Below, in pieces: positions 1-64,000 of a stretch of 64,000 nt of DNA; positions within the stretch are counted from its first letter, which is position 1, and the number at the start of each line of letters is the position of its first letter. A program made the position numbers and the translations under genes. The DNA is from Chthoniobacter flavus (lineage in GTDB: Bacteria; Verrucomicrobiota; Verrucomicrobiia; Chthoniobacterales; Chthoniobacteraceae), in contig CAMAUX010000014.1 of assembly GCA_945861435.1 (NCBI GenBank), positions 1-64,000 of the forward strand. The letters are read 5' to 3'. The notes under the pieces are model-generated. The model was given only the letters and a program-made list of their open reading frames with translations, ran no database searches and was not told where the DNA came from.

Positions 1-369
1 TCCTCCATGTGCGCCGCGGCCACAGCCGGATCGCAGCATAGCGAGACGCCAAGCGCCCCCACTTCATTGCCGAGCTCGCCAAGAATGTCGGCGACAGCGG
101 CAAGGTCGACAAATGTGGGGACCAGACTCACGCAGCTTCGCGGGCAACGACGGCATAGAGCGCCAGCAGAGCTACGCGATTCCAGCCGCCCCCCGCGACC
201 GCAATGGTGGCCATTCTGGCGGCATGATTGCCCGACATCCCCGCATGGCGATTGCCCCTCCCCGACATTTCGCGGCCTCAGGTTTGCAGACTAGGGGACA
301 TCATGGCAGGTTGTTGCCTGAACGCTGGTGGCTGCCGGAAGGCCTGCGATCACTGAGCGAGGAGCGCAC
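1..369. other. Left-edge region with possible broken reverse-strand ORF
   Basis: No intact gene is visible before the sulfite dehydrogenase start. On the minus strand a 46-codon frame runs from an ATG at 268 to a TGA at 128. It begins MSGRGNRHAG and continues with a hydrophobic, natural-looking stretch. In another minus frame the sequence from about 125 to the window edge reads as a plausible acidic/aliphatic protein (LVPTFVDLAAVADILGEL...). The two pieces could be one small protein broken by a frameshift, or a real terminator followed by another gene's reading. The plus-strand frame over the same bases is rich in Arg, Pro and Ser and looks like a shadow. I cannot name a family. Confidence 0.3.
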
Positions 370-1575
370 ATGACCCCGATCGAACGCCGCCACTTCCTGG
401 CCGGAGCCGGACTGTCGCTGGTGGCGGGCCCGGCGCTCGCCGCGGCGAAGTCAGTGGTCATGCCGTTCGATAACGGCGAGCGGCCGCTCGTGGCCCTGCC
501 GCAGAAGCGGCCGATGATCCTGCTCTCCACTCGCCCGCCACAGCTCGAAACACCGTTTGCGGTGTTCAATCAGGGCACCCTGACCCCCAACGATGCCTTC
601 TTCGTGCGCTATCATCTGTCAGGCCTGCCCACGCTGATCGATCCTGCGACGTTTCGCCTGACCATTGGCGGCCAAGTTGAAAAACCTCTGGAGCTCTCAC
701 TGGCTGCATTGAAGCGGGACTTTCCGGTTCATGAGGTGGTGGCGGTCAACCAGTGTTCGGGCAACAGCCGGGGGTTCTTTGAGCCGCGGGTGCCGGGTGG
801 CCAGTTGGGGAACGGGGCGATGGGAAATGCGCGCTGGCGGGGTGTCCGTCTCAAGGATGTCCTCGAGAAGGCTGGTCTGCAGGCCGGTGCGCGGCAGGTG
901 AGCTTCAACGGGCTGGACACTCCTGTGCTGGAGAAGACGCCGGACTTTGTGAAATCCATCGACGTGGATCATGCGCTGGATGGTGAGATCCTGCTGGCTT
1001 TCGAGATGAACGGGGAGCCGCTGCCGATGCTCAACGGGTTTCCGCTGCGGCTCGTGGTGCCCGGGTATTATGGGACGTATTGGGTGAAGCATCTTCACGA
1101 GATCACGGTGCTGGAGGAAGCCTTCGGCGGCTTTTGGATGAACACGGCCTACCGCATTCCCGACACCGCGGGCGGTTGTGTGGCGCCGGGGACGACGCCC
1201 AAGTCGACGGTGCCGATCAACCGTTTCAACGTGCGCTCGTTCATCACGAGCGTGACGGACGGGGCGACGCTGCGTCGCGGCACCGCGCAGTTGGTGCGGG
1301 GGATCGCGTTCGACGGGGGGCACGGGATCAGCGAGGTGCTCTTCTCCGGGGACGGCGGGCGTTCGTGGCAGGCCGCGCAGCTCGGGCAGGATCTTGGGCG
1401 CTATTCATTCCGCGAGTGGACGGTCGCGTTCACCCCGCAGCAGACGGGTGCCGCGGAGTGGAAGGTGAAGGCGACCAACAGGCTCGGACAGTCACAGCCG
1501 TCCGAGGCGTTGTGGAATCCCGCGGGCTACATGCGCAATGTGATCGAGACCGTGCGGGTGCAGGTGGCTGGCTGA
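370..1575 (+). CDS. Molybdopterin sulfite dehydrogenase, catalytic subunit (SorA-like)
   Basis: Probable periplasmic sulfite:cytochrome c oxidoreductase subunit of the sulfite oxidase family (401 aa). The start at 370 is preceded by GAGGAG and begins a twin-arginine-like signal (RRHFL, then an AGAGLSL hydrophobic run and a PALAAA cleavage region), as expected for a protein exported with folded Mo cofactor. An upstream in-frame ATG at 328 would bury this signal. The Mo-pterin domain covers about residues 60-275, with NQCSGNSRG at 127-135; Cys129 is the expected Mo ligand. The C-terminal immunoglobulin-like Mo-co dimerisation domain follows (FSGDGGRSW). The gene for a small c-type cytochrome lies 26 bases downstream, the usual SorAB partner arrangement. 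The exact substrate is inferred; other members of the family act on other small molecules. Confidence 0.85.
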   Translation: MTPIERRHFLAGAGLSLVAGPALAAAKSVVMPFDNGERPLVALPQKRPMILLSTRPPQLETPFAVFNQGTLTPNDAFFVRYHLSGLPTLIDPATFRLTIGGQVEKPLELSLAALKRDFPVHEVVAVNQCSGNSRGFFEPRVPGGQLGNGAMGNARWRGVRLKDVLEKAGLQAGARQVSFNGLDTPVLEKTPDFVKSIDVDHALDGEILLAFEMNGEPLPMLNGFPLRLVVPGYYGTYWVKHLHEITVLEEAFGGFWMNTAYRIPDTAGGCVAPGTTPKSTVPINRFNVRSFITSVTDGATLRRGTAQLVRGIAFDGGHGISEVLFSGDGGRSWQAAQLGQDLGRYSFREWTVAFTPQQTGAAEWKVKATNRLGQSQPSEALWNPAGYMRNVIETVRVQVAG

Positions 1576-1601
1576 TAACCCTTGAGATTTTTTCTGAACC
1601 G

Positions 1602-1928
1602 ATGAGCTCAAAATCTATCTGGATGACTGCGGGAATTGCGGTGTGGTTGGCTGCGGGCTGGATCCACGCGGCGCCGGTGCGCATCGAACTGCCGCCCGAG
1701 AACCCTGTGTTGAAGCCGGGCGCGGGTTCGGATCTTGTGCGCGGGCAGTGCCTCATGTGCCATTCCTCAGAGTACTTCACGACGCAGCCTCCGCTGCCGC
1801 GCGCGTACTGGAAGGGCGCTGTGGAGAAGATGCAGGGGAAGTACGGGGCGCCGATTGGGGCGGAGCAGGTGGAGCCGCTTGTGGATTACCTGTTCCGGAA
1901 TTACGGCGCGCCCGAGGCACGGAAATAG
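1602..1928 (+). CDS. Sulfite dehydrogenase cytochrome c subunit (SorB-like)
   Basis: This 108-aa exported monohaem cytochrome c probably accepts electrons from the Mo subunit just upstream. An N-terminal signal peptide (IAVWLAAGWIHA, cleaved near AAP) is followed by one haem site, CLMCH, inside the segment RGQCLMCHSSEYF. A short C-terminal helix (VEPLVDYLFRNYG) resembles the end of SorB-like cytochromes, which pair with SorA in a heterodimer. The ATG at 1602 is chosen because the signal peptide starts there; the same frame stays open further upstream but overlaps the SorA gene. Co-transcription with the Mo subunit is likely from the 26-base gap. Confidence 0.8.
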   Translation: MSSKSIWMTAGIAVWLAAGWIHAAPVRIELPPENPVLKPGAGSDLVRGQCLMCHSSEYFTTQPPLPRAYWKGAVEKMQGKYGAPIGAEQVEPLVDYLFRNYGAPEARK

Positions 1929-1996
1929 GTCCACCGGATTGGCGGCGGGAAGCTTCGGCTTGAACGCATGGGGTTGCGGGCGATAGACCAACGGGC

Positions 1997-3055
1997 ATGA
2001 GAAGCATCCTCTGGTCCGCTGCATTGATCGTGACGTTGGGAGTGGGATATGGATCCGGAAAGTTCATGCAGAGTGGGGAGCGGGCAGTGGTGGAGGCGCG
2101 TGGAGAGGCCCGTTTGAAGGAGATTGGTGAGAAGCTGCGGGTCGCGGAGGAGTCCGTGACCCGGCTCACGAGTGAGCGGGACGAGGCGCGTGAGGAGCGC
2201 TTCAAGGAGACGCGTGAGGCAGGAGATCTGCGACGCAAACTTGCGGATGCCGAGGCAAAGGCCGCGGCTGCAGCGAAGAGTTCGCCGACGGTGGCTGGTG
2301 CGTCCGGTGGCGGGGACGGCAGAGGGGCGGCGGGTGCTGGGGCGGCGAAGCCCATGAACGCGATGGCGGAGATGATGAAGTCCCCGGAGATGCGCGAGAT
2401 GATGAAGCAGCAGCAACTCGCCGCGATGGACATGCAGTACGGGAAGCTCTTCGAACGCTTCAAGCTGAACGACGGCGAGAAGGGCGATCTCAAGGCGTTG
2501 ATCGCGAAAAGGCTGGGGGCGGAGATGGACATGGGGCTGGGACTGATGGCGGAGGGGCAGTCGCCCGCGGAGAAGGCAGCCTTGGTCAAGAAGCTGACGG
2601 ATGCGAAGGCGGCAAGTGATCAGGAGATCCGGACGTTTCTGAACAACGATCAGGATTATCAAATGTTCCAGCACTGGGAGGAAACCAAGCCGGAGCGGAT
2701 GGCGCTGGGGATGGCGGGCGGATCCTTTGCCGCTGCGGGTGAGCCGCTACGGCCGGAGCAAGAGGAGCAGCTTGTGGATACGATTTTTGCGACGCGCACT
2801 CAGGCGGCGGCGGCAGGGGTGCCGGACATGGCGAAGCCAGAGAACTTCAATGGGGCAAACCTCACGCCCGAGGCGGTGGAGCGGATGATGGCGAGCTATG
2901 ATCAGCAGGCAGCGCAGGTGGCTCAGCAGGCGACGGCATTTCTGAGCGAGCGTCAGATGGAGGCGCTGAAAGCGTTGCAGAAGCAGCACCGGTCCATGCA
3001 GGAGATGGGGCTGAAGATGGGGGCGGCGATGTTCCAAAAGTCGGGGCAGAAGTAG
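1997..3055 (+). CDS. Membrane-anchored coiled-coil protein, unknown function
   Basis: 352-aa protein with an N-terminal hydrophobic segment (about residues 4-20) that is either a signal anchor or an uncleaved signal. It is followed by a charged heptad-rich coiled coil (about 30-95) and a Gly/Ala-rich linker (about 95-120). The C-terminal half is helical, rich in Met, Gln and Lys, and has two similar helical blocks (LKALIAKRLGAEMDM and LSERQMEALKALQKQ). The layout recalls periplasmic helical proteins of the Spy/CpxP type, but no LTxxQ motif is clear, so this is only an analogy. It follows the cytochrome gene by 68 bases on the same strand. I do not recognise a named family. Confidence 0.65.
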   Translation: MRSILWSAALIVTLGVGYGSGKFMQSGERAVVEARGEARLKEIGEKLRVAEESVTRLTSERDEAREERFKETREAGDLRRKLADAEAKAAAAAKSSPTVAGASGGGDGRGAAGAGAAKPMNAMAEMMKSPEMREMMKQQQLAAMDMQYGKLFERFKLNDGEKGDLKALIAKRLGAEMDMGLGLMAEGQSPAEKAALVKKLTDAKAASDQEIRTFLNNDQDYQMFQHWEETKPERMALGMAGGSFAAAGEPLRPEQEEQLVDTIFATRTQAAAAGVPDMAKPENFNGANLTPEAVERMMASYDQQAAQVAQQATAFLSERQMEALKALQKQHRSMQEMGLKMGAAMFQKSGQK

Positions 3056-3159
3056 CGGGGACGGGGATTGGGAGGTTTGAAATGACGAAGGGGAAGACGG
3101 TGTGATGCCTTTATGGTCGATGCTTCGATATCACGTGCATCCGATGGGATGATGCCTGC

Positions 3160-3252
3160 ATGAGGACGACGCTTTCACTGGATCCGGATGTTGCGGAGCG
3201 CTTGCGGAAGGAGCGCGCCTCCGTGCGGTTGATACCCAAGCAGGTCATCTGA
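3160..3252 (+). pseudogene. Truncated VapB-like antitoxin remnant
   Basis: A 30-codon ATG frame starting MRTTLSLDPDVAERLRKER matches the usual N-terminal ribbon-helix-helix start of VapB-type antitoxins (MRTTLxLDxDVAxxLxxL). It stops after about 30 residues, whereas intact antitoxins of this type are about 65-85 aa. The last residues (RLIPKQVI) do not look like an antitoxin tail. Immediately after it, in a different frame, comes the C-terminal end of a PIN-domain toxin. The simplest reading is an old deletion that removed the antitoxin C-terminus and most of the toxin. Confidence 0.6.
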
Positions 3253-3365
3253 CGATAGAGGCTTGTCGTGCCGCACTCGCCTTGGAGCATCAGGCGGAGT
3301 TGGACAGCAGCGACGGGGACTTTTCCCGGTTCAAGGGGCTGCGGTGTGGTAATGCGCTTCAGCAG
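3246..3365 (+). pseudogene. C-terminal remnant of a VapC-type PIN toxin
   Basis: In the frame starting at 3246 the translation reads LTIEACRAALALEHQAELDS, then SDGDFSRFKGLRCGNAL. This matches the last 40 or so residues of VapC PIN ribonucleases, where an 'A.E.gaeL.s.D.DF.rFpgLr..NPL' ending is standard and the Asp residues belong to the acidic active site. There is no start codon or PIN N-terminus before it, and the frame runs on past the normal toxin end. With the antitoxin stub just upstream it marks a dead toxin-antitoxin locus. The remaining bases to 3517 hold nothing I can recognise. Confidence 0.55.
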
Positions 3366-3517
3366 TGCGTTGCGGGGCGGTGGCGTGCTGCGCAGGGGCC
3401 TCCAAGAGGGTGGGGCGAAGGCGTTCCGTGCGTGGGCGAGGGCGCGCAGGGTGAGTGCGCGAGGGCTTCCAGCCGGAACAGGGATGTGCCGCACTGGCGG
3501 TCCCGTCTTCTGAAGAG

Positions 3518-4741
3518 CTAGGCGGGTTTTGCGTCGAGGCCGAAGGCGGTGTGTGCGAGCTGGGCGGCCTCGTTGATGCGAGTTTCCTCGAGGATCACGG
3601 CGGTCTTGATCTCGCTGGTGGAGATCATCTGGATGTTGATGCCGCCTTTGCTGAGGGCTTCGAAAAGCTTGGCCGCGACGCCGCTGTGGGAGCGCATGCC
3701 GATGCCGACGACGCTGAGTTTGGCGATGCCGTCGGTGGCGGAAACCGATTGTGCGCCGATCTCGGTGACGACGTGGGCGAGTGCGGCCTGGGCCTTGGGG
3801 AGTTCGTCCTTGGAGAGGGTGAAGGAGATGTCGGTGGAGCCGGCGTTGCTCACGTTCTGGACGATCATGTCGATGATGATGCCGGTGCCCGCGAGGGTGG
3901 TGAAGATCTTGGCTGCGGTGCCCGGGCGGTCGGGGACATTGGCCACGGTGACCTTGGCTTGGTTGCGTTCCACGCTGATGCCGCGGACGACGACGTTTTC
4001 CATGTTCATGGTTTCTTCTTTTACGATGGTGCCGGGGTTGTGGTTGAAGCTGCTGCGCACCTCGAAGAGGACGCCGAATTTTTTGGCGAACTCTACGGAG
4101 CGGGACTGCATGACCTTGGATCCGCTCGAGGCCATCTCGAGCATTTCGTCGTACGAGATTTCCTCGAGTTTCTGGGCGCAGGGGACGATGCGGGGGTCGC
4201 AGGTGTAGACGCCGTCGACATCGGTGTAGATCTGGCAGACGTCGGCCTTGATGGCGGCTGCGATGGCGATGGCGGTGAGGTCGCTTCCGCCGCGGCCGAG
4301 GGTGGTGATGCGTCCGTCGCTGGATTCGCCTTGGAAGCCGGCGACGATGACGATGTTGCCCTGCTCGAGGTGGGAGAGGACCTGGCCCGGGGTGAGATGC
4401 GCGATCTTGGCCTTGGTGTGGACCTGGTCGGTGATGATGCCGGCCTGTGCGCCGGTGAGAGAGATGGCCTTGGAGCCGAGGCCGTTGATGGCCATGGCGG
4501 TGAGGGCGATGGTGGTTTGTTCGCCGGTGGCCAGAAGGACGTCCATCTCGCGTTCAGCGGGGTGGGCGGAGACTTCGCGGGCGAGTTTGATGAGCGAGTC
4601 GGTGACACCGCTCATGGCTGAGACCACGACGACGACTTGATTGCCCTCCTGTTGGGTGGCGATCACGCGGCGCGCGACGTTGAGGATGCGCTCTGGATTT
4701 CCTACCGAGGTGCCGCCGTATTTCTGGACAATGAGGGCCAT
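3518..4741 (-). CDS. lysC: Aspartate kinase
   Basis: Catalyses ATP-dependent phosphorylation of aspartate, the first step to lysine/DAP, threonine and methionine. 407 aa from the ATG at 4741, where the canonical start VQKYGGTSVG begins; the frame extends upstream but that part is Arg/Pro-rich and unlike protein. The kinase domain covers about residues 1-245, with SAMSGVTDSL, GRGGSDLTAI and TDVDGVYTCDPR. Two ACT domains follow (about 265-400: VPDRPGTAAKIF and MRSHSGVAAKLF), so allosteric feedback by lysine and/or threonine is likely. It is the last of four minus-strand genes (hom, thrC, TPR gene, lysC), which places it in an aspartate-family group that also feeds DAP to the cell-wall genes. 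Confidence 0.95.
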   Translation of the reverse strand: MALIVQKYGGTSVGNPERILNVARRVIATQQEGNQVVVVVSAMSGVTDSLIKLAREVSAHPAEREMDVLLATGEQTTIALTAMAINGLGSKAISLTGAQAGIITDQVHTKAKIAHLTPGQVLSHLEQGNIVIVAGFQGESSDGRITTLGRGGSDLTAIAIAAAIKADVCQIYTDVDGVYTCDPRIVPCAQKLEEISYDEMLEMASSGSKVMQSRSVEFAKKFGVLFEVRSSFNHNPGTIVKEETMNMENVVVRGISVERNQAKVTVANVPDRPGTAAKIFTTLAGTGIIIDMIVQNVSNAGSTDISFTLSKDELPKAQAALAHVVTEIGAQSVSATDGIAKLSVVGIGMRSHSGVAAKLFEALSKGGINIQMISTSEIKTAVILEETRINEAAQLAHTAFGLDAKPA

Positions 4742-4757
4742 GGGAAAAAGGGCAGGT

Positions 4758-4786
4758 AGAATTCCCATCCGGGCGACGCCTGTCAA
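4758..4786 (-). promoter_or_regulatory. Possible sigma70-type promoter for lysC
   Basis: On the minus strand a perfect TTGACA (4786-4781) is followed after 17 bases by AATTCT (4763-4758), a poor -10. Transcription would start only about 10 bases before the lysC ATG, so the message would be nearly leaderless. No Shine-Dalgarno sequence is visible there. lysC could equally be read from the upstream gene. Confidence 0.3.
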
Positions 4787-4824
4787 CTTGGACGGGGCGG
4801 TGCCTGTGGACGGGGCGTGAGGTT

Positions 4825-6606
4825 TTAGCGGGTACGCTGCTTGGGCTGGACCCAGCCGACTTGGAGGCGGCGGTTGTCCTGCCTTGCGCGGAACTGGAGT
4901 GCGCCGTCCGGGGTGGCCGCGAGGTGGCACTCGACGGTGGTGGGTTGGCCGGGTTTGACCTCGATGCCGCGGATCTTGAATTCGCCGAGCGGAAGGGGAG
5001 GGCGTTCGCATCCACTCTGGCCTTGGTGAAGGATCACGCTGGTCTCAGCGGCGATGGCGCGCCATGGGAAGGTGTTTTGCTGGGGGAGTTTTTCGCCGGC
5101 ACGCAGGAGGATGCCGCCGTCCTCTCCGTCGACGCACAGGAGGACATCGCGCAGGAGGAATCCTTGGGGATGGACTTCGAGCATGGCGGGGGTTCCGGTG
5201 AGGAGGCCTGTCCACGACTCGATGGTGGCGGAGCAGGCGGCCTTGATGTCTTCGGGGACATCGGCGGCGGCGACTCGGCGCAGTGCCGCGATCGCGTCGT
5301 TCGTGAGACCAAGCTGGCGCAGGGCGTGTGCGTATCCCCATTCGAGGCGCTTGGAGAATTTTCCGCTCTCGACCTTGGGTTTCACGTCACTGGCGAGCTT
5401 GGCCACTTCGCGCGCTTCGCCGATGAGTGAGGTGAGGTTGAGCAGGGGTTCCTCGTGCTCCGGGGCGGTGGCGACGGCGGCTTCCGCCCAGCGCAGCGCG
5501 CGCTTGAGGTCGCCGCGTTCGCGGCAGAGTGCGCCGGCGAGGATGTAGGCGAGCCAGGATTTGCGCTCTTCGGCGAAGGACACGAGTTCCTGCTCCTTGG
5601 CGGGGTCGTGGTCGCCCTGCTTGAGGCCGAACCATGGGGCGAGGGCGGGCTGGAAGTTGGGGTTGAGTTCGATGCAGCGGCCGAGCGCGGCCCGCTCCTC
5701 GTCGGATTGTCCGAGCGCGTTGCAGGTCTGTGCGAGGTGCAGGAATGCTTCCGGTTTGTCGGGGAAAAGTTCGGTGAGGCGGGTGATGAGGGGTTTGGCG
5801 TCTGCAGCGCGTTCGCCGTCGTGATAGGCGCCTGCGAGCGTGAGCAGGGTGCGTGGATCATCGGGTTGAAGGGCGTGCGCCTTTTCGATCGCGGTCAGGC
5901 CGATTTCGGGGACGATGCCTGCGCGGCAGAGTTCCTCGCCGTACTTGAGGAGTTGCTCATGATTGGAGCCCATGTCGACGATCTGCTTGGAGGCCATGCG
6001 GCTGAACTCGGCGATCTCCATGTAGACGGCGCTCTTGGGATCCTTCGGGTCGCGCATGAGCTTCACGAATTCACGCAACTGCGCGAGGCCTTCGAGAGCG
6101 GGCGGGTTCTGGGGATTGATGGAGAGTGCCTTTCTGTAGGCGGCAACGGCTTCGTCGCGGCGCTGGGCGAGTGCGAGGGTGAGGCCGATCTGGTTCCAGA
6201 TCTCGGCGATTTGCGGGGTGGCGTCCGCGGCCTGTTGGAAGAGGGTGGCGGCCTTGGCGAGATCGCCTTGGTTGCGCGTGATGGAGGCGAGGTGGAAGAG
6301 ACGGAAGGAGGTGCCGGGATGCGCGGTTTCGATCTGATCGAGGAATGCGCGTGCATCCTGGATCTCGCCGTCCTCGAGCGCTTCGCTGAGGGCGTCGAAG
6401 TGTTCGGCGGCCTTGCGGAAGGAGGTCCATGGCTGGCCGGCATCGGTGCCGAGAAGGTCGATGGCGCGGATGAGGTGTTCGACTTCGAAGGGTTCCTTGG
6501 AAGCGGTGGCCGCGTCGACATCAGACGGCCACGGGATGTGGTGGGGGAGGCCGAAGAAGTCGAGTTCCCAAGAGGCGCAATCAATCCAAACAGCAGAGGG
6601 GTTCAT
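4825..6606 (-). CDS. TPR-repeat protein
   Basis: 593-aa protein made largely of tetratricopeptide repeats, which normally form protein-binding superhelices. The ATG at 6606 starts MNPSAVWIDCASWELDFFGLP; sequence before it in frame is Pro/Arg-rich and not protein-like. Recognisable TPR blocks include GDLAKAATLFQQAADATP, RRDEAVAAYRKALSINPQNP, and later GERAADAKPLITRLTELFPDK and GDLKRALRWAEAAVATAPEH. The C-terminal 130 or so residues are beta-like. There is no signal peptide, so it is probably cytoplasmic. It lies between thrC and lysC on the same strand (107 bases after thrC, 83 before lysC), but nothing ties it to amino-acid synthesis. Confidence 0.8.
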   Translation of the reverse strand: MNPSAVWIDCASWELDFFGLPHHIPWPSDVDAATASKEPFEVEHLIRAIDLLGTDAGQPWTSFRKAAEHFDALSEALEDGEIQDARAFLDQIETAHPGTSFRLFHLASITRNQGDLAKAATLFQQAADATPQIAEIWNQIGLTLALAQRRDEAVAAYRKALSINPQNPPALEGLAQLREFVKLMRDPKDPKSAVYMEIAEFSRMASKQIVDMGSNHEQLLKYGEELCRAGIVPEIGLTAIEKAHALQPDDPRTLLTLAGAYHDGERAADAKPLITRLTELFPDKPEAFLHLAQTCNALGQSDEERAALGRCIELNPNFQPALAPWFGLKQGDHDPAKEQELVSFAEERKSWLAYILAGALCRERGDLKRALRWAEAAVATAPEHEEPLLNLTSLIGEAREVAKLASDVKPKVESGKFSKRLEWGYAHALRQLGLTNDAIAALRRVAAADVPEDIKAACSATIESWTGLLTGTPAMLEVHPQGFLLRDVLLCVDGEDGGILLRAGEKLPQQNTFPWRAIAAETSVILHQGQSGCERPPLPLGEFKIRGIEVKPGQPTTVECHLAATPDGALQFRARQDNRRLQVGWVQPKQRTR

Positions 6607-6713
6607 GAGAAAAGGACGGGGAGCATCGAGGCGTGTGTGGGTGAAGTCAACGCCCCGGAATTTGCGGGGGTGAGCGAAGCGGTGCTCCGGTTGGGAGGGG
6701 TGCGCGAGGGCGC

Positions 6714-7808
6714 TTACTTGGAGAGGAGACGGACGATCTCGCTCTTGTCGGCTTTCGCGGGGATCACTGAGCCGCACTGTTCCTTGGCCACGTCGGGATC
6801 TTTGAGGCCGTGGCCCGTGACGGTGCAGACGATGCGGGAACCATCGGGGATGTGGGGCAGGCGGCGCTCGTGTGCGCGCTGCGGGTCGAGGGACTTGAAG
6901 ATGCCAGCGATGCCCGCGGCGCTGGCGGGTTCAACGAAGATGCCCTCGTGGGAGGCGAGCCATGCTTGTGCGCGGAGGATTTCCTCGTCGGTGACGATGT
7001 CGATGGCGCCGCCGCTTTCATGGATTGCGGTGTTGGCGAGTTCCCAGCTGGCCGGGTTGCCGATGCGGATGGCGCTGGCGATGGTCTCGGGTTTTTCGAC
7101 GATACGATTGTGAAAGATGGGGGCGGATCCGGCGGCTTGGAAGCCGACCATTTTGGGGCGGTGCGTGGACTTGCCGAGGCGGTGGAACTCGTCGTAACCG
7201 AGCCAGTAGGCGCTGATGTTGCCGGCGTTGCCGACGGGGAGAAGATGGAATTCGGGCGCGTCGCCCAACTCCTCGATGATCTCGAAGGAGGCGGTCTTCT
7301 GGCCTTGGAGTCGGTGGGGGTTGATGGAGTTGACGATGGCGATGGGTTCGGTCTCGCCGATCTCGCGGACGAGGCGCAGTGCGTCGTCGAAGTTGCCCTC
7401 GATGGCGACGACCTTGGCGCCGTAGATGAAGGCTTGGGCGAGTTTTCCGAAGGCGATCTTGCCCGCGGGGAGGAGGACGGCGCAGGTGATTCCGGCGCGT
7501 GCGGCGTAGGCGGCGGCTGCGGCGGAGGTGTTGCCGGTGGAGGCGCAGATGACGGCCTGTGCGCCGTCTTCGACGGCCTTGGAGAGGGCGACGGTCATGC
7601 CACGGTCCTTGAAGGAACCGGTGGGGTTGAGGCCCTCGTACTTGATGAACACCTGACAGTCGCGGCCGATGATCGCGCTGAGTTTTGGCGAGTGGATGAG
7701 CGGGGTGGATCCCTCGTTGAGAGAGATGAACGGGGTGCGTTCGGTGACGGGCAGGTATTGTTTCCAGCGAGCGAGGACGCCGCGGTCGTTGAGCGTGCGG
7801 ATGCTCAT
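6714..7808 (-). CDS. thrC: Threonine synthase
   Basis: PLP enzyme converting O-phosphohomoserine to threonine (364 aa). The PLP-lysine motif NPTGSFKDRG lies near residue 66, followed by the CASTGNTSAAAAAYAARAG phosphate-binding loop region and GNAGNISAYWLGY. The compact length and motif set fit the class of threonine synthases without the long N-terminal extension. Its ATG overlaps the hom stop codon (ATGA), so the two are translationally coupled and carry out consecutive steps of threonine synthesis. Confidence 0.95.
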   Translation of the reverse strand: MSIRTLNDRGVLARWKQYLPVTERTPFISLNEGSTPLIHSPKLSAIIGRDCQVFIKYEGLNPTGSFKDRGMTVALSKAVEDGAQAVICASTGNTSAAAAAYAARAGITCAVLLPAGKIAFGKLAQAFIYGAKVVAIEGNFDDALRLVREIGETEPIAIVNSINPHRLQGQKTASFEIIEELGDAPEFHLLPVGNAGNISAYWLGYDEFHRLGKSTHRPKMVGFQAAGSAPIFHNRIVEKPETIASAIRIGNPASWELANTAIHESGGAIDIVTDEEILRAQAWLASHEGIFVEPASAAGIAGIFKSLDPQRAHERRLPHIPDGSRIVCTVTGHGLKDPDVAKEQCGSVIPAKADKSEIVRLLSK

Positions 7809-9097
7809 GAGAAGTGTTCGACGCGGATCATGCGGGGCGGTTTCTTCACGCAGGACAGTGCGCTCAGCCGAGTGAGGGCGGTGGAGATCTGGGCGTTGGA
7901 AGCCGTGTGGAGCATCAGTGCGAGCGAGGCCACATCGCCCTCCGCCGCTTCGGGCTGGAGGATGGAGGAGATGCCGATCTGGAGTGAGCCGAGGATGCCT
8001 GCGACTTCGGCGATGACGCCGGGACGGTCCTCGACGGTGAGGCGCAGGTAGTATTCGGAGCAGATCTGGTCGATGGGCTTGCAGGTGCCGTAGAGGCCGT
8101 GCGGCATGAAGCCGAGGTGACGGCGTGGGGATTCGAGGGCGTCGGCGGCTTCCACCAAATCGCTGATGACGGCGCTGGAGGTGGCGTCCTGGCCTGCGCC
8201 GCGTCCGTAGAAGAGGGATTCGCCGACGATGTCGCCGCGGACGGCCATGGCGTTGAAGACATGGTTGACGCTGGCGAGGACGTGGGCCTCGGGGATGAGG
8301 GTGGGATGAACGCGGACTTCGATCTCACCGGCCTCCGCCTTGATGATTGCGAGCAGCTTGATGCGGTAGCCGAGTTTGCGGGTGAAGGTGATGTCGTTGG
8401 CGGTGAGATGCTCGATGCCTTCGACGAAGACTTTTTCCGGAGGGACCCAGAAGCCGTAGGCAAGAGAGGCGAGGATGATGGCCTTGTGGGCGGCGTCGCC
8501 TCCGTTGACGTCGAGCGAGGGATCGGCCTCGGCGTAGCCTGCATCCTGCGCCTGGCGCAGAGCGTCCGCGAAGCCGAGTCCGTTCTCGGTCATCATGGTG
8601 AGGATGAAGTTGCTGGTGCCGTTGACGATCCCGTGGATGGACTGGATGTGGTTTGCGACGAAGGCTTCGCGGAGGGCCTTGATGATGGGGATGCCGCCGC
8701 CTACTGCTGCCTCGAAGAAAACGGGAACCTTGTGGCGAAGGGCGGCTTCGAAGATTTCCTTGCCGTGTTCGGCGAGGAGGGCCTTGTTGCCGGTGACGAC
8801 CATTTTGCGGCGTTCGATGGCGCCGAGGATGAGGGCGAGGCTCTCCTCCTTGCAGCCCATGAGTTCGACGATGATGTGGATGGAGGGATCCTCCAGAAGG
8901 CTGCGCCAGTCGGTGGTGAGCAATTCGGCGGGGACATCGCAGCCGCGGGGCTTGGTGATGTCGCGGACGGCGATGCGCTGCACGTTCATCTCGTATCCGA
9001 GACGTTCCCGGAGCAGGGCACGGTTGCGTAGCAGGTGCTTGTAGACACCTGCGCCAACGTTGCCCATTCCGGCCAGACCAATTCCAAATTGCTGCAT
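7805..9097 (-). CDS. hom: Homoserine dehydrogenase
   Basis: NAD(P)H-dependent reduction of aspartate semialdehyde to homoserine (430 aa). The N-terminal Rossmann motif is GIGLAGMGNVGAGVYKHL. The catalytic domain includes NGTSNFILTMM, GYAEADPSLDVNGGDAAHK and the active-site region LASLAYGFWV. A C-terminal ACT domain (EDRPGVIAEVAGILG, about residues 350-425) suggests feedback by threonine. First gene of the minus-strand hom-thrC pair, overlapping thrC by 4 bases. The enzyme is monofunctional and not fused to aspartate kinase, which is encoded separately at 3518-4741. Confidence 0.95.
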   Translation of the reverse strand: MQQFGIGLAGMGNVGAGVYKHLLRNRALLRERLGYEMNVQRIAVRDITKPRGCDVPAELLTTDWRSLLEDPSIHIIVELMGCKEESLALILGAIERRKMVVTGNKALLAEHGKEIFEAALRHKVPVFFEAAVGGGIPIIKALREAFVANHIQSIHGIVNGTSNFILTMMTENGLGFADALRQAQDAGYAEADPSLDVNGGDAAHKAIILASLAYGFWVPPEKVFVEGIEHLTANDITFTRKLGYRIKLLAIIKAEAGEIEVRVHPTLIPEAHVLASVNHVFNAMAVRGDIVGESLFYGRGAGQDATSSAVISDLVEAADALESPRRHLGFMPHGLYGTCKPIDQICSEYYLRLTVEDRPGVIAEVAGILGSLQIGISSILQPEAAEGDVASLALMLHTASNAQISTALTRLSALSCVKKPPRMIRVEHFS

Positions 9098-9242
9098 GCG
9101 GGGTGGAGAAAAAAAGGGGGCCCACTATCGCGCAGGGCGCTTCGGGGTGGCAAGCGGATTTGGGATGTGGATTCGGGGTGGGGCGGCGCAACACGGAGGC
9201 ATCGGGCTCGCCTCGGAGTTCGGAAGCTGTGAGAGTGAGGGG

Positions 9243-9638
9243 ATGGCTGGTGCTGGTGAATTTCATGTGCGGCGTGAGGCGCGGCTGCGCAAGCTGCGGC
9301 TTGAGCTTGCGGATTTTGAGGAACGCTTCAGTCGTTCCTCGGGGCCCGGGGGGCAGCACGTGAACAAGGTTTCCACAGCGGTGACGCTCTGCCATCGGCC
9401 GAGTGGAAAGTCGGTGACCGTGCAGGACACCCGCTCCCAATCATGGAACCGGCAGCTTGCGTGGGAGCGGCTTTTGGATGCGATCGAGTTGGAGCGCCGG
9501 GAGGCAGAGGCAGCGGTGCGTGCGGAGCGTGCGAAGAAGAAGCGGCAGAATTCGAAGAGGCCGTGGGGTGTGCAGCAGCGCATCTTGGATTCCAAGCGGC
9601 GGCGCTCTGAGCTCAAGCGCCAGCGCGGGGGCGTTTGA
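9243..9638 (+). CDS. ArfB-like peptidyl-tRNA hydrolase / class-I release factor domain protein
   Basis: 131-aa protein holding only the catalytic domain of class-I release factors. SSGPGGQHVNKVST carries the GGQ tripeptide (residues 36-38) that hydrolyses peptidyl-tRNA in the ribosome. There is no codon-recognition domain. The C-terminus is a long basic tail (AKKKRQNSKRP, then SKRRRSELKRQR), as in ArfB/YaeJ, whose tail enters the empty mRNA channel of stalled ribosomes. The ATG at 9243 has GTGAGGGG just upstream. Expected job: rescue of ribosomes stalled on non-stop mRNA. A member of the related PrfH-like group is the alternative. Divergent from hom. Confidence 0.75.
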   Translation: MAGAGEFHVRREARLRKLRLELADFEERFSRSSGPGGQHVNKVSTAVTLCHRPSGKSVTVQDTRSQSWNRQLAWERLLDAIELERREAEAAVRAERAKKKRQNSKRPWGVQQRILDSKRRRSELKRQRGGV

Positions 9639-9725
9639 GCTAGAGATGGGAGCGAGGGATGGGAGTGAATGCGGCGGCGCTCTTGCCACGGCGGCCCGCG
9701 GGGCAGAGACTGCGCGCCTTTTTGC

Positions 9726-11462
9726 ATGCGAGCGATCTTGCGAGTGTTCACCTACGTGCGGCGTTATCCATGGATGGCGGCTGGCACGCTGTCGTGCGCG
9801 GTGCTGATGACGCTGATGGTGGCGGTGTTTCCAAAGGTGAGCCAGCGGGTGATCGACGAGGTGCGCGAGGGGCGCGGGGAAAACCTCTGGATTTACGCGC
9901 TGGTGGGGTTTGGCGCGTTCCTGCTGCGGCACGGTTTTGATGCGCTGCGGATTCTGCTCAACAACACTTTTGAGCAGCAGGTGATCTTCGATCTGCGCAG
10001 CGACCTGTACGGTCACCTGCAGCGGTTGCCGCTGCGCTGGTTCGATAACCGCGCGACGGGGGACATCATGACGAGGATCCTCGAGGACGTGAACGCGGTG
10101 GAGCGGGTGATCATTGATGGGATCGAGCAGGGGGCTGTGGCGCTGCTGCAACTGGTGGTGGTGCTGGCGCTGCTTTTCACTGCCGATGCGCGCCTGGCCG
10201 CGCTGTCGCTCGCGCCGGTCCCGTTGTTGATTGTGGGTGCGGTGGCGTACACGTCCACGGCGCATCTGCGCTACCGGGCGCGGAGCAAGGCGGCGTCTGC
10301 GATGAACTCGCTTTTGCACGACAACCTTGCCGGCATCCGGCAGATCAAGGCGTATGTGCGCGAGGAGGAGGAGCACCGCCGTTTTGACGCCGCGAGCGAC
10401 CAGCTGCGCCGTGCGAACCTTGTGATCATGCGGGTTTGGGCGCTCTACAATCCGTCGATGGGTTTTCTGAACGCGTGTGGGCTGGTGCTGGTGATCTGCT
10501 ACGGCGGTCACTGTGTGATCGCGGGGCGGATGAGCGTGGGAGACCTTGTGGGGTTCCTGCTTTTGACGGGGTTTCTTTACGAGCCGATTGGAAAACTACA
10601 CAGCCTCAACCAGCTCCTGCAGTCAGGACGCGCGGCGGGGGAGCGGGTGTTTGAGATCTTGGATGAGCCCGTGGAGTCCGGGTTTTTGGAGCAGGATCTC
10701 CCGGTGGACATCCGGGGTGACGTGCGCTTCAAGGCGGTGAGTTTCGCATACGACAAGAAGCTTCCGGTGTTGCACGAGGTTTCGCTGCATGCGCAGCCCG
10801 GGCAGAGCGTGGCGTTGGTGGGGCGCACCGGTGCGGGGAAGTCGACGCTCGTGAACCTGCTCACGCGCTTTTACGAGTTTGATTCGGGCGAAATCCTCCT
10901 CGATGGGAAGCCGCTTGGGGACTATCCGAAGGGCGCGATGCGCTCAGCCATCGGGGTGGTGACGCAGGAGAGCTTTCTCTTCAATGGAACGGTGCGCGAG
11001 AATTTGCGCCTTGGCAGTTCCAAGGCCGGCGATGACGCGCTGTGGCAGGCGTTGCGCGATGCGAATGCGGACGAGTTTGTGCGCCGCCTTCCGGAGGGCT
11101 TGGATGCAGTCGTGGGCGAGCGCGGCGTGAAGCTGAGCGTGGGTGAAAAGCAGCGTATTTCCATCGCGCGCGCGCTGCTCAAAGATCCGCCGGTGCTCAT
11201 TCTCGACGAGGCGACAGCGAGCGTGGACACGCACACGGAGCATCTCATCCAGCAGGCGCTGGAGAGGTTGATGGCTGGGCGCACCTGCTTTGTGATCGCG
11301 CACCGGCTTTCGACGGTGCGGCGTGCTTCGCAGATTCTTGTTTTGGAACGCGGCAGGATCGTGGAGAGGGGGACGCACGAGGAGTTGATTGGGCAGGAGG
11401 GGGTGTATGCGCATCTCTGTCGGCAGAGCGAGGGTGGTGCTGGAGTGCTGGTGGAATCTTGA
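9726..11462 (+). CDS. ABC exporter, fused membrane and ATPase domains (MsbA-like)
   Basis: 578-aa half-transporter. The exporter-type transmembrane domain (about residues 1-310, six helices) is followed by a nucleotide-binding domain with Walker A GRTGAGKST, signature LSVGEKQRISIARAL, Walker B VLILDEATASVD and H-loop IAHRLST. The start at 9726 gives a clean first segment (MRAILRVFTYVRRYPWMAAG); the upstream in-frame ATG at 9669 adds a Cys/Arg-rich stretch unlike protein. Homodimers of this architecture flip lipids or export drugs; MsbA (lipid A) is the best-known relative, but the substrate cannot be read from sequence. A second exporter of the same type is at 31619-33403. Confidence 0.85.
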   Translation: MRAILRVFTYVRRYPWMAAGTLSCAVLMTLMVAVFPKVSQRVIDEVREGRGENLWIYALVGFGAFLLRHGFDALRILLNNTFEQQVIFDLRSDLYGHLQRLPLRWFDNRATGDIMTRILEDVNAVERVIIDGIEQGAVALLQLVVVLALLFTADARLAALSLAPVPLLIVGAVAYTSTAHLRYRARSKAASAMNSLLHDNLAGIRQIKAYVREEEEHRRFDAASDQLRRANLVIMRVWALYNPSMGFLNACGLVLVICYGGHCVIAGRMSVGDLVGFLLLTGFLYEPIGKLHSLNQLLQSGRAAGERVFEILDEPVESGFLEQDLPVDIRGDVRFKAVSFAYDKKLPVLHEVSLHAQPGQSVALVGRTGAGKSTLVNLLTRFYEFDSGEILLDGKPLGDYPKGAMRSAIGVVTQESFLFNGTVRENLRLGSSKAGDDALWQALRDANADEFVRRLPEGLDAVVGERGVKLSVGEKQRISIARALLKDPPVLILDEATASVDTHTEHLIQQALERLMAGRTCFVIAHRLSTVRRASQILVLERGRIVERGTHEELIGQEGVYAHLCRQSEGGAGVLVES

Positions 11463-11583
11463 TGGGCGGGGCGTTGTCCTAGCGTTTGGGCGGTGATTTG
11501 GGGGCGATTTAGGGGGCTTCCGGGGCTTTGGGAGGGGTGGGTTTTTCGAGGGGGAGCGGGTGAAAAAAACGGCTGAAATGGCG

Positions 11584-11612
11584 TTGACCTTTTTGGGGCA
11601 TCGGGGGATAAC
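11584..11612 (+). promoter_or_regulatory. Promoter of the dcw (mra) operon
   Basis: TTGACC (11584-11589), a 17-base spacer and GATAAC (11607-11612) form a good sigma70-like promoter. Transcription would start near 11619, about 45 bases before the mraZ ATG. No other promoter of comparable quality is seen before mraZ, and the close packing of the genes suggests it drives much of the 19-kb cluster. The MraZ-type boxes overlap its spacer and -10. Confidence 0.6.
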
Positions 11613-11638
11613 AAGGGTCGATTTGGGACGAAATGGGA
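11594..11638 (+). promoter_or_regulatory. MraZ operator: five GGG boxes at 10-bp spacing
   Basis: Five five-base boxes start exactly 10 bases apart: TGGGG 11594, GGGGA 11604, AGGGT 11614, TGGGA 11624 and TGGGA 11634. In E. coli MraZ binds direct TGGG(A/G) repeats separated by five bases upstream of its own gene, so the two perfect downstream boxes match the known site and the others are weaker copies. The array overlaps the promoter spacer and -10 and continues past the start of transcription, a layout suited to autorepression. A sixth position (11644) carries the box inverted (GCCCA). Confidence 0.65.
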
Positions 11639-11663
11639 CGTTCGCCCAAAACAACCACCCGTC

Positions 11664-12116
11664 ATGGCCACCACGCAACAGAGCTCCGCCGCGCCTATTT
11701 TCATGGGCGAGTTCTGCCACGCCATCGATGGGAAGAGCCGGATCACCATCCCCTCCGCGTGGCGTCACGAGGATGAGGCTGAGTTCTTCCTGCGCCCCAG
11801 CAGCGACGGGCAGTGTCTGAAGGTGATGCCCCTGGCGGAAATGGAGCGCATCCGTGCGGCGGTGGCGCAGTTGCCGGGGCCCCAGCGGATGCATGTGCTG
11901 CGCGAGCTTGGGGCGGGGACGCGTCAGGCGCGTTTGGACAAGGCGGGGCGGTTGGTGCTGCCGGAAGATTTTTGCAGAAGCCTCCAACTAGCAGGGGATG
12001 TGACCCTCGCGGGTGCCCTTGAGAGTTTCGAGGTTTGGAATGTGCAAGCGTGGCATGCCGTCCGGGCGAAGACTGAGTCCGTGGCGGGTGCGCATCTGGC
12101 CGAGTTTGGCGTATGA
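11664..12116 (+). CDS. mraZ: Transcriptional regulator MraZ
   Basis: 150-aa first gene of the dcw cluster. Two SpoVT/AbrB-like DNA-binding motifs are visible: HAIDGKSRITIPSAWR (about residues 19-34) and ARLDKAGRLVLPEDFC (about 89-104), each carrying the conserved D-x-x-G-R pattern. MraZ forms ring-shaped oligomers that bind repeated GGG-type boxes and represses its own operon in E. coli; an array of such boxes lies directly upstream. Its stop overlaps the next start (ATGA). Confidence 0.95.
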   Translation: MATTQQSSAAPIFMGEFCHAIDGKSRITIPSAWRHEDEAEFFLRPSSDGQCLKVMPLAEMERIRAAVAQLPGPQRMHVLRELGAGTRQARLDKAGRLVLPEDFCRSLQLAGDVTLAGALESFEVWNVQAWHAVRAKTESVAGAHLAEFGV

Positions 12117-13126
12117 TCTCCTTGCACGAGAGCGCTGGGTGGGCGACGGCAGCGTGCCGACGCCGCCCGGCCTGCGCGTTGGGCCGCTCCTTTTCTTTTC
12201 CTGTGGTGCGACACGAATACCATGACTCGGTGTTGCTGGCGGAGGCGGTGGCTGCATTGGCCCCGGCTCCCGGGCGCGTCTTCGTGGACGGGACGCTCGG
12301 AGGGGGCGGACATTCCGAAGCGCTTCTGAGGGGTGGGGCGCGGGTGATTGGGTTGGATCAGGACGGGGATGCGATCGCGTATGCGTCGACCCGGCTTGCG
12401 GGGTGGGGCGGGCAATTTACCGCGGTGCGCAGCAATTTTGCCGAGGCCTGCGGGGTGTTGGACGGGCTTGGGGTGGGTTCGTTGGATGGGGTGTTGCTGG
12501 ACCTCGGGGTTTCCTCCCACCAGCTCGACGAAGCTGGACGCGGGTTCTCCTTCCAGCAGGACGGTCCCTTGGACATGCGCATGGATGTGCGGGGCGGGCG
12601 GACGGCGGCCGATTTGGTGAACACGCTTCCGGCGGCGGAGTTGGAGCGGATTTTCCGTGTGTACGGGGAGGAGCCCTCGGCGAGGCGCATTGCGGCGCGG
12701 TTGGTGGAGGACCGTGAGGGTGGATCTTTTGTGACGACGCTGCAGCTTGCGCGTGCTGTGGAGCGTGTGGTGCCGCGCACGGGGAGGACGCATCCTGCGA
12801 CGCGTGTTTTTCAGGCGCTGCGGCTTGTGGTGAACCGGGAGCTGGAGGTTTTGGAGGCGGCGCTCGGTGCGTTTGCTGCGAGGCTGAGCGTGGGGGGGCG
12901 GCTTGCGGTGATCAGCTTTCACTCCCTTGAGGATCGGATTGTGAAGCAGTGCTTCACGCGCTGGAGCGCGCCGGAGCTGGATCGTCCCGAGTGGCCCGCG
13001 CCGCGGCCGAATCCGGAGTATGGGTTCCGGAGGGTGACGCGGAAGGCGGCGGCTGCTGGAGCCCTGGAGCAGGAGGCGAACCCGCGTGCGCGGAGTGCGA
13101 AGCTGCGGGTTGTTGAGAAGATTTGA
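12113..13126 (+). CDS. rsmH: 16S rRNA (cytosine1402-N4)-methyltransferase
   Basis: SAM-dependent methyltransferase acting on C1402 of 16S rRNA. Motifs: EYHDSVLLAEAV, the SAM-binding FVDGTLGGGGHSEALL, GVLLDLGVSSHQLDEAGRGF, and the C-terminal ISFHSLEDRIVK. The frame opens with an ATG that overlaps mraZ (ATGA), giving 337 aa and about 30 residues before the usual start. GTG codons at 12203 and 12206 sit directly before RHEYHDSV and are plausible true starts; the N-terminal stretch is Cys/Arg-rich and may not be translated. Second gene of the dcw operon. Confidence 0.93.
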   Translation: MISLHESAGWATAACRRRPACALGRSFSFPVVRHEYHDSVLLAEAVAALAPAPGRVFVDGTLGGGGHSEALLRGGARVIGLDQDGDAIAYASTRLAGWGGQFTAVRSNFAEACGVLDGLGVGSLDGVLLDLGVSSHQLDEAGRGFSFQQDGPLDMRMDVRGGRTAADLVNTLPAAELERIFRVYGEEPSARRIAARLVEDREGGSFVTTLQLARAVERVVPRTGRTHPATRVFQALRLVVNRELEVLEAALGAFAARLSVGGRLAVISFHSLEDRIVKQCFTRWSAPELDRPEWPAPRPNPEYGFRRVTRKAAAAGALEQEANPRARSAKLRVVEKI

Positions 13127-13159
13127 TGGCCGTTATTTTATAAAAATCACCCCTGATAT

Positions 13160-13513
13160 ATGTCACATAATCGTCGTCGCAGTGGAAATCATGTCGGGCT
13201 GAAGCCGGTTGCGATCATTTTCGGGATCATGCTCTTTTTGGGGATTGCGGGGGTGAACTACCTTGGGATCAAAAGAAAGAATCACGAGGCGGGCGAGCAG
13301 ATCACGCGCATGGAGCGTGAGTTGGCGGAGTTGGAGACGCAGGATGCGGCGTTGCGGGCGAAGATCAACCAGCTTTCCTCGCGCAACAGCCTTCAGAAGA
13401 AGCTCGACGAGGGGATGGTGAGTCTGGTGCCGATCAAGGACCTTCAGTTTGTGCGTGTGGAGGGGAGTGGAGAGGGGCTGCGGCCGGTTTCCAACAAGAG
13501 GACTGCTGAGTGA
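13160..13513 (+). CDS. ftsL: FtsL-like divisome protein
   Basis: 117-aa bitopic protein: a short basic N-terminus, one transmembrane helix (about residues 15-36, VAIIFGIMLFLGIAGVNYLG), then a heptad-rich coiled coil (ITRMERELAELETQDAALRAKI). Size, topology and position between rsmH and ftsI are exactly those of FtsL, which pairs with FtsB and FtsQ to activate FtsW-FtsI. FtsL is poorly conserved, so the call rests on topology and synteny. An AT-rich stretch (13131-13165) precedes the start and might hold an internal promoter. Its TGA overlaps the GTG start of ftsI (GTGA). Confidence 0.75.
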   Translation: MSHNRRRSGNHVGLKPVAIIFGIMLFLGIAGVNYLGIKRKNHEAGEQITRMERELAELETQDAALRAKINQLSSRNSLQKKLDEGMVSLVPIKDLQFVRVEGSGEGLRPVSNKRTAE

Positions 13514-15297
13514 GCGGCGGGGCCTCCAAGAGAATTTTTGTGGTCAGCCTTCTTCTGGGGCTGGCCTTCACCGGGTTTTCCTGGCGGCTGATCTACCTGC
13601 AGGTGGGGCGGCACGAGTACTATCTTGCGAAGGCGGAGGAGAAGCACGTGGCGCGCAAGCCGATCCATGCGCGGCGTGGGATGATCCAGGATGTCAACGG
13701 GGAGGTGCTGGCGCAGGATGAGCCGATGAAGGTGGTGGTGGCGGATGGGTCGCTCCTTCAGAATCACGAGGCGGTCGCGGAGGTGCTTTCCTCCGAGTTG
13801 GCCATGGACAGGGGCTCCGTGCTGGCGAAGTTGAAGACGCGGCGTGTTTCCAAGGAGAAGGGGGTGGAGGCTGATCCGTCGCGCTACATTGTGATCCACC
13901 GCAAGGTGCCTGAGGATGTCGCCGGCCGCATCGAGGCGCGTCTTTCGCAGGGCCGGTTGCGGGGGGTCCGCTTCGAGCCCGATAGCGATCGGGTGTATCC
14001 CAACGGGCAGTTGCTCTGCCATGTGGTGGGTTATGTGAATGGCGAGGGCAAGGGGGTGGAGGGGATCGAGCGCAACTTTGAAATGTTCCTGAAGGGGCAG
14101 GACGGCTTTCGTTTCATCGAGCGTGACCGGCGGGGTGCGGAGTTGATGATGTTCCGGCGACAGGAGCGTCCGGCGCACAACGGCGACAATGTGCGGCTGA
14201 CGGTCGACCTCGGGTTTCAGCAGATTGTGGAGCGGGAGCTGGAGGATGCCTGCAAGTATTATAAGCCGAAGATGGCGGTGGCGGTGTTTATGAGGCCGCA
14301 GACGGGGGAGGTGCTCGCGATGGCCAACCGGCCGGGCTTTGATCCCGGGGACATCGAGAAGAGTCCGATGGATGCGCGCCGCAACCGGGCGATCACGGAC
14401 ATGGTGGAGCCGGGGTCGACGTTCAAGATTGTGACGACGGCGGCGGCGCTGCAGCAGAAGTTGGTGAACATCGACACGACGATTTTCTGCGAGAACGGGC
14501 ACTTTCTGTACGCGGGAACGATGCTGAAGGATCATCACAACTACGGGGATCTTTCGGTGGGGGACATCCTTGTGAAGTCCAGCAACATCGGGGTGGCGAA
14601 GCTGGGGCTGCAACTGGGGGACCATCGGCTTTACGAGTATATCCGCCGGTTTGGATTTGGGGAGCGCACGGGGATCAACCTTCCCGGGGAGATTGCGGCG
14701 ACGGTGCATCCGCCGCATCGGTGGACGAAGATTTCGGTGACCCATGTTCCGATGGGGCACGAGGTCACGGCGACGCCGCTGCAGGTGGTGGCGGCGATGG
14801 CGGCGGTGGCCAACGGGGGCAAGCTCATGATGCCGCAGATTGTGCGGGAGGTGACGGATTCCGAGGGGAACGTTGTGCGTGGGTTTGAGCCAACCGAGGT
14901 GCGCCAGGCGATCACCCCGCAGGTGTCTGCCACCGTGCGTGGTGCGCTGGTGGACGTGGTCAAGCGCGGGACTGCCAAGGCGGCAGCCGTGAAGGGGTTT
15001 ACGGTGGCGGGCAAGACTGGCACGGCGCAGAAACTCGGGGCGAACGGGACCTACGAGCACAAGTACGTGGTGTCTTTCGTCGGGTTCATGCCGGCTGAGG
15101 ATCCGCAGTTTGTGGGATTGGTGATGATTGACGATGCGCAGGGAATCCCGAGCAACACCAACACCGGCGGCGGTGTGTGTGCCCCTATCTTCTCGAAGAT
15201 CGCCGATAAGGCGGCCCGTTACCTCAACCTGACGCCCAGTTCGGAGTCCTCCGGAAGCGGCCCCTCGATGGCGCATTCCGAACCCATTCGCAAATAG
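13510..15297 (+). CDS. ftsI: Septal peptidoglycan transpeptidase FtsI (PBP3)
   Basis: 595-aa class-B penicillin-binding protein cross-linking septal peptidoglycan with FtsW. It starts with GTG overlapping the ftsL stop. One N-terminal transmembrane helix (about 8-27), a pedestal domain with RRGMIQDVNGEVLA, then the transpeptidase with STFK (catalytic Ser303, Lys306), SSN (357-359) and KTGTAQ (502-507). No PASTA domain is present. The C-terminus is a short Ser-rich tail. murE starts one base after the stop. Confidence 0.95.
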   Translation: MSGGASKRIFVVSLLLGLAFTGFSWRLIYLQVGRHEYYLAKAEEKHVARKPIHARRGMIQDVNGEVLAQDEPMKVVVADGSLLQNHEAVAEVLSSELAMDRGSVLAKLKTRRVSKEKGVEADPSRYIVIHRKVPEDVAGRIEARLSQGRLRGVRFEPDSDRVYPNGQLLCHVVGYVNGEGKGVEGIERNFEMFLKGQDGFRFIERDRRGAELMMFRRQERPAHNGDNVRLTVDLGFQQIVERELEDACKYYKPKMAVAVFMRPQTGEVLAMANRPGFDPGDIEKSPMDARRNRAITDMVEPGSTFKIVTTAAALQQKLVNIDTTIFCENGHFLYAGTMLKDHHNYGDLSVGDILVKSSNIGVAKLGLQLGDHRLYEYIRRFGFGERTGINLPGEIAATVHPPHRWTKISVTHVPMGHEVTATPLQVVAAMAAVANGGKLMMPQIVREVTDSEGNVVRGFEPTEVRQAITPQVSATVRGALVDVVKRGTAKAAAVKGFTVAGKTGTAQKLGANGTYEHKYVVSFVGFMPAEDPQFVGLVMIDDAQGIPSNTNTGGGVCAPIFSKIADKAARYLNLTPSSESSGSGPSMAHSEPIRK

Positions 15298-15298
15298 C

Positions 15299-16774
15299 AT
15301 GCAGCTCAAGACCCTTCTTTCCAGTGCGGCGGTGACGAGTGTGGACGGCGCCCAGGAGCGCGACATCACCTCGCTTGCGTATGACTCTCGCCGGGTGCAG
15401 CCCGGGGGGCTTTTTTTTGCGCTGAAGGGTGAGAAGGTGGACGGCGCCCAGTATGTGGCTCAGGCGGTGGAGCGCGGGGCGGAGGCGGTGGTCAGTGAGC
15501 AAGGGCAGTTGAGGGCGCGTGCCACGAACGTGGTGGTGCCTGATGCGCGTGCGGCGATGGCCGACATGGCCGCGAGTTTCTACCGGCATCCTTCGCGGCA
15601 GTTGAAGGTGGCGGGTGTGACGGGCACCAACGGCAAGACCACGACGGCGTTCCTCATCAAGCATCTCTGCGACGAGGCGCTGCGACGCTGCGGGCTCATC
15701 GGGACGGTGCGCTACGAGGTGGGTGATCGGATCCTGCCTGCCACGCGTACGACGCCCGAGTCTCTGGATGTGCAGGACCTGCTCTGGCAGATGTACTCGG
15801 CCGGGTGCAAGACGGCGGCCATGGAGGTTTCCTCCCATGCGCTCAGCCAGGGTCGGGTGCGCGGGGTGGAGTTCGACTTGGGCGTTTTCACCAACCTCAC
15901 CCAGGACCACCTCGACTACCACGGGAGCATGGACGAGTACTTCGAGGCCAAGGTGCGGCTGTTCACTCAGATCGCTGCGCAGGAACACAAGAAGGGGCGT
16001 GCGGTGGTGAACCTCGACGACCGCTTCGGAAACATCTTGGCGAGCCGCCTCCGGGGCGAGTTGCCTTTGATCACTTACGGGCTCGGTGTGCACGCTGACT
16101 TTCGCGCGAGCAACGTGCGCACGGATTTTCAGGGTACCAGCTACCAACTCGACGCGCTTGGACGCAGCTATCTGGTGCGTCTGCCCCTCATCGGCACCTT
16201 CAACGTGTACAACTCGCTTGCGGCCATTGCGGCGGCGCAGGCGATGGGTGCCGATGTGCGTTCATCCGTGCTCGCCCTCGCCAAGGCGCGCACGGTCCCC
16301 GGCCGCCTTGAGAGCGTCACCGGACAGCGCCAGTTCCGGGTGTTCGTGGATTATGCGCACACGGACGATGCGCTGTTCAACGTGATCCGCGCCTGCCGCG
16401 AGTTGCAGCCTGGCCGGATCATCGTTGTCTTCGGCTGCGGTGGGGACCGGGACCGTGCGAAGCGTCCGTTGATGGGCGCGGTGGTGGACCAGTATGCGGA
16501 CCACGCGATTGTCACCTCCGACAACCCGCGCAGTGAGGATCCGCAGGCCATCATGGCGGACATCACTGCGGGAATGCGGCGCGGGCGGCATGAGGTGATT
16601 GCGGATCGGCGCGAGGCGATTTTCAAGGCGATCGCGATGGCGCAGCCGCGCGACATTGTGCTGATCGCGGGCAAGGGCCATGAGAACTACCAGCAGGTGG
16701 GCGACACGGCGCTGCCCTTTGATGACGTGCTCGTGGCGAAGAGTGCCTTGGAGGGCAAGCACGTGGAGTTATAA
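15299..16774 (+). CDS. murE: UDP-MurNAc-tripeptide synthetase (meso-DAP ligase)
   Basis: Adds the third residue to the peptidoglycan stem (491 aa). The P-loop TGTNGKTTTAF lies near residue 110, with TTPESLD, HALSQGRV, the carbamylated-lysine neighbourhood FTNLTQDHLDYHG, and the acceptor-specificity motif SDNPRSEDP near residue 408. DNPR is diagnostic for enzymes that use meso-diaminopimelate, so this organism should have a DAP-type wall. One base after ftsI and two bases before murF. Confidence 0.96.
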   Translation: MQLKTLLSSAAVTSVDGAQERDITSLAYDSRRVQPGGLFFALKGEKVDGAQYVAQAVERGAEAVVSEQGQLRARATNVVVPDARAAMADMAASFYRHPSRQLKVAGVTGTNGKTTTAFLIKHLCDEALRRCGLIGTVRYEVGDRILPATRTTPESLDVQDLLWQMYSAGCKTAAMEVSSHALSQGRVRGVEFDLGVFTNLTQDHLDYHGSMDEYFEAKVRLFTQIAAQEHKKGRAVVNLDDRFGNILASRLRGELPLITYGLGVHADFRASNVRTDFQGTSYQLDALGRSYLVRLPLIGTFNVYNSLAAIAAAQAMGADVRSSVLALAKARTVPGRLESVTGQRQFRVFVDYAHTDDALFNVIRACRELQPGRIIVVFGCGGDRDRAKRPLMGAVVDQYADHAIVTSDNPRSEDPQAIMADITAGMRRGRHEVIADRREAIFKAIAMAQPRDIVLIAGKGHENYQQVGDTALPFDDVLVAKSALEGKHVEL

Positions 16775-16776
16775 GC

Positions 16777-18144
16777 ATGGACGCCACCTCCCTCCTCCAA
16801 CTCAGCCAGTGGGCCGGTGCGCGACTGTGCGCGGGCTTGCCGGAAGCTCTCGTGGAGGGGGTCTGCACCGATTCGCGATCCCTGCGTCCGGGGCAGCTTT
16901 TTGTCGCGTTGCGCGGCGAGCATTTCGACGGGCACGGGTTTGTGGAGTCGGCCGCTGCGCTGGGGGCCGCGGGGGCGCTTGTCGAGCAGGTGGCGCCGGG
17001 GCTGCCTGTGCAATTTGGGGTGCTGCAGGTGGAGGACACGCTGGCGGCGCTGCAGCGCATGGCCGGCGCGCACCGGGCCAGTCTGCCGATGCGGGTGGTG
17101 GCGGTGACGGGGAGCAACGGAAAGACGAGCACCAAGGATCTTGCTGCAGCCGTGCTCTCCGAGCGTTTTCAGGTTTGCCGTACGCAGGGGAACCTCAACA
17201 ACCACATCGGACTTCCGCTTTCGCTTTTGCGGGCCGGGAGCGGCGACGGCGCTGGTGTTTTTGAAATAGGGATGAACCATCCCGGGGAGATTGCGCCGCT
17301 GGCTGCGTTGGCCGCTCCGGACGTGGCGATCATTACTGGCATTGGTACGGCGCACATCGAGTTCATGGGAAGTCGGGAAGCGATCGCGAAGGAGAAGGGG
17401 ATGCTGGCAGAGGCACTCCGGCCAGCAGGCACGGTGATCCTGAGCGCTGAGGATGAGTTCTCGAGTGGGATTGCCGGGCGCACCGGTGCGACTGCGGTGT
17501 ACTGCGGCATCGGCTGCGGTGATTTTCAGGCGCGGGACCTGCGGCAGGATCTTGGGGGGAGCCGGTTCGTGATTCGTGCGTTGGGGCGGGAGGTGGAAGC
17601 CGCGGTGCCTGTGAGTGGTGTGCACATGGTGCGCAATGCTTTGATGGCGGTCGCGGCGGGATCCGTGCTCGGCTTGAGCCTTGAGCAGTGCGTTGCGGGG
17701 CTGGCGCGTTTGGAACTCACGAAGGGGCGGCTTGAGCGCAAGGGTGCACGGGGCATCGAGGTGCTCGATGACACGTACAACGCGAATCCGGACTCCGTGG
17801 CGGCAGCCCTGCATACGCTTGCGGCACTGCCGACCGTTGGGCGTCGGGTGGCGGTGCTCGGGCGCATGGGGGAACTGGGGTCGCATTCCGCGCAGGGGCA
17901 CAGCAGTGTGGGGCTTGTGGCGGCGGAGTTGGGGTTGGATCTTCTATTGGGTGTGGGCGAGGAACCCGCATTGGCTGTGGAGGCGGCGAGGGCTGGTGGG
18001 ATGACGGGTGCCTTGCATGCGGCGACGGTGGAGGAGGCGGTGAGCGTGCTTCGTCACCGTGTGGTTGCGGGCGATCTTGTGCTCGTGAAGGGCAGTCGCT
18101 CAGCGAGGATGGAACGTGTCGTGGAGGGACTTCTGGCGCCATGA
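16777..18144 (+). CDS. murF: UDP-MurNAc-tripeptide:D-Ala-D-Ala ligase
   Basis: Final cytoplasmic amino-acid ligation in peptidoglycan synthesis (455 aa). The P-loop is VTGSNGKTSTKDL, followed by TQGNLNNHIGLPLSLL, GMNHPGEI, TGIGTAHIEFMGS and LDDTYNANPDSV, all typical of MurF. The stop codon overlaps the mraY start (ATGATG). Position directly after murE and before mraY is the standard dcw order. Confidence 0.96.
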   Translation: MDATSLLQLSQWAGARLCAGLPEALVEGVCTDSRSLRPGQLFVALRGEHFDGHGFVESAAALGAAGALVEQVAPGLPVQFGVLQVEDTLAALQRMAGAHRASLPMRVVAVTGSNGKTSTKDLAAAVLSERFQVCRTQGNLNNHIGLPLSLLRAGSGDGAGVFEIGMNHPGEIAPLAALAAPDVAIITGIGTAHIEFMGSREAIAKEKGMLAEALRPAGTVILSAEDEFSSGIAGRTGATAVYCGIGCGDFQARDLRQDLGGSRFVIRALGREVEAAVPVSGVHMVRNALMAVAAGSVLGLSLEQCVAGLARLELTKGRLERKGARGIEVLDDTYNANPDSVAAALHTLAALPTVGRRVAVLGRMGELGSHSAQGHSSVGLVAAELGLDLLLGVGEEPALAVEAARAGGMTGALHAATVEEAVSVLRHRVVAGDLVLVKGSRSARMERVVEGLLAP

Positions 18145-19274
18145 TGTACTACCTGCACAGCCTGAGTATTGGCGCCGGGTCCGAGTTCTGGAGGGCCTTC
18201 AACGTGTTTCAGTACATCAGTTTCCGCGCTGTGGCGGCGGCGCTGACGGCCTTCCTTCTTTCGCTGCTGCTTGGTGGGCGGGTGATCCGGCGCTTGATCT
18301 CGTTGAAGCTGGGGCAGCCGATCCGCACCGCTGAAGAAGTGCACAAGCTTTCGGAGTTGCATGGAGGCAAGGCGGGAACGCCGACCATGGGGGGCGTGCT
18401 GATCCTTGGCACGGTGCTGGTTGCCAGTCTTCTGTGGGCACGGCCGGACAATTCAGTGGTGTGGCTGCTGCTCTTCGCGCTGACGGCCTGCGGTTTGCTG
18501 GGGTTCTGGGACGACTATCTGAAGGTGAGCAAGAAGAACGCGGCCGGCATCAGCGAACGTACGAAGTTGGTGGGGCAGGCGGCGGTGGCGTTGGTGGTGG
18601 CGGGCTTTTTCCTGACGAACCCGGCGTTGCAGGTGCAGGCCCGGGCTTTGTATGTGCCCTTTATGAAGGGGCCGCTGCTGATCAACATGGGTTGGGGGGC
18701 GGCGGGCTTCTTTGCTCTGGTGATCATTGGTTCCTCGAATGCGGTGAACCTCACCGACGGGCTGGATGGTCTGGCGGCGGGTTGCACGATTACCACAGCG
18801 CTTGCTTACTCGGTGCTCACCTATGTGGCTGGCAACGAGAAGATCGCCCAGTACCTGCAGCTTCCGTACTATGACTTCGCGGGCGAGTTGAGTGTGGTGT
18901 GCATGGCCTTGGTGGGCGCGTCTTTCGGTTTTCTATGGTTCAACTGCCATCCCGCGAAGGTCTTCATGGGCGACACGGGCTCGCTGGCCATCGGCGGTTT
19001 CTTCGGAGTGGTGGCGATCTGCTGCAAGCAGGAGCTGCTGCTCGTGGTGGTGGGCGGTGTGTTCGTGCTGGAGGCCTTGTCCGTGCTGATCCAGCGCTCC
19101 TGGTTTAAGTTCACCCGGAAAATGTACGGCGAGGGACGGCGCGTCTTTCTGATGTCCCCCATCCATCACCATTTCGAACTCAAGGGCTGGAAGGAGAACA
19201 CGGTGATCGTCCGTTTTTGGATCCTTTCGGTGATGTGCGCGCTCCTCGGTCTTGCGACTCTTAAGCTGCGTTGA
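18141..19274 (+). CDS. mraY: Phospho-MurNAc-pentapeptide transferase
   Basis: Integral membrane enzyme (377 aa, about ten transmembrane helices) that transfers phospho-MurNAc-pentapeptide to undecaprenyl phosphate, making lipid I. Motifs: GKAGTPTMGG near residue 76, FWDDYLKV with the Mg-binding Asp pair, NAVNLTDGLDGLAAG, VFMGDTGSLAIGG and MSPIHHHFELKGW with the histidine cluster. It overlaps murF by 4 bases. Confidence 0.97.
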   Translation: MMYYLHSLSIGAGSEFWRAFNVFQYISFRAVAAALTAFLLSLLLGGRVIRRLISLKLGQPIRTAEEVHKLSELHGGKAGTPTMGGVLILGTVLVASLLWARPDNSVVWLLLFALTACGLLGFWDDYLKVSKKNAAGISERTKLVGQAAVALVVAGFFLTNPALQVQARALYVPFMKGPLLINMGWGAAGFFALVIIGSSNAVNLTDGLDGLAAGCTITTALAYSVLTYVAGNEKIAQYLQLPYYDFAGELSVVCMALVGASFGFLWFNCHPAKVFMGDTGSLAIGGFFGVVAICCKQELLLVVVGGVFVLEALSVLIQRSWFKFTRKMYGEGRRVFLMSPIHHHFELKGWKENTVIVRFWILSVMCALLGLATLKLR

Positions 19275-19276
19275 AG

Positions 19277-20623
19277 ATGACTTACACGGGAAAATCCATT
19301 GCAGTGCTGGGGGCGGGCGAGAGCGGTCAGTCCGCTGCCCGTCTCTTGCGCCGTCTCGGTGCCGAGGTGACTGTCCACGATGGCGCGTCAGCGGATCAAC
19401 TTGATGCCGTGTGTTCTGCGCTTGCGGTGGATGGCATCCGGCTGCTCGCGGGTCCGGAGGCCGGGAGTCCAGGGGAGACATGCGACATGGCGGTGTTGAG
19501 TCCTGGGATCGATCCGGCGGTGGAACTCGTTCAGGGGTTTGTCCGCAGGGGCATCCCTTTGCTGGGTGAGCTTGAGCTTGCGGTACGCGAGTGCTGCTGC
19601 CCGGTGGTGGCGATCACGGGCACCAATGGCAAGACGACGACCACTCAGCTCGTGGAGCGGATGTTCACTGAGTGCGGGGTGCGCACGGTGGCGGCGGGCA
19701 ATATCGGGCCGGCGTTTTCCGGGCGGGTGGGGGAGAGTGGGAAGCTCGACGTGATGACGCTGGAGGTGAGTTCCTTTCAGCTTGAGGCTGTGGAGACCTT
19801 TCGTCCCCGCATTGCGGTGTGGCTGGGCTTTGCGGCGGACCATCTGGATCGGTACGCCACGATGGAGGAATACTTCGCAGCCAAGCTGCGCGTTTTTGAA
19901 CGGCAGACGGAGGAGGACTGGGCGGTGGTCAACCTGCGCACGGCTCTGCCCGCCTTGAAGGCACGCACGCTGCGTTTCAGCGCGTACGAGGCTGGCGGCG
20001 ATTTTGAGCTGCGCGATGGGTGCATTCATTTTCGTGGGGAGCCGCTGCTGCGGATGGCGGACACCCAACTGCGCGGCCTTCACAATGTGGAGAATCTGAT
20101 GGCTGCACTTGGTGTGGCAGCGGCGTGGGGTCTCGACCTCGGTGCCGCGGCCCGGAGCCTGTGCGACTACCGCGCTCTTCCTCACCGCTGCGAGCCGGTG
20201 CGCACTGTGGATGGAGTGGAGTGGGTCAACGATTCGAAGGGCACCAATCCGGACTCTGTGGAGAAGGCGCTTCTCTCTGAGACGCGGCGGGTGGTTCTGA
20301 TTGCGGGGGGTAAGGACAAGGGTTTTGAGTACGATGCGCTCACGGACTTGGTGGCTGAGCGCTGTCGTGCGGCGGTGGTTTTGGGGGAGATGGCCGGTCG
20401 CATTGAAGCGCTTTGGGGGGCACGGCTGCCCTGTCACAACGCGGGGCGGTCCCTGGAGAGGGCGGTGACGCTGGCGCAGAGCAGTGCGCTGCCCGGCGAC
20501 GTGGTTTTGTTCAGCCCCGGGACGTCCTCCTTTGACATGTTCAAGAATTACGCCGACCGCGGGAACCAGTTCCGTGCGTTGGTTCAAGCCCTCCCCACAC
20601 TCCACCCACTCCACACATCCTGA
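19277..20623 (+). CDS. murD: UDP-MurNAc-L-Ala:D-Glu ligase
   Basis: Adds D-glutamate to the stem peptide (448 aa). N-terminal nucleotide-fold motif SIAVLGAGESGQSAARLL, P-loop ITGTNGKTTTTQLVE, LEVSSFQLEAV, DHLDRYATMEEYFAAK, and the C-terminal VEWVNDSKGTNPDSV and LFSPGTSSFDMF. The ATG at 19277 lies two bases past the mraY stop; a TTG at 19271 overlaps that stop and is an alternative start two residues longer. Confidence 0.95.
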   Translation: MTYTGKSIAVLGAGESGQSAARLLRRLGAEVTVHDGASADQLDAVCSALAVDGIRLLAGPEAGSPGETCDMAVLSPGIDPAVELVQGFVRRGIPLLGELELAVRECCCPVVAITGTNGKTTTTQLVERMFTECGVRTVAAGNIGPAFSGRVGESGKLDVMTLEVSSFQLEAVETFRPRIAVWLGFAADHLDRYATMEEYFAAKLRVFERQTEEDWAVVNLRTALPALKARTLRFSAYEAGGDFELRDGCIHFRGEPLLRMADTQLRGLHNVENLMAALGVAAAWGLDLGAAARSLCDYRALPHRCEPVRTVDGVEWVNDSKGTNPDSVEKALLSETRRVVLIAGGKDKGFEYDALTDLVAERCRAAVVLGEMAGRIEALWGARLPCHNAGRSLERAVTLAQSSALPGDVVLFSPGTSSFDMFKNYADRGNQFRALVQALPTLHPLHTS

Positions 20624-20631
20624 CGCCACCC

Positions 20632-21441
20632 ATGAAAGCACCCAAACTCAGCCAAGTAACCCGCTTCCTGAAACTGCCCCAGAAGAAGCGCCTCAACGCT
20701 GCCACCGCGCTGCGACGTGGCGCGCAGGTCGAGGAGTTTGATGAGGAGCCGCAAACCAACCTTGCAGGTGCGTTCATCGTGGTGCTGGTTCTGCACGCGG
20801 TCGCCGTGGTGGGGATCTGGATGTTTAACAGCATTAACGGCAAGCGGGGCGCTTCGGAGGCCGAGGCTGCGGCCTCAGCAAAGGGTGCGAAGCCCGCGGC
20901 GACGGCCTCCGCAAAGGCGGTGCCGCCTGCTGCTTCCTCCTCCAAGCCTGCATCGTCGGAAGCGCATCCCGTTGCGGGAGCGCCGGTGGCGGGTTCCGCC
21001 CCAGTTGCGCCGGTGGTGGCGCCCATTTCTGGTGCGCGGCTCCATCACGTGAAGACGGGGGACAGTTTGGCGAAGGTGGCGGCGCAGTACGGGGTGAGCG
21101 TTGAGGAGATCGAGGAGGCGAACGGTGCCAAGAATGTGACGATCCTCAGGCCCGGCCAGACGCTGAACATTCCGAGGTCGCGGAGTGCAGCGGTAAAGAA
21201 AGAGGAGGCTTCGAAGGTGGCGGCGGCAAAGAAGGAGGAGGCTCCGAAGGTGACGGCGATCAGCAAGACGGCGCCGGTGGCGGGTAGCGGGGGAAAGACG
21301 TACACGGTAGCCAAGGGCGACAATCCCGTGGCGATCGCCCGGCGTCTTGGAGTGAATTACAATGAGATGCTCAAGCTCAACGGGATCGACGACCCGAAGA
21401 AGCTCCGGCCCGGGCAGGTGTTGAAGATCCCTGCCAAGTGA
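20632..21441 (+). CDS. Membrane-anchored protein with two LysM domains
   Basis: 269-aa bitopic protein: a cytoplasmic N-terminus of about 45 residues, one transmembrane helix (about 46-64, GAFIVVLVLHAVAVVGIWMF), an Ala/Pro/Lys linker, then two LysM peptidoglycan-binding domains. LysM 1 is at about 138-182 (HHVKTGDSLAKVAAQYGVS, then LRPGQTLNIPRS) and LysM 2 at about 222-269 (YTVAKGDNPVAIARRLGVN, then LRPGQVLKIPAK). LysM binds GlcNAc-rich glycan. Lying between murD and ftsW, it is probably a division or septal-wall protein of the inner membrane. This is not a standard dcw member in E. coli. Confidence 0.85.
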   Translation: MKAPKLSQVTRFLKLPQKKRLNAATALRRGAQVEEFDEEPQTNLAGAFIVVLVLHAVAVVGIWMFNSINGKRGASEAEAAASAKGAKPAATASAKAVPPAASSSKPASSEAHPVAGAPVAGSAPVAPVVAPISGARLHHVKTGDSLAKVAAQYGVSVEEIEEANGAKNVTILRPGQTLNIPRSRSAAVKKEEASKVAAAKKEEAPKVTAISKTAPVAGSGGKTYTVAKGDNPVAIARRLGVNYNEMLKLNGIDDPKKLRPGQVLKIPAK

Positions 21442-21469
21442 GAGGCTGCTGATTCCGGAGGCAAAGTTC

Positions 21470-22621
21470 ATGCATCGCAAGAGTGTCTATGTGTTGCTGG
21501 CGGCGGTGGCGGTCCTGATCGTCACGGGCTTCGTCATGTTGTGCAGCACGGGGGCGTTTGCCCAAGACAGCCACGGAAACCCGACCTTCTTTATTCGTCG
21601 GCAGGGCTTCTGGCTGGCGGTGGGGTTGGGGCTGTGCTGGCTGGGAGCGGTTCTGGACTATCATTTTTGGGAGAGGACGTGGACGTGGTGGTTTGGTTTG
21701 TCGATGGTGCTGCTGCTGCTGTGTTTTGTGCCGCCGATCGGACAGCGCATCAATGGGTCGGCGCGTTGGGTGAACTTTGTGGTGGTGTCTTTCCAGCCCT
21801 CGGAGTTGGCGAAGCTGGCGGCGGTGACTGGCATGGCGTGGTGGTTTTCGCGGCAGACGATTTGCGCTTCCAAGTTTACGCATGGCTTCCTGATTCCCTG
21901 CGCAGGCACGGGGATGCTGGTGTGTTTGATTGCGCTGGAGGTGGACATGGGGACGAGCGCGCTCATCACATCGACCATGTTCTCGATGATGTTTGTGGCG
22001 GGAGCCTCTGTGTTCTATGTGGTGGGTCCCCTTGTCGGGGGGCTCGCGGGCATGATCTTCGTCGCCATGCATCTGCCTGAGCGTCTGGGCCGGCTCATGG
22101 CGTTTATGGATCTTGAGCGTTACCGCGAAGGGGCCGGGCTGCAGCAGTACCAAGCGCTGGTGGCATTCGGATCCGGCGGCGTGAGCGGGATGGGGCTGGG
22201 CAACGGAAGGCAGAAGATGGCGTACCTGCCCTTTGCGCACACGGACTTCATTTTTCCGATGATCGGGGAGGAGTTGGGGCTGCGCTGCACGCTGCTGGTG
22301 GTGCTGTGCTATCTGCTCTTCATTCTTTGTGGGTCGGTGATCGCGACGCGCGCGAGGGACCGATTTGGGATGCTTCTGGCGACGGGCATTGTGGTGCTGA
22401 TCGCGCTGCAGGCGGCGCTCAACATTGGAGTGACGACGGCGGTGCTGCCCAACAAGGGGCTTCCCCTGCCGTTCATCAGCTACGGGGGCTCCAACCTTGC
22501 GCTCTGCCTGCTCTGCGTCGGCATTCTCATCAATATTTACCGGCAGGGCCTTGATGAGAACGTGGCGCCGGAGGGCGTCCGGCTCTGGGCCCGCACGCGG
22601 CCGGGGCGCAGTCCGTTCTAG
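21470..22621 (+). CDS. ftsW: Septal peptidoglycan glycosyltransferase FtsW
   Basis: 383-aa SEDS-family polytopic membrane protein that polymerises lipid II with FtsI as partner. Motifs: INGSARWVNF, FQPSELAKLA, the essential loop region GSGGVSGMGLGNGRQKMAYL with HTDFIFPMIGEELG, and KGLPLPFISYGGSNL near the C-terminus. About nine to ten transmembrane helices. A GGAGG ribosome site lies 8 bases before the ATG. Distinguished from RodA by dcw context. Confidence 0.94.
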   Translation: MHRKSVYVLLAAVAVLIVTGFVMLCSTGAFAQDSHGNPTFFIRRQGFWLAVGLGLCWLGAVLDYHFWERTWTWWFGLSMVLLLLCFVPPIGQRINGSARWVNFVVVSFQPSELAKLAAVTGMAWWFSRQTICASKFTHGFLIPCAGTGMLVCLIALEVDMGTSALITSTMFSMMFVAGASVFYVVGPLVGGLAGMIFVAMHLPERLGRLMAFMDLERYREGAGLQQYQALVAFGSGGVSGMGLGNGRQKMAYLPFAHTDFIFPMIGEELGLRCTLLVVLCYLLFILCGSVIATRARDRFGMLLATGIVVLIALQAALNIGVTTAVLPNKGLPLPFISYGGSNLALCLLCVGILINIYRQGLDENVAPEGVRLWARTRPGRSPF

Positions 22622-22640
22622 ACCATCTCCGAAATCGCGC

Positions 22641-23768
22641 ATGAACATCGTGATCGCCGCAGGAGGAACAGGAGGTCATCTCTTCCCGGGACTAGCCGTG
22701 GGAGAGGTGCTCCGTGCGCGCGGGCATGCGGTGATGGTGCTCATCTCGGAGAAGGAGATCGATGCGCTGGCCACGCGCGGGCGTTCGGAGTTCCGCTTTG
22801 AGAAGATTCCTGGCGTGGGGCTTCCGAAGCTGTTTTCACCTGCGATCTTTAAGTTCCTGCGCGGGTTCCGAGCCGGGTTGCGCCAGTGCCGCGCGTTGTA
22901 TGCGGACTTCAAGCCCGACGCTGTCCTTGGGATGGGAGGATTCACCTCGACCGGGCCCATTCTTGCGGGGCGTCGGCTGCGAGTGCCGACCTTTGTCCAC
23001 GAGTCCAATGCGATTCCTGGGAAGGCCAACAGACTCAACGCGCGCATGGCGGGTGGCGTGCTCGTGGGTTTTGAGGAATGCGCCCGCCACTTTCCCGGCG
23101 CGCGTTGCATCACGACAGGCACGCCTGTGCGCTCCTCGCTGCGGACGCGCATGGCAAGGGTGGCTGCGGCAGCCGCATTCGGCTTGGATCCGGAGCGCAA
23201 GACGCTGCTCGTGATGGGGGGGAGTCAGGGCGCGCAGGGGATCAACCGGGCGGTGCTCGAGTCGCTTCCGGCGCTTGCGGGGGCGGGGCTCCAGGTGGTG
23301 CATCTCGCCGGCCGCGAGGGTGAGGAGAGCGCGCGCGCCGCCTATGCAGCGGCTGGTGTTCCCGCGTTTGTTGCGGCCTTCCACCATCGCATGGAAGAGG
23401 CTTACAGCGCTGCGGACATCTGCGTGGCCCGCAGTGGTGCGGCCAGCTTGACGGAACTGGCCCACTTCGCACTCCCCGGCGTGTTGATTCCGTACCCGCA
23501 TGCGGCGGAAGATCATCAGACGCACAACGCGCGGATTTTTGAATCTGCGGGTGCCGCCCTGCTTCTTCCGGAGGCGGGTCTGGTTGGGGGAGGGTTGGCT
23601 GCGCACCTGCTGGCGCTTGTTCGCAGTCCAAAGAAGCTGGCTGCGATGTCTGAGCGGAGCGCCTCGCTGGCGAGTCCGGATGCGGCGGAGGCGGTGGCGG
23701 ACATTCTTTTGGAAGCTTGTTCCGGTGCTCATGCAGGAGTGGGGGGAAGGGGGTCTTATGCAAGATAG
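22641..23768 (+). CDS. murG: Lipid II synthase (GlcNAc transferase) MurG
   Basis: Peripheral membrane glycosyltransferase (375 aa) that adds GlcNAc to lipid I. The start at 22641 begins with the canonical MNIVIAAGGTGGHLFPGLA; the frame upstream overlaps ftsW and is not protein-like. Other motifs: ADFKPDAVLGMGGF, VHESNAIPGKANR, VMGGSQGAQGINRAV, and the UDP-GlcNAc site ICVARSGAASLTELAHF with PYPHAAEDHQTHNA. The last 11 bases overlap murCB. Confidence 0.96.
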   Translation: MNIVIAAGGTGGHLFPGLAVGEVLRARGHAVMVLISEKEIDALATRGRSEFRFEKIPGVGLPKLFSPAIFKFLRGFRAGLRQCRALYADFKPDAVLGMGGFTSTGPILAGRRLRVPTFVHESNAIPGKANRLNARMAGGVLVGFEECARHFPGARCITTGTPVRSSLRTRMARVAAAAAFGLDPERKTLLVMGGSQGAQGINRAVLESLPALAGAGLQVVHLAGREGEESARAAYAAAGVPAFVAAFHHRMEEAYSAADICVARSGAASLTELAHFALPGVLIPYPHAAEDHQTHNARIFESAGAALLLPEAGLVGGGLAAHLLALVRSPKKLAAMSERSASLASPDAAEAVADILLEACSGAHAGVGGRGSYAR

Positions 23769-26052
23769 GCTTGTGGAGATGCTGGTGCGCGGGGGCGCGC
23801 GGGTTCACTTGATCGGGGTGGCGGGTTCGGGGATGAGCGGCATTGCCGCGCTGTTGCTGGCGCTGGGGCACCATGTGAGCGGATCGGACAAGGTGAGCAC
23901 GGTGGAGATCCAGCGCCTGCAGAAGCTTGGGCTGGCGTTTCATTCCCCGGCGGATCCTGCGGCGGTGACGCCGGCGGAGTTGGTGATTTATTCCTCGGCA
24001 ATCAAGCCCGGGCATCCGGACTTCGAGGCGGCGCGGGTGCAGGGGAAGCTGTTGGTGAGGCGCGCGGATGCGTTGGCGGCGTTGTTGGGATGCAAGCGGG
24101 GCATTGTGGTGGCGGGCATGCATGGGAAGACCACCACTTCGGCGATGAGCGCGCATTTGCTGCGGTGCGGCGGGCTGCATCCGTCGCATTATGTGGGAGC
24201 CGAGATCCCGATCCTCGGTACGAATGCGCATTGGGACCCGGCGGGTGAGTATCTGGTGGCGGAGGGGGACGAGAGCGACGGCACGCTGGCGCTTTACCGT
24301 CCTGAGCACGCGGTGATTCTGAATGTGGAGGAGGAGCACCTCGACCACTACCGGGATCTTGCTGCGATCGAGGCCGTCTTCAACCAGTTGCTTGCGCAGA
24401 CGACTGGCAAGGTTTTCTACTGCGCTGACGACCCGCATGCGGCACGTCTGTGCGCGGCGCATCCGGGGGCGGTCTCGTATGGGGAGTCGGCGGGTGCTGA
24501 TTACCGCTTCGAAGCTGTCCGGGCGCAGGATTTTCAGACCTCCTTCCGGGTGCTGCGCGGCGGGGTGGAGATGGGGGATATTACGCTCAACGTGCCCGGG
24601 CGACACAACGTGAGCAACGCGGTTGCTGCGCTTGCGTTGGCGACGGAGCTTGGGGTGCCTTTCGATCGTGTGGTGGCGGCGTTGGAGAGTTTCCGCGGAG
24701 CGCGCCGGCGCTTTGAGATCAAGTATCGGAGCGATCAGTATCTGCTGGTGGATGATTACGGGCATCACCCGACCGAGGTGAGGGCGACGCTGGCGACTGC
24801 GCGCGGGACGGGGCGGCGGCGTGTCACGGTGCTCTTCCAGCCGCATCGTTACACGCGCACCCAAGCGCTGCGCCGCGAATTCGGGCGGGCCTTTTCGGAT
24901 GCTGACACGGTGCTGGTGGCTGATGTGTACGCGGCCAGCGAGCCGCCGATTCCCGGGGTGAGCGGACAGACGATTGTGGACGAGGTGGTTGCCGCCGGAC
25001 ATCGCGCGGCCTCTTACGAAACCGATCTGCGACGGCTCACACTCGAGGCTGGGCGTGGGCTTCAGCCCGGCGACTGCGTGGTAAGCCTTGGTGCGGGCAA
25101 TATTCACGAGGCACTCACCCATCTGGCGCGCGACGTGGCATTCATGGAGGAATTGCAGGCCGTGATGGGGCCCGGTTGCATCCGCCTCTACGAGTCTCTC
25201 GCCAAGCACACCACGATGCGCATCGGCGGGCCCGCGCAGTTCTGGGCGGAGCCGGAGACCGAGGAGGGATTCGCGCGGTTGGTGCGTTTCTGCACTGAGC
25301 GCGCGGTGCCGCTGTTTGTGATGGGGCGCGGGTCCAATCTGCTTGTGCGCGATGGGGGGATTGCCGGTGTCGTGGTGCGGCTTGTTCGTGGAGAATTCGC
25401 GCGGATCAAGGTGGAGGGCGAAACGATCACGGCTGGTGTGGGGGTGAAGCTCAAGGAACTGGCCTATGCAGCCCGCGAGGCGCGTCTGGGGGGGTTCGAG
25501 TGGATGGAGGGGATTCCAGGGAACCTCGGCGGCGGGCTGCGCATGAATGCGGGGGCGATGGGTGTGGAGACCTTTGACCAGGTGGTGCGTGTGCGTTTTG
25601 TGGACGTGCATGGCGAGTTTCACACGGCGGTGCCTTGCGAGCTGGACGTGCATTACCGCCACGCGGCGCGCTTGGAGCGCAACTACGCGGTGTCCGCGAT
25701 CCTGCACGGGCCGGCCGGGGACGCTGCCCGGATCGAGGAGTTGCTGCAGGCTTCGCAGAACAAGCGCCGCAGCAGCCAGCCGCGTGAGTCCAGTGCGGGC
25801 TGCATTTTCAAGAACCCGGCAGCCATTCCTGCAGGCAGGTTGGTGGACGAGCTCGGTCTCAAGGGGGCGCGTGTGGGGGCGGCCCGGGTTTCTGAGATTC
25901 ACGGGAACTTCATCGTCAACGAGGGTGGGGCATCGGCGGCGGACGTGCTCAGCCTCATCGAGCAGGTGCGCGACAAGGCGCTGCGTGAGCGCGGGATCGC
26001 GCTGGAGACGGAGGTGCAGATCGTCGGCCAGGAGGAGTCTTTCCATGCGTGA
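23758..26052 (+). CDS. murC: MurC-MurB fusion: UDP-MurNAc:L-Ala ligase / UDP-GlcNAc-enolpyruvate reductase
   Basis: A single 764-aa chain carries two enzymes in reverse pathway order. The N-terminal MurC (about residues 1-460) has LIGVAGSGMSGIA, P-loop VVAGMHGKTTTSA, NVEEEHLDHY and the C-terminal domain DDYGHHPTEV. The C-terminal MurB (about 470-764) has TTMRIGGPA, the FAD-binding GRGSNLLVRDGGIAG, GIPGNLGGGLRMNAGA, and SAGCIFKNP with Cys682 where the proton-donor Ser is usually found. MurB makes UDP-MurNAc, the substrate of MurC, so the fusion could channel it. The ATG at 23758 overlaps murG and has a strong GGGGGAAGGGGG site. MurB/MurC fusions are known from Verrucomicrobium, which supports the phylum call. 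Confidence 0.95.
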   Translation: MQDRLVEMLVRGGARVHLIGVAGSGMSGIAALLLALGHHVSGSDKVSTVEIQRLQKLGLAFHSPADPAAVTPAELVIYSSAIKPGHPDFEAARVQGKLLVRRADALAALLGCKRGIVVAGMHGKTTTSAMSAHLLRCGGLHPSHYVGAEIPILGTNAHWDPAGEYLVAEGDESDGTLALYRPEHAVILNVEEEHLDHYRDLAAIEAVFNQLLAQTTGKVFYCADDPHAARLCAAHPGAVSYGESAGADYRFEAVRAQDFQTSFRVLRGGVEMGDITLNVPGRHNVSNAVAALALATELGVPFDRVVAALESFRGARRRFEIKYRSDQYLLVDDYGHHPTEVRATLATARGTGRRRVTVLFQPHRYTRTQALRREFGRAFSDADTVLVADVYAASEPPIPGVSGQTIVDEVVAAGHRAASYETDLRRLTLEAGRGLQPGDCVVSLGAGNIHEALTHLARDVAFMEELQAVMGPGCIRLYESLAKHTTMRIGGPAQFWAEPETEEGFARLVRFCTERAVPLFVMGRGSNLLVRDGGIAGVVVRLVRGEFARIKVEGETITAGVGVKLKELAYAAREARLGGFEWMEGIPGNLGGGLRMNAGAMGVETFDQVVRVRFVDVHGEFHTAVPCELDVHYRHAARLERNYAVSAILHGPAGDAARIEELLQASQNKRRSSQPRESSAGCIFKNPAAIPAGRLVDELGLKGARVGAARVSEIHGNFIVNEGGASAADVLSLIEQVRDKALRERGIALETEVQIVGQEESFHA

Positions 26053-26971
26053 AATGAACCAGAGACACATCGCCGTCCTGATGGGCGGGCCGGGATCGGA
26101 GCGGCAGGTATCGCTCAAGAGTGGCGAAGGGGTGACGCAGGCCCTGCGCGAACTCGGTGCTCACGTGACGCCGGTCGTGGTGGACGGGCCGGACTTTGTG
26201 CTTCCTGAAGGTGTCGATGTGGCCTTCAACGCGATCCACGGGACCTTTGGCGAGGATGGGCAGCTTCAGCGGTTGCTCGATGCGCGTGGGGTGGCGTACA
26301 CGGGCGAGGGGGTGGCGGGCAGCGAGTTGGCGATCGACAAGATCGCGACCAAGCGGCGGCTGCTTGAGCATGGGGTGCCGACTGCGCCCTTCGAGGTGTT
26401 GCGGGGTGGTGCCGCGCCGTCGATGCCGCTGCCCTATGTGTTGAAGGCGCCGCGCGAGGGTTCCAGCGTGGGCATCTATATTGTGCGAGAAGCGGCTGAG
26501 GTGGCTTCCAGCCTTGATCGCGCGCGTCAGCACGGGGAGGAAATCCTTGTGGAGAAATTCATCGCGGGGCGCGAGTTGACGGTGGGGATCGTGGGCGAAG
26601 AGTCCCTTCCGGTGATCGAGATCATCCCGCGGCAGGACTTTTATAATTTCGAGAACAAGTACCCGTTCCTGAATCCGAAGGCGGCCGGAGCCGACCACGT
26701 GTGCCCTGCGCAGCTTTCTGAGAAAGTGGCGGAGTTGGTGCGAGGGATCGCCATGGCAGCGCATCGCGCGCTGAGTCTGCGGGTTTACTCCCGCGTGGAC
26801 CTGCTTCTCACGAGGGAGGACGAGCCGTTTGTGCTCGAGATCAACACGATCCCCGGAATGACACCCTCCAGCCTGCTGCCCGAGGCGGCGGCTGCCATGG
26901 GAATGGGATATGCGGCCCTCTGCGCCCGAATCATCGAACTCTCGCTCCTTCGCCGACATCACCAACCATGA
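26045..26971 (+). CDS. ddl: D-alanine:D-alanine ligase
   Basis: ATP-grasp enzyme making the D-Ala-D-Ala dipeptide used by MurF (308 aa). Motifs: HIAVLMGGPGSERQVSLKSG, NAIHGTFGEDGQLQ, YVLKAPREGSSVGIY, IPRQDFYNFENKY and LEINTIPGMTPSSLLPEAA. The ATG at 26045 overlaps the murCB stop by 8 bases; an ATG at 26054 is a close alternative. Its stop overlaps the ftsQ start (ATGA). Ddl directly before ftsQ is normal dcw order. Confidence 0.96.
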   Translation: MREMNQRHIAVLMGGPGSERQVSLKSGEGVTQALRELGAHVTPVVVDGPDFVLPEGVDVAFNAIHGTFGEDGQLQRLLDARGVAYTGEGVAGSELAIDKIATKRRLLEHGVPTAPFEVLRGGAAPSMPLPYVLKAPREGSSVGIYIVREAAEVASSLDRARQHGEEILVEKFIAGRELTVGIVGEESLPVIEIIPRQDFYNFENKYPFLNPKAAGADHVCPAQLSEKVAELVRGIAMAAHRALSLRVYSRVDLLLTREDEPFVLEINTIPGMTPSSLLPEAAAAMGMGYAALCARIIELSLLRRHHQP

Positions 26972-28356
26972 AATCCAGCCGCAACCAGCGTGTGTCATCG
27001 CGCAGCCGCCGTCCACAGCACCTCCTTGAGGTGAGTGTGCGACAGGACCTTGCACAGGCCCAGCGCAACCGGGCGCTTTTCCTGCTCTGCTGCAAGCTGC
27101 TGCTTGCGGCCATGGTGCTGGCCGGTGGGTACGTGGGCGGAAGGAAGGCTTATCTCCGGTTTTTCCTGGAGAATCCCGACCTCTTTCTCAACGAGATCCG
27201 TGTGTCGACCAATGGGGCCCTGACACGCGAGCAGATCATCCAGACGGTGGGGTTGGTCGAGGGGCGCAACATCTTCACGTTCGACCTTGGCGAGGCCAAG
27301 AAGTCGCTTCGGGAACTGCCTCAGGTCGAGGACGTCCTCGTGCAGCGGCATCTTCCGCATCGGATCACCATTGATGTGAGCGAAAGGCGGCCGGTGGCTT
27401 GGTTGTGCGCGACCGCGGAGGAGGATCCCGCCACCTCGACAACCGCCTGCCTCATCGATGCGCGGGGCATCGCCATCCGGACATGGACGATTTTGCCCGA
27501 GTACCTGCATTTGCCGATCATCTGCGGCGTGAACCTTGAGAATGTGGCGCCGGGTCAGCGTGTTCCGGACCTTGATGTGCAGGCTGCGCTCGAGCTTGTG
27601 CGTCTCACCTTCCAGAGTACGCGCTACGACGTGCGCACGATCGACATTTCCAAGCACTACTGCCTGGTGGTGACCGATCGCACCCGAGTGAAAGTCACCT
27701 TTGGTCTCGACCGTATTGCCGACCAGCTTGCCCGACTCAACCTTCTGCTTGATCACCTTGAGCCCTCCCGGCGCGAGATCCAGACCGTGAATCTTCTGCT
27801 GGAGCGCAACCTCGCCGTTACTTTTGCGAGCAAGGCACCCGCACAGTCCCCGGCGCCTGTGGCGTCCACGGAACCGGGGGCGTCCGCGGCGGGTGGCGGG
27901 TCCGCAGCCGCAAAGCTTCAAGCATCCAACGCAGCCGCAAAGTCTCAGGCGCCCAACGCAGGAGCGAAGTCTCAGACGCCCAACGCAGCGACGAAATCTC
28001 AGGTATCGAACGTGGGGGTGAAGTCCCAGACATCCAAGGAAGCCCCTCCGCTCAAGACGGCGAAGGCCAAGCCTTCCACGCCTTCCACCGGCCAGTCGGG
28101 CATGGTGCAGGCGAGGTTGATGCAGACTCCAGTGCCCGCAGCTCCGGCTGCTGTGACGCCGGATTCGGTGCGGCGTTTCTTCAGCACACCCAGTCCGTCT
28201 TCCGACGTCGTGCCTGTGTCTGGCGACGGTCTTTCGAGGGCGTCCAGTGCGGCGCCGGTGTCGAAGCCCCCCTCAGCGTCCACTCCGGGCCCCGCGCAAG
28301 CGAAGGTGCGAGCTGCAACGCCAACGCCTCTTACCAAAAACCCCTTTCGTCCCTAA
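26968..28356 (+). CDS. ftsQ: FtsQ-like divisome protein with long C-terminal extension
   Basis: 462-aa bitopic protein. Basic cytoplasmic N-terminus, one transmembrane helix (about residues 37-57), POTRA domain (about 72-150: FLNEIRVSTNGALTREQI to ITIDVSERRPVAWL) and the beta domain (to about 290). FtsQ recruits FtsB and FtsL to the septum. Usual FtsQ is about 250-290 aa; here a 170-residue Ala/Pro/Ser/Lys-rich tail follows, including five 9-residue repeats of the form (A/T/V)KSQxxNxx. The tail would lie in the periplasm and could span or bind peptidoglycan. It overlaps ddl by 4 bases; ftsA follows after 6. Confidence 0.85.
   Translation: MKSSRNQRVSSRSRRPQHLLEVSVRQDLAQAQRNRALFLLCCKLLLAAMVLAGGYVGGRKAYLRFFLENPDLFLNEIRVSTNGALTREQIIQTVGLVEGRNIFTFDLGEAKKSLRELPQVEDVLVQRHLPHRITIDVSERRPVAWLCATAEEDPATSTTACLIDARGIAIRTWTILPEYLHLPIICGVNLENVAPGQRVPDLDVQAALELVRLTFQSTRYDVRTIDISKHYCLVVTDRTRVKVTFGLDRIADQLARLNLLLDHLEPSRREIQTVNLLLERNLAVTFASKAPAQSPAPVASTEPGASAAGGGSAAAKLQASNAAAKSQAPNAGAKSQTPNAATKSQVSNVGVKSQTSKEAPPLKTAKAKPSTPSTGQSGMVQARLMQTPVPAAPAAVTPDSVRRFFSTPSPSSDVVPVSGDGLSRASSAAPVSKPPSASTPGPAQAKVRAATPTPLTKNPFRP
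27910..28044 (+). repeat. 27-bp tandem repeat, five copies, in the ftsQ tail
   Basis: Five consecutive 27-bp units start at 27910, 27937, 27964, 27991 and 28018. Each encodes nine residues: AKLQASNAA, AKSQAPNAG, AKSQTPNAA, TKSQVSNVG, VKSQTSKEA. The reading frame is kept throughout and the copies are diverged at both DNA and protein level, so the array is not a very recent expansion. Confidence 0.85.
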
Positions 28357-28362
28357 ATCCTC

Positions 28363-29571
28363 ATGGCCAGAGAAGACATCCTCGTTGGGCTGGAGATTGG
28401 AACCAGCAAGGTTTGCGCCGTGGTCGCGGAGGCAAGACGCGACTCCACGATGAAGATCCTCGGGGTCGGCGTGGCCCAATCCTGCGGTGTGCGAAAGGGG
28501 GAGATTGTGGACTTTGACACTGCTGGAAAGTGCGTGCGCGAGGCGCTTGCGGACGCCGAGGAGAAGAGCGATGTGGAGATTCACCAAGTTTTCCTCTCGG
28601 TCACGGGATCGCACATCAAGAGCTTCAACAAGCGCGGGGCGATCGACATTTCGCCTGATCAGGAGGAGATCCGGTATGCGGATCTCGAGGAGGTGCGCAC
28701 GGTGGCCGGGGAGGTGAGTCTGCCCCAAGCCAACACCTTCGTGCACACGCTTCTCCAGCACTACTACATCGACGGCCAGGATGGCGTGCTCAACCCGGAG
28801 GGGATGATGGGAAGCAAGCTGGAGGCCGATTACCACATCGTCCATGGCGTCCGCACACGGATTCAGAACAACATCCGGTGCGTGCGCGAGCTCAACATTG
28901 GCGTGGACGATGTGGTGTTCGCGCCCGTGGCTGCGGCGGAGGTGATCATTGACCCGTCGCAGCGCGAATTGGGTGGTCTGGTCATTGATCTCGGTGGCGG
29001 CACCACGGGGTATTCGGTTTTCACCGAGGGCGCGATCAAGCGTAGCGGCTGCATTGCGGTGGGTGGCGACCATGTGACCAACGACATTTCGCTTGGTCTT
29101 CGCCTGCCCATGGCCAGAGCCGAGCGGCTGAAGGTGGAGGAGGGCGGGGTCCTGTTCGACGGGTCCGAGGACGTGCCGTACATCACCCTCAAGGACGAGG
29201 CGGGATTCGTCGGTTGTGAAGTGGAGCGCGAGCATCTCAACAACATCATTTACTGCCGTTTGCGGGAGACATTCGAGCTCGTGAAGCGCGACTTGGATGA
29301 GGGCAGGATCCTTTCCTACCTCGGTGCGGGCGTCATGCTTACTGGTGGTGGTTCGCTGATCAGGGGCATCGACCAGCTTGCATCGGAGGTCTTCGGGTTG
29401 CCCGTGCGCCTGACCCGTCCCGAGACGGTGAGCGGCATCACATCGCACTTTGAGGATCCCACGCTTTCCACGGCCATTGGCGTGACCAAGTACGCGCAAT
29501 CCGTGCACGCCCCGAAGCAGGAGGGCTGGCTCAAGTCGACCCTGCGGCGGTTCAAAAGCTTCGGCGGCTAA
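28363..29571 (+). CDS. ftsA: Cell division protein FtsA
   Basis: Actin-like ATPase that tethers FtsZ to the membrane (402 aa). Motifs: ILVGLEIGTSKVCAVVAE (phosphate 1), a SHS2-like 1C domain (SVTGSHIKSFNKRGAI), VIDLGGGTTGYSVF (phosphate 2), GAGVMLTGGGSLIRGI (adenosine) and a C-terminal amphipathic helix GWLKSTLRRFKSF that serves as the membrane-targeting sequence. Normal in length. Six bases after ftsQ and 33 before ftsZ. Confidence 0.96.
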   Translation: MAREDILVGLEIGTSKVCAVVAEARRDSTMKILGVGVAQSCGVRKGEIVDFDTAGKCVREALADAEEKSDVEIHQVFLSVTGSHIKSFNKRGAIDISPDQEEIRYADLEEVRTVAGEVSLPQANTFVHTLLQHYYIDGQDGVLNPEGMMGSKLEADYHIVHGVRTRIQNNIRCVRELNIGVDDVVFAPVAAAEVIIDPSQRELGGLVIDLGGGTTGYSVFTEGAIKRSGCIAVGGDHVTNDISLGLRLPMARAERLKVEEGGVLFDGSEDVPYITLKDEAGFVGCEVEREHLNNIIYCRLRETFELVKRDLDEGRILSYLGAGVMLTGGGSLIRGIDQLASEVFGLPVRLTRPETVSGITSHFEDPTLSTAIGVTKYAQSVHAPKQEGWLKSTLRRFKSFGG

Positions 29572-29604
29572 ATCGTCCCTTTCAAACCCTCTCATCTAAA
29601 AGAC

Positions 29605-30981
29605 ATGATCCCACTGCCCCGCCTGCAAAGCGCCGAGACCGGCGAGTTTCTCATCAAAGTTGTCGGACTTGGGGGGGCGGGATGCAACGTCCTCGACCGA
29701 CTCCATCGCGATGGCCAGGGGCCATGGGAGCTTGTGGCGGTGAACACCGACTCGCAGGCGCTCGCCGTTTCTGCGGCTCCGGTGAAGATTCAGGCTGGCA
29801 GCGGGGTGACTCGCGGGCTTGGGGCAGGAGGTGATCCGGAGATGGGTGCCCAAGCCGCGCAGGAATCGGTGGAAGACCTTCGTCAGGCGCTTGAGGGTGC
29901 GGCTGCGGTTTTTCTCTGTGTGGGACTCGGAGGTGGCACGGGTTCGGGAGCCGCGCCGCTGCTTGCTTCGCTGGCGGGTGAGCGGGAGGCGTTGGTGGTG
30001 GTGTTTGCGACGATGCCCTTTGGTTTTGAGGGCCGCCGCAGGCAGGCTCAGGCTGAGGAGGCGTTGGAGGCGCTGCGACAGTCCGCCGATGTGGTGGTGT
30101 GTTTTGAGAACGACCGCATGGCCTCGCTCGTGGAGCCTCAGAGCGCTGTGCAGGAGGCCTTCGCAGCGGTCGATCAGACGGTGAGCCAGAGTCTGCGTGC
30201 CGTTGTGACGCTCCTTCACCGTCGCGGTCTCGTTCACGCGGGGCTCGACGAACTCACCACCGTGCTGCGCAGCAGGGATGCCCGCTGCCTCTTTGGTTAC
30301 GGTGAGGCCGCTGGCGACAACCGGGCCCACGACGCGCTCGAACTCGCCCTCAAGTGTCCGTTACTCGGAGGCGGCGACGCGCTCTCTCAGTCGGCCAGTG
30401 TGCTCATCAGTGTCGCTGGTGGAACGGGTCTGAGGCTCGACGAGGTCCAGACGTTGATGGGGGAATTCAACCGCCACGTCAGCCAGGACACGCAGGTGCT
30501 TTTCGGCGCGGCTGTGGATCCCACGATGGGGGAGAGTCTGTCCGTCACGATCCTCAGCAGTACGGAGATCGCCGCACCGCTGCCTGTCCGCTCATCGGTC
30601 GCCGCCGAGGTGCGCCGGCCTGCCGTGCCTCTCCAGCGGACCGCGCGAGTGAGCACGCCGCGCCCGGCTTCCCCTCCTCGCGAAGAGGTTTCCGAATCTG
30701 AAGAGTCAGAAACGAGTGTCGCTGCTGTGGGGGGGACGGATCTTCCGGTTCGGTCCCCGGATGCCGTGGTGTCGGAGGCGCCGGCACCGAGGCCTCGTCC
30801 GGACGCGCGAATGGGGCGCAGGCCTGGAACGGAGATGGCGGGTGGGCGGCGCGAGGCGCGTCAGGAGCAGATGCAGTTTGAGCCTGCGAGCAGGGGGCGT
30901 TTCGACAAGAGCGAACCGACGATCGTGGATGGCGAGGACCTCGATGTGCCCGCGTTTCTGCGTCGGACCCCGCGGCGCTGA
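29605..30981 (+). CDS. ftsZ: FtsZ, divergent, with altered T7 catalytic loop
   Basis: Tubulin-like division GTPase (458 aa), last gene of the dcw cluster. The GTP-binding side is recognisable: GLGGAGCNVLDRL (21-33), VAVNTDSQAL, RGLGAGGDPEMG, and the tubulin signature as GLGGGTGSGAAP (107-118; Ser replaces the usual Thr). The T7 loop is changed: where E. coli has Asn207, Asp209 and Asp212, an ungapped alignment gives His211, Gly213 and Glu216 (GLVHAGLDELTTVL). These residues complete the GTPase site of the neighbouring subunit, so hydrolysis may be slow or use Asp215. The C-terminal linker is long (about 130 residues), and the conserved tail is kept as LDVPAFLRR, so FtsA binding should remain. 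Confidence 0.93.
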   Translation: MIPLPRLQSAETGEFLIKVVGLGGAGCNVLDRLHRDGQGPWELVAVNTDSQALAVSAAPVKIQAGSGVTRGLGAGGDPEMGAQAAQESVEDLRQALEGAAAVFLCVGLGGGTGSGAAPLLASLAGEREALVVVFATMPFGFEGRRRQAQAEEALEALRQSADVVVCFENDRMASLVEPQSAVQEAFAAVDQTVSQSLRAVVTLLHRRGLVHAGLDELTTVLRSRDARCLFGYGEAAGDNRAHDALELALKCPLLGGGDALSQSASVLISVAGGTGLRLDEVQTLMGEFNRHVSQDTQVLFGAAVDPTMGESLSVTILSSTEIAAPLPVRSSVAAEVRRPAVPLQRTARVSTPRPASPPREEVSESEESETSVAAVGGTDLPVRSPDAVVSEAPAPRPRPDARMGRRPGTEMAGGRREARQEQMQFEPASRGRFDKSEPTIVDGEDLDVPAFLRRTPRR

Positions 30982-31034
30982 TTGCTGCAGGTTTCGCGAG
31001 AGAGGCGCGCGGGGGTGGGCGTTGACCAGTCGCC

Positions 31035-31622
31035 TTACTTCAGTTCCTTGACGATGGTCGCGGGGTTGCCGGCGACCACCACGTTGGCGGGGACGCTGCG
31101 GCTGACGACGGAACCCGCCGCGACCACGGAGTTCTCGCCGATGGTCACTCCCTTGAGGATGACTGCGTTCATGCCGATCCACACGTTGTCGTGGATTTTG
31201 ACGGGGGCCGTTTTGATTTCCGGGCGGGGGGGACGTCCCTCGAAGAAGGGGGCCAGAGCCATCGTGTCGATGCGGCGCTGGGCGGCGTCGACTGGGTGGA
31301 AGTCGGAGTCTGCGATGCCGACATTCCACGAGATCAGGCAGTGGGAGCCGATCTCGATGCGTTCGCTGGCCATGATGAGGGCGCCGTTGAGCAGCGTGAA
31401 ATCGCCAACGCTGCAGGTGCCATGTTCTCCGAGGGAAAACGAGACGCCCGCGTAGCAGGAGACGTGTTTTCCGAGGACCACCGCGCGCTCGCGCCGGCTT
31501 TTCATAAAGCGGAAGATCTGCGCGGTCTCAAGGTACACGCCCTCTCCCCAGACGACGTTGGCGGGGATGGGGTGCTGCCACCAATCCTCTTGGACGCGGC
31601 GTTCTGGAGTGATGTTGCTCAT
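31035..31622 (-). CDS. Hexapeptide-repeat acyltransferase (LbH family)
   Basis: 195-aa left-handed beta-helix protein of the maltose/galactoside O-acetyltransferase type. Hexapeptide turns run from about residue 50 to the end, with [39 protein letters not shown] and [15 protein letters not shown]; the catalytic-type His is in SDFHPVD. Such enzymes usually acetylate sugars of surface glycans or small sugars. Its ATG overlaps the stop of the ABC exporter upstream by 4 bases, so the two are coupled and may act on the same envelope glycan or glycolipid. The acceptor is unknown. Confidence 0.8.
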
Positions 31623-33403
31623 GGTGTGGTGGTTTGCGTGAGGCCGACGTGGGCTGCGTGGTAAAGCTGCGCGTAGGCGCCTCCGCGGGCCAGAAGTTCC
31701 GGACCGGATCCTGTTTCCAAAACCCCGCCCTGTCCGAGTACCACGATGTGGCCGAGTTGGTGAACGGTGGGGATGCGATGGGTGATGATGAGGGTGGTGC
31801 GTCCGCGCATGAGTTCCTCCATCGTGGTCATGATGGCGGCCTCGGTTTTTGGGTCGAGCGCGCTTGTGGGCTCGTCCAGAAGGAGGAGGGGCGCGTCCTT
31901 GAGAAAGGCGCGTGCGATGCCGATGCGCTGGCGCTGACCAACGCTGAGGTGGTTGCCGCGCTCACCCACTTGGGACGCGTAACCCTCGGGAAGAGCCGAG
32001 ATGAATTCGTGCGCCTGAGCCTTCTTTGCAGCCTCGATGATCTCCTCCTCGGTGGCGCCGGGCCGTCCATAGGCGATGTTTTCACGGATGGTGGTGGAGA
32101 AGAGCAGCGTGTCTTGGAGGACGATGCTGATCTGGTTGCGAAGCGACCTCTTGCTCACGGAGCGGAGGTCGTGTCCATCGAGCAGCACGCGGCCGCCGGT
32201 GGGGTCGTAGAAGCGAGGCACGAGGCTGAGCAGCGTGCTTTTGCCTGCGCCGGTGCCGCCGACGAAGGCCACGGTTTCGCCGGGGGCGATTTGAAGGCTG
32301 ACGCCGCGCAGGATGGGGCGGTCCGCGGAGTAGCCGAAGCTCACGTCTTCGAAGCTGACTGCGCCCCTTGCCGTATCGATCGCCGGGGCGTTTGGGGCGT
32401 CGGGCACTTCGTCCGGGCGGTCGAGGATTTCGAAGCAGCGCTTGGCGCCGGCGGTGGCGCCTTCGAGTGCCCAGCCGAGATTGGTGAGGGCTTCGACGGG
32501 CTGGTAGAGCATGACGAGGTATTGGGAGATGGCGAAGAGGGCGGCGAGGGTGAGGGTGGCGTCCATCACGTGGCGCGCGCCGAAGTAGAGCATGGCTGCG
32601 GTGCTTGCGGCCATGATGGTGCTCACCGCGAGAGAGCTTTTCATTGAGGTGTACATCTGGCGGAGGTAGGCCTCCTGGCTCTCCCTTGCGCGTCCGGTGA
32701 ACTGGGAAACTTCGTGGTCCTCGCGGCCGAAGGCCTGGATCATCTTCACTGAGCTGAGGCCCTCCTGCGCGTGGGTGAGCAAAGCGCTCTCGCGTTCTTG
32801 GATGGCGTTGGATTCGTTGCGGATCCGGTTTGAATAAAGCCGGATGGTGAGGATGAGGAGGGGGAGGATGAGCAGGGAGAGCAGGGCGATTTGCCAGTCC
32901 AAGCGCCAGATGACGTAGAAGGTCGAAGCGATGCTCACAAGCGAGCCGAAGATGAAGCTGCCCTTTGCGTAGAAGGTCTGCACGGCCATGGAATCGTAGG
33001 CCACGCGGAAGCTGGAGTCTGCGCTGCGGCGGGCATCGTGGAACTGCAGGGGCAGGGAATGGAGGTAGGCGTAGAGTTCGGTGCGCAGGCGCAGCAGTGC
33101 GTGGATGCCCACCTTGATGTAGAGCATGCTGCTGAGCAGTTGGAGCCAGCCGGCCACCAGGTGCACGCCTACGAGCAGGCCGCAGAGGAGGATGGGAGCC
33201 ACTTCCACGGCCACCTCGTGCCCCCAGAGTTGCACGCTGGTTTTGCCGGCGAGGAAGCCCGGCAGCACCTCGCCGACTACGGCGGAGAGCGGCCACGGCT
33301 TGAGCAGGCCGACTGCGATGGACGCCATGCCGAGCAGGGTGGCCCCCACCGTCGGGACTAGGTACGGCCGGTAGTAAACCAGGGTGCGGCGGTAGATCGA
33401 CAT
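31619..33403 (-). CDS. ABC exporter, fused membrane and ATPase domains
   Basis: 594-aa half-transporter: a six-helix exporter domain (about residues 1-320) and an ATPase with Walker [10 protein letters not shown], signature [15 protein letters not shown], Walker [13 protein letters not shown] and H-loop ITHRIPT. A homodimer is expected in the inner membrane. Similar in layout to lipid flippases and multidrug exporters. Coupling (ATGA) to a hexapeptide acyltransferase hints at a modified glycolipid or surface-sugar substrate; this is inference. Divergent from the deacetylase gene at 33607, with a 203-base gap in which I see no clear regulatory site. Confidence 0.85.
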
Positions 33404-33606
33404 GCAGGGGTGGGCAACAGAAAAGCGGGATGCAGTGCTTTGGCAATGTTTCTTCTGGCCGCGTGCGGGCGTGGGTTGAGCGGCGAGGATGCCTCCCAGC
33501 GAGAGGGTCGCGTTGGTGGTGCGTGGAAAACTGCAGCATCTCCCGCTTGGGACTTTCCCGGGCGCGTGCTTGCGGTATGGTTGGGGGTCTTTTCTGCCAC
33601 CCTTTT

Positions 33607-34941
33607 ATGATCCGAAAATTCGTTCTCCTGCTCGCGATTGGCGGCGCCGCCGCCTTTGGTGCTCACAAACTTGGCTGGGTGCCCGGGCTCTCCCGTTTGA
33701 TTCATCCTGAGCCTGCGGTGGAGGTAGTTTCGCCAGTGGTGGCGTCGGCTGATCCAGAGCCGTCTGCACCACAACCTCCAGCCGTGCCTGCTCCGGCGCC
33801 AGTGCAGCAGAAGGCGGAGCACAGTACGCGGGGATCGGTGATGGTGTTGTGTTATCACCGATTTGAGAATCGGCCGAAGAACTCGATGGCGATCCAGCCT
33901 GAGGAGTTCGAGCGGCAACTCGGGGAACTGCAGAAAGCAGGGTTCTCCGTGATCCCGATGGCGGACTTCCTTGCGTGGCGTCGCGGAGAAAAGGACATCC
34001 CGGAAAAGAGCTGCGTGATCTCCATCGATGACGGCTACCGCTCGGGGTACGAGGTGGCGTGGCCGATCCTGAAGAAGTTTGGCTACCCGTTCACCATGTT
34101 TGTCTACACGGACTTCATGAAGGGCCAGCGGATGGCGGGTGGGCAGTCCATGAGCTGGGAGGAGCTGGCCCAGATGCGGGATGCCGGAGTCGACATCGAG
34201 TCGCATACGGTTTCCCATTCCGACTTTCGTGCTGCTAAAAGAGGCCGCACTCCGGAGCAGTACGAGAAGTGGCTTAGGGATGAGCTCGCGGGCTCCAAGA
34301 AGCTGATCGAACAGAAGCTGGGGATTTTGGTGAAGTGCGTGGCTTACCCGTATGGCAATCACAACGCGGAAGCTCGCAAGGTGGCCATTGAAGCAGGGTA
34401 CGAGGCGGCCTTCACGGTTTACGGGCAGCGTCTGAGTTACCACAGTCCGGCGGATATGCTTGGGAGGTATGCGGTGGAGGGGACAAAGCCGCAGATCTTC
34501 CAGTCCGCCCTCAAGATGATTGGCGGCGGAGTGAGCGCAGACGAGGGGTCTGCTGTGGGGCATACGGCGGCGTCCTCGATGCTGACCCAGCCGATGGAGG
34601 GCGAAGTTGTCACGGAGGCTCGGCCTGTGATCAAGGCGAACGTGGCGACATTGGGGGCTGTGGATCCAGCGAGCATCGAGATGCGCATCAGTGGCGTCGG
34701 TATGGTGCCCGTGAAGTTTGATGCGGAAAACAAGCTGGTGGAGGCGGTTCTCAAGGAGGATCTGCGCGAGCCGAACTACACGGTCATTCTCTCGGCCAAG
34801 GTCGGCGGCCGAAAGATCGAGACACGCTGGAGCTTCAGCTATCAGAAGGAAGGGGCTGCGCCTCCTCCGGAACCAGCAACTCCTGTCGCACCCACGGCCC
34901 CTGCAGGAGCTTCGGTGAAGGGAAAGAAGCCGAAATCCTAG
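33607..34941 (+). CDS. Membrane-anchored polysaccharide deacetylase
   Basis: 444-aa NodB-homology (CE4) protein. The N-terminal hydrophobic segment (about residues 5-22) is a signal anchor, followed by a Pro-rich linker (about 35-75). The catalytic domain (about 78-270) contains CYHRFENRP, SIDDGY with the Asp pair 141-142, the metal-binding HTVSH (His200, His204) and YPYGNHN. The C-terminal 150 residues are a beta-rich domain ending in a Pro/Lys tail. Likely removes N-acetyl groups from peptidoglycan or another periplasmic glycan. The ATG at 33607 is chosen because it opens the signal anchor; sequence before it in frame is not protein-like. Confidence 0.85.
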   Translation: MIRKFVLLLAIGGAAAFGAHKLGWVPGLSRLIHPEPAVEVVSPVVASADPEPSAPQPPAVPAPAPVQQKAEHSTRGSVMVLCYHRFENRPKNSMAIQPEEFERQLGELQKAGFSVIPMADFLAWRRGEKDIPEKSCVISIDDGYRSGYEVAWPILKKFGYPFTMFVYTDFMKGQRMAGGQSMSWEELAQMRDAGVDIESHTVSHSDFRAAKRGRTPEQYEKWLRDELAGSKKLIEQKLGILVKCVAYPYGNHNAEARKVAIEAGYEAAFTVYGQRLSYHSPADMLGRYAVEGTKPQIFQSALKMIGGGVSADEGSAVGHTAASSMLTQPMEGEVVTEARPVIKANVATLGAVDPASIEMRISGVGMVPVKFDAENKLVEAVLKEDLREPNYTVILSAKVGGRKIETRWSFSYQKEGAAPPPEPATPVAPTAPAGASVKGKKPKS

Positions 34942-35016
34942 GTTCCCTGCCTGCGTCGCTGATCCCGCTGGTCCCGCTGACCATTGCGCGGCAATTTGCC
35001 GGGCGGAATGGGTTTC

Positions 35017-35044
35017 TTTACGCGGCGCCAAACTGAGCTAGCAT
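35017..35044 (+). promoter_or_regulatory. Possible promoter for ffh
   Basis: TTTACG (35017-35022), 16 bases, TAGCAT (35039-35044). Each element matches the sigma70 consensus only in part, and the start of transcription would be within about 10 bases of the ffh ATG. Weak call. Confidence 0.25.
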
Positions 35045-35059
35045 TCCCGATCCCGCCTC

Positions 35060-36397
35060 ATGTTTTCCCTCCTTGCCGACAAACTGCAGGATATCTTCAA
35101 AGACCTTCGCGGTCATGGGAAGATCTCCGAGACTAACGTTTCCGATGCGCTGCGTGCGGTGCGCATGGCGTTGTTGGAAGCGGATGTGGACTTCAATGTG
35201 GCGAAGGGGTTCATCGCACGGGTGCGGGAGAAGGCGCTTGGCGAGGATGTCTTGAGGAGTGTTACGCCCGGCCAGCAGATCGTTAAGATTTTCCATGATG
35301 AGCTTACCGCTCTTCTTGGGGGCGATCAGGCGCCGTTGAACCTCGAGGAACCGGCGCGGATTTTGATGGTGGGTCTGAATGGAGCAGGCAAGACGACCTC
35401 CTCAGCGAAGCTGGCCAGTTATTTGAAGAAGCAAGGGAGAGCGCCGTTGCTCATTGCCTGCGACTTGCACAGGCCAGCGGCGATCGAGCAGCTGGCTTCG
35501 TTGGGCCGCCAGATTGGGGTGCCCGTCTACACTCCCGCGGCCGGGCAGACCGATGTGCTCGCTGTGGCGCGCGAGGCGCTTGAGTGGGCGAAGACGCAGC
35601 GGGGCGATGTGTTCATTTTCGACACGGCGGGCCGTCAGGAGATCGATGAGGCGCTGGTGGACGAGATCAAGCGGTTGAAGGAGTTTCTGCAGCCTCGGGA
35701 GGTTCTTTTGGTGGCGGATGCAGCCACCGGGCAGCAGGCAGTGAGTGTGGCGACCCATTTCCACAAGGCGCTCGACATCAGCGGACTGGTTCTTACGAAA
35801 CTGGACGGCGATGCCCGCGGCGGCGCGGCTCTTTCGATGAGGGAGGTCACCCAGCGGCCGATCAAGTTTGCCGGGATTGGGGAGAAGATTGAGAACTTCG
35901 AGCCGTTTCATCCAGACCGTCTGGCCGGGCGGATCTTGGGGATGGGGGATATTGTCGGGTTGGTGGAGAAGGCGGCGGCAGCCATTGACGAGGAGGATGC
36001 GCGCCGGATGGAGGAGAAGTTGCGGACCGCGACATTCGACCTGAACGATTTTCTCGAGCAGTTTAAGATGATTCGCAAACTTGGCCCGCTGGAAAGTATT
36101 CTTGGAATGCTGCCGGGGATGGGAAATCTGAAGGGATTTTCAGTGGACGAGAAGCAGATGAAGAGGGTGGAGGCGATCGTGCTGTCCATGACTTTGGAAG
36201 AGCGGGGCAGGCCGGAGATCTTGAATGCGCGGCGACGCCAGCGGATCGCGCGTGGAAGCGGGGTCTCGGTTGCCGATGTGAATGACCTCATCCAGCGCTT
36301 TGATCAGATGCGCAAGATGATGAAGAACTTTGGGCAGTTCAAAAAGCTCATGTCGCGGCCGGGTGCGCAGCAGCGCTTTCGGATGCCGCGGGGGTAA
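35060..36397 (+). CDS. ffh: Signal recognition particle GTPase Ffh
   Basis: SRP54 homologue (445 aa) that binds signal sequences on the ribosome together with 4.5S RNA and docks with FtsY. N domain (1-90), G domain with MVGLNGAGKTTSSAKLA (P-loop near 105-113), FDTAGR, TKLDGDARGGAAL and FAGIGEKIENFEPFHP, and M domain (about 300-445) with LGMLPGM, RRRQRIARGSGVSVADVNDL (the SRP RNA-binding helix-turn-helix, SGxSxxDV) and MMKNFGQFKKL. The methionine-rich tail is short. Its RNA partner is encoded at 57949-58063. Confidence 0.97.
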   Translation: MFSLLADKLQDIFKDLRGHGKISETNVSDALRAVRMALLEADVDFNVAKGFIARVREKALGEDVLRSVTPGQQIVKIFHDELTALLGGDQAPLNLEEPARILMVGLNGAGKTTSSAKLASYLKKQGRAPLLIACDLHRPAAIEQLASLGRQIGVPVYTPAAGQTDVLAVAREALEWAKTQRGDVFIFDTAGRQEIDEALVDEIKRLKEFLQPREVLLVADAATGQQAVSVATHFHKALDISGLVLTKLDGDARGGAALSMREVTQRPIKFAGIGEKIENFEPFHPDRLAGRILGMGDIVGLVEKAAAAIDEEDARRMEEKLRTATFDLNDFLEQFKMIRKLGPLESILGMLPGMGNLKGFSVDEKQMKRVEAIVLSMTLEERGRPEILNARRRQRIARGSGVSVADVNDLIQRFDQMRKMMKNFGQFKKLMSRPGAQQRFRMPRG

Positions 36398-36527
36398 ATA
36401 GCCTTGCGGAGTGGCTTGCCACGGGGGGTGGTGGAAGCATAGGGTGGACGGTTCGAACCCGGGCTGACCCAGTCAATTCGGTCGTTTAGTGCAGCAAACC
36501 AAATCAACCAGCAGAAAAACTAGCATC

Positions 36528-36776
36528 ATGTCCGTCAGCATTCGTCTCCGCCGGGAAGGAACCACCAAGCGTCCCTATTACAAGGTTGTCGTCGCCGACA
36601 AGCGCAGTCCTCGGGATGGGAAGTTCATCGAAATCATTGGCAACTACGACCCGCGCAAGCAGGGAGACAATGCGAACATCGACGTTTCTCGCGCAGATTA
36701 CTGGGTGAGCAAGGGAGCCCAGCCGAGCGACACCGTCCGCAGTCTGATCCGGAAGGTGCGCAAGACGGCGAAGTAA
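36528..36776 (+). CDS. rpsP: 30S ribosomal protein S16
   Basis: 82-aa ribosomal protein. MSVSIRLRREGTTKRPYYKV, DKRSPRDGKFIEIIGNYDP and the C-terminal VRSLIRKVRKT region are typical of S16. The ATG at 36528 is the conserved start; an upstream in-frame ATG at 36489 adds 13 residues not seen in the family. Downstream are a strong terminator hairpin and khpA. In many bacteria rpsP is followed by khpA, rimM, trmD and rplS; here only khpA follows. Confidence 0.96.
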   Translation: MSVSIRLRREGTTKRPYYKVVVADKRSPRDGKFIEIIGNYDPRKQGDNANIDVSRADYWVSKGAQPSDTVRSLIRKVRKTAK

Positions 36777-36804
36777 GCCGTTTTCCGCCGCCTCTGGCTT
36801 ATTC

Positions 36805-36832
36805 CCCGCCCCTTCCGAAGGGCGGGATTTTT
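36805..36832 (+). terminator. Intrinsic terminator between rpsP and khpA
   Basis: CCCGCCC (36805-36811) pairs perfectly with GGGCGGG (36820-36826), loop of 8, followed by A and five Ts (36828-36832). The run of Ts ends only three bases before the khpA ATG (36836), and the 3' arm is the only G-rich stretch that could act as its ribosome site. Confidence 0.8.
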
Positions 36833-36835
36833 CTC

Positions 36836-37099
36836 ATGGTCCAAGCTGAGATCCAGGAGTTCCTCTCGTACGTGATCAGTCAGTTGATTGATCACCCGGA
36901 GGAGATGGTATTGGAGAGTAGCAAGGGGGAGGGGCGGAGGACCATTTACAAACTGCGCCTGCGTCAGAGCGATGTGGGCAAGGTGATAGGCAAGCAGGGG
37001 TGCACCATCGCTGCTTTGAGAAGCCTTCTTTCTGTTGCTGCCGAGCGTTCAGGAGAGAAGGCGGTGCTGGAAATCATCGAAGACGGATCGCCGCGCTAG
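36836..37099 (+). CDS. khpA: KH-domain RNA-binding protein KhpA
   Basis: 87-aa single-KH protein. EFLSYVISQLIDHPEEM at the N-terminus and the KH loop VGKVIGKQGCTIAALRSLL (GxxG = GKQG) are family hallmarks. KhpA proteins bind RNA, often with KhpB/Jag, and influence division and sRNA networks in Gram-positives. Placement after rpsP is conserved across phyla. The start at 36836 is needed to keep the conserved N-terminus, although a terminator hairpin occupies its leader. Confidence 0.92.
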   Translation: MVQAEIQEFLSYVISQLIDHPEEMVLESSKGEGRRTIYKLRLRQSDVGKVIGKQGCTIAALRSLLSVAAERSGEKAVLEIIEDGSPR

Positions 37100-37100
37100 A

Positions 37101-37134
37101 GATCCGGGTGCGGTTCGACCTCGGGTCTTTTTTT
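37101..37134 (+). terminator. Intrinsic terminator after khpA
   Basis: GATCCGGGT (37101-37109) pairs with ACCTCGGGTC (37118-37127), with two G-U pairs and one bulge, followed by seven Ts (37128-37134). It starts two bases after the khpA stop and ends just before the stop of the convergent phosphoesterase gene. Confidence 0.75.
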
Positions 37135-37138
37135 AGGG

Positions 37139-37582
37139 TTAGACTTTCACGAGGCTCCACTGAGGGGGCCTGTCTTCGCAAAGTTCCAGCCATGCATAAC
37201 TGGCTGGGGCGCCTTGGTTGGGTCTCGTGATGCAACCGGGGTTGAGAAAGAGGGTGTTGCCGATTCTCTCGTGACGTGGCACGTGGGTGTGTCCGTGCAG
37301 AAGGATGTCCGTGTCCGCAGCCTTTGTGGGCGGGATGTGCACCAAGCGGATTCGGAGCCCAGCGCGGACGAGGTTGAGTTGTTGCGGCCAGTCTGGCGCG
37401 GAGTCGCAGTTTCCGCGCACCCATAGGAGAGGTGGTCCGAGGGCGGCGAGTTGGTCGAGAATGCTGTGATCGCAAACATCCCCGAGGTGCCAGATTTCAT
37501 CGGCCTTGGCGAGGGCTGTGCCGAGATGCTGTGGCAGGCGGTTGTGGGTGTCTGCCAGAACTGCGAACCGCATGAGAGCCAA
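37139..37582 (-). CDS. YfcE/MJ0936-type metallophosphoesterase
   Basis: 147-aa calcineurin-like phosphoesterase of the small YfcE group. The metal ligands are all present in order: LADTHNRLP (Asp, His), IWHLGDVCD, VRGNCDSA, then VHIPP and LLHGHTHVPRHE with LNPGC near the end. Family members hydrolyse phosphodiesters in vitro; physiological substrates are mostly unknown. Cytoplasmic, no signal. First gene downstream on the same strand from the redoxin-like protein (12-base gap). Confidence 0.88.
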   Translation of the reverse strand: MALMRFAVLADTHNRLPQHLGTALAKADEIWHLGDVCDHSILDQLAALGPPLLWVRGNCDSAPDWPQQLNLVRAGLRIRLVHIPPTKAADTDILLHGHTHVPRHERIGNTLFLNPGCITRPNQGAPASYAWLELCEDRPPQWSLVKV

Positions 37583-37594
37583 GGTTGTTTGGCT

Positions 37595-38068
37595 TTAACG
37601 GCGGGCGGCGTTCTGGGGGACGAAGGAGTTCTGGATCACGTCGCGGACGCGTTCTCCCAGGCAGACTTTTTCGGTCTGGTAGTCGATGTTTCCATCGCGC
37701 CCAATGATGACGAGCTGGAATTTGCCGGCGAACTGATAGGCGGCAGCGACCGCGCTCGGGTTGTTGACAGGAGCGAAGGGGATGCTGGATTGGACGGTTT
37801 CGGAAGCGCCGGTGAGTGCGGCGGCGAAGACGACGTGTTTGTTGGCGAACTTTGGATAGAGTTCCTCGAGGAGGCGGAGTTGCTTGAGGAGTTCTTTGCG
37901 CTGGGCGTTGTCTGCGATGACGAGAACGACGGGTTGTCCTCGGAGATTCTTGAGGGAGCCGTCCTTGCCGCCGGCGGCGGGGAATGTGAAGTCACTGGCG
38001 GGCCGGGCCACCTCGGCGAAGAGGGGGGCGGACAAGGCCATGGCGAGAAGCAAGGCGAGGGGTTTCAT
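37595..38068 (-). CDS. Exported redoxin-like protein, unknown function
   Basis: 157 aa with a clear signal peptide (LALLLAMALSAPLFAE, cleaved near residue 18). The mature part resembles a thioredoxin/AhpC fold: ASDFTFPAAGGKDGSLKNLR, QPVVLVIADNAQRKELLKQL, a central helix, and FQLVIIGRDGNIDYQ. The CxxC or peroxidatic Cys expected at the start of the first helix is missing (DNAQRKEL), so no thiol chemistry is predicted from that position. Eight bases after frr on the same strand. Confidence 0.6.
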   Translation of the reverse strand: MKPLALLLAMALSAPLFAEVARPASDFTFPAAGGKDGSLKNLRGQPVVLVIADNAQRKELLKQLRLLEELYPKFANKHVVFAAALTGASETVQSSIPFAPVNNPSAVAAAYQFAGKFQLVIIGRDGNIDYQTEKVCLGERVRDVIQNSFVPQNAARR

Positions 38069-38076
38069 GGGAGGTG

Positions 38077-38637
38077 TCAGACCTTCATAATCTCCGCTTC
38101 CTTGACTGCCAAGGAATCGTCGACCTTCTTGGTGTAGGCGTCGGTGAGCTTCTGGATTTCCTTTTCGTAGGACTCGACGGCGTCTTCCGTGAGGCCGCCC
38201 TCTTTCTCTGCTTTCTTGAGGACGTCGAGTCCGTCTCGTCTGGCGGAGCGGATGCGGACCTTGGATTCCTCGGCCATCTGTTTGATGGACTTTACGAGGT
38301 CCTTGCGGCGTTCTTCGGAGAGCTGGGGGATGGGGAGGCGGATGATTTTTCCGTCCACGGCGGGGTTGATGCCGAGTTTGGACTCCCTGAGTGCCTTTTC
38401 GATATCGCGCATGGTGGAGGCGTCGAAGGGTTGGATGACGAGCAGTCGTGGTTCGGGCGTGGTGATGAGGGCAAGCTGCTTGAGCTTCATTGCAGCACCA
38501 TAGGCCTCCACATCGATGTTTTCGACGAGGGCGGGGGATGCCTTTCCGGTGCGCACGGATGCGAATTCGTGCACGGTGTACTCGAAGCCTTTTTCCATGG
38601 CGGCCTCGGTTTCCAAGAGGATTTCATCAGGGTCCAT
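38077..38637 (-). CDS. frr: Ribosome recycling factor
   Basis: 186-aa protein that splits post-termination ribosomes with EF-G. EFASVRTGKASPALVENIDVEAYG, IQPFDASTMRDIEKAL and LPIPQLSEERRKDLVK are diagnostic. It lies 30 bases after pyrH, the usual partner; rpsB and tsf, which often precede pyrH, are not in this stretch. Confidence 0.97.
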   Translation of the reverse strand: MDPDEILLETEAAMEKGFEYTVHEFASVRTGKASPALVENIDVEAYGAAMKLKQLALITTPEPRLLVIQPFDASTMRDIEKALRESKLGINPAVDGKIIRLPIPQLSEERRKDLVKSIKQMAEESKVRIRSARRDGLDVLKKAEKEGGLTEDAVESYEKEIQKLTDAYTKKVDDSLAVKEAEIMKV

Positions 38638-38667
38638 AAAGAGGGGTAAGGGAGGGGGGCGTTGTGT

Positions 38668-39426
38668 TTACTCTGAGACGATGGTGCCGACGTTGCGGCC
38701 CAGGACGACGTTACGGATGTTGTTGGGGGCCATCAGATCGAAGACGATGATGGGGACCTTGTTGTCCATGCACAGGGTGAAGGCTGTGGAGTCCATTACT
38801 GAGAGCCGCTTGGAGAGCGCCTCTGAGTAAGTGATGTGCCGGTATCTTGTTGCTGTCGGGTCCTTGAAAGGATCGGCGGTGTAGATGCCGTCGACTTTGG
38901 TGGCCTTGAGGATGACCTCAGCGCAGACTTCGCTGGCGCGCAGGGCGGCCGTCGTGTCTGTGGAGAAAAACGGGTTGCCCGTGCCCGCGACAAAAATCAC
39001 GACGCGGCCCAGTTCCAAGTGGCGCATGGCTCTGCGGCGGATGAACGGCTCGGCGACGCTCTGGATGGGAATGGCTGTTTGTACTCGGGTTGGGACTCCG
39101 AGTTGCTCGAGTTGGCTCTGGAGGGCGAGGCCGTTGATGACGGTGGCCAGCATTCCCATGTAGTCGGCCGTGGTGCGTTCCATGCCGCGGTGGCTTGCGG
39201 AAAGTCCGCGCCAGATGTTGCCGCCGCCGATCACGATGGCGAGTTCCACTCCCATCTCGTGCACCTCCTTGATCTGCGCCGCAATTCTCTGGACGATCTG
39301 CGGGGAGATGTTGTCTCGGCTGGTGTCTTCGCGAAGGGCCTCGCCGCTGACTTTCAGGACGATGCGTTTGTACTTGGGCCGTGGCTTGTTTGCGGGCTTC
39401 TTGGGGCGTGCGGGGGCTTTGGGCAT
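38668..39426 (-). CDS. pyrH: UMP kinase
   Basis: Hexameric amino-acid-kinase-fold enzyme phosphorylating UMP (252 aa from ATG 39426). [64 protein letters not shown] and [14 protein letters not shown] match PyrH. The N-terminus carries an extra basic Lys/Pro stretch (about 18 residues) before the conserved start; an ATG at 39459 would add 11 more. Upstream gene of the pyrH-frr pair, divergent from moeA. Confidence 0.96.
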
Positions 39427-39680
39427 TAAGGTGCGAGTGAACAAAAACGGGGAAACCAAGGGAAGGCAAAAGGCGGTGCTTCATTGCCTGAGGGACTTTG
39501 ATTTTGATCCATAGTCGCTGGGCAACAGAGCGGCGGCCCCTTGATATTGGGAACGGGCGCGAAGTTCGGCCCTTCCCTTTTCACCGGGGGCCACAGCGAG
39601 AAGCCAGAGTCTGGGCTGGCTGCCAATCGTCTGTGGTCCGTGCTCGAAGGGCGTACATCGGGTTGGGTAGGGTGTGGGGG
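39427..39680. other. Divergent intergenic region pyrH / moeA, nothing recognised
   Basis: 254 bases between two outward-facing genes must contain both promoters. I looked for a Moco-type riboswitch core before moeA and did not find the expected conserved strings. No convincing -35/-10 pair and no protein-like frame were seen. Confidence 0.5.
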
Positions 39681-40919
39681 ATGATTTCTCTTGCTGAAGC
39701 CCGTGAGCGCATCTTTCGGGAGGTGAAGGCCCTTGCCCCTGAACGCGTGGAACTAGCGCTGGCGCATGGGCGGATCCTGAGGGAGGCGGTGATTGCGCCG
39801 GAGGACTTTCCGGGGTTTGACCGTGCGGCGATGGATGGTTATGCGGTGATGCACGAGGACCTCTCGGGAGAGTTTGTGGTGATGGGTGAGGCGCAGCCCG
39901 GTGCCCGGTGTGGGGTGCGCGTGGGGCCGGGGCAGTGTGTGCGCATTTTCACTGGTGCCGTAATGCCGGAGGGGGCTTCGCAGGTGATCATGCAGGAGGA
40001 TGTGGAGCGGATTGGGGATCGGGTTGTCGTGAGGAAGCGTTCGTCGGTGTTGCATGTGCGGCGTCGTGGTGAGGACGCGCGGGCCGGGGCGCTTTTACTT
40101 GGGGTTGGCGTGCGGTTGGGGGCTGTGCAGGCTTCGTTGCTTGCGCAGGTCGGGATGGTGGACCCGTTGGTGGCGGCGCGGCCCCGTGTGGTGCATCTGG
40201 TGACTGGTGGCGAATTGGTGCCGCCCGCGCAGGTGCCGGGAGAGGGGCAGATCCGGGATTCGAATTCCACGCTGGTTCGTGGACTGGTGGAGGGTGCAGG
40301 AGCGGAGATGGCGTGGCAGGGGCACGCGCCCGATGAGCTTGGGCAGTTTCTCGATCGGTTGCGGGCGCCAGGGGAGGAAGGATGGGATGTGCTGCTGATC
40401 AGCGGCGGGGCGAGTGTGGGGGACTATGATTTTGGGGCGCGTGCGCTTGCTGAGTTGGGGTTTGAGATGAGGTTTCACGGGGTGAATCTGAGGCCTGGGA
40501 AGCCGCTGGCATTTGCGACGCGAGGGAGGCAGGCGGCGTTTTTGCTGCCGGGCAATCCAGTCTCTCATTGGGTGGTGTTTGCGGTGGCGGTGCGTCTTGC
40601 GCTGGAGCGGATGCAGGGGGTGGGTGCGGATGGTGAAGGTGATGGGGAGGGTTGGCGGATCGGCGGAATGCTGCCGCTTGCGCTTGGTGCGGCGCTTGAG
40701 GGTGGGGCGGACCGGAGGGAGACGTTCTGGCCTGGGAGGGTGGTGGCTGGCGGTGGGGGATTGCGTGTGGATCCTGTGGCATGGCGGAGTTCCGGGGATC
40801 TGTGTGCGATCGCGCGAGCGAATGCGCTCATCCATCTTCCGCCGGGGGCGCTGCCATTGGATGCGGGAGCGATTGTGAATTGCGTGTTGATGGAGGGGGG
40901 CGCTCTCCCTTTGGATTGA
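39681..40919 (+). CDS. moeA: Molybdopterin molybdenumtransferase
   Basis: Inserts molybdate into adenylylated molybdopterin (412 aa). GFDRAAMDGYAV (the loop with the active-site Asp), VRIFTGAVMPEGAS, RDSNSTLVRGLV, LISGGASVGDYDF and PGKPLAFATRGR...FLLPGNPVS are MoeA motifs. The ATG at 39681 starts the typical N-terminus (ISLAEARERIF). The internal loop near residues 313-320 is Gly/Asp/Glu-rich (GADGEGDGEG). First gene of moeA-moaC-mogA, with four-base gaps. Confidence 0.95.
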   Translation: MISLAEARERIFREVKALAPERVELALAHGRILREAVIAPEDFPGFDRAAMDGYAVMHEDLSGEFVVMGEAQPGARCGVRVGPGQCVRIFTGAVMPEGASQVIMQEDVERIGDRVVVRKRSSVLHVRRRGEDARAGALLLGVGVRLGAVQASLLAQVGMVDPLVAARPRVVHLVTGGELVPPAQVPGEGQIRDSNSTLVRGLVEGAGAEMAWQGHAPDELGQFLDRLRAPGEEGWDVLLISGGASVGDYDFGARALAELGFEMRFHGVNLRPGKPLAFATRGRQAAFLLPGNPVSHWVVFAVAVRLALERMQGVGADGEGDGEGWRIGGMLPLALGAALEGGADRRETFWPGRVVAGGGGLRVDPVAWRSSGDLCAIARANALIHLPPGALPLDAGAIVNCVLMEGGALPLD

Positions 40920-40923
40920 GGGA

Positions 40924-41373
40924 ATGGAACCGGCTTTTTCACATCTGGATGCGGAGGGGCGTGCGAGGATGGTGGACGTGGGGCACAAGGTGGTGCAGCG
41001 GAGGCGTGCGGTGGCTGTTGGGGAGGTGCGATGCCGGCCGGAGACGATTGAGGCTTTGCGTGCGCAGGCGTTGCCGAAGGGGGATGTGCTGACGGTTGCG
41101 AAGCTTGCGGGCATCCAAGCGGCCAAGCGCACGGATGAGCTCATCCCGCTCTGTCACTCGCTTCCGTTGGATGCGGTGGATGTGCGTTTTGTGGTGGGTG
41201 AGGGGGTGATTGAGATTCGTGCCGAGGTCGCGACTTCCGCGAGGACCGGTGTGGAGATGGAGGCGTTGACGGCGGTGAGTATCGCCGCGCTTGCGATCTA
41301 CGACATGTGCAAGGCGGTGGACCCGGCGATGGTGATCGGCGGGGTGCGCCTTCTGGAGAAGCACAAGGAGTGA
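40924..41373 (+). CDS. moaC: Cyclic pyranopterin monophosphate synthase
   Basis: 149-aa enzyme that, with MoaA, makes cPMP, the first Moco intermediate. HLDAEGRARMVDVGHK, LPKGDVLTVAKLAGIQAAKR, LIPLCHSLPLDAVDV, ARTGVEMEALTAVSIA and YDMCKAVD are diagnostic. MoaA itself is not in the window. Four-base gaps on both sides. Confidence 0.96.
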   Translation: MEPAFSHLDAEGRARMVDVGHKVVQRRRAVAVGEVRCRPETIEALRAQALPKGDVLTVAKLAGIQAAKRTDELIPLCHSLPLDAVDVRFVVGEGVIEIRAEVATSARTGVEMEALTAVSIAALAIYDMCKAVDPAMVIGGVRLLEKHKE

Positions 41374-41377
41374 GGCG

Positions 41378-41851
41378 ATGAAGGTGGGGCGTGTGACATT
41401 GAGCGACCGCGCGAGTGCGGGGGTGTATGCGGATCGGAGCGGGCCGGAGATTGGGCGGGTGCTGGGCGAGTTGTATGCGGGGCCGTTGGAGTGGGTGGTG
41501 CGATTGATGCCGGATGAGCGGCCGGCGATCGCGCAGGCGCTGCGGGAGTTGTGCGACGTGGAGGGATGCGAGCTGGTGGTGACCACGGGCGGGACGGGCC
41601 CGTCACCCCGGGATGTGACTCCTGAGGCGACGCGGGAGGTGATTGAGCGTGAGCTGCCCGGCTTCGGTGAGGTGATGCGGATGCAGTCCTTTGCGAAGGT
41701 GCCAACGGCGATCCTGTCGCGTGCGACGGCCGGGACGCGTGGAGGGAGTTTGATCGTGAATTTGCCGGGTAATCCGAGGGCGATTGGCGAGTGTCTGCCG
41801 TTGGTGATGCCAGCGATTCTTGAGGCGCTGCGGCATCTGCGTGGAGAGTAG
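41378..41851 (+). CDS. mogA: Molybdopterin adenylyltransferase
   Basis: 157-aa MogA/MoaB-fold enzyme that adenylylates molybdopterin before MoeA acts. VTLSDRASAGVYADRSGPEI, VVTTGGTGPSPRDVTPEATR, ELPGFGEVMR and LIVNLPGNPRAIGECL match MogA closely. It ends the moeA-moaC-mogA operon; the next gene starts 49 bases on. Confidence 0.93.
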   Translation: MKVGRVTLSDRASAGVYADRSGPEIGRVLGELYAGPLEWVVRLMPDERPAIAQALRELCDVEGCELVVTTGGTGPSPRDVTPEATREVIERELPGFGEVMRMQSFAKVPTAILSRATAGTRGGSLIVNLPGNPRAIGECLPLVMPAILEALRHLRGE

Positions 41852-41900
41852 AGCGCTGGTGCAACAGGGGGCATAACCGCTGCGCGGGCGTTGTGCCGAC

Positions 41901-43613
41901 GTGGAACTAATGGACGGTGGGGTGCGTGCTGTGAAAGCATCGGGGCCAGACATGAAGGCGCAGGTCACCAGCTTTGGCGTTGGCCCTCAGCCCGGAGGGG
42001 TTGTGAGGGGTGTGTTTGGGACGCGGCAGCGTGGGGGACGGCTGGTTGGTGTGCTTGCGGATGCGGTGTCTGGGGCTGCGGGAGGTGGTGAGGCTACGCG
42101 GCGTGTGGTGGAGACCCTTTTGCAGAATGATGCGCAGCGGCCGAAGGCGTGGTCGTCGCAGAAGGCGCTTGGAGAGTTTGTGCGGATTTTGAATCAGGCG
42201 TTGTACCGGGAGGGAGTGGAGCGCTGGGGCGGGCCTGAGTTGGTGTCGACGCTGTGTGCCGTGGTGGTGGAGGGCGGTCGGTTGTGTGGATTGAATCTGG
42301 GCGATTCGCGGGTCTATCTGTGGCGGGGGGCCGAGCTCACGCAGTTGTCGCGCGAGCATGTGTTGGAGGCTGCTGCGTTCAGCAATGTGCTCGAGCAGGC
42401 CGTGGGTTTGCGGGAGACGGTGGAGCCATGGTGGTTTGAGCAGGGGTTGGAGGACGGAGACATGGTGTTGTTGTGCTCGGGTGGAGTCGCTGGGGCGCTG
42501 GGCGAGGGCGGGGTGTGCGGGCTGATGGGAAGCCGTGCTGCGGCTCGTGCGGTTGTGCAGAAGGCTTGCGCGCAGGCGCGGGAGCGTGGGCAGGGAGATT
42601 GGAGCGCAGTGGTGATTGATGTGGCGGAGGCTGGGCGTGCGGAGTCAGGCGCGGAGTCTGCGCTGGCGCTGCCGGAGTCGCTTGCGAAGGGGCGGGTGGT
42701 GGATGGGTACGAGTTGGTGCGTCCGCTGAGCGGGGATGGGCAGGGTTGGCTTGCGCAGAAGGATGGCCGGCGGTGGGTGTTGCGTTTTGCTCCGGAGGGG
42801 GCTGCAGGCGATGATGCATTGCTGCAGGAGTTCGTGAGGGAGATGTGGAATGCGACGCGGCTGAAGGCGCCGTTTTTTGTGGAGGCATTCGTTCCGCCCG
42901 CAGCGCGGTTCCGTTTTTACGGGATGGAGTTTTTGGAGACGCCGAGTTTGCGTGTGCTGCTGGGATCGCGGCGGTTGTCGGTGGACGAGGCGGTGGAGTT
43001 GGGGCGGTTTCTTTTTGATGCGCAGGCGCACCTGCTCCGGCACGACTTGGCGCATGGGGACGTGAAGCCGGAGAATGTGCTGGTGCAGACCGATTACGAC
43101 CGTCTGCAGTTCCGCTTGATCGGTGTGGGTGGGGCGGTGGAGGTGTTCTCGGTGGCGGGCCGCCCGGCGACGGAGAGTTCCATGGCTCCGGAGCGTTTTC
43201 GCGGTGCGGCAGTGACGGAGCGCACGGAGATTTTTGCGGTTGGTGTGACGCTCTTCGAGGCGCTGACAGGCGAGCTGCCTTATGGAAAAGTGGAGCGTTT
43301 CCAGATCCCCCAGTTTGGTGCGCCGCGGGATCTGCGGAAGTTGAATCCGAATGTGCCGTTGTGGTTGGAGGCGGTGGTGCTGAGGGCGATCGCAGTGGAT
43401 CCGGAGCGCCGGTACACGCATTACTCGGAGGCGGTGTACGAGTTGGGGAATCCGTCGAAGGTGGAGCCCTTTTTTGCGGCGGATGCGCCGTTGCTGGAGC
43501 GTGACCCGCTGAAGTTCTACAAGCTGGGGTTCTGGATTCTCGCGGGGCTGGTGGTGGTGCTCGTTGCGGCGTGTGTGGCGCTGCTGTGGGATGCTGGATT
43601 TGCCGCTGGTTAG
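41901..43613 (+). CDS. Membrane PP2C phosphatase-kinase fusion with degenerate active sites
   Basis: 570-aa fusion: N-terminal PP2C-like domain (about 20-240), C-terminal Ser/Thr kinase-like domain (about 265-515) and one C-terminal transmembrane helix (544-563). The layout matches the 'bifunctional kinase/phosphatase' family. The phosphatase keeps LADA (Asp54), LGDSR (134-137) and GDW (Asp233), but the metal-binding SDG is CSGG (Gly194). The kinase keeps HGDVKPEN (Asp387, Asn392) but has Arg295 for the ATP-binding Lys (VLRF) and GVG (408-410) instead of DFG. Neither activity is assured; a pseudoenzyme scaffold is possible. GTG at 41901; ATGs at 41910 and 41952 are alternatives. It follows mogA by 49 bases and its stop overlaps the convergent gene. 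Confidence 0.85.
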   Translation: MELMDGGVRAVKASGPDMKAQVTSFGVGPQPGGVVRGVFGTRQRGGRLVGVLADAVSGAAGGGEATRRVVETLLQNDAQRPKAWSSQKALGEFVRILNQALYREGVERWGGPELVSTLCAVVVEGGRLCGLNLGDSRVYLWRGAELTQLSREHVLEAAAFSNVLEQAVGLRETVEPWWFEQGLEDGDMVLLCSGGVAGALGEGGVCGLMGSRAAARAVVQKACAQARERGQGDWSAVVIDVAEAGRAESGAESALALPESLAKGRVVDGYELVRPLSGDGQGWLAQKDGRRWVLRFAPEGAAGDDALLQEFVREMWNATRLKAPFFVEAFVPPAARFRFYGMEFLETPSLRVLLGSRRLSVDEAVELGRFLFDAQAHLLRHDLAHGDVKPENVLVQTDYDRLQFRLIGVGGAVEVFSVAGRPATESSMAPERFRGAAVTERTEIFAVGVTLFEALTGELPYGKVERFQIPQFGAPRDLRKLNPNVPLWLEAVVLRAIAVDPERRYTHYSEAVYELGNPSKVEPFFAADAPLLERDPLKFYKLGFWILAGLVVVLVAACVALLWDAGFAAG

Positions 43614-44875
43614 CGTGCGGCCATGGGCGCTGTCCCCCAGCCTTGGGGAAGGTCCGTGACGGTTTCGCGGAGGATGGTGCGGATGGCGGCGCGTTCTGCA
43701 AGGGGGAGGTGGGCGGAATCGCGGCCGGGTTCGCGCAGGGCGCGGTCGAGCAGGATGTAGACGGTTTGTTTGAGTGGGCGGGGGAGTCCTGTGAAGGACT
43801 GGGAGTAGATCATGTAGCTGCAGCGGTGGCGGAGCAGGTGGGTTTGGAGATCGAGGTCTTTGAGAGACGCGCCGTCCTTGGTGGGGCGGCGGGAGGACAG
43901 GAAGGCGGCCTTGAAGGAAGGGTCGCCCGGGACGCCGCCTTGTGGGAGTGGGGCTTCGTCTGTGAAGAGGAGGTAGCGGACGAGGTCGGCGGCGAGGCGC
44001 TGGGTTTCCGGGCCGGGGGTTTGTGTGCCGAGGGTTCGTGCCTTGTAAGCGGCGCTGGTGCAGCGGTTGATGAAGCCGACTTGGTGTTCGTGGAGGAGGT
44101 GGGCGAGCACGTCGCTGGTACGCACGGGGTAATGGTTCCAGTCAAAGAGGGAGCCCGGCTCCACCGGGATGCGCTGCGAGGTGCGGTCGGCGGTTTTGAT
44201 GATGGCATTGCCTTGGTGCGGGTAGTCTTGGGGTGCGCCGGTGACGACCCATCCGCCCATGCGGTCGGGGTGGGGGATGGAGTGGCCGTCGACTTCGCCG
44301 CGGTAAGATTTTTCGCCGCCGCCGGTGGGGCTTGGGATCATGGACTCGACGAGGAGGAGGGGGATGGCGCCGGTTTTGCGTGGGGCATGGCAGTTCATGC
44401 AGCGCTCGGAGCGTTCGGAGCGTGGGATCTGGCCTGGGGCCCAGCGATCGAGGAGGTGGAAGACGGAGCCGATTTGGGGGTCGACAGAGACGATTTCGAG
44501 ACGGCCTCCCGGGACGTAGCCGACGTAGGTGTCTTCGTTGAAGTAGAGGGCGCGAGGGTTGCGTACGGAGATGAGGCCGGTCTGGAAGCTGGTGGCCGAA
44601 AAGACGAGCATCTGCGAGGAGGCGGGGATGCGGAGGGTTTCCAAGAGGCTTTCAAGGAGGTCCTGTTCCGAGTCGGTGCGGAGTTGTCTCTGGCCGGCGC
44701 GCAGTTGTTGGAGGAGGAGGGAGAAAGGGTCGCGAGGGGTGGCGGTGTGGTAGCCGATGCGTGGATCGTGGATGCCGGGTTTATCCGCGGCATCTGCGGG
44801 GGTTGCTGCGCTCGAGAGTGCGCATAGGAAGAGCAGTGCAGCGAGGGGCAGGAGGATGCGGAGAGGGGCTGGCAT
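43610..44875 (-). CDS. Exported haem-binding protein, unknown function
   Basis: 421 aa with a signal peptide (LRILLPLAALLFLCALSSA). One CxxCH haem site, CMNCH, at 159-163 in the context RSERCMNCHAP. Further conserved-looking parts: FNEDTYVGYVPGGRLEIVS, SPTGGGEKSYRGEVDGHSIP, SDVLAHLLHEHQVGFINRC. It probably sits in the periplasm as a large monohaem cytochrome or haem enzyme with extra His ligands (several HxxH-like pairs). I do not recognise a named family. Convergent with and overlapping the kinase/phosphatase by 4 bases; its start lies at the edge of a 12-bp tandem repeat. Confidence 0.7.
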   Translation of the reverse strand: MPAPLRILLPLAALLFLCALSSAATPADAADKPGIHDPRIGYHTATPRDPFSLLLQQLRAGQRQLRTDSEQDLLESLLETLRIPASSQMLVFSATSFQTGLISVRNPRALYFNEDTYVGYVPGGRLEIVSVDPQIGSVFHLLDRWAPGQIPRSERSERCMNCHAPRKTGAIPLLLVESMIPSPTGGGEKSYRGEVDGHSIPHPDRMGGWVVTGAPQDYPHQGNAIIKTADRTSQRIPVEPGSLFDWNHYPVRTSDVLAHLLHEHQVGFINRCTSAAYKARTLGTQTPGPETQRLAADLVRYLLFTDEAPLPQGGVPGDPSFKAAFLSSRRPTKDGASLKDLDLQTHLLRHRCSYMIYSQSFTGLPRPLKQTVYILLDRALREPGRDSAHLPLAERAAIRTILRETVTDLPQGWGTAPMAAR

Positions 44876-44921
44876 GGGGGCGGCGATGGGGGCGGCGATG
44901 GGGGCGGCGATGGGGGCGCAG
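44874..44921 (+). repeat. 12-bp tandem repeat, four copies
   Basis: ATGGGGGCGGCG is repeated three times exactly (44874, 44886, 44898) and a fourth time with a changed end (44910-44921). It lies directly upstream of the minus-strand haem protein, whose ATG overlaps the first unit. A length-variable array here could shift the ribosome or promoter spacing of that gene, but no -10/-35 is obvious. Confidence 0.85.
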
Positions 44922-45030
44922 ACGCTGAAGGAGTGTGCCGGGTTGGTGGTTGGGAGGAAAGCGCGATCGGGGGGAGCGTGCTGGGAAGGATTCCCTAAGA
45001 TTAGGGCTGATGGTTGATTGACTGATTCCG

Positions 45031-48000
45031 ATGAGTCCCCTTCGTTTTCTGCGTTGTTCCGCGCTTCTGGCGGCAGGTTTTTTTGGCAGCGTGGTGCCGG
45101 TTTTCGCTGCCCAGCGGATTGTGTTTCTTGCGGGGGGGCGCAGTCACGGGCCCGGGGAGCATGAGTTCAACGCGGGGTGCCGGATTCTGGCAAAGGCGCT
45201 CAACGAGCAGAGCGGGCTGGCTGTGCAGGCGACGGTGGTGAACGGGTGGCCGGCGGATGAAGGGGTGCTGGATGGGGCGAAGGCCGTGGTGATTTACGCA
45301 GACGGTAGCAGTGTGGTGGGCAAGGGGTGGGAGAAGATGGACGCGCTGGCTGGCAAGGGTGTGGGGATCATGTTCATGCATTACGCTGTGCATCCCTCGG
45401 CCGAGCAGGGGGAGAAGTATTTCCGGCCGTGGATTGGCGGGGCGTTCGAGACAGGGTGGTCGGTGAATCCGCATTGGGTGGCGGATTTGAAGGGGTTGCC
45501 CAATCATGCTGTTTCGCGCGGGGTGAAGGGGTTGGTGGAGGCGTATGATGAGTTTTACTATCACATGCGGTTTCCGGCGGAGCGTGGGCGGGTGCTGGAT
45601 TTGGTGACTGCGACGCCGACGCGGGAGCGCATCAAGCGGTACATTAATCTTTGGAACGAGCATGGGGTGTCGGAGCTGGAAAAACCGCAGGCGCTGATGT
45701 GGGGGATTGAGCGGCAGGGTGGGGGGCGTGGTGTGGGGTTCACCGGGGGGCATTATCATCGCAACTGGGCGGTGGACGGGTTTCGCACGCTGGTGCTGAA
45801 CGCGGTGGTGTGGGCGGCGGGGATGGAGGTGCCGGCGGACGGGGTGCGTTCGCTTCCCGTGGGTGAGGAGCAGCTCAATGAGAATTTGGATGACAAGGGG
45901 CCGAGCAAGGCGCGGCTGACGGTGCCGCAGCCCGGGGAGTTTAAGGCGATCCCGACGGCGCCCGTGCCGGTGGAGCGGGAGAAGGGGTTTGGGGCGAAGG
46001 TGGAGGGTGGTGAGGCGAAGACGATCGCGGTCAGTGGGAAGGCGGCTGTGAGTGTGCAGTCGAGCGCGAAGCCTGAGGAAAAGGGTGTGGCGAAGCCTGT
46101 GTACGGCTCACCGCAGATCAAGAGCGGGACGCGTCCGCGGTTTGTGGACGTGAAGGTGGCTTTGGACAAACCGCGGGAGCTTTACCTTGTGGTGTCCGAT
46201 GAGGGGTCGATCAGCTGTGATTGGGCGGACTGGATCGAGCCCCGGTTGGTGATGGCCGATGGGCGGAAGCTTCCGCTGACGGATGTGAAGTGGAAGTCAG
46301 CGACGGCTGGAAGCGGGCGGGCGATGGTGGGCAAGAATAGTATGGGCGGGCCGCTGTTGGTGGAGGGGAAGGGCTACGGTGGAATCGGGACGCACGCGCC
46401 GTCGGTGATTGCGTATGAGTTGCCAGAAGGGGTGGTGGGATTTGAGGCGCAGGCAGGGATTGACGATGGGGGGATGGAGCGCGGCGGAAAGCCGAGCGAT
46501 GCGTGCGTGAAGTTCCAGGTGTTCACGCAGAAGCCGCCCACGGCTGCTGCGGCTGCACCGGTGGTGGTGAAGGACGATGGGGAGACGCTGGTGCCGGCGA
46601 ATCTGTTCACGGTGCCGGAAGGTTTGGAGGTGAGTGTGTGGGCGACATCGCCGATGCTTTACAATCCGACGAACATCGCTTTCGACGAGCGCGGGCGGCT
46701 CTGGGTGGCTGAGGGTGTGAATTACCGGGGCAAGCGCGGGCGGCGTCCTGAAGGGGACCGGATCGTGGTGCTTGAGGACAGCACAGGGGCGGGGAAGGCG
46801 GACCGCAGCACGGTGTTTGTGCAGGAGGCGGGGCTGGCGTCGCCGTTGGGGGTGGCGGTTTTTGAGGACAAGGTGGTGGTGTCGCAACCGCCGGACTTGC
46901 TGGTTTACAGCGACACGAACGGGAACGGTGTTTTTGAGGCTGGGGCGGAGAAGCGCGAGGTGTTGCTGACGGGGTTTGGCGGGAATCAGCACGATCACAG
47001 TTTGCACAGTGTGACGGCGGGTCCTGACGGGCAGTGGTATTGGAACCAAGGGAACACGGGTGCGCATTTCACCGACAGGTCCGGGCGTGAATTCTTCATG
47101 GGCAGTCCGTACATGATGCAGGAGATTGCAGGGAGGAAGAGCGGGGACGGGCATGTGTGGATCGGCGGGTTTCTTGCGCGGATGAACCCGGACGGCACGG
47201 GGGTGACGGTATTGGGGCATAATTTCCGCAACAGTTATGAGCAGGCGGTGACGTCCTTTGGGGATGTGTTTCAGAGCGACAATGATGATCCGCCAGCGTG
47301 CCGTGTGACGCCGGTGATGGAGGGCGGCAACGCTGGGTTCGCGTCCGTGGACGGCAAGCGCGCGTGGGGTGCGGACAGGCGGCCCGGGCAGGAGACACCG
47401 GTGGCGGAGTGGCGTCAGGAGGATCCGGGGACGATGCCCGCGGGCGATGTGTACGGGGGCGGGTCGCCGACGGGCGTGGCGTTTTACGAGAACGGTGCGC
47501 TTGGGGAGAAGTGGAACGGTTTGCTGCTGGCGTGTGAGGCTGGGAAGAACGTGGTGTTCGGTTATCTGCCGAAGCCCGAGGGGGCGGGGTGGAGGATGGA
47601 GCGGTTCGATTTTCTCACATCGAACAAGGAGAAGGAGTTTGCGGGTTCGGATTTCCTGGGGGGTAAGGCGAGTGGGGAGTTGAAGACGAAGTTTCGTCCG
47701 AGCGATGTGGCGGTGGGGCCGGATGGAGCGCTGTACGTGGCGGACTGGTTTGATGCACGGGTGGGCGGGCATGGGACGATGGATGATCGGTATACGGGGA
47801 CGATCTATCGGATTGCGCCGAAGGGTTTTCGTTCCCAGGTGCCGAAGCTGGATCTGGGGACGCAGGAGGGTCAGATCGCGGCGTTGAGGAGTCCCGCGGT
47901 GAATGTGCGCTATAGCGGTTTTGTGCGGCTCAAGGCGCAGGGGGCGGCTGCGGTGCCTGCGGTGAGTGGGTTGCTGGCGGATGGGAATCCGTACATTGCG

Positions 48001-49146
48001 GCGCGCGCGGCGTGGCTGCTCGCGCAGATGGGGGATGCGGGTGCGGCGAAGGTGCGTCCGTGGCTGGAGGCGGGAGAGGAGTGGAAGCGGGTGGTGGCGT
48101 ATCGGGCGCTGCGGCGTGCCGGGGCGGATGTGCTGGGGATGGCGGGCCGGATGGCGGAGGACAAATCGGCGGCGGTCCGGCGCGAGGTGGCGTTGACTTT
48201 GCGGGAGGTGGAGGCGGGGAAGGCGGTGCCGATCCTTAAGGGGCTTGCGGGAAAGTTCGATGGGAAGGACCGTGCTTATCTGGAGGCGCTGGGGCTTGGG
48301 AGTGAGGGGAAGGAGGCTGCGGTTTATGAGGCATTGCGAGGCGGCTTCGGTGCGCCTGGGCAGTGGGGGGATGCGGCGGCATGGGTTGCATGGAGGTTGC
48401 ATCCTGCGGGTGCGGTGGCGGCATTCCGGGAGCGAGCGCTTTCCGGGGAATTGAGCAGGGAGGCGCGCAAGCTGATGGTGGACGGGTTGGCGTTTGTGGG
48501 GCACCCGAGCGCGGTGGGTGCGATGATCGAGCTGGCGCGTGCGAAGGGTTTCCCGCTGAAGGATCAGGCCGACTGGTGGTTGATGAACCGGAAGGGGAAC
48601 CTTTGGAAGGAGTACGGGGTGGAGCAGAGCATGCAGGCTTTGGGAATGTATGATCCCGCGAAGGTGAAGCTGATGGCGGTGGAGATGCCGCCCGTGCCCA
48701 AGGATGCGCCGCAGCTTCCGGGTGCGCCGGAGATTGCGAAGCTGGCTGGGGATGCGGTGCGCGGGAAGGCGGCGGTGGCGGTGTGCCATGCGTGCCACAA
48801 GATCGGCGGGCAGGGTGTGGAGTACGGGCCGGATCTCACAACGTTCGCACGGCAGCAAACGGCGGAGGTGGTGATTCAGGCGATCCTGAAGCCGTCGCAG
48901 GACATCTCCCATGGATACGAGGGTAGTTTGGTGAAGACGACGGATGGCCTGAACATCACGGGGATGGTGTTGAGCGACGGGGATCCGCTGCTGGTGAAGT
49001 GCATGGGGAATATGGTTCAGACGGTGCCGCGCAGCCGGGTGGCGAGTGTGGCGCCGCTGGGACGTTCGCTGATGTATGAGCCCTCGCAGTTGGGGCTCAA
49101 TGCGCAGGCCATTGCTGACATTGTCGCCTATCTGCGGACGCCGTGA
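45031..49146 (+). CDS. Giant ThuA / NPCBM / PVC-type dehydrogenase / HEAT / cytochrome c protein
   Basis: 1371-aa exported protein. Signal peptide (1-26); ThuA-like glutaminase-fold domain (about 28-275: IVFLAGGRSHGPGEHEF, MFMHYAVHPS, GGHYHRNW); NPCBM-like carbohydrate-binding module (about 365-510: GGIGTHAPSVIAY); PVC membrane-bound-dehydrogenase beta-propeller (about 525-950: PTNIAFDERGRLWVAEG, NQHDHSLHSVTAGPDG, RPSDVAVGPDGALYVADW); HEAT-like helical repeats (about 960-1190); and a C-terminal cytochrome c with CHACH (1252-1256). Proteins of this build are frequent in Planctomycetes and Verrucomicrobia and are thought to oxidise sugars or bind polysaccharide in the periplasm. The substrate is unknown. 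The start gives a clean signal peptide. Confidence 0.88.
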   Translation: MSPLRFLRCSALLAAGFFGSVVPVFAAQRIVFLAGGRSHGPGEHEFNAGCRILAKALNEQSGLAVQATVVNGWPADEGVLDGAKAVVIYADGSSVVGKGWEKMDALAGKGVGIMFMHYAVHPSAEQGEKYFRPWIGGAFETGWSVNPHWVADLKGLPNHAVSRGVKGLVEAYDEFYYHMRFPAERGRVLDLVTATPTRERIKRYINLWNEHGVSELEKPQALMWGIERQGGGRGVGFTGGHYHRNWAVDGFRTLVLNAVVWAAGMEVPADGVRSLPVGEEQLNENLDDKGPSKARLTVPQPGEFKAIPTAPVPVEREKGFGAKVEGGEAKTIAVSGKAAVSVQSSAKPEEKGVAKPVYGSPQIKSGTRPRFVDVKVALDKPRELYLVVSDEGSISCDWADWIEPRLVMADGRKLPLTDVKWKSATAGSGRAMVGKNSMGGPLLVEGKGYGGIGTHAPSVIAYELPEGVVGFEAQAGIDDGGMERGGKPSDACVKFQVFTQKPPTAAAAAPVVVKDDGETLVPANLFTVPEGLEVSVWATSPMLYNPTNIAFDERGRLWVAEGVNYRGKRGRRPEGDRIVVLEDSTGAGKADRSTVFVQEAGLASPLGVAVFEDKVVVSQPPDLLVYSDTNGNGVFEAGAEKREVLLTGFGGNQHDHSLHSVTAGPDGQWYWNQGNTGAHFTDRSGREFFMGSPYMMQEIAGRKSGDGHVWIGGFLARMNPDGTGVTVLGHNFRNSYEQAVTSFGDVFQSDNDDPPACRVTPVMEGGNAGFASVDGKRAWGADRRPGQETPVAEWRQEDPGTMPAGDVYGGGSPTGVAFYENGALGEKWNGLLLACEAGKNVVFGYLPKPEGAGWRMERFDFLTSNKEKEFAGSDFLGGKASGELKTKFRPSDVAVGPDGALYVADWFDARVGGHGTMDDRYTGTIYRIAPKGFRSQVPKLDLGTQEGQIAALRSPAVNVRYSGFVRLKAQGAAAVPAVSGLLADGNPYIAARAAWLLAQMGDAGAAKVRPWLEAGEEWKRVVAYRALRRAGADVLGMAGRMAEDKSAAVRREVALTLREVEAGKAVPILKGLAGKFDGKDRAYLEALGLGSEGKEAAVYEALRGGFGAPGQWGDAAAWVAWRLHPAGAVAAFRERALSGELSREARKLMVDGLAFVGHPSAVGAMIELARAKGFPLKDQADWWLMNRKGNLWKEYGVEQSMQALGMYDPAKVKLMAVEMPPVPKDAPQLPGAPEIAKLAGDAVRGKAAVAVCHACHKIGGQGVEYGPDLTTFARQQTAEVVIQAILKPSQDISHGYEGSLVKTTDGLNITGMVLSDGDPLLVKCMGNMVQTVPRSRVASVAPLGRSLMYEPSQLGLNAQAIADIVAYLRTP

Positions 49147-49232
49147 GGCACAGAGCGGATCGGAGGCGGCAAGTGATCGGTCGACGCCTCTGGGTTGAGC
49201 GTGTGGCCGCCCGGGATCCGTTGCGGGCCTCT

Positions 49233-49250
49233 TCAGGCTTGAATGCCTGA
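49233..49250 (-). terminator. Weak hairpin after the export operon
   Basis: TCAGGC (49233-49238) and GCCTGA (49245-49250) form a perfect 6-bp stem with a 6-base loop between the convergent cytochrome and TolC genes, 15 bases past the TolC stop. No T-run follows on either strand, so termination would not be classical. Confidence 0.3.
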
Positions 49251-49264
49251 GGTGGGTGGGGGGG

Positions 49265-51034
49265 CTATTTTTCCTCGGGAAGCTGGATGCCAAGCTTTTC
49301 GAGGATGGTGCCTGAGGCGAGCCAGAGTTGGGAGATGGAGCGGTTGAGTTCGGCTTCTGCGGCGAGTTCCCGGCTTTTGGCGTCGTAGAGGCGGCGGAGT
49401 TGTTCGACGAGTTCGAAGTTGGAGACCTGGCCTTCCTCGAGGCGTCTGGTGCCGATGCGGACGGCTTCTTCGAAGAGGCGGCGTGTGTTGCGGGCGGTTT
49501 CCTGGCTCTGGCGGTTGGTTTCGATGCGGCTGAGGACGGTGTCGATATCGACGCCGATGGCGAGTTCGGTTTGTTTGATGCGGAGGAGGGCCTGTTCTTT
49601 CTGTGCGAGTGCGAGATCGCGCTGGGCGCGTGCTTGGATATTGCCGAGGGGGACGCGGAAGGTGAGGCCTACGGACCATGAGGGGGTATGGCCTGTGAGT
49701 GATTGGTTGAAGCCCTCGGAGTAGGTGGTGGATAGGCCGTTGAGTCCGTAGCTGGCGACGAGGTCGAGCTGTGGGAGGAGTTGGTTTTTGGCGAAGCGCA
49801 GGCGGACGTCCTGGGCCTCGGCATCGGCGAGAGCGGACTGGAAGTCGGGGCGGTTGGCGAAGGCGAGTTGGAGCCACAAGGATCGATCGAGTGGCGGCAA
49901 TGGGAGGGGGCGTGATTTTGCGGGGAGGAAGACCCGGGGATCGGAGGCTTGGAATGCTGGGAGGATGAGGCGTTTGAGGGCGAACTGGCGTTCGAGGAGG
50001 ACGTTTTTGGTTGCGAGGAGTTGTTCTTTGTCGAGGGAGACTTGGGCGAGTGCCTGCTGGACGTCGAAGGGTTGGCTGAAGCCGACTTCGAGTCTGCGCT
50101 GGTTGTACTGGACGAGTTTTTCGTCGGCGGCGATGGCGTCCTGGCGGACTTGGACGTTGGCGACGCCGTAGACCATGTCGAAGTAGGAGGTGATGACGGC
50201 TTGGAGGCTGCTCATCACCTGTTTTTTCCAGTTGAGGATGGAAACACGCTTCGCGATGCGGGCGGTGCGCAGGTTCGCGAGATTGGCGGAGGGGCCGAAG
50301 TCCTTGAGGAGGGGTTGGACGAGTTGGATTTGGGCGACGGTCTGGTACTCGGCGGTGACGGGAGCGGTGTTGGTGGAGAAGGTGCTGTAGAGGCGGTTGG
50401 CTTCAGCGAAAAGGCCGACACGCATGCCCCACGGGGTGCGTTGGATGAGGCTGGTGGAGAAGCGCTCGTTTTGCTGGTCGAAGTTGACGGAGCGGATGCC
50501 GATGGCGGTGTCCTCTATGCTGAGGCGGGGCAGGCCTTGGATTGCGAGCAGTTCGTTTGTGTTTTCTCTGATGGCGCGGATGCGGTCGCGTTCGAGGGCC
50601 TGCTGGCTGGTGGAGAGGTCGTTGATGTTTTCCGGGCGGCGGTTGGATTCGCGGGTGGCTTGCGCGCTGAACACGGGGTCGAAGGCGCCGACTTCGAATT
50701 GAACGCGTGCGCGTTCGGCGGCGACGGTGGTTTTTTCGATCTTGGCGTCGAGGTTGTTGGTGAGGGCGAGGCCGATGGCTTCTTCGAGTGAGAGGCGTTG
50801 GAGGGTGGAGGCATCGAACCACTCGCGAACTTTTTCAGGCAGTGGTCCCGGAGGTGTGGGGGCTGGGGTGAGGGTGGTTTTTTCCGCAGGAATTTTTTTG
50901 GGGGCTGGCTTGCGGGTGGTCGCGGTTTTTTTTAGAGGGGATGTCTCGTGGGGCTGGGTGTCAGCCGCCGATGCCGTGCAGAGGAGCGATGCCGAGAAGG
51001 CCACCAGAAGGAGGATGGGGCGTGGCAGGGGCAT
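49265..51034 (-). CDS. TolC-family outer membrane efflux protein
   Basis: 589-aa protein with a signal peptide (PILLLVAFSASLLCTASA). After a Thr/Lys/Pro-rich linker (about 30-65) come two TolC-like repeats: LSLEEAIGLALTNNLDAKIEK (about 80-100), then long helices rich in Ala, Arg and Gln (about 245-305 and 455-545), with RVPLGNIQARAQRD and EGQVSNFELVEQLRRLYDAKSREL near the end. TolC trimers form a beta-barrel and a periplasmic tunnel for export. Last gene of the five-gene minus-strand operon, 96 bases after the M50/HlyD gene; it supplies the outer-membrane exit. Confidence 0.9.
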   Translation of the reverse strand: MPLPRPILLLVAFSASLLCTASAADTQPHETSPLKKTATTRKPAPKKIPAEKTTLTPAPTPPGPLPEKVREWFDASTLQRLSLEEAIGLALTNNLDAKIEKTTVAAERARVQFEVGAFDPVFSAQATRESNRRPENINDLSTSQQALERDRIRAIRENTNELLAIQGLPRLSIEDTAIGIRSVNFDQQNERFSTSLIQRTPWGMRVGLFAEANRLYSTFSTNTAPVTAEYQTVAQIQLVQPLLKDFGPSANLANLRTARIAKRVSILNWKKQVMSSLQAVITSYFDMVYGVANVQVRQDAIAADEKLVQYNQRRLEVGFSQPFDVQQALAQVSLDKEQLLATKNVLLERQFALKRLILPAFQASDPRVFLPAKSRPLPLPPLDRSLWLQLAFANRPDFQSALADAEAQDVRLRFAKNQLLPQLDLVASYGLNGLSTTYSEGFNQSLTGHTPSWSVGLTFRVPLGNIQARAQRDLALAQKEQALLRIKQTELAIGVDIDTVLSRIETNRQSQETARNTRRLFEEAVRIGTRRLEEGQVSNFELVEQLRRLYDAKSRELAAEAELNRSISQLWLASGTILEKLGIQLPEEK

Positions 51035-51130
51035 GCGGGCGGTGAAAGGGGTGGTGCCGGTGGGGCGGTGCCGGGGTGGGGCAGGGGGGCGAGTGTTCAG
51101 CGGGGAATGGGGGCTGTCAACGCAGTGTGG

Positions 51131-53338
51131 TCAGAAGCGGAAGTCGAGGCTGATGGAGTCGCGGAGGTCTTGGAGGAGGAGGGATCCCCAGAGGTGTGTG
51201 CCGGCGTAGATTTTGCCGCGGCTGGTCATGCCCGGGCGCAGGAGGCCTTCGTGGTTGTCGACGACGACGACAGCTTCGTAGGTGCGTTCGGTGGGGATGT
51301 CGCGGCCTTTGGAGTCGACGTAGACGGGCACGTCGCCGGAGCGGCGTGCGGAGAATGCAGCGGGGATGGATTCTCCGAAGAAGGCGATGGGTTTGCCGGC
51401 GATGGTGCCTTTGAAGGAGCGGCCCGGGTAGGCGTTGGCGCGGAGGACGACGCGCTGGCCGGCCTCGATGTGGCGGACTTCCTGTTCGTTGAGGGCGACC
51501 TTGATGCGCATGGGGTTGAGCGGGGCGATTTCGCAGAAGAGTTCGTTGCTGCGGAGGAGGTGGCCGAGCTTTTTGTCGAGGTCGCGAGTGAGGACGGTGC
51601 CTGCGTTGTTTGCGCGGAGCACGAGGTGGCTGGCGTCCTGGGTGGCTTCGTCGAAGCGGGCCTGGTAGGCGAGCCGGGATGTTTCGGCCTGCTTTTGTTC
51701 GGCAGGGCGCTCGAGGCCGATGGCGCGTGCGACGGTGGCCTCTGCGACGCGGAGACGGTTTTCGACGAGGACGAGGTTTTGGGAGAGTTCGCGATTTTCG
51801 AGGCGTGCGAGAGGCTGGCCTGCTTTGACTTGCTGGCCTTCGTGGACGAGGATTTCGGCGAGGAAACCTGACACCTCCGGGCGGATTTGTTCTGTTTCAG
51901 CGAGTTGGACTGCGCCCGTGCGTTTGATGGTGTGCTGGACGGGGAGGAGGCAGGCGAGGAGGAAGAGGAGGAGGGAGGCGGTGCCGAGGAGGGAGAGTCG
52001 GCGCAGGCGGCCGGTGGGGTGCCAGTCTTCCCGGGAGAGCTGCATGGATTTGAAGAAGCCGACGATGGGGAGGAGGATCCAGGAGGTCAAGGCGAGGACG
52101 CTGAACCAATTGGAGAGAGCCTCAAGGCCGAGTGGCTTGAGGTGGGGTTCCATGAAGACGACGAGTTGATAGATGACCCAGTAGCCGTAGAGCCAAGAGA
52201 GGATGGCGTAGGTGTAGAAGAAAGCGAAGCGGCGTTTTGGGAGAGGGAGGCGGGAGAGGGAGGCATCGTTGGAGTTGTGGCCGAAGAGGAGTTTGGTGAA
52301 CTGGGCTTGGATGAGAGCGCGTGCCTTGCCCTGGAGGTTGGGGACTTCGATGAGGTCGGTGAGGATGTAGTACCCGTCGAAGCGCATGAGCGGGTTGGCA
52401 TTGAAGAGGATGGTGGAGACGGAGGTGATGATGATGAGGTTGAAGAGGAAATTCTGGAGCCAGCCTGGCTGGATGGCGGCCCAGAGGAAGGTGGCGAAGG
52501 CGGCGAAGATGAGTTCGACGTAGATGCCTGCGGCGGAGACGAGGATGCGGTGTTTGCGGTCTGGCATGGTCCACGTGTCGCTGACGTTGACGAAGAAGTA
52601 GGGGGTGAAGACCATGGACATGAAACCGACCTCGTGGACTTCACCGCCGAAGTGTTTGCAGGTGAGCCCATGGCCGAGTTCGTGGACGGATTTGACCACG
52701 ATGGTGGTGCCCCACATGAGGAGGAGGTTCTCCCATTGGAAGAGGTTTGCGAGGGCCTGATCGAGGTGGCTGGCGTTGCGCACGAACACCACGGTGGCGG
52801 CGAGGATGAGGGCGACTGAGATCCAGAGCGCCTGTTTGGTCCAAACCCAAGCGACGGGGCGCGCCATGCGGGCGAAGAGTTTGTCCGGGTCAAAGAGGGA
52901 GAAGCGAAAGAAGAAGATGTTGTTTGCGAGGTTGTAGAGGAAGCCCTTGGAGCGCTTTTGTTTTTTGGAGGCTTCCATGCGAGCCTTGATCCGTGCGCCT
53001 TGGACGCTGAGGAACTGGAGCAGGGCGAGGTCGTTGGCAAAGCGCAGCACGCGGTCGTCGAGTTCCTCCGGTGCGTACTCGAGGCGGATGTGGGGGAAGT
53101 GCGCGGCGTAGGCTTCGCGGATCTGGCTGAAGGTGCGTTTGCCGTCGAAGAGGGAGGCGAGGAAGTGGTCCTCGGCGGTCATCCGGAAGTACTGGAGGGA
53201 GATGGGGTCCTTGACGATGTAGTAGGTGCGGTCCTCGTAGATCTGGCGGCTGACGCAGAGGTCCGTGCGGAGTGCGGGGAGGACGACGTTCTCCTGCTGG
53301 GAGGGGGCGGGGGAGGGGCGTGCGGCGTCGGCGCTCAT
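51131..53338 (-). CDS. PqqD-like / M50 metalloprotease / HlyD adaptor fusion
   Basis: 735-aa inner-membrane protein in three parts. Residues about 28-112 look like a PqqD-type winged-helix (RRE) domain: YIVKDPISLQYFRM, FLASLFDGKRTFSQI, VLRFANDLALLQFL. The middle (about 165-460) is a polytopic M50 site-2-protease domain with zinc motif HELGHG (His219, Glu220, His223) and the third-ligand motif NPLMRFDGYY (315-324). The C-terminus (about 490-735) is a HlyD-like adaptor: VSGFLAEILVHEGQQVKAGQPLARLENREL lipoyl-type half, coiled coil, and barrel domain. It is the only polytopic transport-like protein in the operon. A RiPP-type peptide client is suggested by the PqqD-like part, but no precursor peptide is seen. 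Confidence 0.85.
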   Translation of the reverse strand: MSADAARPSPAPSQQENVVLPALRTDLCVSRQIYEDRTYYIVKDPISLQYFRMTAEDHFLASLFDGKRTFSQIREAYAAHFPHIRLEYAPEELDDRVLRFANDLALLQFLSVQGARIKARMEASKKQKRSKGFLYNLANNIFFFRFSLFDPDKLFARMARPVAWVWTKQALWISVALILAATVVFVRNASHLDQALANLFQWENLLLMWGTTIVVKSVHELGHGLTCKHFGGEVHEVGFMSMVFTPYFFVNVSDTWTMPDRKHRILVSAAGIYVELIFAAFATFLWAAIQPGWLQNFLFNLIIITSVSTILFNANPLMRFDGYYILTDLIEVPNLQGKARALIQAQFTKLLFGHNSNDASLSRLPLPKRRFAFFYTYAILSWLYGYWVIYQLVVFMEPHLKPLGLEALSNWFSVLALTSWILLPIVGFFKSMQLSREDWHPTGRLRRLSLLGTASLLLFLLACLLPVQHTIKRTGAVQLAETEQIRPEVSGFLAEILVHEGQQVKAGQPLARLENRELSQNLVLVENRLRVAEATVARAIGLERPAEQKQAETSRLAYQARFDEATQDASHLVLRANNAGTVLTRDLDKKLGHLLRSNELFCEIAPLNPMRIKVALNEQEVRHIEAGQRVVLRANAYPGRSFKGTIAGKPIAFFGESIPAAFSARRSGDVPVYVDSKGRDIPTERTYEAVVVVDNHEGLLRPGMTSRGKIYAGTHLWGSLLLQDLRDSISLDFRF

Positions 53339-53368
53339 GCAGGGGTGGGGCGCGGGCTCGGCCGGGGG

Positions 53369-54112
53369 TTAACGGCCCGGTGGAGCGGGCTGGATGGTGC
53401 TGAAATCGGCGGCGCCACGGGTGCCAGCCTTGATGCGGTGGCCGGGATTTTCCATCTGGAGCTTGAGGCGGAAGAGGCCGCTCGCGGCGTCGATGCGGGG
53501 GTCGATGAAGGTGATTGAGGCGGTGGAGGGTGTGGGGCCGAGGGCTGGGAAGCGGACCTGGACTTTCTGGCCTTCCTTGAGAGAGCCCATGAGTTTTGGG
53601 TCGAGGTAGAACTGGATGTAGATTTGGTCGATGTTGACGATGTCGAAGAGTTTTTCGACGCGTTCGACGCCCTCGCCGGTTTCCTTGTATTTTTTGACGA
53701 CGATGCCTGAAAGGGGGGAGCGGATGGTTTTTTCGCGGAGGGCGACTTGGGCGAGTTGGTGGACGAGGCGTTGGACTTCGAGTTGGGCTTGTTCTTCGAG
53801 GGCTTTCTCGCGGCTGCCCATTTTGTCGTCGAAGAGGGACTGGGCGCCTCTGGCTTTGAACTCGCTGAGTTCGACGACCTTCTGTGTGCGTCGGACTTCG
53901 AGCTCCTCCTTTTCGGAGCGGAGTTTGAGGAGTTCCTGTCCTTCGGTGACGGTGTCGCCTTCTTCGACGAGTACGGCGGTGATGGTGTCCTGAAAGACAG
54001 GGGAGCTGATGCTGACCTGTTTGACGGGAAGCACGATGCCTTGGACGTCCTCAGCGCTGGCCGCTGAGCAGATCGTCAGGAGGGCGAGTGCGGGGAGGAG
54101 GATGCGCTTCAT
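53369..54112 (-). CDS. HlyD/RND-type periplasmic adaptor
   Basis: 247-aa membrane-fusion protein with a signal peptide (ILLPALALLTICSAASAE). Lipoyl half-motifs ITAVLVEEGDTVTEGQELLKL and TIRSPLSGIVVKKYKETGEGV flank a short coiled coil (about 70-125), followed by a beta-barrel domain with VNIDQIYIQFYLDPKLMGSL and GSLKEGQKVQVRF. The ATG at 54112 opens the signal peptide; an ATG at 54175 would add 21 polar residues before it. Third gene of the export operon, 30 bases before the M50 fusion. It likely bridges an inner-membrane partner to TolC. Confidence 0.87.
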   Translation of the reverse strand: MKRILLPALALLTICSAASAEDVQGIVLPVKQVSISSPVFQDTITAVLVEEGDTVTEGQELLKLRSEKEELEVRRTQKVVELSEFKARGAQSLFDDKMGSREKALEEQAQLEVQRLVHQLAQVALREKTIRSPLSGIVVKKYKETGEGVERVEKLFDIVNIDQIYIQFYLDPKLMGSLKEGQKVQVRFPALGPTPSTASITFIDPRIDAASGLFRLKLQMENPGHRIKAGTRGAADFSTIQPAPPGR

Positions 54113-54191
54113 AAGGGGTGGTTCTTGTGTGTGAGTTTGCGCCTTGGTCCTTTCGGGGCTGCCCTGGCGATGCATGGGCGACGCTTTGGGC

Positions 54192-56297
54192 CTAGCCGAT
54201 CATGCGCAGGCGCATCCAGTCCCAGATGCGTTCGAGGTAGAGCCAGAGGAGAGGTTTGCGACCGAGGTCGATTCTTGCGCGGCCGGTGAGTCCGGGGCGC
54301 ATGGCGTTTTGGAGTTCCTGAGGGATGGGGACGTCGTTGGCCGTGATGAGAAACACGTTTTCACTTTCGCGAGGGAATGCGGAGGAACTGATCTGGCGGT
54401 GGTCTTGCAGGAAGGCACGGAGATTGTGAGCGCTCTGGCTGTAGAGGATGAAATGGATGTCCTTTGGGGGCGCGCCGGTTTTGGGGAGGGCTTTTTCGAC
54501 GCGGCCGATGGCCTTCTCGTTGACGTCGACGATCAGGTCCCAGTGGTCGAGGGCGGCGACTTCTGCGAAGGGGGATCCGGGTTGGATGAATTCGCCGGCG
54601 CGCAGTTCGAGGTCCTTGGTGAGGATGGCGCCTGTGATGGGGGAGCGGAGGGTGGCGGCGTCGATGTCTGTGCGCAGTTTTTTTTCGTTCTGTTCGGTGA
54701 CGCGTGATTGGAGGAGGGAGACCTGTGCGCTGGCTTCGTCGCCGAGGCTGCGGTAGCGCTCGGCATCTGCGAGGAGGCGCTGGCGTTCCTGTTCATTGGC
54801 CGCGAGTTCGGTTTCGATGCGGCGGGTTTCGAGTTGGGCGACTGGGGTTCCCTTTTCGACATGCTGACCTTCGCGGACGAGGACTTTTTCGATGCGTCCG
54901 GCGATCTCAGGCACGATGGCTGCACGTTTGCTGGGGAGCAGGGAGCAGTTGCCATCGATGCGTTCGAGCTTGGGGTAGAGGCAGGTGATGAGGATGGCGG
55001 CGGCGAGTGTGTAGGCCTTGAGTCGGGAGCGGCGGCCGCCGTCGCCGAGGAGCAGGCGCTGTGCATTGCGGATGCTGCGGCTGATGGGGAGCAGGGGCAG
55101 GGAATGGTGTTCGTAGGCGCTGAGGAGGCTGCGTGTGCTGTGCGCGGCGATCCATTCGGCGAGTCGTGTGGTGGAGGGCTGTTCCTTGCCCGGTGCCGGA
55201 GGGGCGAAGAGGCTCTCGGTGGTGCTTTCGCAGAAGAGGACGCCGACGATTTGTTTTTGCTCGTTGAGCAGTGGGGCAAGGGCGGCGCTGAGCACGTGGG
55301 AGACTTCGAAGTAGGCGAGGTCCACGGCGTCGGTGCGGATTGCTGGGGGGCGGTCTGGGTGGTCGGTGGGAGATGGGTCGGTGGTCGGTGGCAGCGGTGC
55401 GTTGGTTTGTGCTGCCTGAGCGTTCTGGGCGAGGAGTTCGTTTTTGCTGATGAGGACGAGTTCGGTGCCTGTGTGGGCCTCGGCGAAATCGAGCATGGCC
55501 TTCACTGTGGAGCTTTTCTGCTCGACGGTTTCCTGGCCTGAGATGGCGAGCATGCGCCATGAGCCGTGGTGGAGGAAAGCGACCGAGCAGCGTTCGCAGC
55601 CGAGGAGGTCGCGGCTGTAGTTGGCGGTGAGGCGTGCGACTTCCAAGGGTTCGAGGGAGCCCGCGATATCGGTGGAGAAGCGGAGCAGGTGCTGGAGGCG
55701 CTGGGTTTCAAGGACGAGGGAGCCGAGTCTGCGCGATTGCAGGTGTTGCTCGACGTAGACTGCGAGCGAAGTGAGGAAGGTGAGGAATTCGGGGTAGTTC
55801 TGGGTTTGGGTCTGCGGGGGCAGCCATACTTGGAGGACGCCGATGACCTGTTCGTTGAGGAGAAGGGGGGCGTGAAGGAAGGGGAAAGGGGTGCGGTTGG
55901 GGGACTGTGTGGCTGGGGTGCCGCGCAGTTGTTGGAGTTGTTCTTCGAGCGAGCCGGGTTCCGGAGCGCTGGAGGGGGGGAGGACCGCGTTGCGTCGCTG
56001 TTCGACGACCTCGCTGAGGACGCGCAGGATGGTTGCCCGCTGGTGTTCGTCGCGCTGGAAGAGGCTGGAGTCGAAGGCGACTTCCGCTGCGAGTTGGAAC
56101 TCGTTTTTTGCCTCTCCCGCGTTGCGGCCAACCAGCCAAACGGCGCCTCCGCGTGCATCGACAGCCTTCACTGCACGGGTGAGGAACTGGGCGAAGTATT
56201 CCTCGCTGCGGATGTCCTTCTTGCTCAGGGCAGCAATTTCATCGATGAGGCGCTGGATGCGGGAGCGCGCCGCTTCGATGGTTTGATCCTGAGCCAT
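54192..56297 (-). CDS. GAF-domain / HlyD adaptor fusion protein
   Basis: 701 aa. The N-terminal half is cytoplasmic with two GAF-like domains (about residues 25-195, with APLLLNEQVIGVLQVWLP, and about 205-410, with LAPLLNEQKQIVGVLFCES). A transmembrane helix follows (about 427-443, AAAILITCLYPKL). The C-terminal part is a periplasmic HlyD-type adaptor: IAGRIEKVLVREGQHVEKGTPVAQLETRRI, a coiled coil (about 495-550), ATLRSPITGAILTKD, and a barrel domain. A cytosolic ligand sensor joined to an export adaptor is unusual and suggests gating by an intracellular signal. Second gene of the operon, 69 bases after the CHASE2 gene. Confidence 0.85.
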   Translation of the reverse strand: MAQDQTIEAARSRIQRLIDEIAALSKKDIRSEEYFAQFLTRAVKAVDARGGAVWLVGRNAGEAKNEFQLAAEVAFDSSLFQRDEHQRATILRVLSEVVEQRRNAVLPPSSAPEPGSLEEQLQQLRGTPATQSPNRTPFPFLHAPLLLNEQVIGVLQVWLPPQTQTQNYPEFLTFLTSLAVYVEQHLQSRRLGSLVLETQRLQHLLRFSTDIAGSLEPLEVARLTANYSRDLLGCERCSVAFLHHGSWRMLAISGQETVEQKSSTVKAMLDFAEAHTGTELVLISKNELLAQNAQAAQTNAPLPPTTDPSPTDHPDRPPAIRTDAVDLAYFEVSHVLSAALAPLLNEQKQIVGVLFCESTTESLFAPPAPGKEQPSTTRLAEWIAAHSTRSLLSAYEHHSLPLLPISRSIRNAQRLLLGDGGRRSRLKAYTLAAAILITCLYPKLERIDGNCSLLPSKRAAIVPEIAGRIEKVLVREGQHVEKGTPVAQLETRRIETELAANEQERQRLLADAERYRSLGDEASAQVSLLQSRVTEQNEKKLRTDIDAATLRSPITGAILTKDLELRAGEFIQPGSPFAEVAALDHWDLIVDVNEKAIGRVEKALPKTGAPPKDIHFILYSQSAHNLRAFLQDHRQISSSAFPRESENVFLITANDVPIPQELQNAMRPGLTGRARIDLGRKPLLWLYLERIWDWMRLRMIG

Positions 56298-56366
56298 GAG
56301 GGAGAGAGGAGGAGCGGAGTGGGTTGGTGGGCCGTGGGCCGAGCCCGGCTCCTCGCGAGGGAGGGC

Positions 56367-57800
56367 TTAGAGCTTGGGGGCTTCGTTTGGGGAGGGCTCC
56401 GCAAGCTTAGGCTGCGGCGTGGGCTCCAGCGCTTTGTTAAGAGAGGAAAGCAGGGTGAACGGTTGGGAGCGCGTGGCGGGAGGCTGGGGTTGCTCGGGGG
56501 CGCTTTTGGTTTCAGGCGCCTGCGTTTGGGTGTCGGCTGCTTGTGGGGAGGCTGGAGTGGTCGTTTGCAGGGATGGCGCAGGTGCCGCTTGAAGCAGCGG
56601 ACGGAAGCAGACGAGGAACGCCATGAGGCCGAGAGGAAGCGCTGCGGGCATGGCGATGCGAGTCGAGGCGAAGAGGAGTGTGGCGATTCCGCAGTAGGCG
56701 GCGAGGGCGCTGAGGGAGATGGTGACGCAGGAGCGGGGTGGTGCGTGAGATGCCGCGGCGGCGAGGAGGACGGCGGCTGCGACGATCGCCCAGTCGCTCC
56801 AAGCGGGGCGCTCTGGGGGGAATGAGCGGGTCAGGATGGTGGTGACGCCTGCGGCCATCAGCTCGCCGGCGGAGAACTTTCCTGAAGCCGGTGTTTGGAG
56901 GGTGCGTGAGGAGGAGTCCGTGCGGGTGAGCAGGAGCATTCTTCCCTCCAGATTTTCCGTGGCAATGGATGAGGGGGACTTGGAGTCGATTTGGCTGCTG
57001 GCGAGCAGGAGGTCGTCGAAGCTTTGGCGCGTAAGGGATGCGGAGGGATCCAAAGGCATTTCGCCGAGCGCGTTGATGGGAATAGCGAAGCGGTCTGCCA
57101 CCCGGATGCGGGAGCCGAGTTCAACGGTGAGTTCGTCGAGGCTGATGCGCTCGTGGATGGCGACGAGTTGGAGGGGGAGTGTGGGGACGACCTGGCCGCG
57201 ATAGCGCAGAAGGAGGGGGATGCGGCGGTGGGCGGCTTTGTGTTCGGGAACGTTGGTGACGCCGATTTCGCTCGAAAGTCGGAAGTCATCTTCTGGTTGG
57301 GAACCGATGGCGGTGAATTCCGGGATCAGCCTTGTGTCGCCGTGGACGTTGCGCACCAGGGGCATTTCTTGGAGTGGCGGGACGACTTGTGGGTCTTCCG
57401 GGATGCCGAGTTGGGTGCCAAGGAGGACTTTAGGGCTCTTGAGGAGGTGGTCGCGGAGGATTTTTTTGTATTGGGGGAGTTTGGGTTGCGGGGCGGAGTG
57501 GTCCTGATGCCATGAGAACACCTCGTCGGTGGCGATCACGGTGGGGTGGAATGCACTTGCTGCCTGAAAAAACAGGGCGAAGTCCAGTGGGCTCCACGGC
57601 CATGGGTGCTGGCGCAGGGAATCGTCGTTGATTTCCACCAACGTGAGCGGCGGGGGGGGGAGTTGGGTTGGGTGGAGTCGTGCGAGGAGAGTTGCGAAGC
57701 GGGCGTCGAATTCCTGAAGCGGGTCCTGCTGAGCCTCGCGAACGAGGACTGCTCCCAGAACGAGCATGAGGAAGGCGAATTGCAGGCGGGCCCGTGGCAT
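56367..57800 (-). CDS. CHASE2-domain membrane protein without output domain
   Basis: 477 aa. One N-terminal transmembrane helix (about 5-22), a large periplasmic CHASE2-type sensor region (about 30-320, with LTLVEINDDSLRQHPWPWSP and IATDEVFSW), then three closely spaced C-terminal helices (about 333-405) and a Pro/Gln/Thr-rich cytoplasmic tail of about 70 residues. CHASE2 normally feeds kinases, cyclases or diguanylate cyclases; none is attached here. As first gene of the export operon it may sense periplasmic conditions for the GAF-HlyD partner, by contact or tail binding. The SRP RNA gene lies upstream on the same strand. Confidence 0.8.
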   Translation of the reverse strand: MPRARLQFAFLMLVLGAVLVREAQQDPLQEFDARFATLLARLHPTQLPPPPLTLVEINDDSLRQHPWPWSPLDFALFFQAASAFHPTVIATDEVFSWHQDHSAPQPKLPQYKKILRDHLLKSPKVLLGTQLGIPEDPQVVPPLQEMPLVRNVHGDTRLIPEFTAIGSQPEDDFRLSSEIGVTNVPEHKAAHRRIPLLLRYRGQVVPTLPLQLVAIHERISLDELTVELGSRIRVADRFAIPINALGEMPLDPSASLTRQSFDDLLLASSQIDSKSPSSIATENLEGRMLLLTRTDSSSRTLQTPASGKFSAGELMAAGVTTILTRSFPPERPAWSDWAIVAAAVLLAAAASHAPPRSCVTISLSALAAYCGIATLLFASTRIAMPAALPLGLMAFLVCFRPLLQAAPAPSLQTTTPASPQAADTQTQAPETKSAPEQPQPPATRSQPFTLLSSLNKALEPTPQPKLAEPSPNEAPKL

Positions 57801-57942
57801 TGCAGGAGGAGGGTGGAAGGGGTGGCTGGAGAGGTGGGTGGTGAGCCGTTGGGCGGTGGGGATGGGGCGTCAATTCCCGGGCGTGAGACAACCAGATGGG
57901 AGGTTGGAGCGGAGCAGGTGCGACAAGGGGCGGAAAGGGTCG

Positions 57943-57948
57943 AAAAAA
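57943..57948 (-). terminator. T-run ending the SRP RNA gene
   Basis: Six Ts on the minus strand directly after the closing helix GGCGGC of the SRP RNA. The helix has only about six pairs at its base, but the whole RNA is one long hairpin. This would separate the SRP RNA from the export operon starting at 57800; the bases between (57801-57942) hold no gene I recognise. Confidence 0.55.
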
Positions 57949-58063
<115 letters not shown>

Positions 58064-58144
58064 AATCAGGGGAAGACAACGGTTTTATCAGGTGCCTTCG
58101 GAAAGCACTTGCCATGGGGAAGGATTCGGAGGTTTAAGGGGAGG

Positions 58145-58202
58145 GTCGTTGTCCCCTTGGAAAGTCTCGGGTCGCCCTCCCTGAGCATCGAGCGACAACG
58201 AC
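58145..58202 (+). promoter_or_regulatory. Structured 5' leader (nested hairpin)
   Basis: A perfect 9-bp inverted repeat, GTCGTTGTC (58145-58153) and GACAACGAC (58194-58202), encloses an inner hairpin CTCGGG / CCCTGAG. It ends 20 bases before the ATG of the coiled-coil gene. No T-run follows, so it is not a classical terminator. It could be a leader RNA element or an mRNA stabiliser. Confidence 0.4.
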
Positions 58203-58222
58203 TCCCCCCACGTCCTTTTCTT

Positions 58223-59005
58223 ATGGCCAAAATCCTTCTCGTGCTTTCGCTGCTGATTTCTGCGGGCACATGTCTCCTGACCTTGCAGACCAAACCGAAG
58301 GTGATTGCTCTTCAAGAGGACTTGAGTACGACGAAGGGGACGCTTTCGACGACGACAGATACGCTGGTCAAAACGGAGGGGGAGTTGAAGACGACTGCGG
58401 AGAACCTGACTGCGGCGAAGGCGACCATTGACGAGAGGGACAAGGATTTGGTGGCCCAGAAGGCGGAGAAAGAGAAGGTTGATAAGGAGCTCGCGGAGGC
58501 CGCCAAGAATCTCGAGCAAAAGACGATGGATCTTGCCAAGGTCAATACGGATTTGGACTCGCTCAAGCAGAAGCTGGGATCCGGGGATCCCGAGGTTCTG
58601 CTGGCGAAGGTGAAGGGCCTGGAAGCGGATGTGGATGAAGCGAAGAAGAAGGTGGCGGAAACCATTCAGGAGAAGGAGGCTCTCGAGCTGCTGAAGAAGG
58701 CCGCCGACGAGAAGTTGGTTGCCGCAGAGAAGCAGGTGAAGGAGTACAAGGATGGAGTCTCGAAGGTCGGGTTGAAGGGGAGTGTGGTTGGTTTTGACAA
58801 GAGTTGGGGCTTCGCGGTGCTGGATTTGGGTGACAAACAGGGTTTGAAGTCTGACGCGACGCTTTTGGTTATGCGTGGGGGGCAGGTGATCGGTAAGCTC
58901 AGGGTGACAAAGGTGGGGCCGGTGACATCGTTTGCTGACGTGCTCCCGGGGATGCGGAGCCAGCTTGCTCAGGGCGATCGCGTCGTCGTGGAGTCGAAGC
59001 TTTAA
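58223..59005 (+). CDS. Exported coiled-coil protein with C-terminal beta domain
   Basis: 260 aa. N-terminal signal or anchor (ILLVLSLLISAGTCLLTL, residues 4-21). A long coiled coil follows (about 25-185), rich in Lys, Glu, Thr and Leu, with repeated TLSTTTDTL/TAENLTAAK blocks. The C-terminal domain (about 190-260) is beta-rich: GSVVGFDKSWGFAVLDLGDK, LLVMRGGQVIGKLRVTKV, LAQGDRVVVES. Such proteins recur as uncharacterised genes in Verrucomicrobia and could link membrane and wall. The ATG at 58223 is chosen because it starts the hydrophobic segment; earlier in-frame sequence covers the SRP RNA region. Confidence 0.75.
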   Translation: MAKILLVLSLLISAGTCLLTLQTKPKVIALQEDLSTTKGTLSTTTDTLVKTEGELKTTAENLTAAKATIDERDKDLVAQKAEKEKVDKELAEAAKNLEQKTMDLAKVNTDLDSLKQKLGSGDPEVLLAKVKGLEADVDEAKKKVAETIQEKEALELLKKAADEKLVAAEKQVKEYKDGVSKVGLKGSVVGFDKSWGFAVLDLGDKQGLKSDATLLVMRGGQVIGKLRVTKVGPVTSFADVLPGMRSQLAQGDRVVVESKL

Positions 59006-59053
59006 TGGTGGATTCTTAAATCTTACTGAAGGCTGCTGATCCCACCCATTCCC

Positions 59054-59227
59054 ATGAGAATCCTGCGTGTTGTTTCGTTGCTCTCTTTGCTCGCGATCGT
59101 TGTGGCTGGGGGCCTTGGTGGGTGTGCGGCGCCGGATCCTGAGCGTGTGAGTTCCATTCCGTGGAGCCGGCCTGAGCGTTGGGAGGGGCAGGGGCCGATG
59201 GGGGCGTTTGGCCAGCCTGGGCGTTAG
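59054..59227 (+). CDS. Small lipoprotein (57 aa)
   Basis: A 57-codon ATG frame encodes a signal peptide (RILRVVSLLSLLAIVVAG) with lipobox GLGGC, so cleavage and lipidation at Cys24 are expected. The mature part is short and contains SSIPWSRPERWEGQGPMG, a Trp-rich stretch that looks selected rather than random. Between the coiled-coil gene (48-base gap) and the glycosyltransferase (51 bases). Function unknown; outer-membrane location is likely because there is no Asp at position +2. Confidence 0.7.
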   Translation: MRILRVVSLLSLLAIVVAGGLGGCAAPDPERVSSIPWSRPERWEGQGPMGAFGQPGR

Positions 59228-59278
59228 CTGAGAATTGTCCTCCGGGCGGGGGTGGACAAAGGAAGTTGGAGGGGGGGA

Positions 59279-60238
59279 ATGGCAGGAAGTATCTTGGTGA
59301 TCCGCGGCGGGGCGATCGGGGATTTTTTACTGACGCTTCCTGCGTTGGGGCTGCTTCGGGAGGCGTTTCCCGAAAGCCGGATCGAGATCATGGGGTACCG
59401 GCATATCGTGAGTCTGGCTGAGGGCAGGCATTACGCGGATGCGAGCCGTTCAATCGAGTACGGGCCGATGGCGGCGTTTTTTGTGCCCGGCGGGGAACTG
59501 GCGCCTGACTTGATCGAGTATTTCAGCGGGTTCTCACAGGTGGTGAGTTATCTGTACGATCCGGAGGGGTTTTTTGAGGCGAACCTGCGCCGGGCGGGGG
59601 TGCGCAATTTGCTCTGTGCGTATGAGCGGTTGCACGATGGGGAGCACGCGGCGGTGCAGTTGGCGCGGCCTTTGCAAAGGCTGGCGTTGTTTTTGGAGGA
59701 TCGCGCACCGCGCGTGCATTTGAGTGCGGCGGATCGGAGCTTTGCGGATGCTTTTCTTGTGGGGGCTGGGAGTTGGCTGGCCTTGCACCCGGGGAGTGGA
59801 AGTGTGCGGAAGAACTGGCCGCTGGATCGCTGGGTTTCGGTGGTGAGTGGGCTGGTGGATCGCAGCCCGGATGCGCGTCTTCTGGTGGTGGGAGGCGAGG
59901 CCGATGGAGGGCAGTTGCGCGCTTTGGAGCGGACGTTTGGGAAGAGGATGCTTCTGGCTGAAAACCTGCCGCTGCCGCAATTGGGCGCGGTTCTGGCGCG
60001 GTGCCGTCTTTTTCTGGGGCACGACAGCGGGATTTCGCATCTGGCGGGTGCGGTGGGAGCCGCGGCTGTGCTGATCTTTGGGCCCACGGATCCGGTGGTG
60101 TGGGCGCCAGCCAACGCCGATGTGCGGGTGTTGGAGGCGCCGCTCCACAATCTGGCTTTGCTGAGCGCGGGGGAGGTGCTGGAGGCGGCTTGGGCGGCGT
60201 GGTGCGAAAGGGCCGCCGGAGGGGACGAGGGCGCGTAG
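59279..60238 (+). CDS. GT9 glycosyltransferase (heptosyltransferase-like)
   Basis: 319-aa enzyme of the ADP-heptose transferase fold. SILVIRGGAIGDFLLTLPAL at the N-terminus holds the catalytic Asp (GDFLLT), and the donor-binding half has LALHPGSGSVRKNWPLDRW, FLGHDSGISHLAGAVGA and LIFGPTDPVVWAP. GT9 proteins add heptose or related sugars to LPS core. The ATG at 59279 has a strong GGAGGGGGG site; a GTG at 59252 is a weaker alternative. The acceptor is unknown and no LPS cluster is nearby. Confidence 0.85.
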   Translation: MAGSILVIRGGAIGDFLLTLPALGLLREAFPESRIEIMGYRHIVSLAEGRHYADASRSIEYGPMAAFFVPGGELAPDLIEYFSGFSQVVSYLYDPEGFFEANLRRAGVRNLLCAYERLHDGEHAAVQLARPLQRLALFLEDRAPRVHLSAADRSFADAFLVGAGSWLALHPGSGSVRKNWPLDRWVSVVSGLVDRSPDARLLVVGGEADGGQLRALERTFGKRMLLAENLPLPQLGAVLARCRLFLGHDSGISHLAGAVGAAAVLIFGPTDPVVWAPANADVRVLEAPLHNLALLSAGEVLEAAWAAWCERAAGGDEGA

Positions 60239-60248
60239 TTGGAAACTG

Positions 60249-61331
60249 CTAGTCGCCGAAGCTGATGCCGATGGCGCGGGCGGTTTGGACCATCTGACTC
60301 TGGGGCGAGACGAGGTGGAGGCGGCTGACGGCGTCCGCGATGGGGACGGAGGTGATTTCGTCGTTCTGGCAGCTGACCATCTGGCCGAATTCTGCGTGTT
60401 CGACGAGTTCGGCTGCCTTGACTCCGAAGCGGAGTCCGAGGATGCGGTCGAGGTGGGTGGGGGTGCCGCCTCGTTGCAGATGACCGAGGACGCACGTGCG
60501 GGTTTCTTTTCCGGTGCGCTGGGCGATTTCGCTGGCGACGGCGTGGCCTGCGCCGCCGAGTTTGTATTCGCCGGCTCCTTTTCCGAGCACGTATTCGGAG
60601 CCGTGCACTGGTCTTGCGCCCTCGGCGACGACGACGAGGGAGCTGGTCTGTGCTGAGGCGTCGCGCTTTTGGATGGCGTCGGCGATTTTTGCGAAGTCGA
60701 AGGGGATTTCTGGGAGGAGAATGATATCGGCTCCGCCTGCGAGGCCGCCGTGGAGTGCGATCCATCCCGCATGGCGGCCCATGACTTCGATGACCAAGAC
60801 GCGGCTGTGGCTGGTGGCGGTGGTGCGAAGGCGGTCGAGGGCTTCGGATACGCAGGCGACCGCGGAATCGAAGCCGAACGTCATGGAGGTGGCCTCCAGA
60901 TCGTTGTCGATGGTCTTGGGGACGCCTACGACGCGGAAGCCCGCTTCGTGGAGTTGTTGGGCGGTGGTGAGTGAGCCGTCGCCGCCGATGGTGATCAGGG
61001 CGCTGATTCCGAGGGAGTCGAGGGTGGCGCGCGCCTGAGCCATGACGTGTTGGGGCACCATGGTGCGGGAGCCGCCGCCGACTTTGGCGATGAAATGGCC
61101 CTTGCTGGTGGTGCCGAGGAGGGTGCCGCCGAGTGGCAGGATTCCTGAGGTGCGCTCAAGGGTGAGAATTTCGTGGGAGCCTCCTTCGAGAAGGCCTTCG
61201 AAACCTTGGTGAAATCCGACGACCTCCCATTCGAGTTGAGTGGCTCTGCAGGTGAGGCCGCGCAGGACGGCATTGAGCCCGGGGCAGTCGCCGCCGCTTG
61301 TGAGCACGCCGAGCCGCCGGTGGGGGGTCAT
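60249..61331 (-). CDS. pfkA: 6-phosphofructokinase (mixed-specificity group)
   Basis: 360-aa phosphofructokinase phosphorylating fructose-6-phosphate. LGVLTSGGDCPGLNAVLRG, GGDGSLTTA (116-124), VPKTIDNDLEAT (Lys139), EVMGRHAGWIALHGGLAGGAD and LGHLQRGGTPTHLDR. The position that selects phosphoryl donor is Gly119, as in ATP enzymes, but PKTIDND has the Lys typical of PPi enzymes. ATP use is more likely, with PPi not excluded. The ATG overlaps the stop of the carboxypeptidase gene (ATGA); the frame is open further upstream but that part is Arg/Pro-rich. Confidence 0.92.
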   Translation of the reverse strand: MTPHRRLGVLTSGGDCPGLNAVLRGLTCRATQLEWEVVGFHQGFEGLLEGGSHEILTLERTSGILPLGGTLLGTTSKGHFIAKVGGGSRTMVPQHVMAQARATLDSLGISALITIGGDGSLTTAQQLHEAGFRVVGVPKTIDNDLEATSMTFGFDSAVACVSEALDRLRTTATSHSRVLVIEVMGRHAGWIALHGGLAGGADIILLPEIPFDFAKIADAIQKRDASAQTSSLVVVAEGARPVHGSEYVLGKGAGEYKLGGAGHAVASEIAQRTGKETRTCVLGHLQRGGTPTHLDRILGLRFGVKAAELVEHAEFGQMVSCQNDEITSVPIADAVSRLHLVSPQSQMVQTARAIGISFGD

Positions 61332-62284
61332 AGTTTGAGGCGGGAGGATTGAGGTGCGGGGCGTCCTGCGGAGACCCAGGCTTCGTGGAGTTCCCAGCCT
61401 TGGTTGAGGAGTTTTCTTGCGACGGGGAAGCGGTCCTCTGCGTTGAGCACGACGACGATGAGGCGGCGTGGTGTGATGAAGTGTTCGTCGCCTTCCTTGC
61501 GGCTTTCCGGGGGGCGAGCAGCGGAGACGATGAGGCAGGGGCCTGCGCGCTGGGTGGTGCCGGTTTTGACGCCGTCGATGGAGTCCACGCCGAGGAGTTC
61601 GTTGGTGTTGTGCAGCATGTAGCCGCTGGGGCCGTTGGAGGCGGAGACGATGGCGATCCGGCGGTTTTTTTGGGAGGCGTAGAAGCGGAAGGCTGAGTTG
61701 TTCATGGCATAGCACGCGAGTTTTGCCATGTCCGCTGCGGTGGAGTGGGGTTTGAGAAACTCGGTGGAGTCCAAGCCGTGCGCGTTGAGGAAGCGCGTGT
61801 TTTTCATGGAGAGCTTGCGTGCGAGCGCGTTCATTTGGGAGACGAAGGCGACGGTGGGCTCGAGTTCGGAGCCTTCGGCGAGGGAGCGGCCGACGTGGGT
61901 GGCGAGGGTCTCGGCGGATGCGTTGTCCGACTGCATGATTGCGGCGTAGAGCAGGTCGCGAAGGGAGATGCGGTCGCCCGGGCGGAGGCCGATTCCCTGG
62001 GCGTCGAGGTGGCGGATGGAGGGGGGGACGGTGGTGAGTTGGGCGAGGTCTGCGCTGTGGCTTACGGCCCAGTCGAGGGTCACCATGGCGGTGGCGATTT
62101 TGGTGAGGCTCGCGATCTGGAGTTTTTTGTTGGGGTTGAGGCTTTCGAGAATCTGGCCGCTGTCGCTGTCTTGGATGACGTAGGCGGCTTGGGCTCGGGC
62201 GGTGTGCTGTGTGAGGAGGACACAGACGGCCGTCAGTACGGGAAGGACTAGGAGATGGAGGTGGAGAAGGGAAGGGGTGCGCAT
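61328..62284 (-). CDS. D-alanyl-D-alanine carboxypeptidase (PBP5/6-like)
   Basis: 318-aa exported peptidase S11 enzyme that trims D-Ala from peptidoglycan stems. Signal peptide (LLVLPVLTAVCVLLTQHTARA), then ASLTKIATAM (catalytic Ser59, Lys62), QSDNASAETLATHVG (SxN-type motif) and DGVKTGTTQRAG (KTG). The C-terminus after KTG is short and has no PBP5-type amphipathic anchor, so the protein may be soluble in the periplasm. It is translationally coupled to pfkA by a 4-base overlap, an odd pairing with no evident pathway link. Confidence 0.9.
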   Translation of the reverse strand: MRTPSLLHLHLLVLPVLTAVCVLLTQHTARAQAAYVIQDSDSGQILESLNPNKKLQIASLTKIATAMVTLDWAVSHSADLAQLTTVPPSIRHLDAQGIGLRPGDRISLRDLLYAAIMQSDNASAETLATHVGRSLAEGSELEPTVAFVSQMNALARKLSMKNTRFLNAHGLDSTEFLKPHSTAADMAKLACYAMNNSAFRFYASQKNRRIAIVSASNGPSGYMLHNTNELLGVDSIDGVKTGTTQRAGPCLIVSAARPPESRKEGDEHFITPRRLIVVVLNAEDRFPVARKLLNQGWELHEAWVSAGRPAPQSSRLKL

Positions 62285-62378
62285 GGGCGATAGCGGGCGT
62301 GAAGCGCAGAGGATAGCAGCCTACGGGACTTTTCCAAGGGCCGGAGCAGTGGGCGCGATGGACTGTGAACGCAGGGGT

Positions 62379-63563
62379 TCAGGCGAACTGGCCTGCGGCG
62401 TGTCCGGAGGCCCATGCCCACTGGAAGTTGTAGCCGCCCAGCCAGCCGGTGACGTCGACCACTTCGCCGATGAAGTAGAGGCCTTGGACCCGGCGTGCTT
62501 CCATGGTTTTGGAGGAGAGTTCGGTGGTGTCGACTCCGCCGAGGGTGACCTCAGCCTTGGGGTAGCCTTCGGTGCCTGAGAACTCGAGGGGCCATGCCGC
62601 CAGTTGCGAGGCGATGCTTTGGAGTTCGGTTGCGCTCGATTGCGCCAGCGGGCGGCGTGGGCCATGGAGGGCGCACCATGCATCGGTGAAGCGGCGAGGC
62701 CATCGGGAGCCGAGGGCATGGAGGAGGTCGCCTCCCTTGCTGCGCAGTTCTTGAAGGAAGGCGGCGGAGGAGGCGATGTCCGGAAGGAGGTTGAATTGGA
62801 GGGGGGCGCCCGGTTGCCAGTAGGACGAGATCTGGAGGATGGCGGGGCCGCTGAGGCCGCGGTGGGTGAAGAGGATGTTTTCCTCGAAGGCGTGCTTGCC
62901 GAACCGGACCCGCACGGGGAGGGAGACGCCGCTGAGGTTTTCCCAGCGCGCGAGATCCGCCCCGAGGGTGAGGGGGACGAGGCCTGGGCGGCGTTCGGTG
63001 AGTTTGAGTCCGAAGCGCTGGGCGATTTGGTAGCCGAGGCCGGTGGCGCCGAGTTTGGGGAAGGAGAGGCCGCCGGTGGCGATGACAAGGGATTGGCTTT
63101 CGAAGCGGCCCTGGCTGGTTTCGACCACGAAGCGATCGGTGCGCGAGACTTGGTGGATCTGGCAGTTGAGGCGGATCTCTGCATGCGCGGCGGCGCATTC
63201 CTCAAGGAGCATCTGGATGATTTCGCGGGCGCTCTGGGTGCAGAATTGTTGGCCGAGTTTTTTTTCGTGGTAGGCGATGCCGTGTTTTTCCACGAGGGCG
63301 ATGAAATCGCTGGGGCGGTAGCGTGCGAGGGCCGACTTGCAGAACTCAGGCTGCTCGGAGAGGTAGTTGGAAGGGCTCGCGCCGAGGTTGGTGAAGTTGC
63401 AACGGCCGCCTCCGGAGATGGCGATTTTCTTGCCGACGCGCTCCTGATGTTCGAGGACGAGGACGCGGCGGCCGCGGCGTCCCGCCTCGCTGGCGCACAT
63501 GAGTCCCGCGCCGCCCGCGCCCAGAACGAGGACGTCGTAGAGGAATGGGTTTTGGTTATGCAT
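62379..63563 (-). CDS. HI0933/YhiN-family flavoprotein
   Basis: 394-aa FAD-binding protein. Dinucleotide fold DVLVLGAGGAGLMCASEAGR, then RVGKKIAISGGGRCNFTN (diagnostic of this family), VIATGGLSFPKLGATGLGY, AEVTLGGVDTTELSSKTMEA and LYFIGEVVDVTGWLGGYNFQ. Members are annotated as NAD(P)/FAD-dependent oxidoreductases; their substrate is not established. The ATG at 63563 starts the conserved N-terminus and overlaps the end of the DUF309 gene by 8 bases. Confidence 0.88.
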   Translation of the reverse strand: MHNQNPFLYDVLVLGAGGAGLMCASEAGRRGRRVLVLEHQERVGKKIAISGGGRCNFTNLGASPSNYLSEQPEFCKSALARYRPSDFIALVEKHGIAYHEKKLGQQFCTQSAREIIQMLLEECAAAHAEIRLNCQIHQVSRTDRFVVETSQGRFESQSLVIATGGLSFPKLGATGLGYQIAQRFGLKLTERRPGLVPLTLGADLARWENLSGVSLPVRVRFGKHAFEENILFTHRGLSGPAILQISSYWQPGAPLQFNLLPDIASSAAFLQELRSKGGDLLHALGSRWPRRFTDAWCALHGPRRPLAQSSATELQSIASQLAAWPLEFSGTEGYPKAEVTLGGVDTTELSSKTMEARRVQGLYFIGEVVDVTGWLGGYNFQWAWASGHAAGQFA

Positions 63564-64000
63564 GGCGTGCGGTGGATGCAGGTGGTGTGGGTTTGTCGGC
63601 GGCGGGTGATTCGCCGGGCACCGGGAGGGTGGGGGCGGATGCTGGGCTCCAGGGGTTGAGTGTGAACTGGGATGCTTCAAGGAGGGCGACGAGGCGGTTG
63701 CATTCCTTGAGCACGGCGTGGAGTGGGACTCCGCTGCAGAAGGGGCCGTGCGGAGCGAGGTTGCGTATTGCGAGTTGAAAGAGGCGTGCCGCCGGGCGCA
63801 GGCGCCTGCCGTGTTTGGGGTGGGAGGGGTGTTGGAACTGTTTCTGCAGGTGGACGTAGGCGCCCGCCAGCTGGATAAGACCCTTGTAGAAAGTGGAGTC
63901 CCTTTCTTGAAGCCAGAGCTGTTCGAGGACGTCGTGTGCCTCGTAGTAGGCCTGTCGGTTGAAGCAGAGGAAGAAGGCCTCGAAAGGGGAGGGCGGGGAA
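63556..64000 (-). CDS. DUF309-family protein, 5' end outside the window
   Basis: The minus-strand frame is open from the window edge to a TAA at 63556-63558 (147 codons). FEAFFLCFNRQAYYEAHDVLEQLW and STFYKGLIQLAGAYVHLQKQ are typical of DUF309 (helical proteins with an E-x-H-E/D-x-x-E-x-x-W pattern). The C-terminal 40 or so residues are a Pro/Ala/Ser-rich tail. The start codon lies beyond the right edge. It overlaps the flavoprotein start, so the two are probably co-translated. Confidence 0.8.
   Translation of the reverse strand, partial: SPPSPFEAFFLCFNRQAYYEAHDVLEQLWLQERDSTFYKGLIQLAGAYVHLQKQFQHPSHPKHGRRLRPAARLFQLAIRNLAPHGPFCSGVPLHAVLKECNRLVALLEASQFTLNPWSPASAPTLPVPGESPAADKPTPPASTARHA

Follow-up and report, generated by a model that had tools for sequence, protein, structure and literature searches.

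A remodelled T7 loop in the single FtsZ of a Chthoniobacter genome and the retention of T7 acids across Verrucomicrobiota

In Staphylococcus aureus FtsZ, whose residue numbers are those of Escherichia coli plus one, the T7 residue Asn208 coordinates K+ and touches the Mg2+ shell, Asp210 swings and places the catalytic water, and Asp213 helps to hold this water (PMC8936486). The partner subunit supplies Asn44, Asp46, Gln48, Gly72 and the arginine-finger-like Arg143, and residues of this nucleotide-binding face matter for hydrolysis or assembly (PMC8936486). Conservation across species is described for the T7 asparagine and both aspartates, and the substitutions N208L, D210N and D213N each abolish the assembly of S. 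aureus FtsZ (PMC8936486). In E. coli, D212A retains about 7% of the GTPase activity (PMC8142252). Z-ring condensation in Bacillus subtilis requires treadmilling; when D213A is present beside the wild type, the rings are thicker and the cells still constrict (PMC8079713), so some division is possible with a slowed FtsZ.

The FtsZ proteins of Verrucomicrobiota rank among the most divergent (PMC9871819), with acceleration in Methylacidiphilum (PMC2474590); Planctomycetota and Chlamydiota, the sister groups, have no FtsZ (PMC12283558). In Verrucomicrobium spinosum, ftsZ is essential, and its product was called one of the most divergent homologues because of a C-terminal extension (PMC12283558). 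The same protein had been published as 'canonical', with eight unusual positions marked in a figure; T7 is not discussed in its text (PMC1845146). Dividing cells of the cultured isolate Chthoniobacter flavus Ellin428 are shown in PMC5147048 (Figure 2).

The ftsZ gene and its genome context

The window, which is the whole stretch of 64,000 nucleotides analysed here, carries one ftsZ gene (Table 1). Both Pfam domains of its product scored above the cut-off (143 bits for the Tubulin/FtsZ GTPase domain and 62 bits for FtsZ_C), and the GGGTG[ST]G signature is present as GGGTGSG. TIGR00065, the NCBI FtsZ equivalog, gave 263 bits, which is below its curated cut-off of 295.2 bits; this cut-off was reached in only 35 of the 189 genomes of the window's class. 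The protein is a divergent orthologue, an FtsZ in the broad sense and not a TIGR00065 equivalog. Its AlphaFold model has the ordinary FtsZ fold, with pLDDT mostly about 90 or more in the core and lower confidence in T7 (69-71). A structure search with this model listed 50 PDB matches, all of them FtsZ (TM 0.79-0.89 by target length), and the TM-score against B. subtilis FtsZ 2vxy was 0.87 by target. The protein is therefore like canonical FtsZ (E. coli, B. subtilis and S. aureus) in its fold, its GTPase and FtsZ_C domains, its T2-T4 loops, the arginine at position 142, its C-terminal FtsA-binding peptide and its dcw position, and unlike it in the TIGR00065 score and in T7.

Table 1. Features of the ftsZ locus, with positions in the window.
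Feature	Position	Strand	Source or remark
ftsZ ORF, 458 aa	29605..30981	+	ATG start, no internal stop; sole FtsZ/tubulin homologue found in genome
Tubulin/FtsZ GTPase domain (PF00091), residues 17-175	29653..30129	+	Pfam
T2 loop and start of H2: N47, D49, Q51 (S. aureus N44, D46, Q48; Mg2+ shell, K+ lock), kept	29743..29757	+	alignment; roles from PMC8936486
T4 tubulin signature GGGTGSG, residues 109-115, kept	29929..29949	+	
Arg146 (S. aureus R143, arginine-finger-like)	30040..30042	+	invariant in 48/48 core relatives
T7 (synergy) loop with the beginning of helix H8, residues 208-221, GLVHAGLDELTTVL	30226..30267	+	
His211, aligned with Asn207 (the Asn that coordinates K+ in S. aureus FtsZ)	30235..30237	+	
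Gly213 at the place of catalytic Asp209	30241..30243	+	
Gained Asp215 at the Ala211 position, with Glu216 at that of Asp212	30247..30252	+	sole remaining T7 carboxylates
FtsZ_C domain (PF12327)	30289..30555	+	Pfam
C-terminal motif RGRFDKSEPTIVDGEDLDVPAFLRRT, FtsA-binding core LDVPAFLR and phylum-wide extension	30892..30969	+	
ftsA	28363..29571	+	Pfam
ftsQ (POTRA_1)	26968..28356	+	Pfam
Remaining dcw genes (mraZ to ddl)	11664..26971	+	Pfam

The ftsZ gene lies directly 3' of ftsQ-ftsA in a dcw cluster that is intact by Pfam, with the order mraZ, mraW, ftsI, murE, murF, mraY, murD, a gene for a LysM protein, ftsW, murG, murC-murB, ddl, ftsQ, ftsA and ftsZ. The MurC-MurB fusion is a single ORF of 850 aa (window 23500-26052), like that of V. 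spinosum (PMC12283558). No other member of the tubulin/FtsZ superfamily was found in the genome, which is 96% complete (about 4% may be missing). The first-pass annotation had described a single copy in a normal dcw setting, with the nucleotide-binding half and the FtsA-binding tail intact. Copy number and setting were borne out, with no canonical copy found elsewhere in the genome, and so was the tail, which carries LDVPAFLR, a match to LD[IV]P[AT]FLR. Because of the single copy, the dcw setting, the intact nucleotide-binding half (see below) and the intact tail, the protein is probably the working divisome protein, as had been proposed. ZapA, MinC and SepF were not found in this genome with Pfam models, which leaves FtsA as the only known membrane partner of FtsZ seen there.

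The T7 loop and the opposite face of the active site

In an ungapped alignment, the T7 loop of E. coli, GLMNVDFADVRTVM (taken from the MG1655 genome record as PGLMNVDFADVRTVM), corresponds to GLVHAGLDELTTVL in the window FtsZ, with the changes N207H, D209G, A211D and D212E. The window loop has the pattern H-x-G-x-D-E, and the canonical N-x-D-x-x-D is absent. Three methods gave the same register, namely phmmer with B. subtilis FtsZ, L-INS-i, and hmmalign on a canonical-FtsZ profile; none of them chose a gapped alignment that sets Asp215 on Asp209. The residues His211, Gly213, Asp215 and Glu216 were likewise confirmed. The earlier claim that Asn, Asp and Asp are all lost stood for the asparagine and the first aspartate; the last aspartate is now glutamate, and one aspartate has been gained alongside. 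Since this third change is from Asp to Glu, an acid is retained at the Asp212 position and the change is conservative. The T7 loop of alpha-tubulin also has Glu at this position, and it differs from the window FtsZ in retaining the Asn and the first Asp.

Misalignment, a sequencing error or a second canonical FtsZ could in principle produce such a picture. Nothing was found for this explanation, and it is highly improbable. L-INS-i and hmmalign had zero disagreements in the T7 register over 194 of 194 sequences, the loop is common to independent assemblies, and no second FtsZ was found. The change is neither a sequencing error nor chance, because the loop type x-G-x-D-D/E also occurs in several families of the order. 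We consider the artefact refuted, unless a canonical ftsZ lies in the part of the genome, roughly 4%, that the assembly may lack.

On the opposite face, N47, D49, Q51, G75 and R146 of the window FtsZ align with S. aureus N44, D46, Q48, G72 and R143. All five are present, and the description of the nucleotide-binding half as intact was upheld. Among the 48 core relatives of the order, N47 is kept in 46, D49 in 47, Q51 in 43, and both G75 (the T3 Gly) and R146 in all. As judged by alignment, the change in the active site is confined to the T7 face. No clear pattern coupling Asn207 with its K+-sharing partner Gln47 was seen in the phylum alignment.

Our best explanation, to which we assign a probability of about 0.58, is that the window protein is an orthologous working divisome FtsZ whose T7 face is down to one or two shifted carboxylates and which is probably a slow GTPase. 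The T7 face would have been remodelled in an ancestor common to the order and two further families (f15 and f34). The nucleotide-binding 'bottom' face would be unchanged, binding GTP-Mg2+ and giving the transition-state-stabilising arginine, while the incoming 'top' subunit would no longer provide Asn207 and Asp209. Glu216, aided by the gained Asp215, may position the attacking water. Asp215 is a plausible substitute catalytic residue, as position 211 is Asp in 41 of the 48 core relatives. His211, which is Arg, His or Lys in most relatives, may replace the K+-binding Asn, perhaps by its positive charge. The filament would then still hydrolyse GTP, at a rate probably below that of E. coli FtsZ and with turnover to match. 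The untouched Arg and Mg2+ loops, together with the avoidance of double acid loss described below, suggest that hydrolysis is still selected.

A separate GAP-like protein that completes the active site or speeds hydrolysis would also account for the lost top-face residues, with nothing direct in its favour. In the FtsZ proteins studied, it is the next subunit that closes the interface, and no GAP-like candidate gene was seen in the dcw cluster; we therefore regard such a factor as improbable.

T7 loops across the order and the phylum

FtsZ sequences were collected from 206 Verrucomicrobiota genomes, and the 194 that aligned well, from 83 families, were tabulated; conservation outside the phylum was taken from the literature, E. 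coli and PDB alignments. The loop type x-G-x-D-D/E is common to relatives from several families of the order in independent assemblies, mostly as GLIRIGFDDL or GLxHxGFDEI in order genomes and named records. The FtsZ of cultured C. flavus Ellin428 (L056) has the loop GLVHIGFDEIVTAL. This protein and the rest of the order share the loop type and the C-terminal motif with the window FtsZ; they differ from it at position 207, which is R, H, Q, P, S, A or K, and in having either Asp or Glu as the 212 acid. In the 48 core relatives, position 209 is Gly in 44, 211 is Asp in 41 and 212 is Asp or Glu in 47. Gly209, present in 44 of 48, is well conserved; its column entropy ranks at the 22nd percentile within the core. 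Position 207 is variable and usually basic (R in 19, H in 16, then Q, P, S and others). By these counts, 207 is free and the rest of the new loop is conserved in dozens of genera. One genome of the window's own genus (G088, L137) has GLIHAGFAQV, in which positions 209, 211 and 212 are all without an acid.

In a tree built without the T7 columns, the window FtsZ falls within a well-supported group (97) of 69 sequences made up of the order, f15 and f34, and the 209 acid is absent in all rows listed for this group. As far as these loops tell, the T7 change is common to the order and the two families and not special to the window protein, a point that the first-pass annotation missed. By our own inference, f15 is probably Akkermansiaceae, f34 Verrucomicrobiaceae, f20 Methylacidiphilaceae and f24 Opitutales. 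V. spinosum belongs to the same phylum, and all six sequences of f34 (family identity by inference) have [R/K]-x-G in the loop. Four of the six f34 genomes also have weaker tubulin-like matches, as in Prosthecobacter. An assignment of the V. spinosum T7 loop from f34 was rejected, as its two long FtsZ frames do not exactly match the published 673 aa. The public MAG record CAMAUI010000050.1 (L060), titled Prosthecobacter debontii, has an FtsZ of the window's family (f1), and its title is probably wrong.

This natural history bears on the idea that FtsZ is under relaxed selection and drifting to loss, with T7 changes that have no functional meaning. Such drift would fit the divergence of verrucomicrobial FtsZ (PMC9871819), its acceleration in Methylacidiphilum (PMC2474590) and the lack of FtsZ in Planctomycetota and Chlamydiota (PMC12283558). 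However, the new loop is conserved with only 207 free, almost all genomes surveyed have one intact ftsZ, and the gene is essential in V. spinosum. We see little chance that drift alone explains the loop.

Aligning the T7 loops of the 194 sequences showed that most of the phylum is altered in the same loop. N-x-D-x-x-D is kept in only 26. The 209 acid is absent and the 212 acid kept in 97, the reverse holds for 51, both acids are kept in 42, and both are absent in 4. Other verrucomicrobial families, overlooked in the first reading, thus lack different residues of the same triad in this alignment. For example, f24 (L073-L101) shows the opposite variant, mostly NLDFATL, in which Asn207 and Asp209 are kept and Asp212 has become Thr, Ala or Gly among the sequences listed.

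Counted by family, 1.9 were observed to lack both acids, versus about 10.5 in permutations, which give the number expected if the losses were independent. Because the families are related, the losses were also tested on the tree, where the minimum number of changes is 15 at 209, 22 at 212 and 19 at 207. The Pagel test of 209 against 212 acid loss gave LR 23.6 (p 9e-5), with the second acid lost about 2.5-4 times more slowly after the first was gone. An independent-pairs test pointed in the same direction and was not significant (4.4 opposite versus 0.8 same, median p 0.22). A 'keep one acid' rule across the phylum is supported by these alignments, not proven. Two further couplings were rejected as recurrent events. 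A compensatory shift from Asp209 to Asp211 appeared in family counts (12.7 versus 6.4) and was not significant on the tree (LR 5.2, p 0.27), because it is mostly one old event. A basic residue at 207 with loss of 209 was weakly coupled (10.8 versus 6.8 by family, permutation fraction 0.02), and independent pairs gave no signal.

No prior report of verrucomicrobial T7 loss was found in the literature searched, which excluded most subscription papers and leaves priority uncertain. In the papers covered, neither the T7 rewiring nor the 'keep one acid' pattern seems to have been described; the divergence, acceleration and essentiality of verrucomicrobial FtsZ were already known.

The C-terminal motif and the need for GTP hydrolysis

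The tail motif G-x-F-[ED]-K-x-E-P-T-x-x-x-G-[EQ]-[DN]-L-D-x-P-T-[FY]-x-R is found in almost all complete sequences of the phylum, and E. coli FtsZ has only its last part, LDIPAFLR. The LDxPTFxR core is present in 194 of the 206 sequences, and most of the others are stretches that end before the C-terminus. Across the phylum, conservation is higher in this motif than in the catalytic loop, and the motif is intact even in f20, whose T7 is unrecognisable. This would be expected if FtsZ were a GTPase-dead or nearly dead scaffold, which binds GTP and polymerises with negligible hydrolysis, mainly offers FtsA and the septal synthases a platform, and turns over via subunit exchange or other factors. 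The residual 7% activity of E. coli D212A (PMC8142252), the lack of T7 acids in G088, and the failure to find ZapA, MinC and SepF in the window's genome, which fits an altered control of filament dynamics, point the same way. On the other hand, the conserved equivalents of Arg142 and Asp45, together with the rarity of losing both acids, suggest that hydrolysis is still selected, and B. subtilis requires treadmilling for Z-ring condensation (PMC8079713). A scaffold of this kind is a serious alternative, although an unlikely one.

The slow-GTPase reading is favoured by the single copy, the intact dcw cluster, the conserved loop, the conserved Arg142 and Asp45 equivalents and the 209/212 avoidance. 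The ordinary FtsZ fold, the essentiality of ftsZ in V. spinosum and the dividing cultured C. flavus with GLVHIGFDEIVTAL were counted as further support. Counted against it were G088, the p of 0.27 for 209/211 coupling on the tree and the non-significant independent pairs for 209/212. In addition, N208L, D210N and D213N abolish assembly in S. aureus (PMC8936486), and the same substitutions would therefore be harmful elsewhere. These mutants and the T7 chimeras 3wgk and 3wgl are engineered changes of the same loop, whereas the T7 change of the window FtsZ is natural and fixed.

Asp209 or Asp212 has been dropped many times and hardly ever both. A broader 'either acid will do' rule might follow, under which a divisome can live with one T7 carboxylate, and fast GTP hydrolysis (treadmilling) became dispensable in this branch of PVC, whose sister groups Planctomycetota and Chlamydiota lost FtsZ altogether. 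We offer this rule tentatively, as a possibility with clearly less than an even chance. Single T7 substitutions abolish assembly in S. aureus (PMC8936486) or most of the GTPase activity in E. coli (PMC8142252). A phylum with the triad in so few sampled FtsZ is a natural mutagenesis experiment. Its cultured species allow us to ask what level of GTP hydrolysis and treadmilling is required by a divisome, and whether FtsZ catalysis was relaxed before FtsZ was lost in Planctomycetota and Chlamydiota; the FtsZ of G088 would serve well as a natural test case for a GTPase-dead form. These loops raise doubt about how fixed the FtsZ catalytic machinery is, and they caution against annotating FtsZ activity by analogy.

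Several side observations concern more degraded proteins. In f20 (L245-L250, L252, L253 and L255; mostly single-contig genomes of 2.2-2.5 Mb), FtsZ is so degraded that T7 could not be aligned, and no other FtsZ was found in these genomes. The tail motif of about 30 residues, GxF(E/D)KSEPTxxxGEDLDxPTFxR, is far longer than the E. coli tail and is kept even where the catalytic loop is lost. In f13 (L129-L131) and f2 (L114-L115), both the tubulin signature (GGETGSF, GGDFGST, GGGTSGR and GGGTAGA) and T7 are damaged, so nucleotide binding itself may be altered there. Compared with E. coli, FtsZ and FtsA are 41% and 31% identical in f14, where the triad is kept, and 25% and 30% identical in f30. By these identities, FtsZ has lost ground relative to FtsA.

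Follow-up and report, generated by a model that had tools for sequence, protein, structure and literature searches.

A row of five minus-strand genes in Chthoniobacter flavus encodes three proteins with adaptor domains and a TolC-family channel without any recognizable pump, which raises the question of what such a conduit could export and how its cargo would be recognized. The operon lies within the window, i.e., the whole analyzed stretch of 64 kb, which forms the start of contig C14 in genome G000 (a draft of 5.35 Mb in 105 contigs, 96% complete). Our favored reading, to which we assign a probability of roughly 0.6, is that its four core genes encode an N-terminal-signal-dependent, type-I-like, SecA2-less M50-HlyD exporter for large tagged proteins. 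All five genes listed in the first-pass annotation are open reading frames at the positions given below, and Pfam profile matches recovered the domains it had named:

56367..57800, minus strand: CHASE2 membrane protein, 477 aa, at the head of the row (PF05226, E 4e-20)
54192..56297, minus strand: GAF-GAF-TM-HlyD protein (GAF-HlyD), 701 aa; two GAF domains (Pfam GAF, GAF_2; 3e-9, 3e-5) and HlyD (HlyD_D23, 3e-11)
53369..54112, minus strand: periplasmic HlyD-type adaptor (free HlyD), 247 aa (HlyD_D23, 3e-18; TIGR01730 RND_mfp above cut-off, 122 bits)
51131..53338, minus strand: RRE-like/M50/HlyD fusion (M50-HlyD), 735 aa (HlyD_D23, 3e-17; Peptidase_M50, 1e-6)
53012..53287, minus strand: RRE-like domain (PqqD fold) of M50-HlyD, approximately residues 18-109, from predicted fold and structural matches
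52670..52684, minus strand: HExxH zinc motif of M50-HlyD, H219-H223 (HELGH), with H, E, and H invariant in the alignment
49265..51034, minus strand: TolC-family outer membrane channel, 589 aa, last core gene in orthologous loci (PF02321 OEP, 2e-40)

The intergenic gaps, counted from the TolC end toward CHASE2, measure 96, 30, 79, and 69 bp and agree with the 30-96 bases reported earlier; likewise, the operon is indeed devoid of ABC, RND, and MFS genes. The start of the free HlyD was placed at the signal peptide MKRILL, while a longer ORF extending to 54175 (268 aa) would shorten the gap of 79 bp to 16 bp. Its hairpin motif L-x6-S is kept in most orthologues. GAF-HlyD is proposed to be a cytoplasmic regulator carrying a periplasmic adaptor domain. 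The locus resembles a type I secretion system (HlyB-HlyD-TolC) in that its HlyD-type adaptors and TolC-family channel share an operon. In contrast to the latter, it contains no ABC transporter but M50-HlyD and GAF-HlyD fusions, and its candidate signal is N-terminal. The nearest ABC exporter identified in the window is MsbA-like and located at 31619-33403, ~16 kb from the operon. Elsewhere in the window, a 1371-aa protein at 45031-49146 joins ThuA, NPCBM, DUF7133, HEAT, and cytochrome c domains, and the GC skew rises from ~0.1-0.2 to ~0.36 near 40 kb, staying high thereafter to the window end.

Searches of 38 relatives with M50-HlyD and GAF-HlyD, combined with reading of the respective neighborhoods, showed that the four-gene core of GAF-HlyD, HlyD, M50-HlyD, and TolC recurs in ten genomes of the family (G000, G001, G002, G003, G008, G010, G013, G017, G021, and G022). 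The named close orthologues belong to a Chthoniobacteraceae MAG, a Chthoniobacter flavus MAG, and a Spartobacteria MAG. The GAF-HlyD gene of G008 and G022 sits on a separate contig, and an extra locus in G005, also with a GAF-HlyD orthologue, is cut by the contig end. Homology searches and inspection of gene calls revealed no ABC, RND, or MFS gene conserved beside the core in any of the ten loci, with non-core calls stemming from a simple codon-usage script that may miss small neighbors. The trans-envelope conduit without an adjacent pump, as expected by the first-pass annotation, is thus supported, and the conserved neighboring pump that would have spoken against it did not appear in the relatives. 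The idea that all five genes stay together holds for the four-gene core only. CHASE2 genes are common in these genomes, yet one adjoins the operon in G000 alone and in none of the seven relatives with an assembled neighborhood; in G002, sharing flanking genes with G000, GAF-HlyD directly faces the neighboring plus-strand gene. CHASE2 was consequently ruled out as a member of the system, and since it is lineage-specific, the suggested double sensing, of the periplasm by CHASE2 and of the cytoplasm by GAF, is at most half correct.

The architecture as such is not new, because Kamneva, Poudel and Ward (2015) already described loci in Planctomycetes, Verrucomicrobia, and others, in which HlyD, Peptidase_M50, GAF, and sometimes OEP proteins adjoin a secondary SecA_DEAD (PMC4452313); the novelty initially claimed for the system was therefore put too strongly. 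The authors remarked that an ABC transporter is missing, put forward SecA2 as the ATPase and M50 as a potential pore, and regarded the wider role as completely unknown without proposing a substrate (PMC4452313). The export route is so far known from one gene-neighborhood survey only. Both types of loci encode Peptidase_M50-HlyD, GAF-HlyD, and a further HlyD together, sometimes with OEP and without an ABC transporter. In contrast to the 2015 loci with their secondary SecA, however, neither the window operon nor G000 has one: the only SecA_DEAD match in the 96% complete draft is of canonical length and located on C13, and a search for a second SecA found none.

Maximum-likelihood analysis of 49 M50-HlyD proteins, with group labels derived from the SecA counts per genome, placed the window protein in a separate SecA2-less clade (24 rows, support 99/92), apart from the SecA2 clade (24 rows, support 98/85), of which one member, G017, is without detected SecA2. 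Among the 38 relatives, an additional, shorter SecA is present in G008, G009, G013, and G022 only. It adjoins a second, divergent M50-HlyD operon in G009 and G022 and lies on another contig in G008 and G013; in G022, a draft of 79% completeness, it is the only SecA seen, and the canonical one went undetected. Six window-type genomes (G000, G001, G002, G003, G010, and G021) lack a second SecA, and no M50-HlyD belonging to the SecA2 clade was detected in them. A divergent M50-HlyD of G000 on contig C24 branches outside both clades on a long branch. Its locus (L071:15-13966) also encodes a HlyD partner, with a 2008-codon repeat-rich frame before and a trypsin/PDZ protease frame downstream.

In some operon neighborhoods, large repeat proteins with a common short N-terminal motif were found and prompted a motif search, so that these initial cases do not count as independent of its outcome. 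The DNA pattern encoding L-E-x-R-[IVLM]-A-P-A yielded 9, 1, 19, 9, 29, 21, 22, 12, 15, and 10 matches in the ten operon genomes, in the order listed above. Outside of these, G005 has 2 and G007 20 matches, and the other 26 relatives have 0-2, while the reversed pattern used as control matched 0-4 times. All nine matches in G000 are positioned near the start of long ORFs, with 539-3538 codons following the motif. In 31 of 31 inspected N-termini an E precedes the motif by two residues, though unforced by the pattern, and the fifth motif position is always I even though four residues were allowed; the tag ends in [IV]-E-[PVA]-L-E-x-R-I-A-P-A. The tagged proteins of G000 have no strongly hydrophobic segment after the tag (Kyte-Doolittle maxima of at most 1.8 over 17 residues), are acidic and Cys-poor, and consist of 42-53% G/N/D/S/T, whereas 43 other proteins average 26.5%; no RTX family was matched in the six of nine that were scanned with Pfam. 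The cargo would most likely be large, acidic, Cys-poor, repeat-rich proteins with a short non-hydrophobic N-terminal tag.

Within the 24 family genomes, tag and operon are associated (Fisher p = 1e-5 with G005 counted as operon-bearing, 7e-5 without, kinship being ignored), and shared descent could produce part of this association. In two other genera GAF-HlyD is preceded by a tagged gene of the same orientation, which lies 94 bp upstream in G010 and 121 bp upstream in G005; no tagged gene stands beside the operon in G000. One exception is G007, where searches with M50-HlyD and GAF-HlyD found no operon component despite the 20 tag matches, possibly due to an assembly gap.

A stronger argument comes from a parallel across the phylum. 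The LEPR-XLL / LEPR-8K family (NF012209) shares with the local tag a short N-terminal E-x-L-E-x-R on very large proteins, LEPR-XLL-type ORFs in the phylum reaching up to ~20,000 residues; the local tag ends in I-A-P-A, whereas LEPR-XLL ends in x-L-L-S-A. With 0 matches in G000, NF012209 was discarded as a model for the local tag itself. In a sample of 388 genomes of the phylum, NF012209 matched in 28 and M50-HlyD (E <= 1e-30) in 79, with both present in 23 (odds ratio 25, p = 3e-13); these statistics ignore kinship, and the genomes span many families. At a stricter cut-off, chosen after seeing the list, LEPR-XLL was accompanied by M50-HlyD in 21 of 21 cases. The two are located within 15 kb of each other in 12 of the 23 genomes, and 22 of the 23 contain at least two SecA_DEAD matches. 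The order in locus L181 is HlyD, GAF-HlyD, M50-HlyD, SecA2, and a giant gene starting ...EPLETRLLLSA, and in L183 TolC, HlyD, GAF-HlyD, M50-HlyD, and SecA2, followed by ...VEALEQRILLSA. Tag ending and SecA2 split do not coincide in every case, as the SecA2-less G408 has a nearby ...VESLEQRQLLA protein. The LExRIAPA dialect itself looks family-specific, since outside G000 no genome of the phylum sample has more than 3 matches. Among the 38 relatives, NF012209 scored above its cut-off only in G008, beside its SecA2. There, the second SecA (G008:C91:54667-56738, in L066) is followed within 1 kb by a LEPR-8K match starting a 22,555-codon ORF. LEPR-XLL is mentioned once in each of two papers, one dealing with a Vibrio genome and the other with viral metatranscriptomes from lakes. 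Within the open-licence literature, neither a described secretion route for LEPR-XLL giant proteins nor M50/HlyD/PqqD/TolC or CHASE2/HlyD combinations were found, which is weak evidence in both cases.

These associations bear on the explanation that the locus is an ordinary tripartite efflux or type I secretion system, with a distant gene supplying the ABC, RND, or MFS pump, small molecules or unrelated cargo as substrate, and a tag link reflecting shared ancestry or lifestyle. Outer membrane factors often serve several pumps, the adaptor model RND_mfp matches the free HlyD, and the MsbA-like exporter lies ~16 kb away. However, the lack of a conserved pump next to the core across the ten genomes, the presence of an M50 protease and an RRE-like domain, neither of which belongs to known efflux pumps, and the recurrence of the LEPR-XLL association across many families render this explanation unlikely. 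We consider it still less probable that SecYEG and housekeeping SecA carry the cargo over the inner membrane in a first step, with the operon merely maturing it (M50) and passing it on via HlyD-TolC. Such a division of labor would suit the single SecA of G000, the lack of another dedicated motor in the operon, and the SecA-family protein within the same gene order in the sister clade, but the tagged N-termini, unlike Sec signal peptides, do not continue into a strongly hydrophobic stretch.

The protease motif of M50-HlyD is intact: the residues H219, E220, H223, and D321 are invariant in 15 homologues, PF02163 matches above its cut-off, and the protein has the HExxH and downstream Asp motifs of M50 site-2 proteases. 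For residues 1-130, AlphaFold2 predicted a model (pLDDT 82) with the three-stranded beta sheet and helices of the RRE fold. Among known structures, it is most similar to PqqD and RRE domains, some of which have a leader peptide bound (Z 6.2-8.5, rmsd of 2.5 A over 81 residues; Foldseek E-values modest at 0.02-0.04). A full-length AlphaFold2 model was set aside (pLDDT 43 with 4 sequences). On the sequence level, Pfam PqqD matched in 3 of 15 homologues with a best E of 0.086, so that the initial PqqD-like label is backed by the fold and weakly by sequence. According to the predicted model, the N-terminus thus folds like a leader-peptide-binding RRE domain, a shared fold that does not in itself show binding. 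A protease-driven secretion route, as originally proposed, finds no support, since to our knowledge intramembrane proteolysis does not power translocation; a gating or recognition role of the M50 protein is plausible because of the invariant active-site residues and the RRE-like domain.

The RRE fold would also suit a RiPP-like system, with the RRE-M50 protein maturing small precursor peptides in the manner of daptide or YydH/LiaK pathways before the product leaves through HlyD-TolC. The respective metalloproteases (NF041824, NF058609) share the HExxH intramembrane protease region, and M50-HlyD is matched by daptide_HExxH (7e-52, residues 38-360, thereby covering also part of the RRE-like domain) and LiaK (2e-14), in both cases below the curated cut-offs. 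In contrast to these proteases, M50-HlyD has a C-terminal HlyD domain and a TolC partner. No RiPP modification enzyme was identified near the window operon, and the associated proteins are hundreds to thousands of residues long, making a RiPP-like function very improbable.

A third, SecA2-less M50-HlyD operon, referred to as type X, exists in the genus of the window (L047:5028-11836, L048:270-7081, and L049; G002, G001, and G003). It encodes HlyD, an ECF sigma-factor protein (~610-660 aa, observed in G002 and G001), a protein with a HlyD domain, and M50-HlyD; a LESRIAPA gene is oriented divergently to it in G001. Least probable of all is a signaling function, with M50 releasing a regulator by regulated intramembrane proteolysis and the adaptor domains acting as envelope sensors without forming a conduit, for although M50 site-2 proteases commonly release regulators and the ECF sigma factor of this related sub-clade stands between its HlyD and HlyD-fusion genes, no sigma/anti-sigma pair was seen beside the window-type operon, and a full adaptor set with a dedicated TolC exceeds the needs of sensing.

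For the favored M50-HlyD exporter, we infer the following route. The cytoplasmic RRE-like domain of M50-HlyD would bind the tag, and the M50 core in the inner membrane would hold and probably cleave it. A periplasmic funnel onto TolC may be built from the free HlyD together with the HlyD domains of M50-HlyD and GAF-HlyD, and the GAF pair could gate or regulate this assembly. Energy would have to come from outside the operon, with housekeeping SecA/SecYEG or another ATPase as candidates. More tentatively, and with somewhat less than even odds, this may represent a protein secretion route without an ABC, RND, or SecA2 motor of its own, where an RRE-type domain on an intramembrane protease reads the tag of very large proteins and feeds these into a HlyD-TolC conduit, LExRIAPA and LEPR-XLL being dialects of one signal.

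Beyond the known architecture, the SecA2-less clade, the association of the tag with M50-HlyD, and the RRE-like fold of the M50-HlyD N-terminus are new. The tag link provides the M50-HlyD locus of 2015 with a candidate substrate class, whereby locus and substrates become testable, and the SecA2-less clade raises the question of how large proteins might be exported without a dedicated motor.
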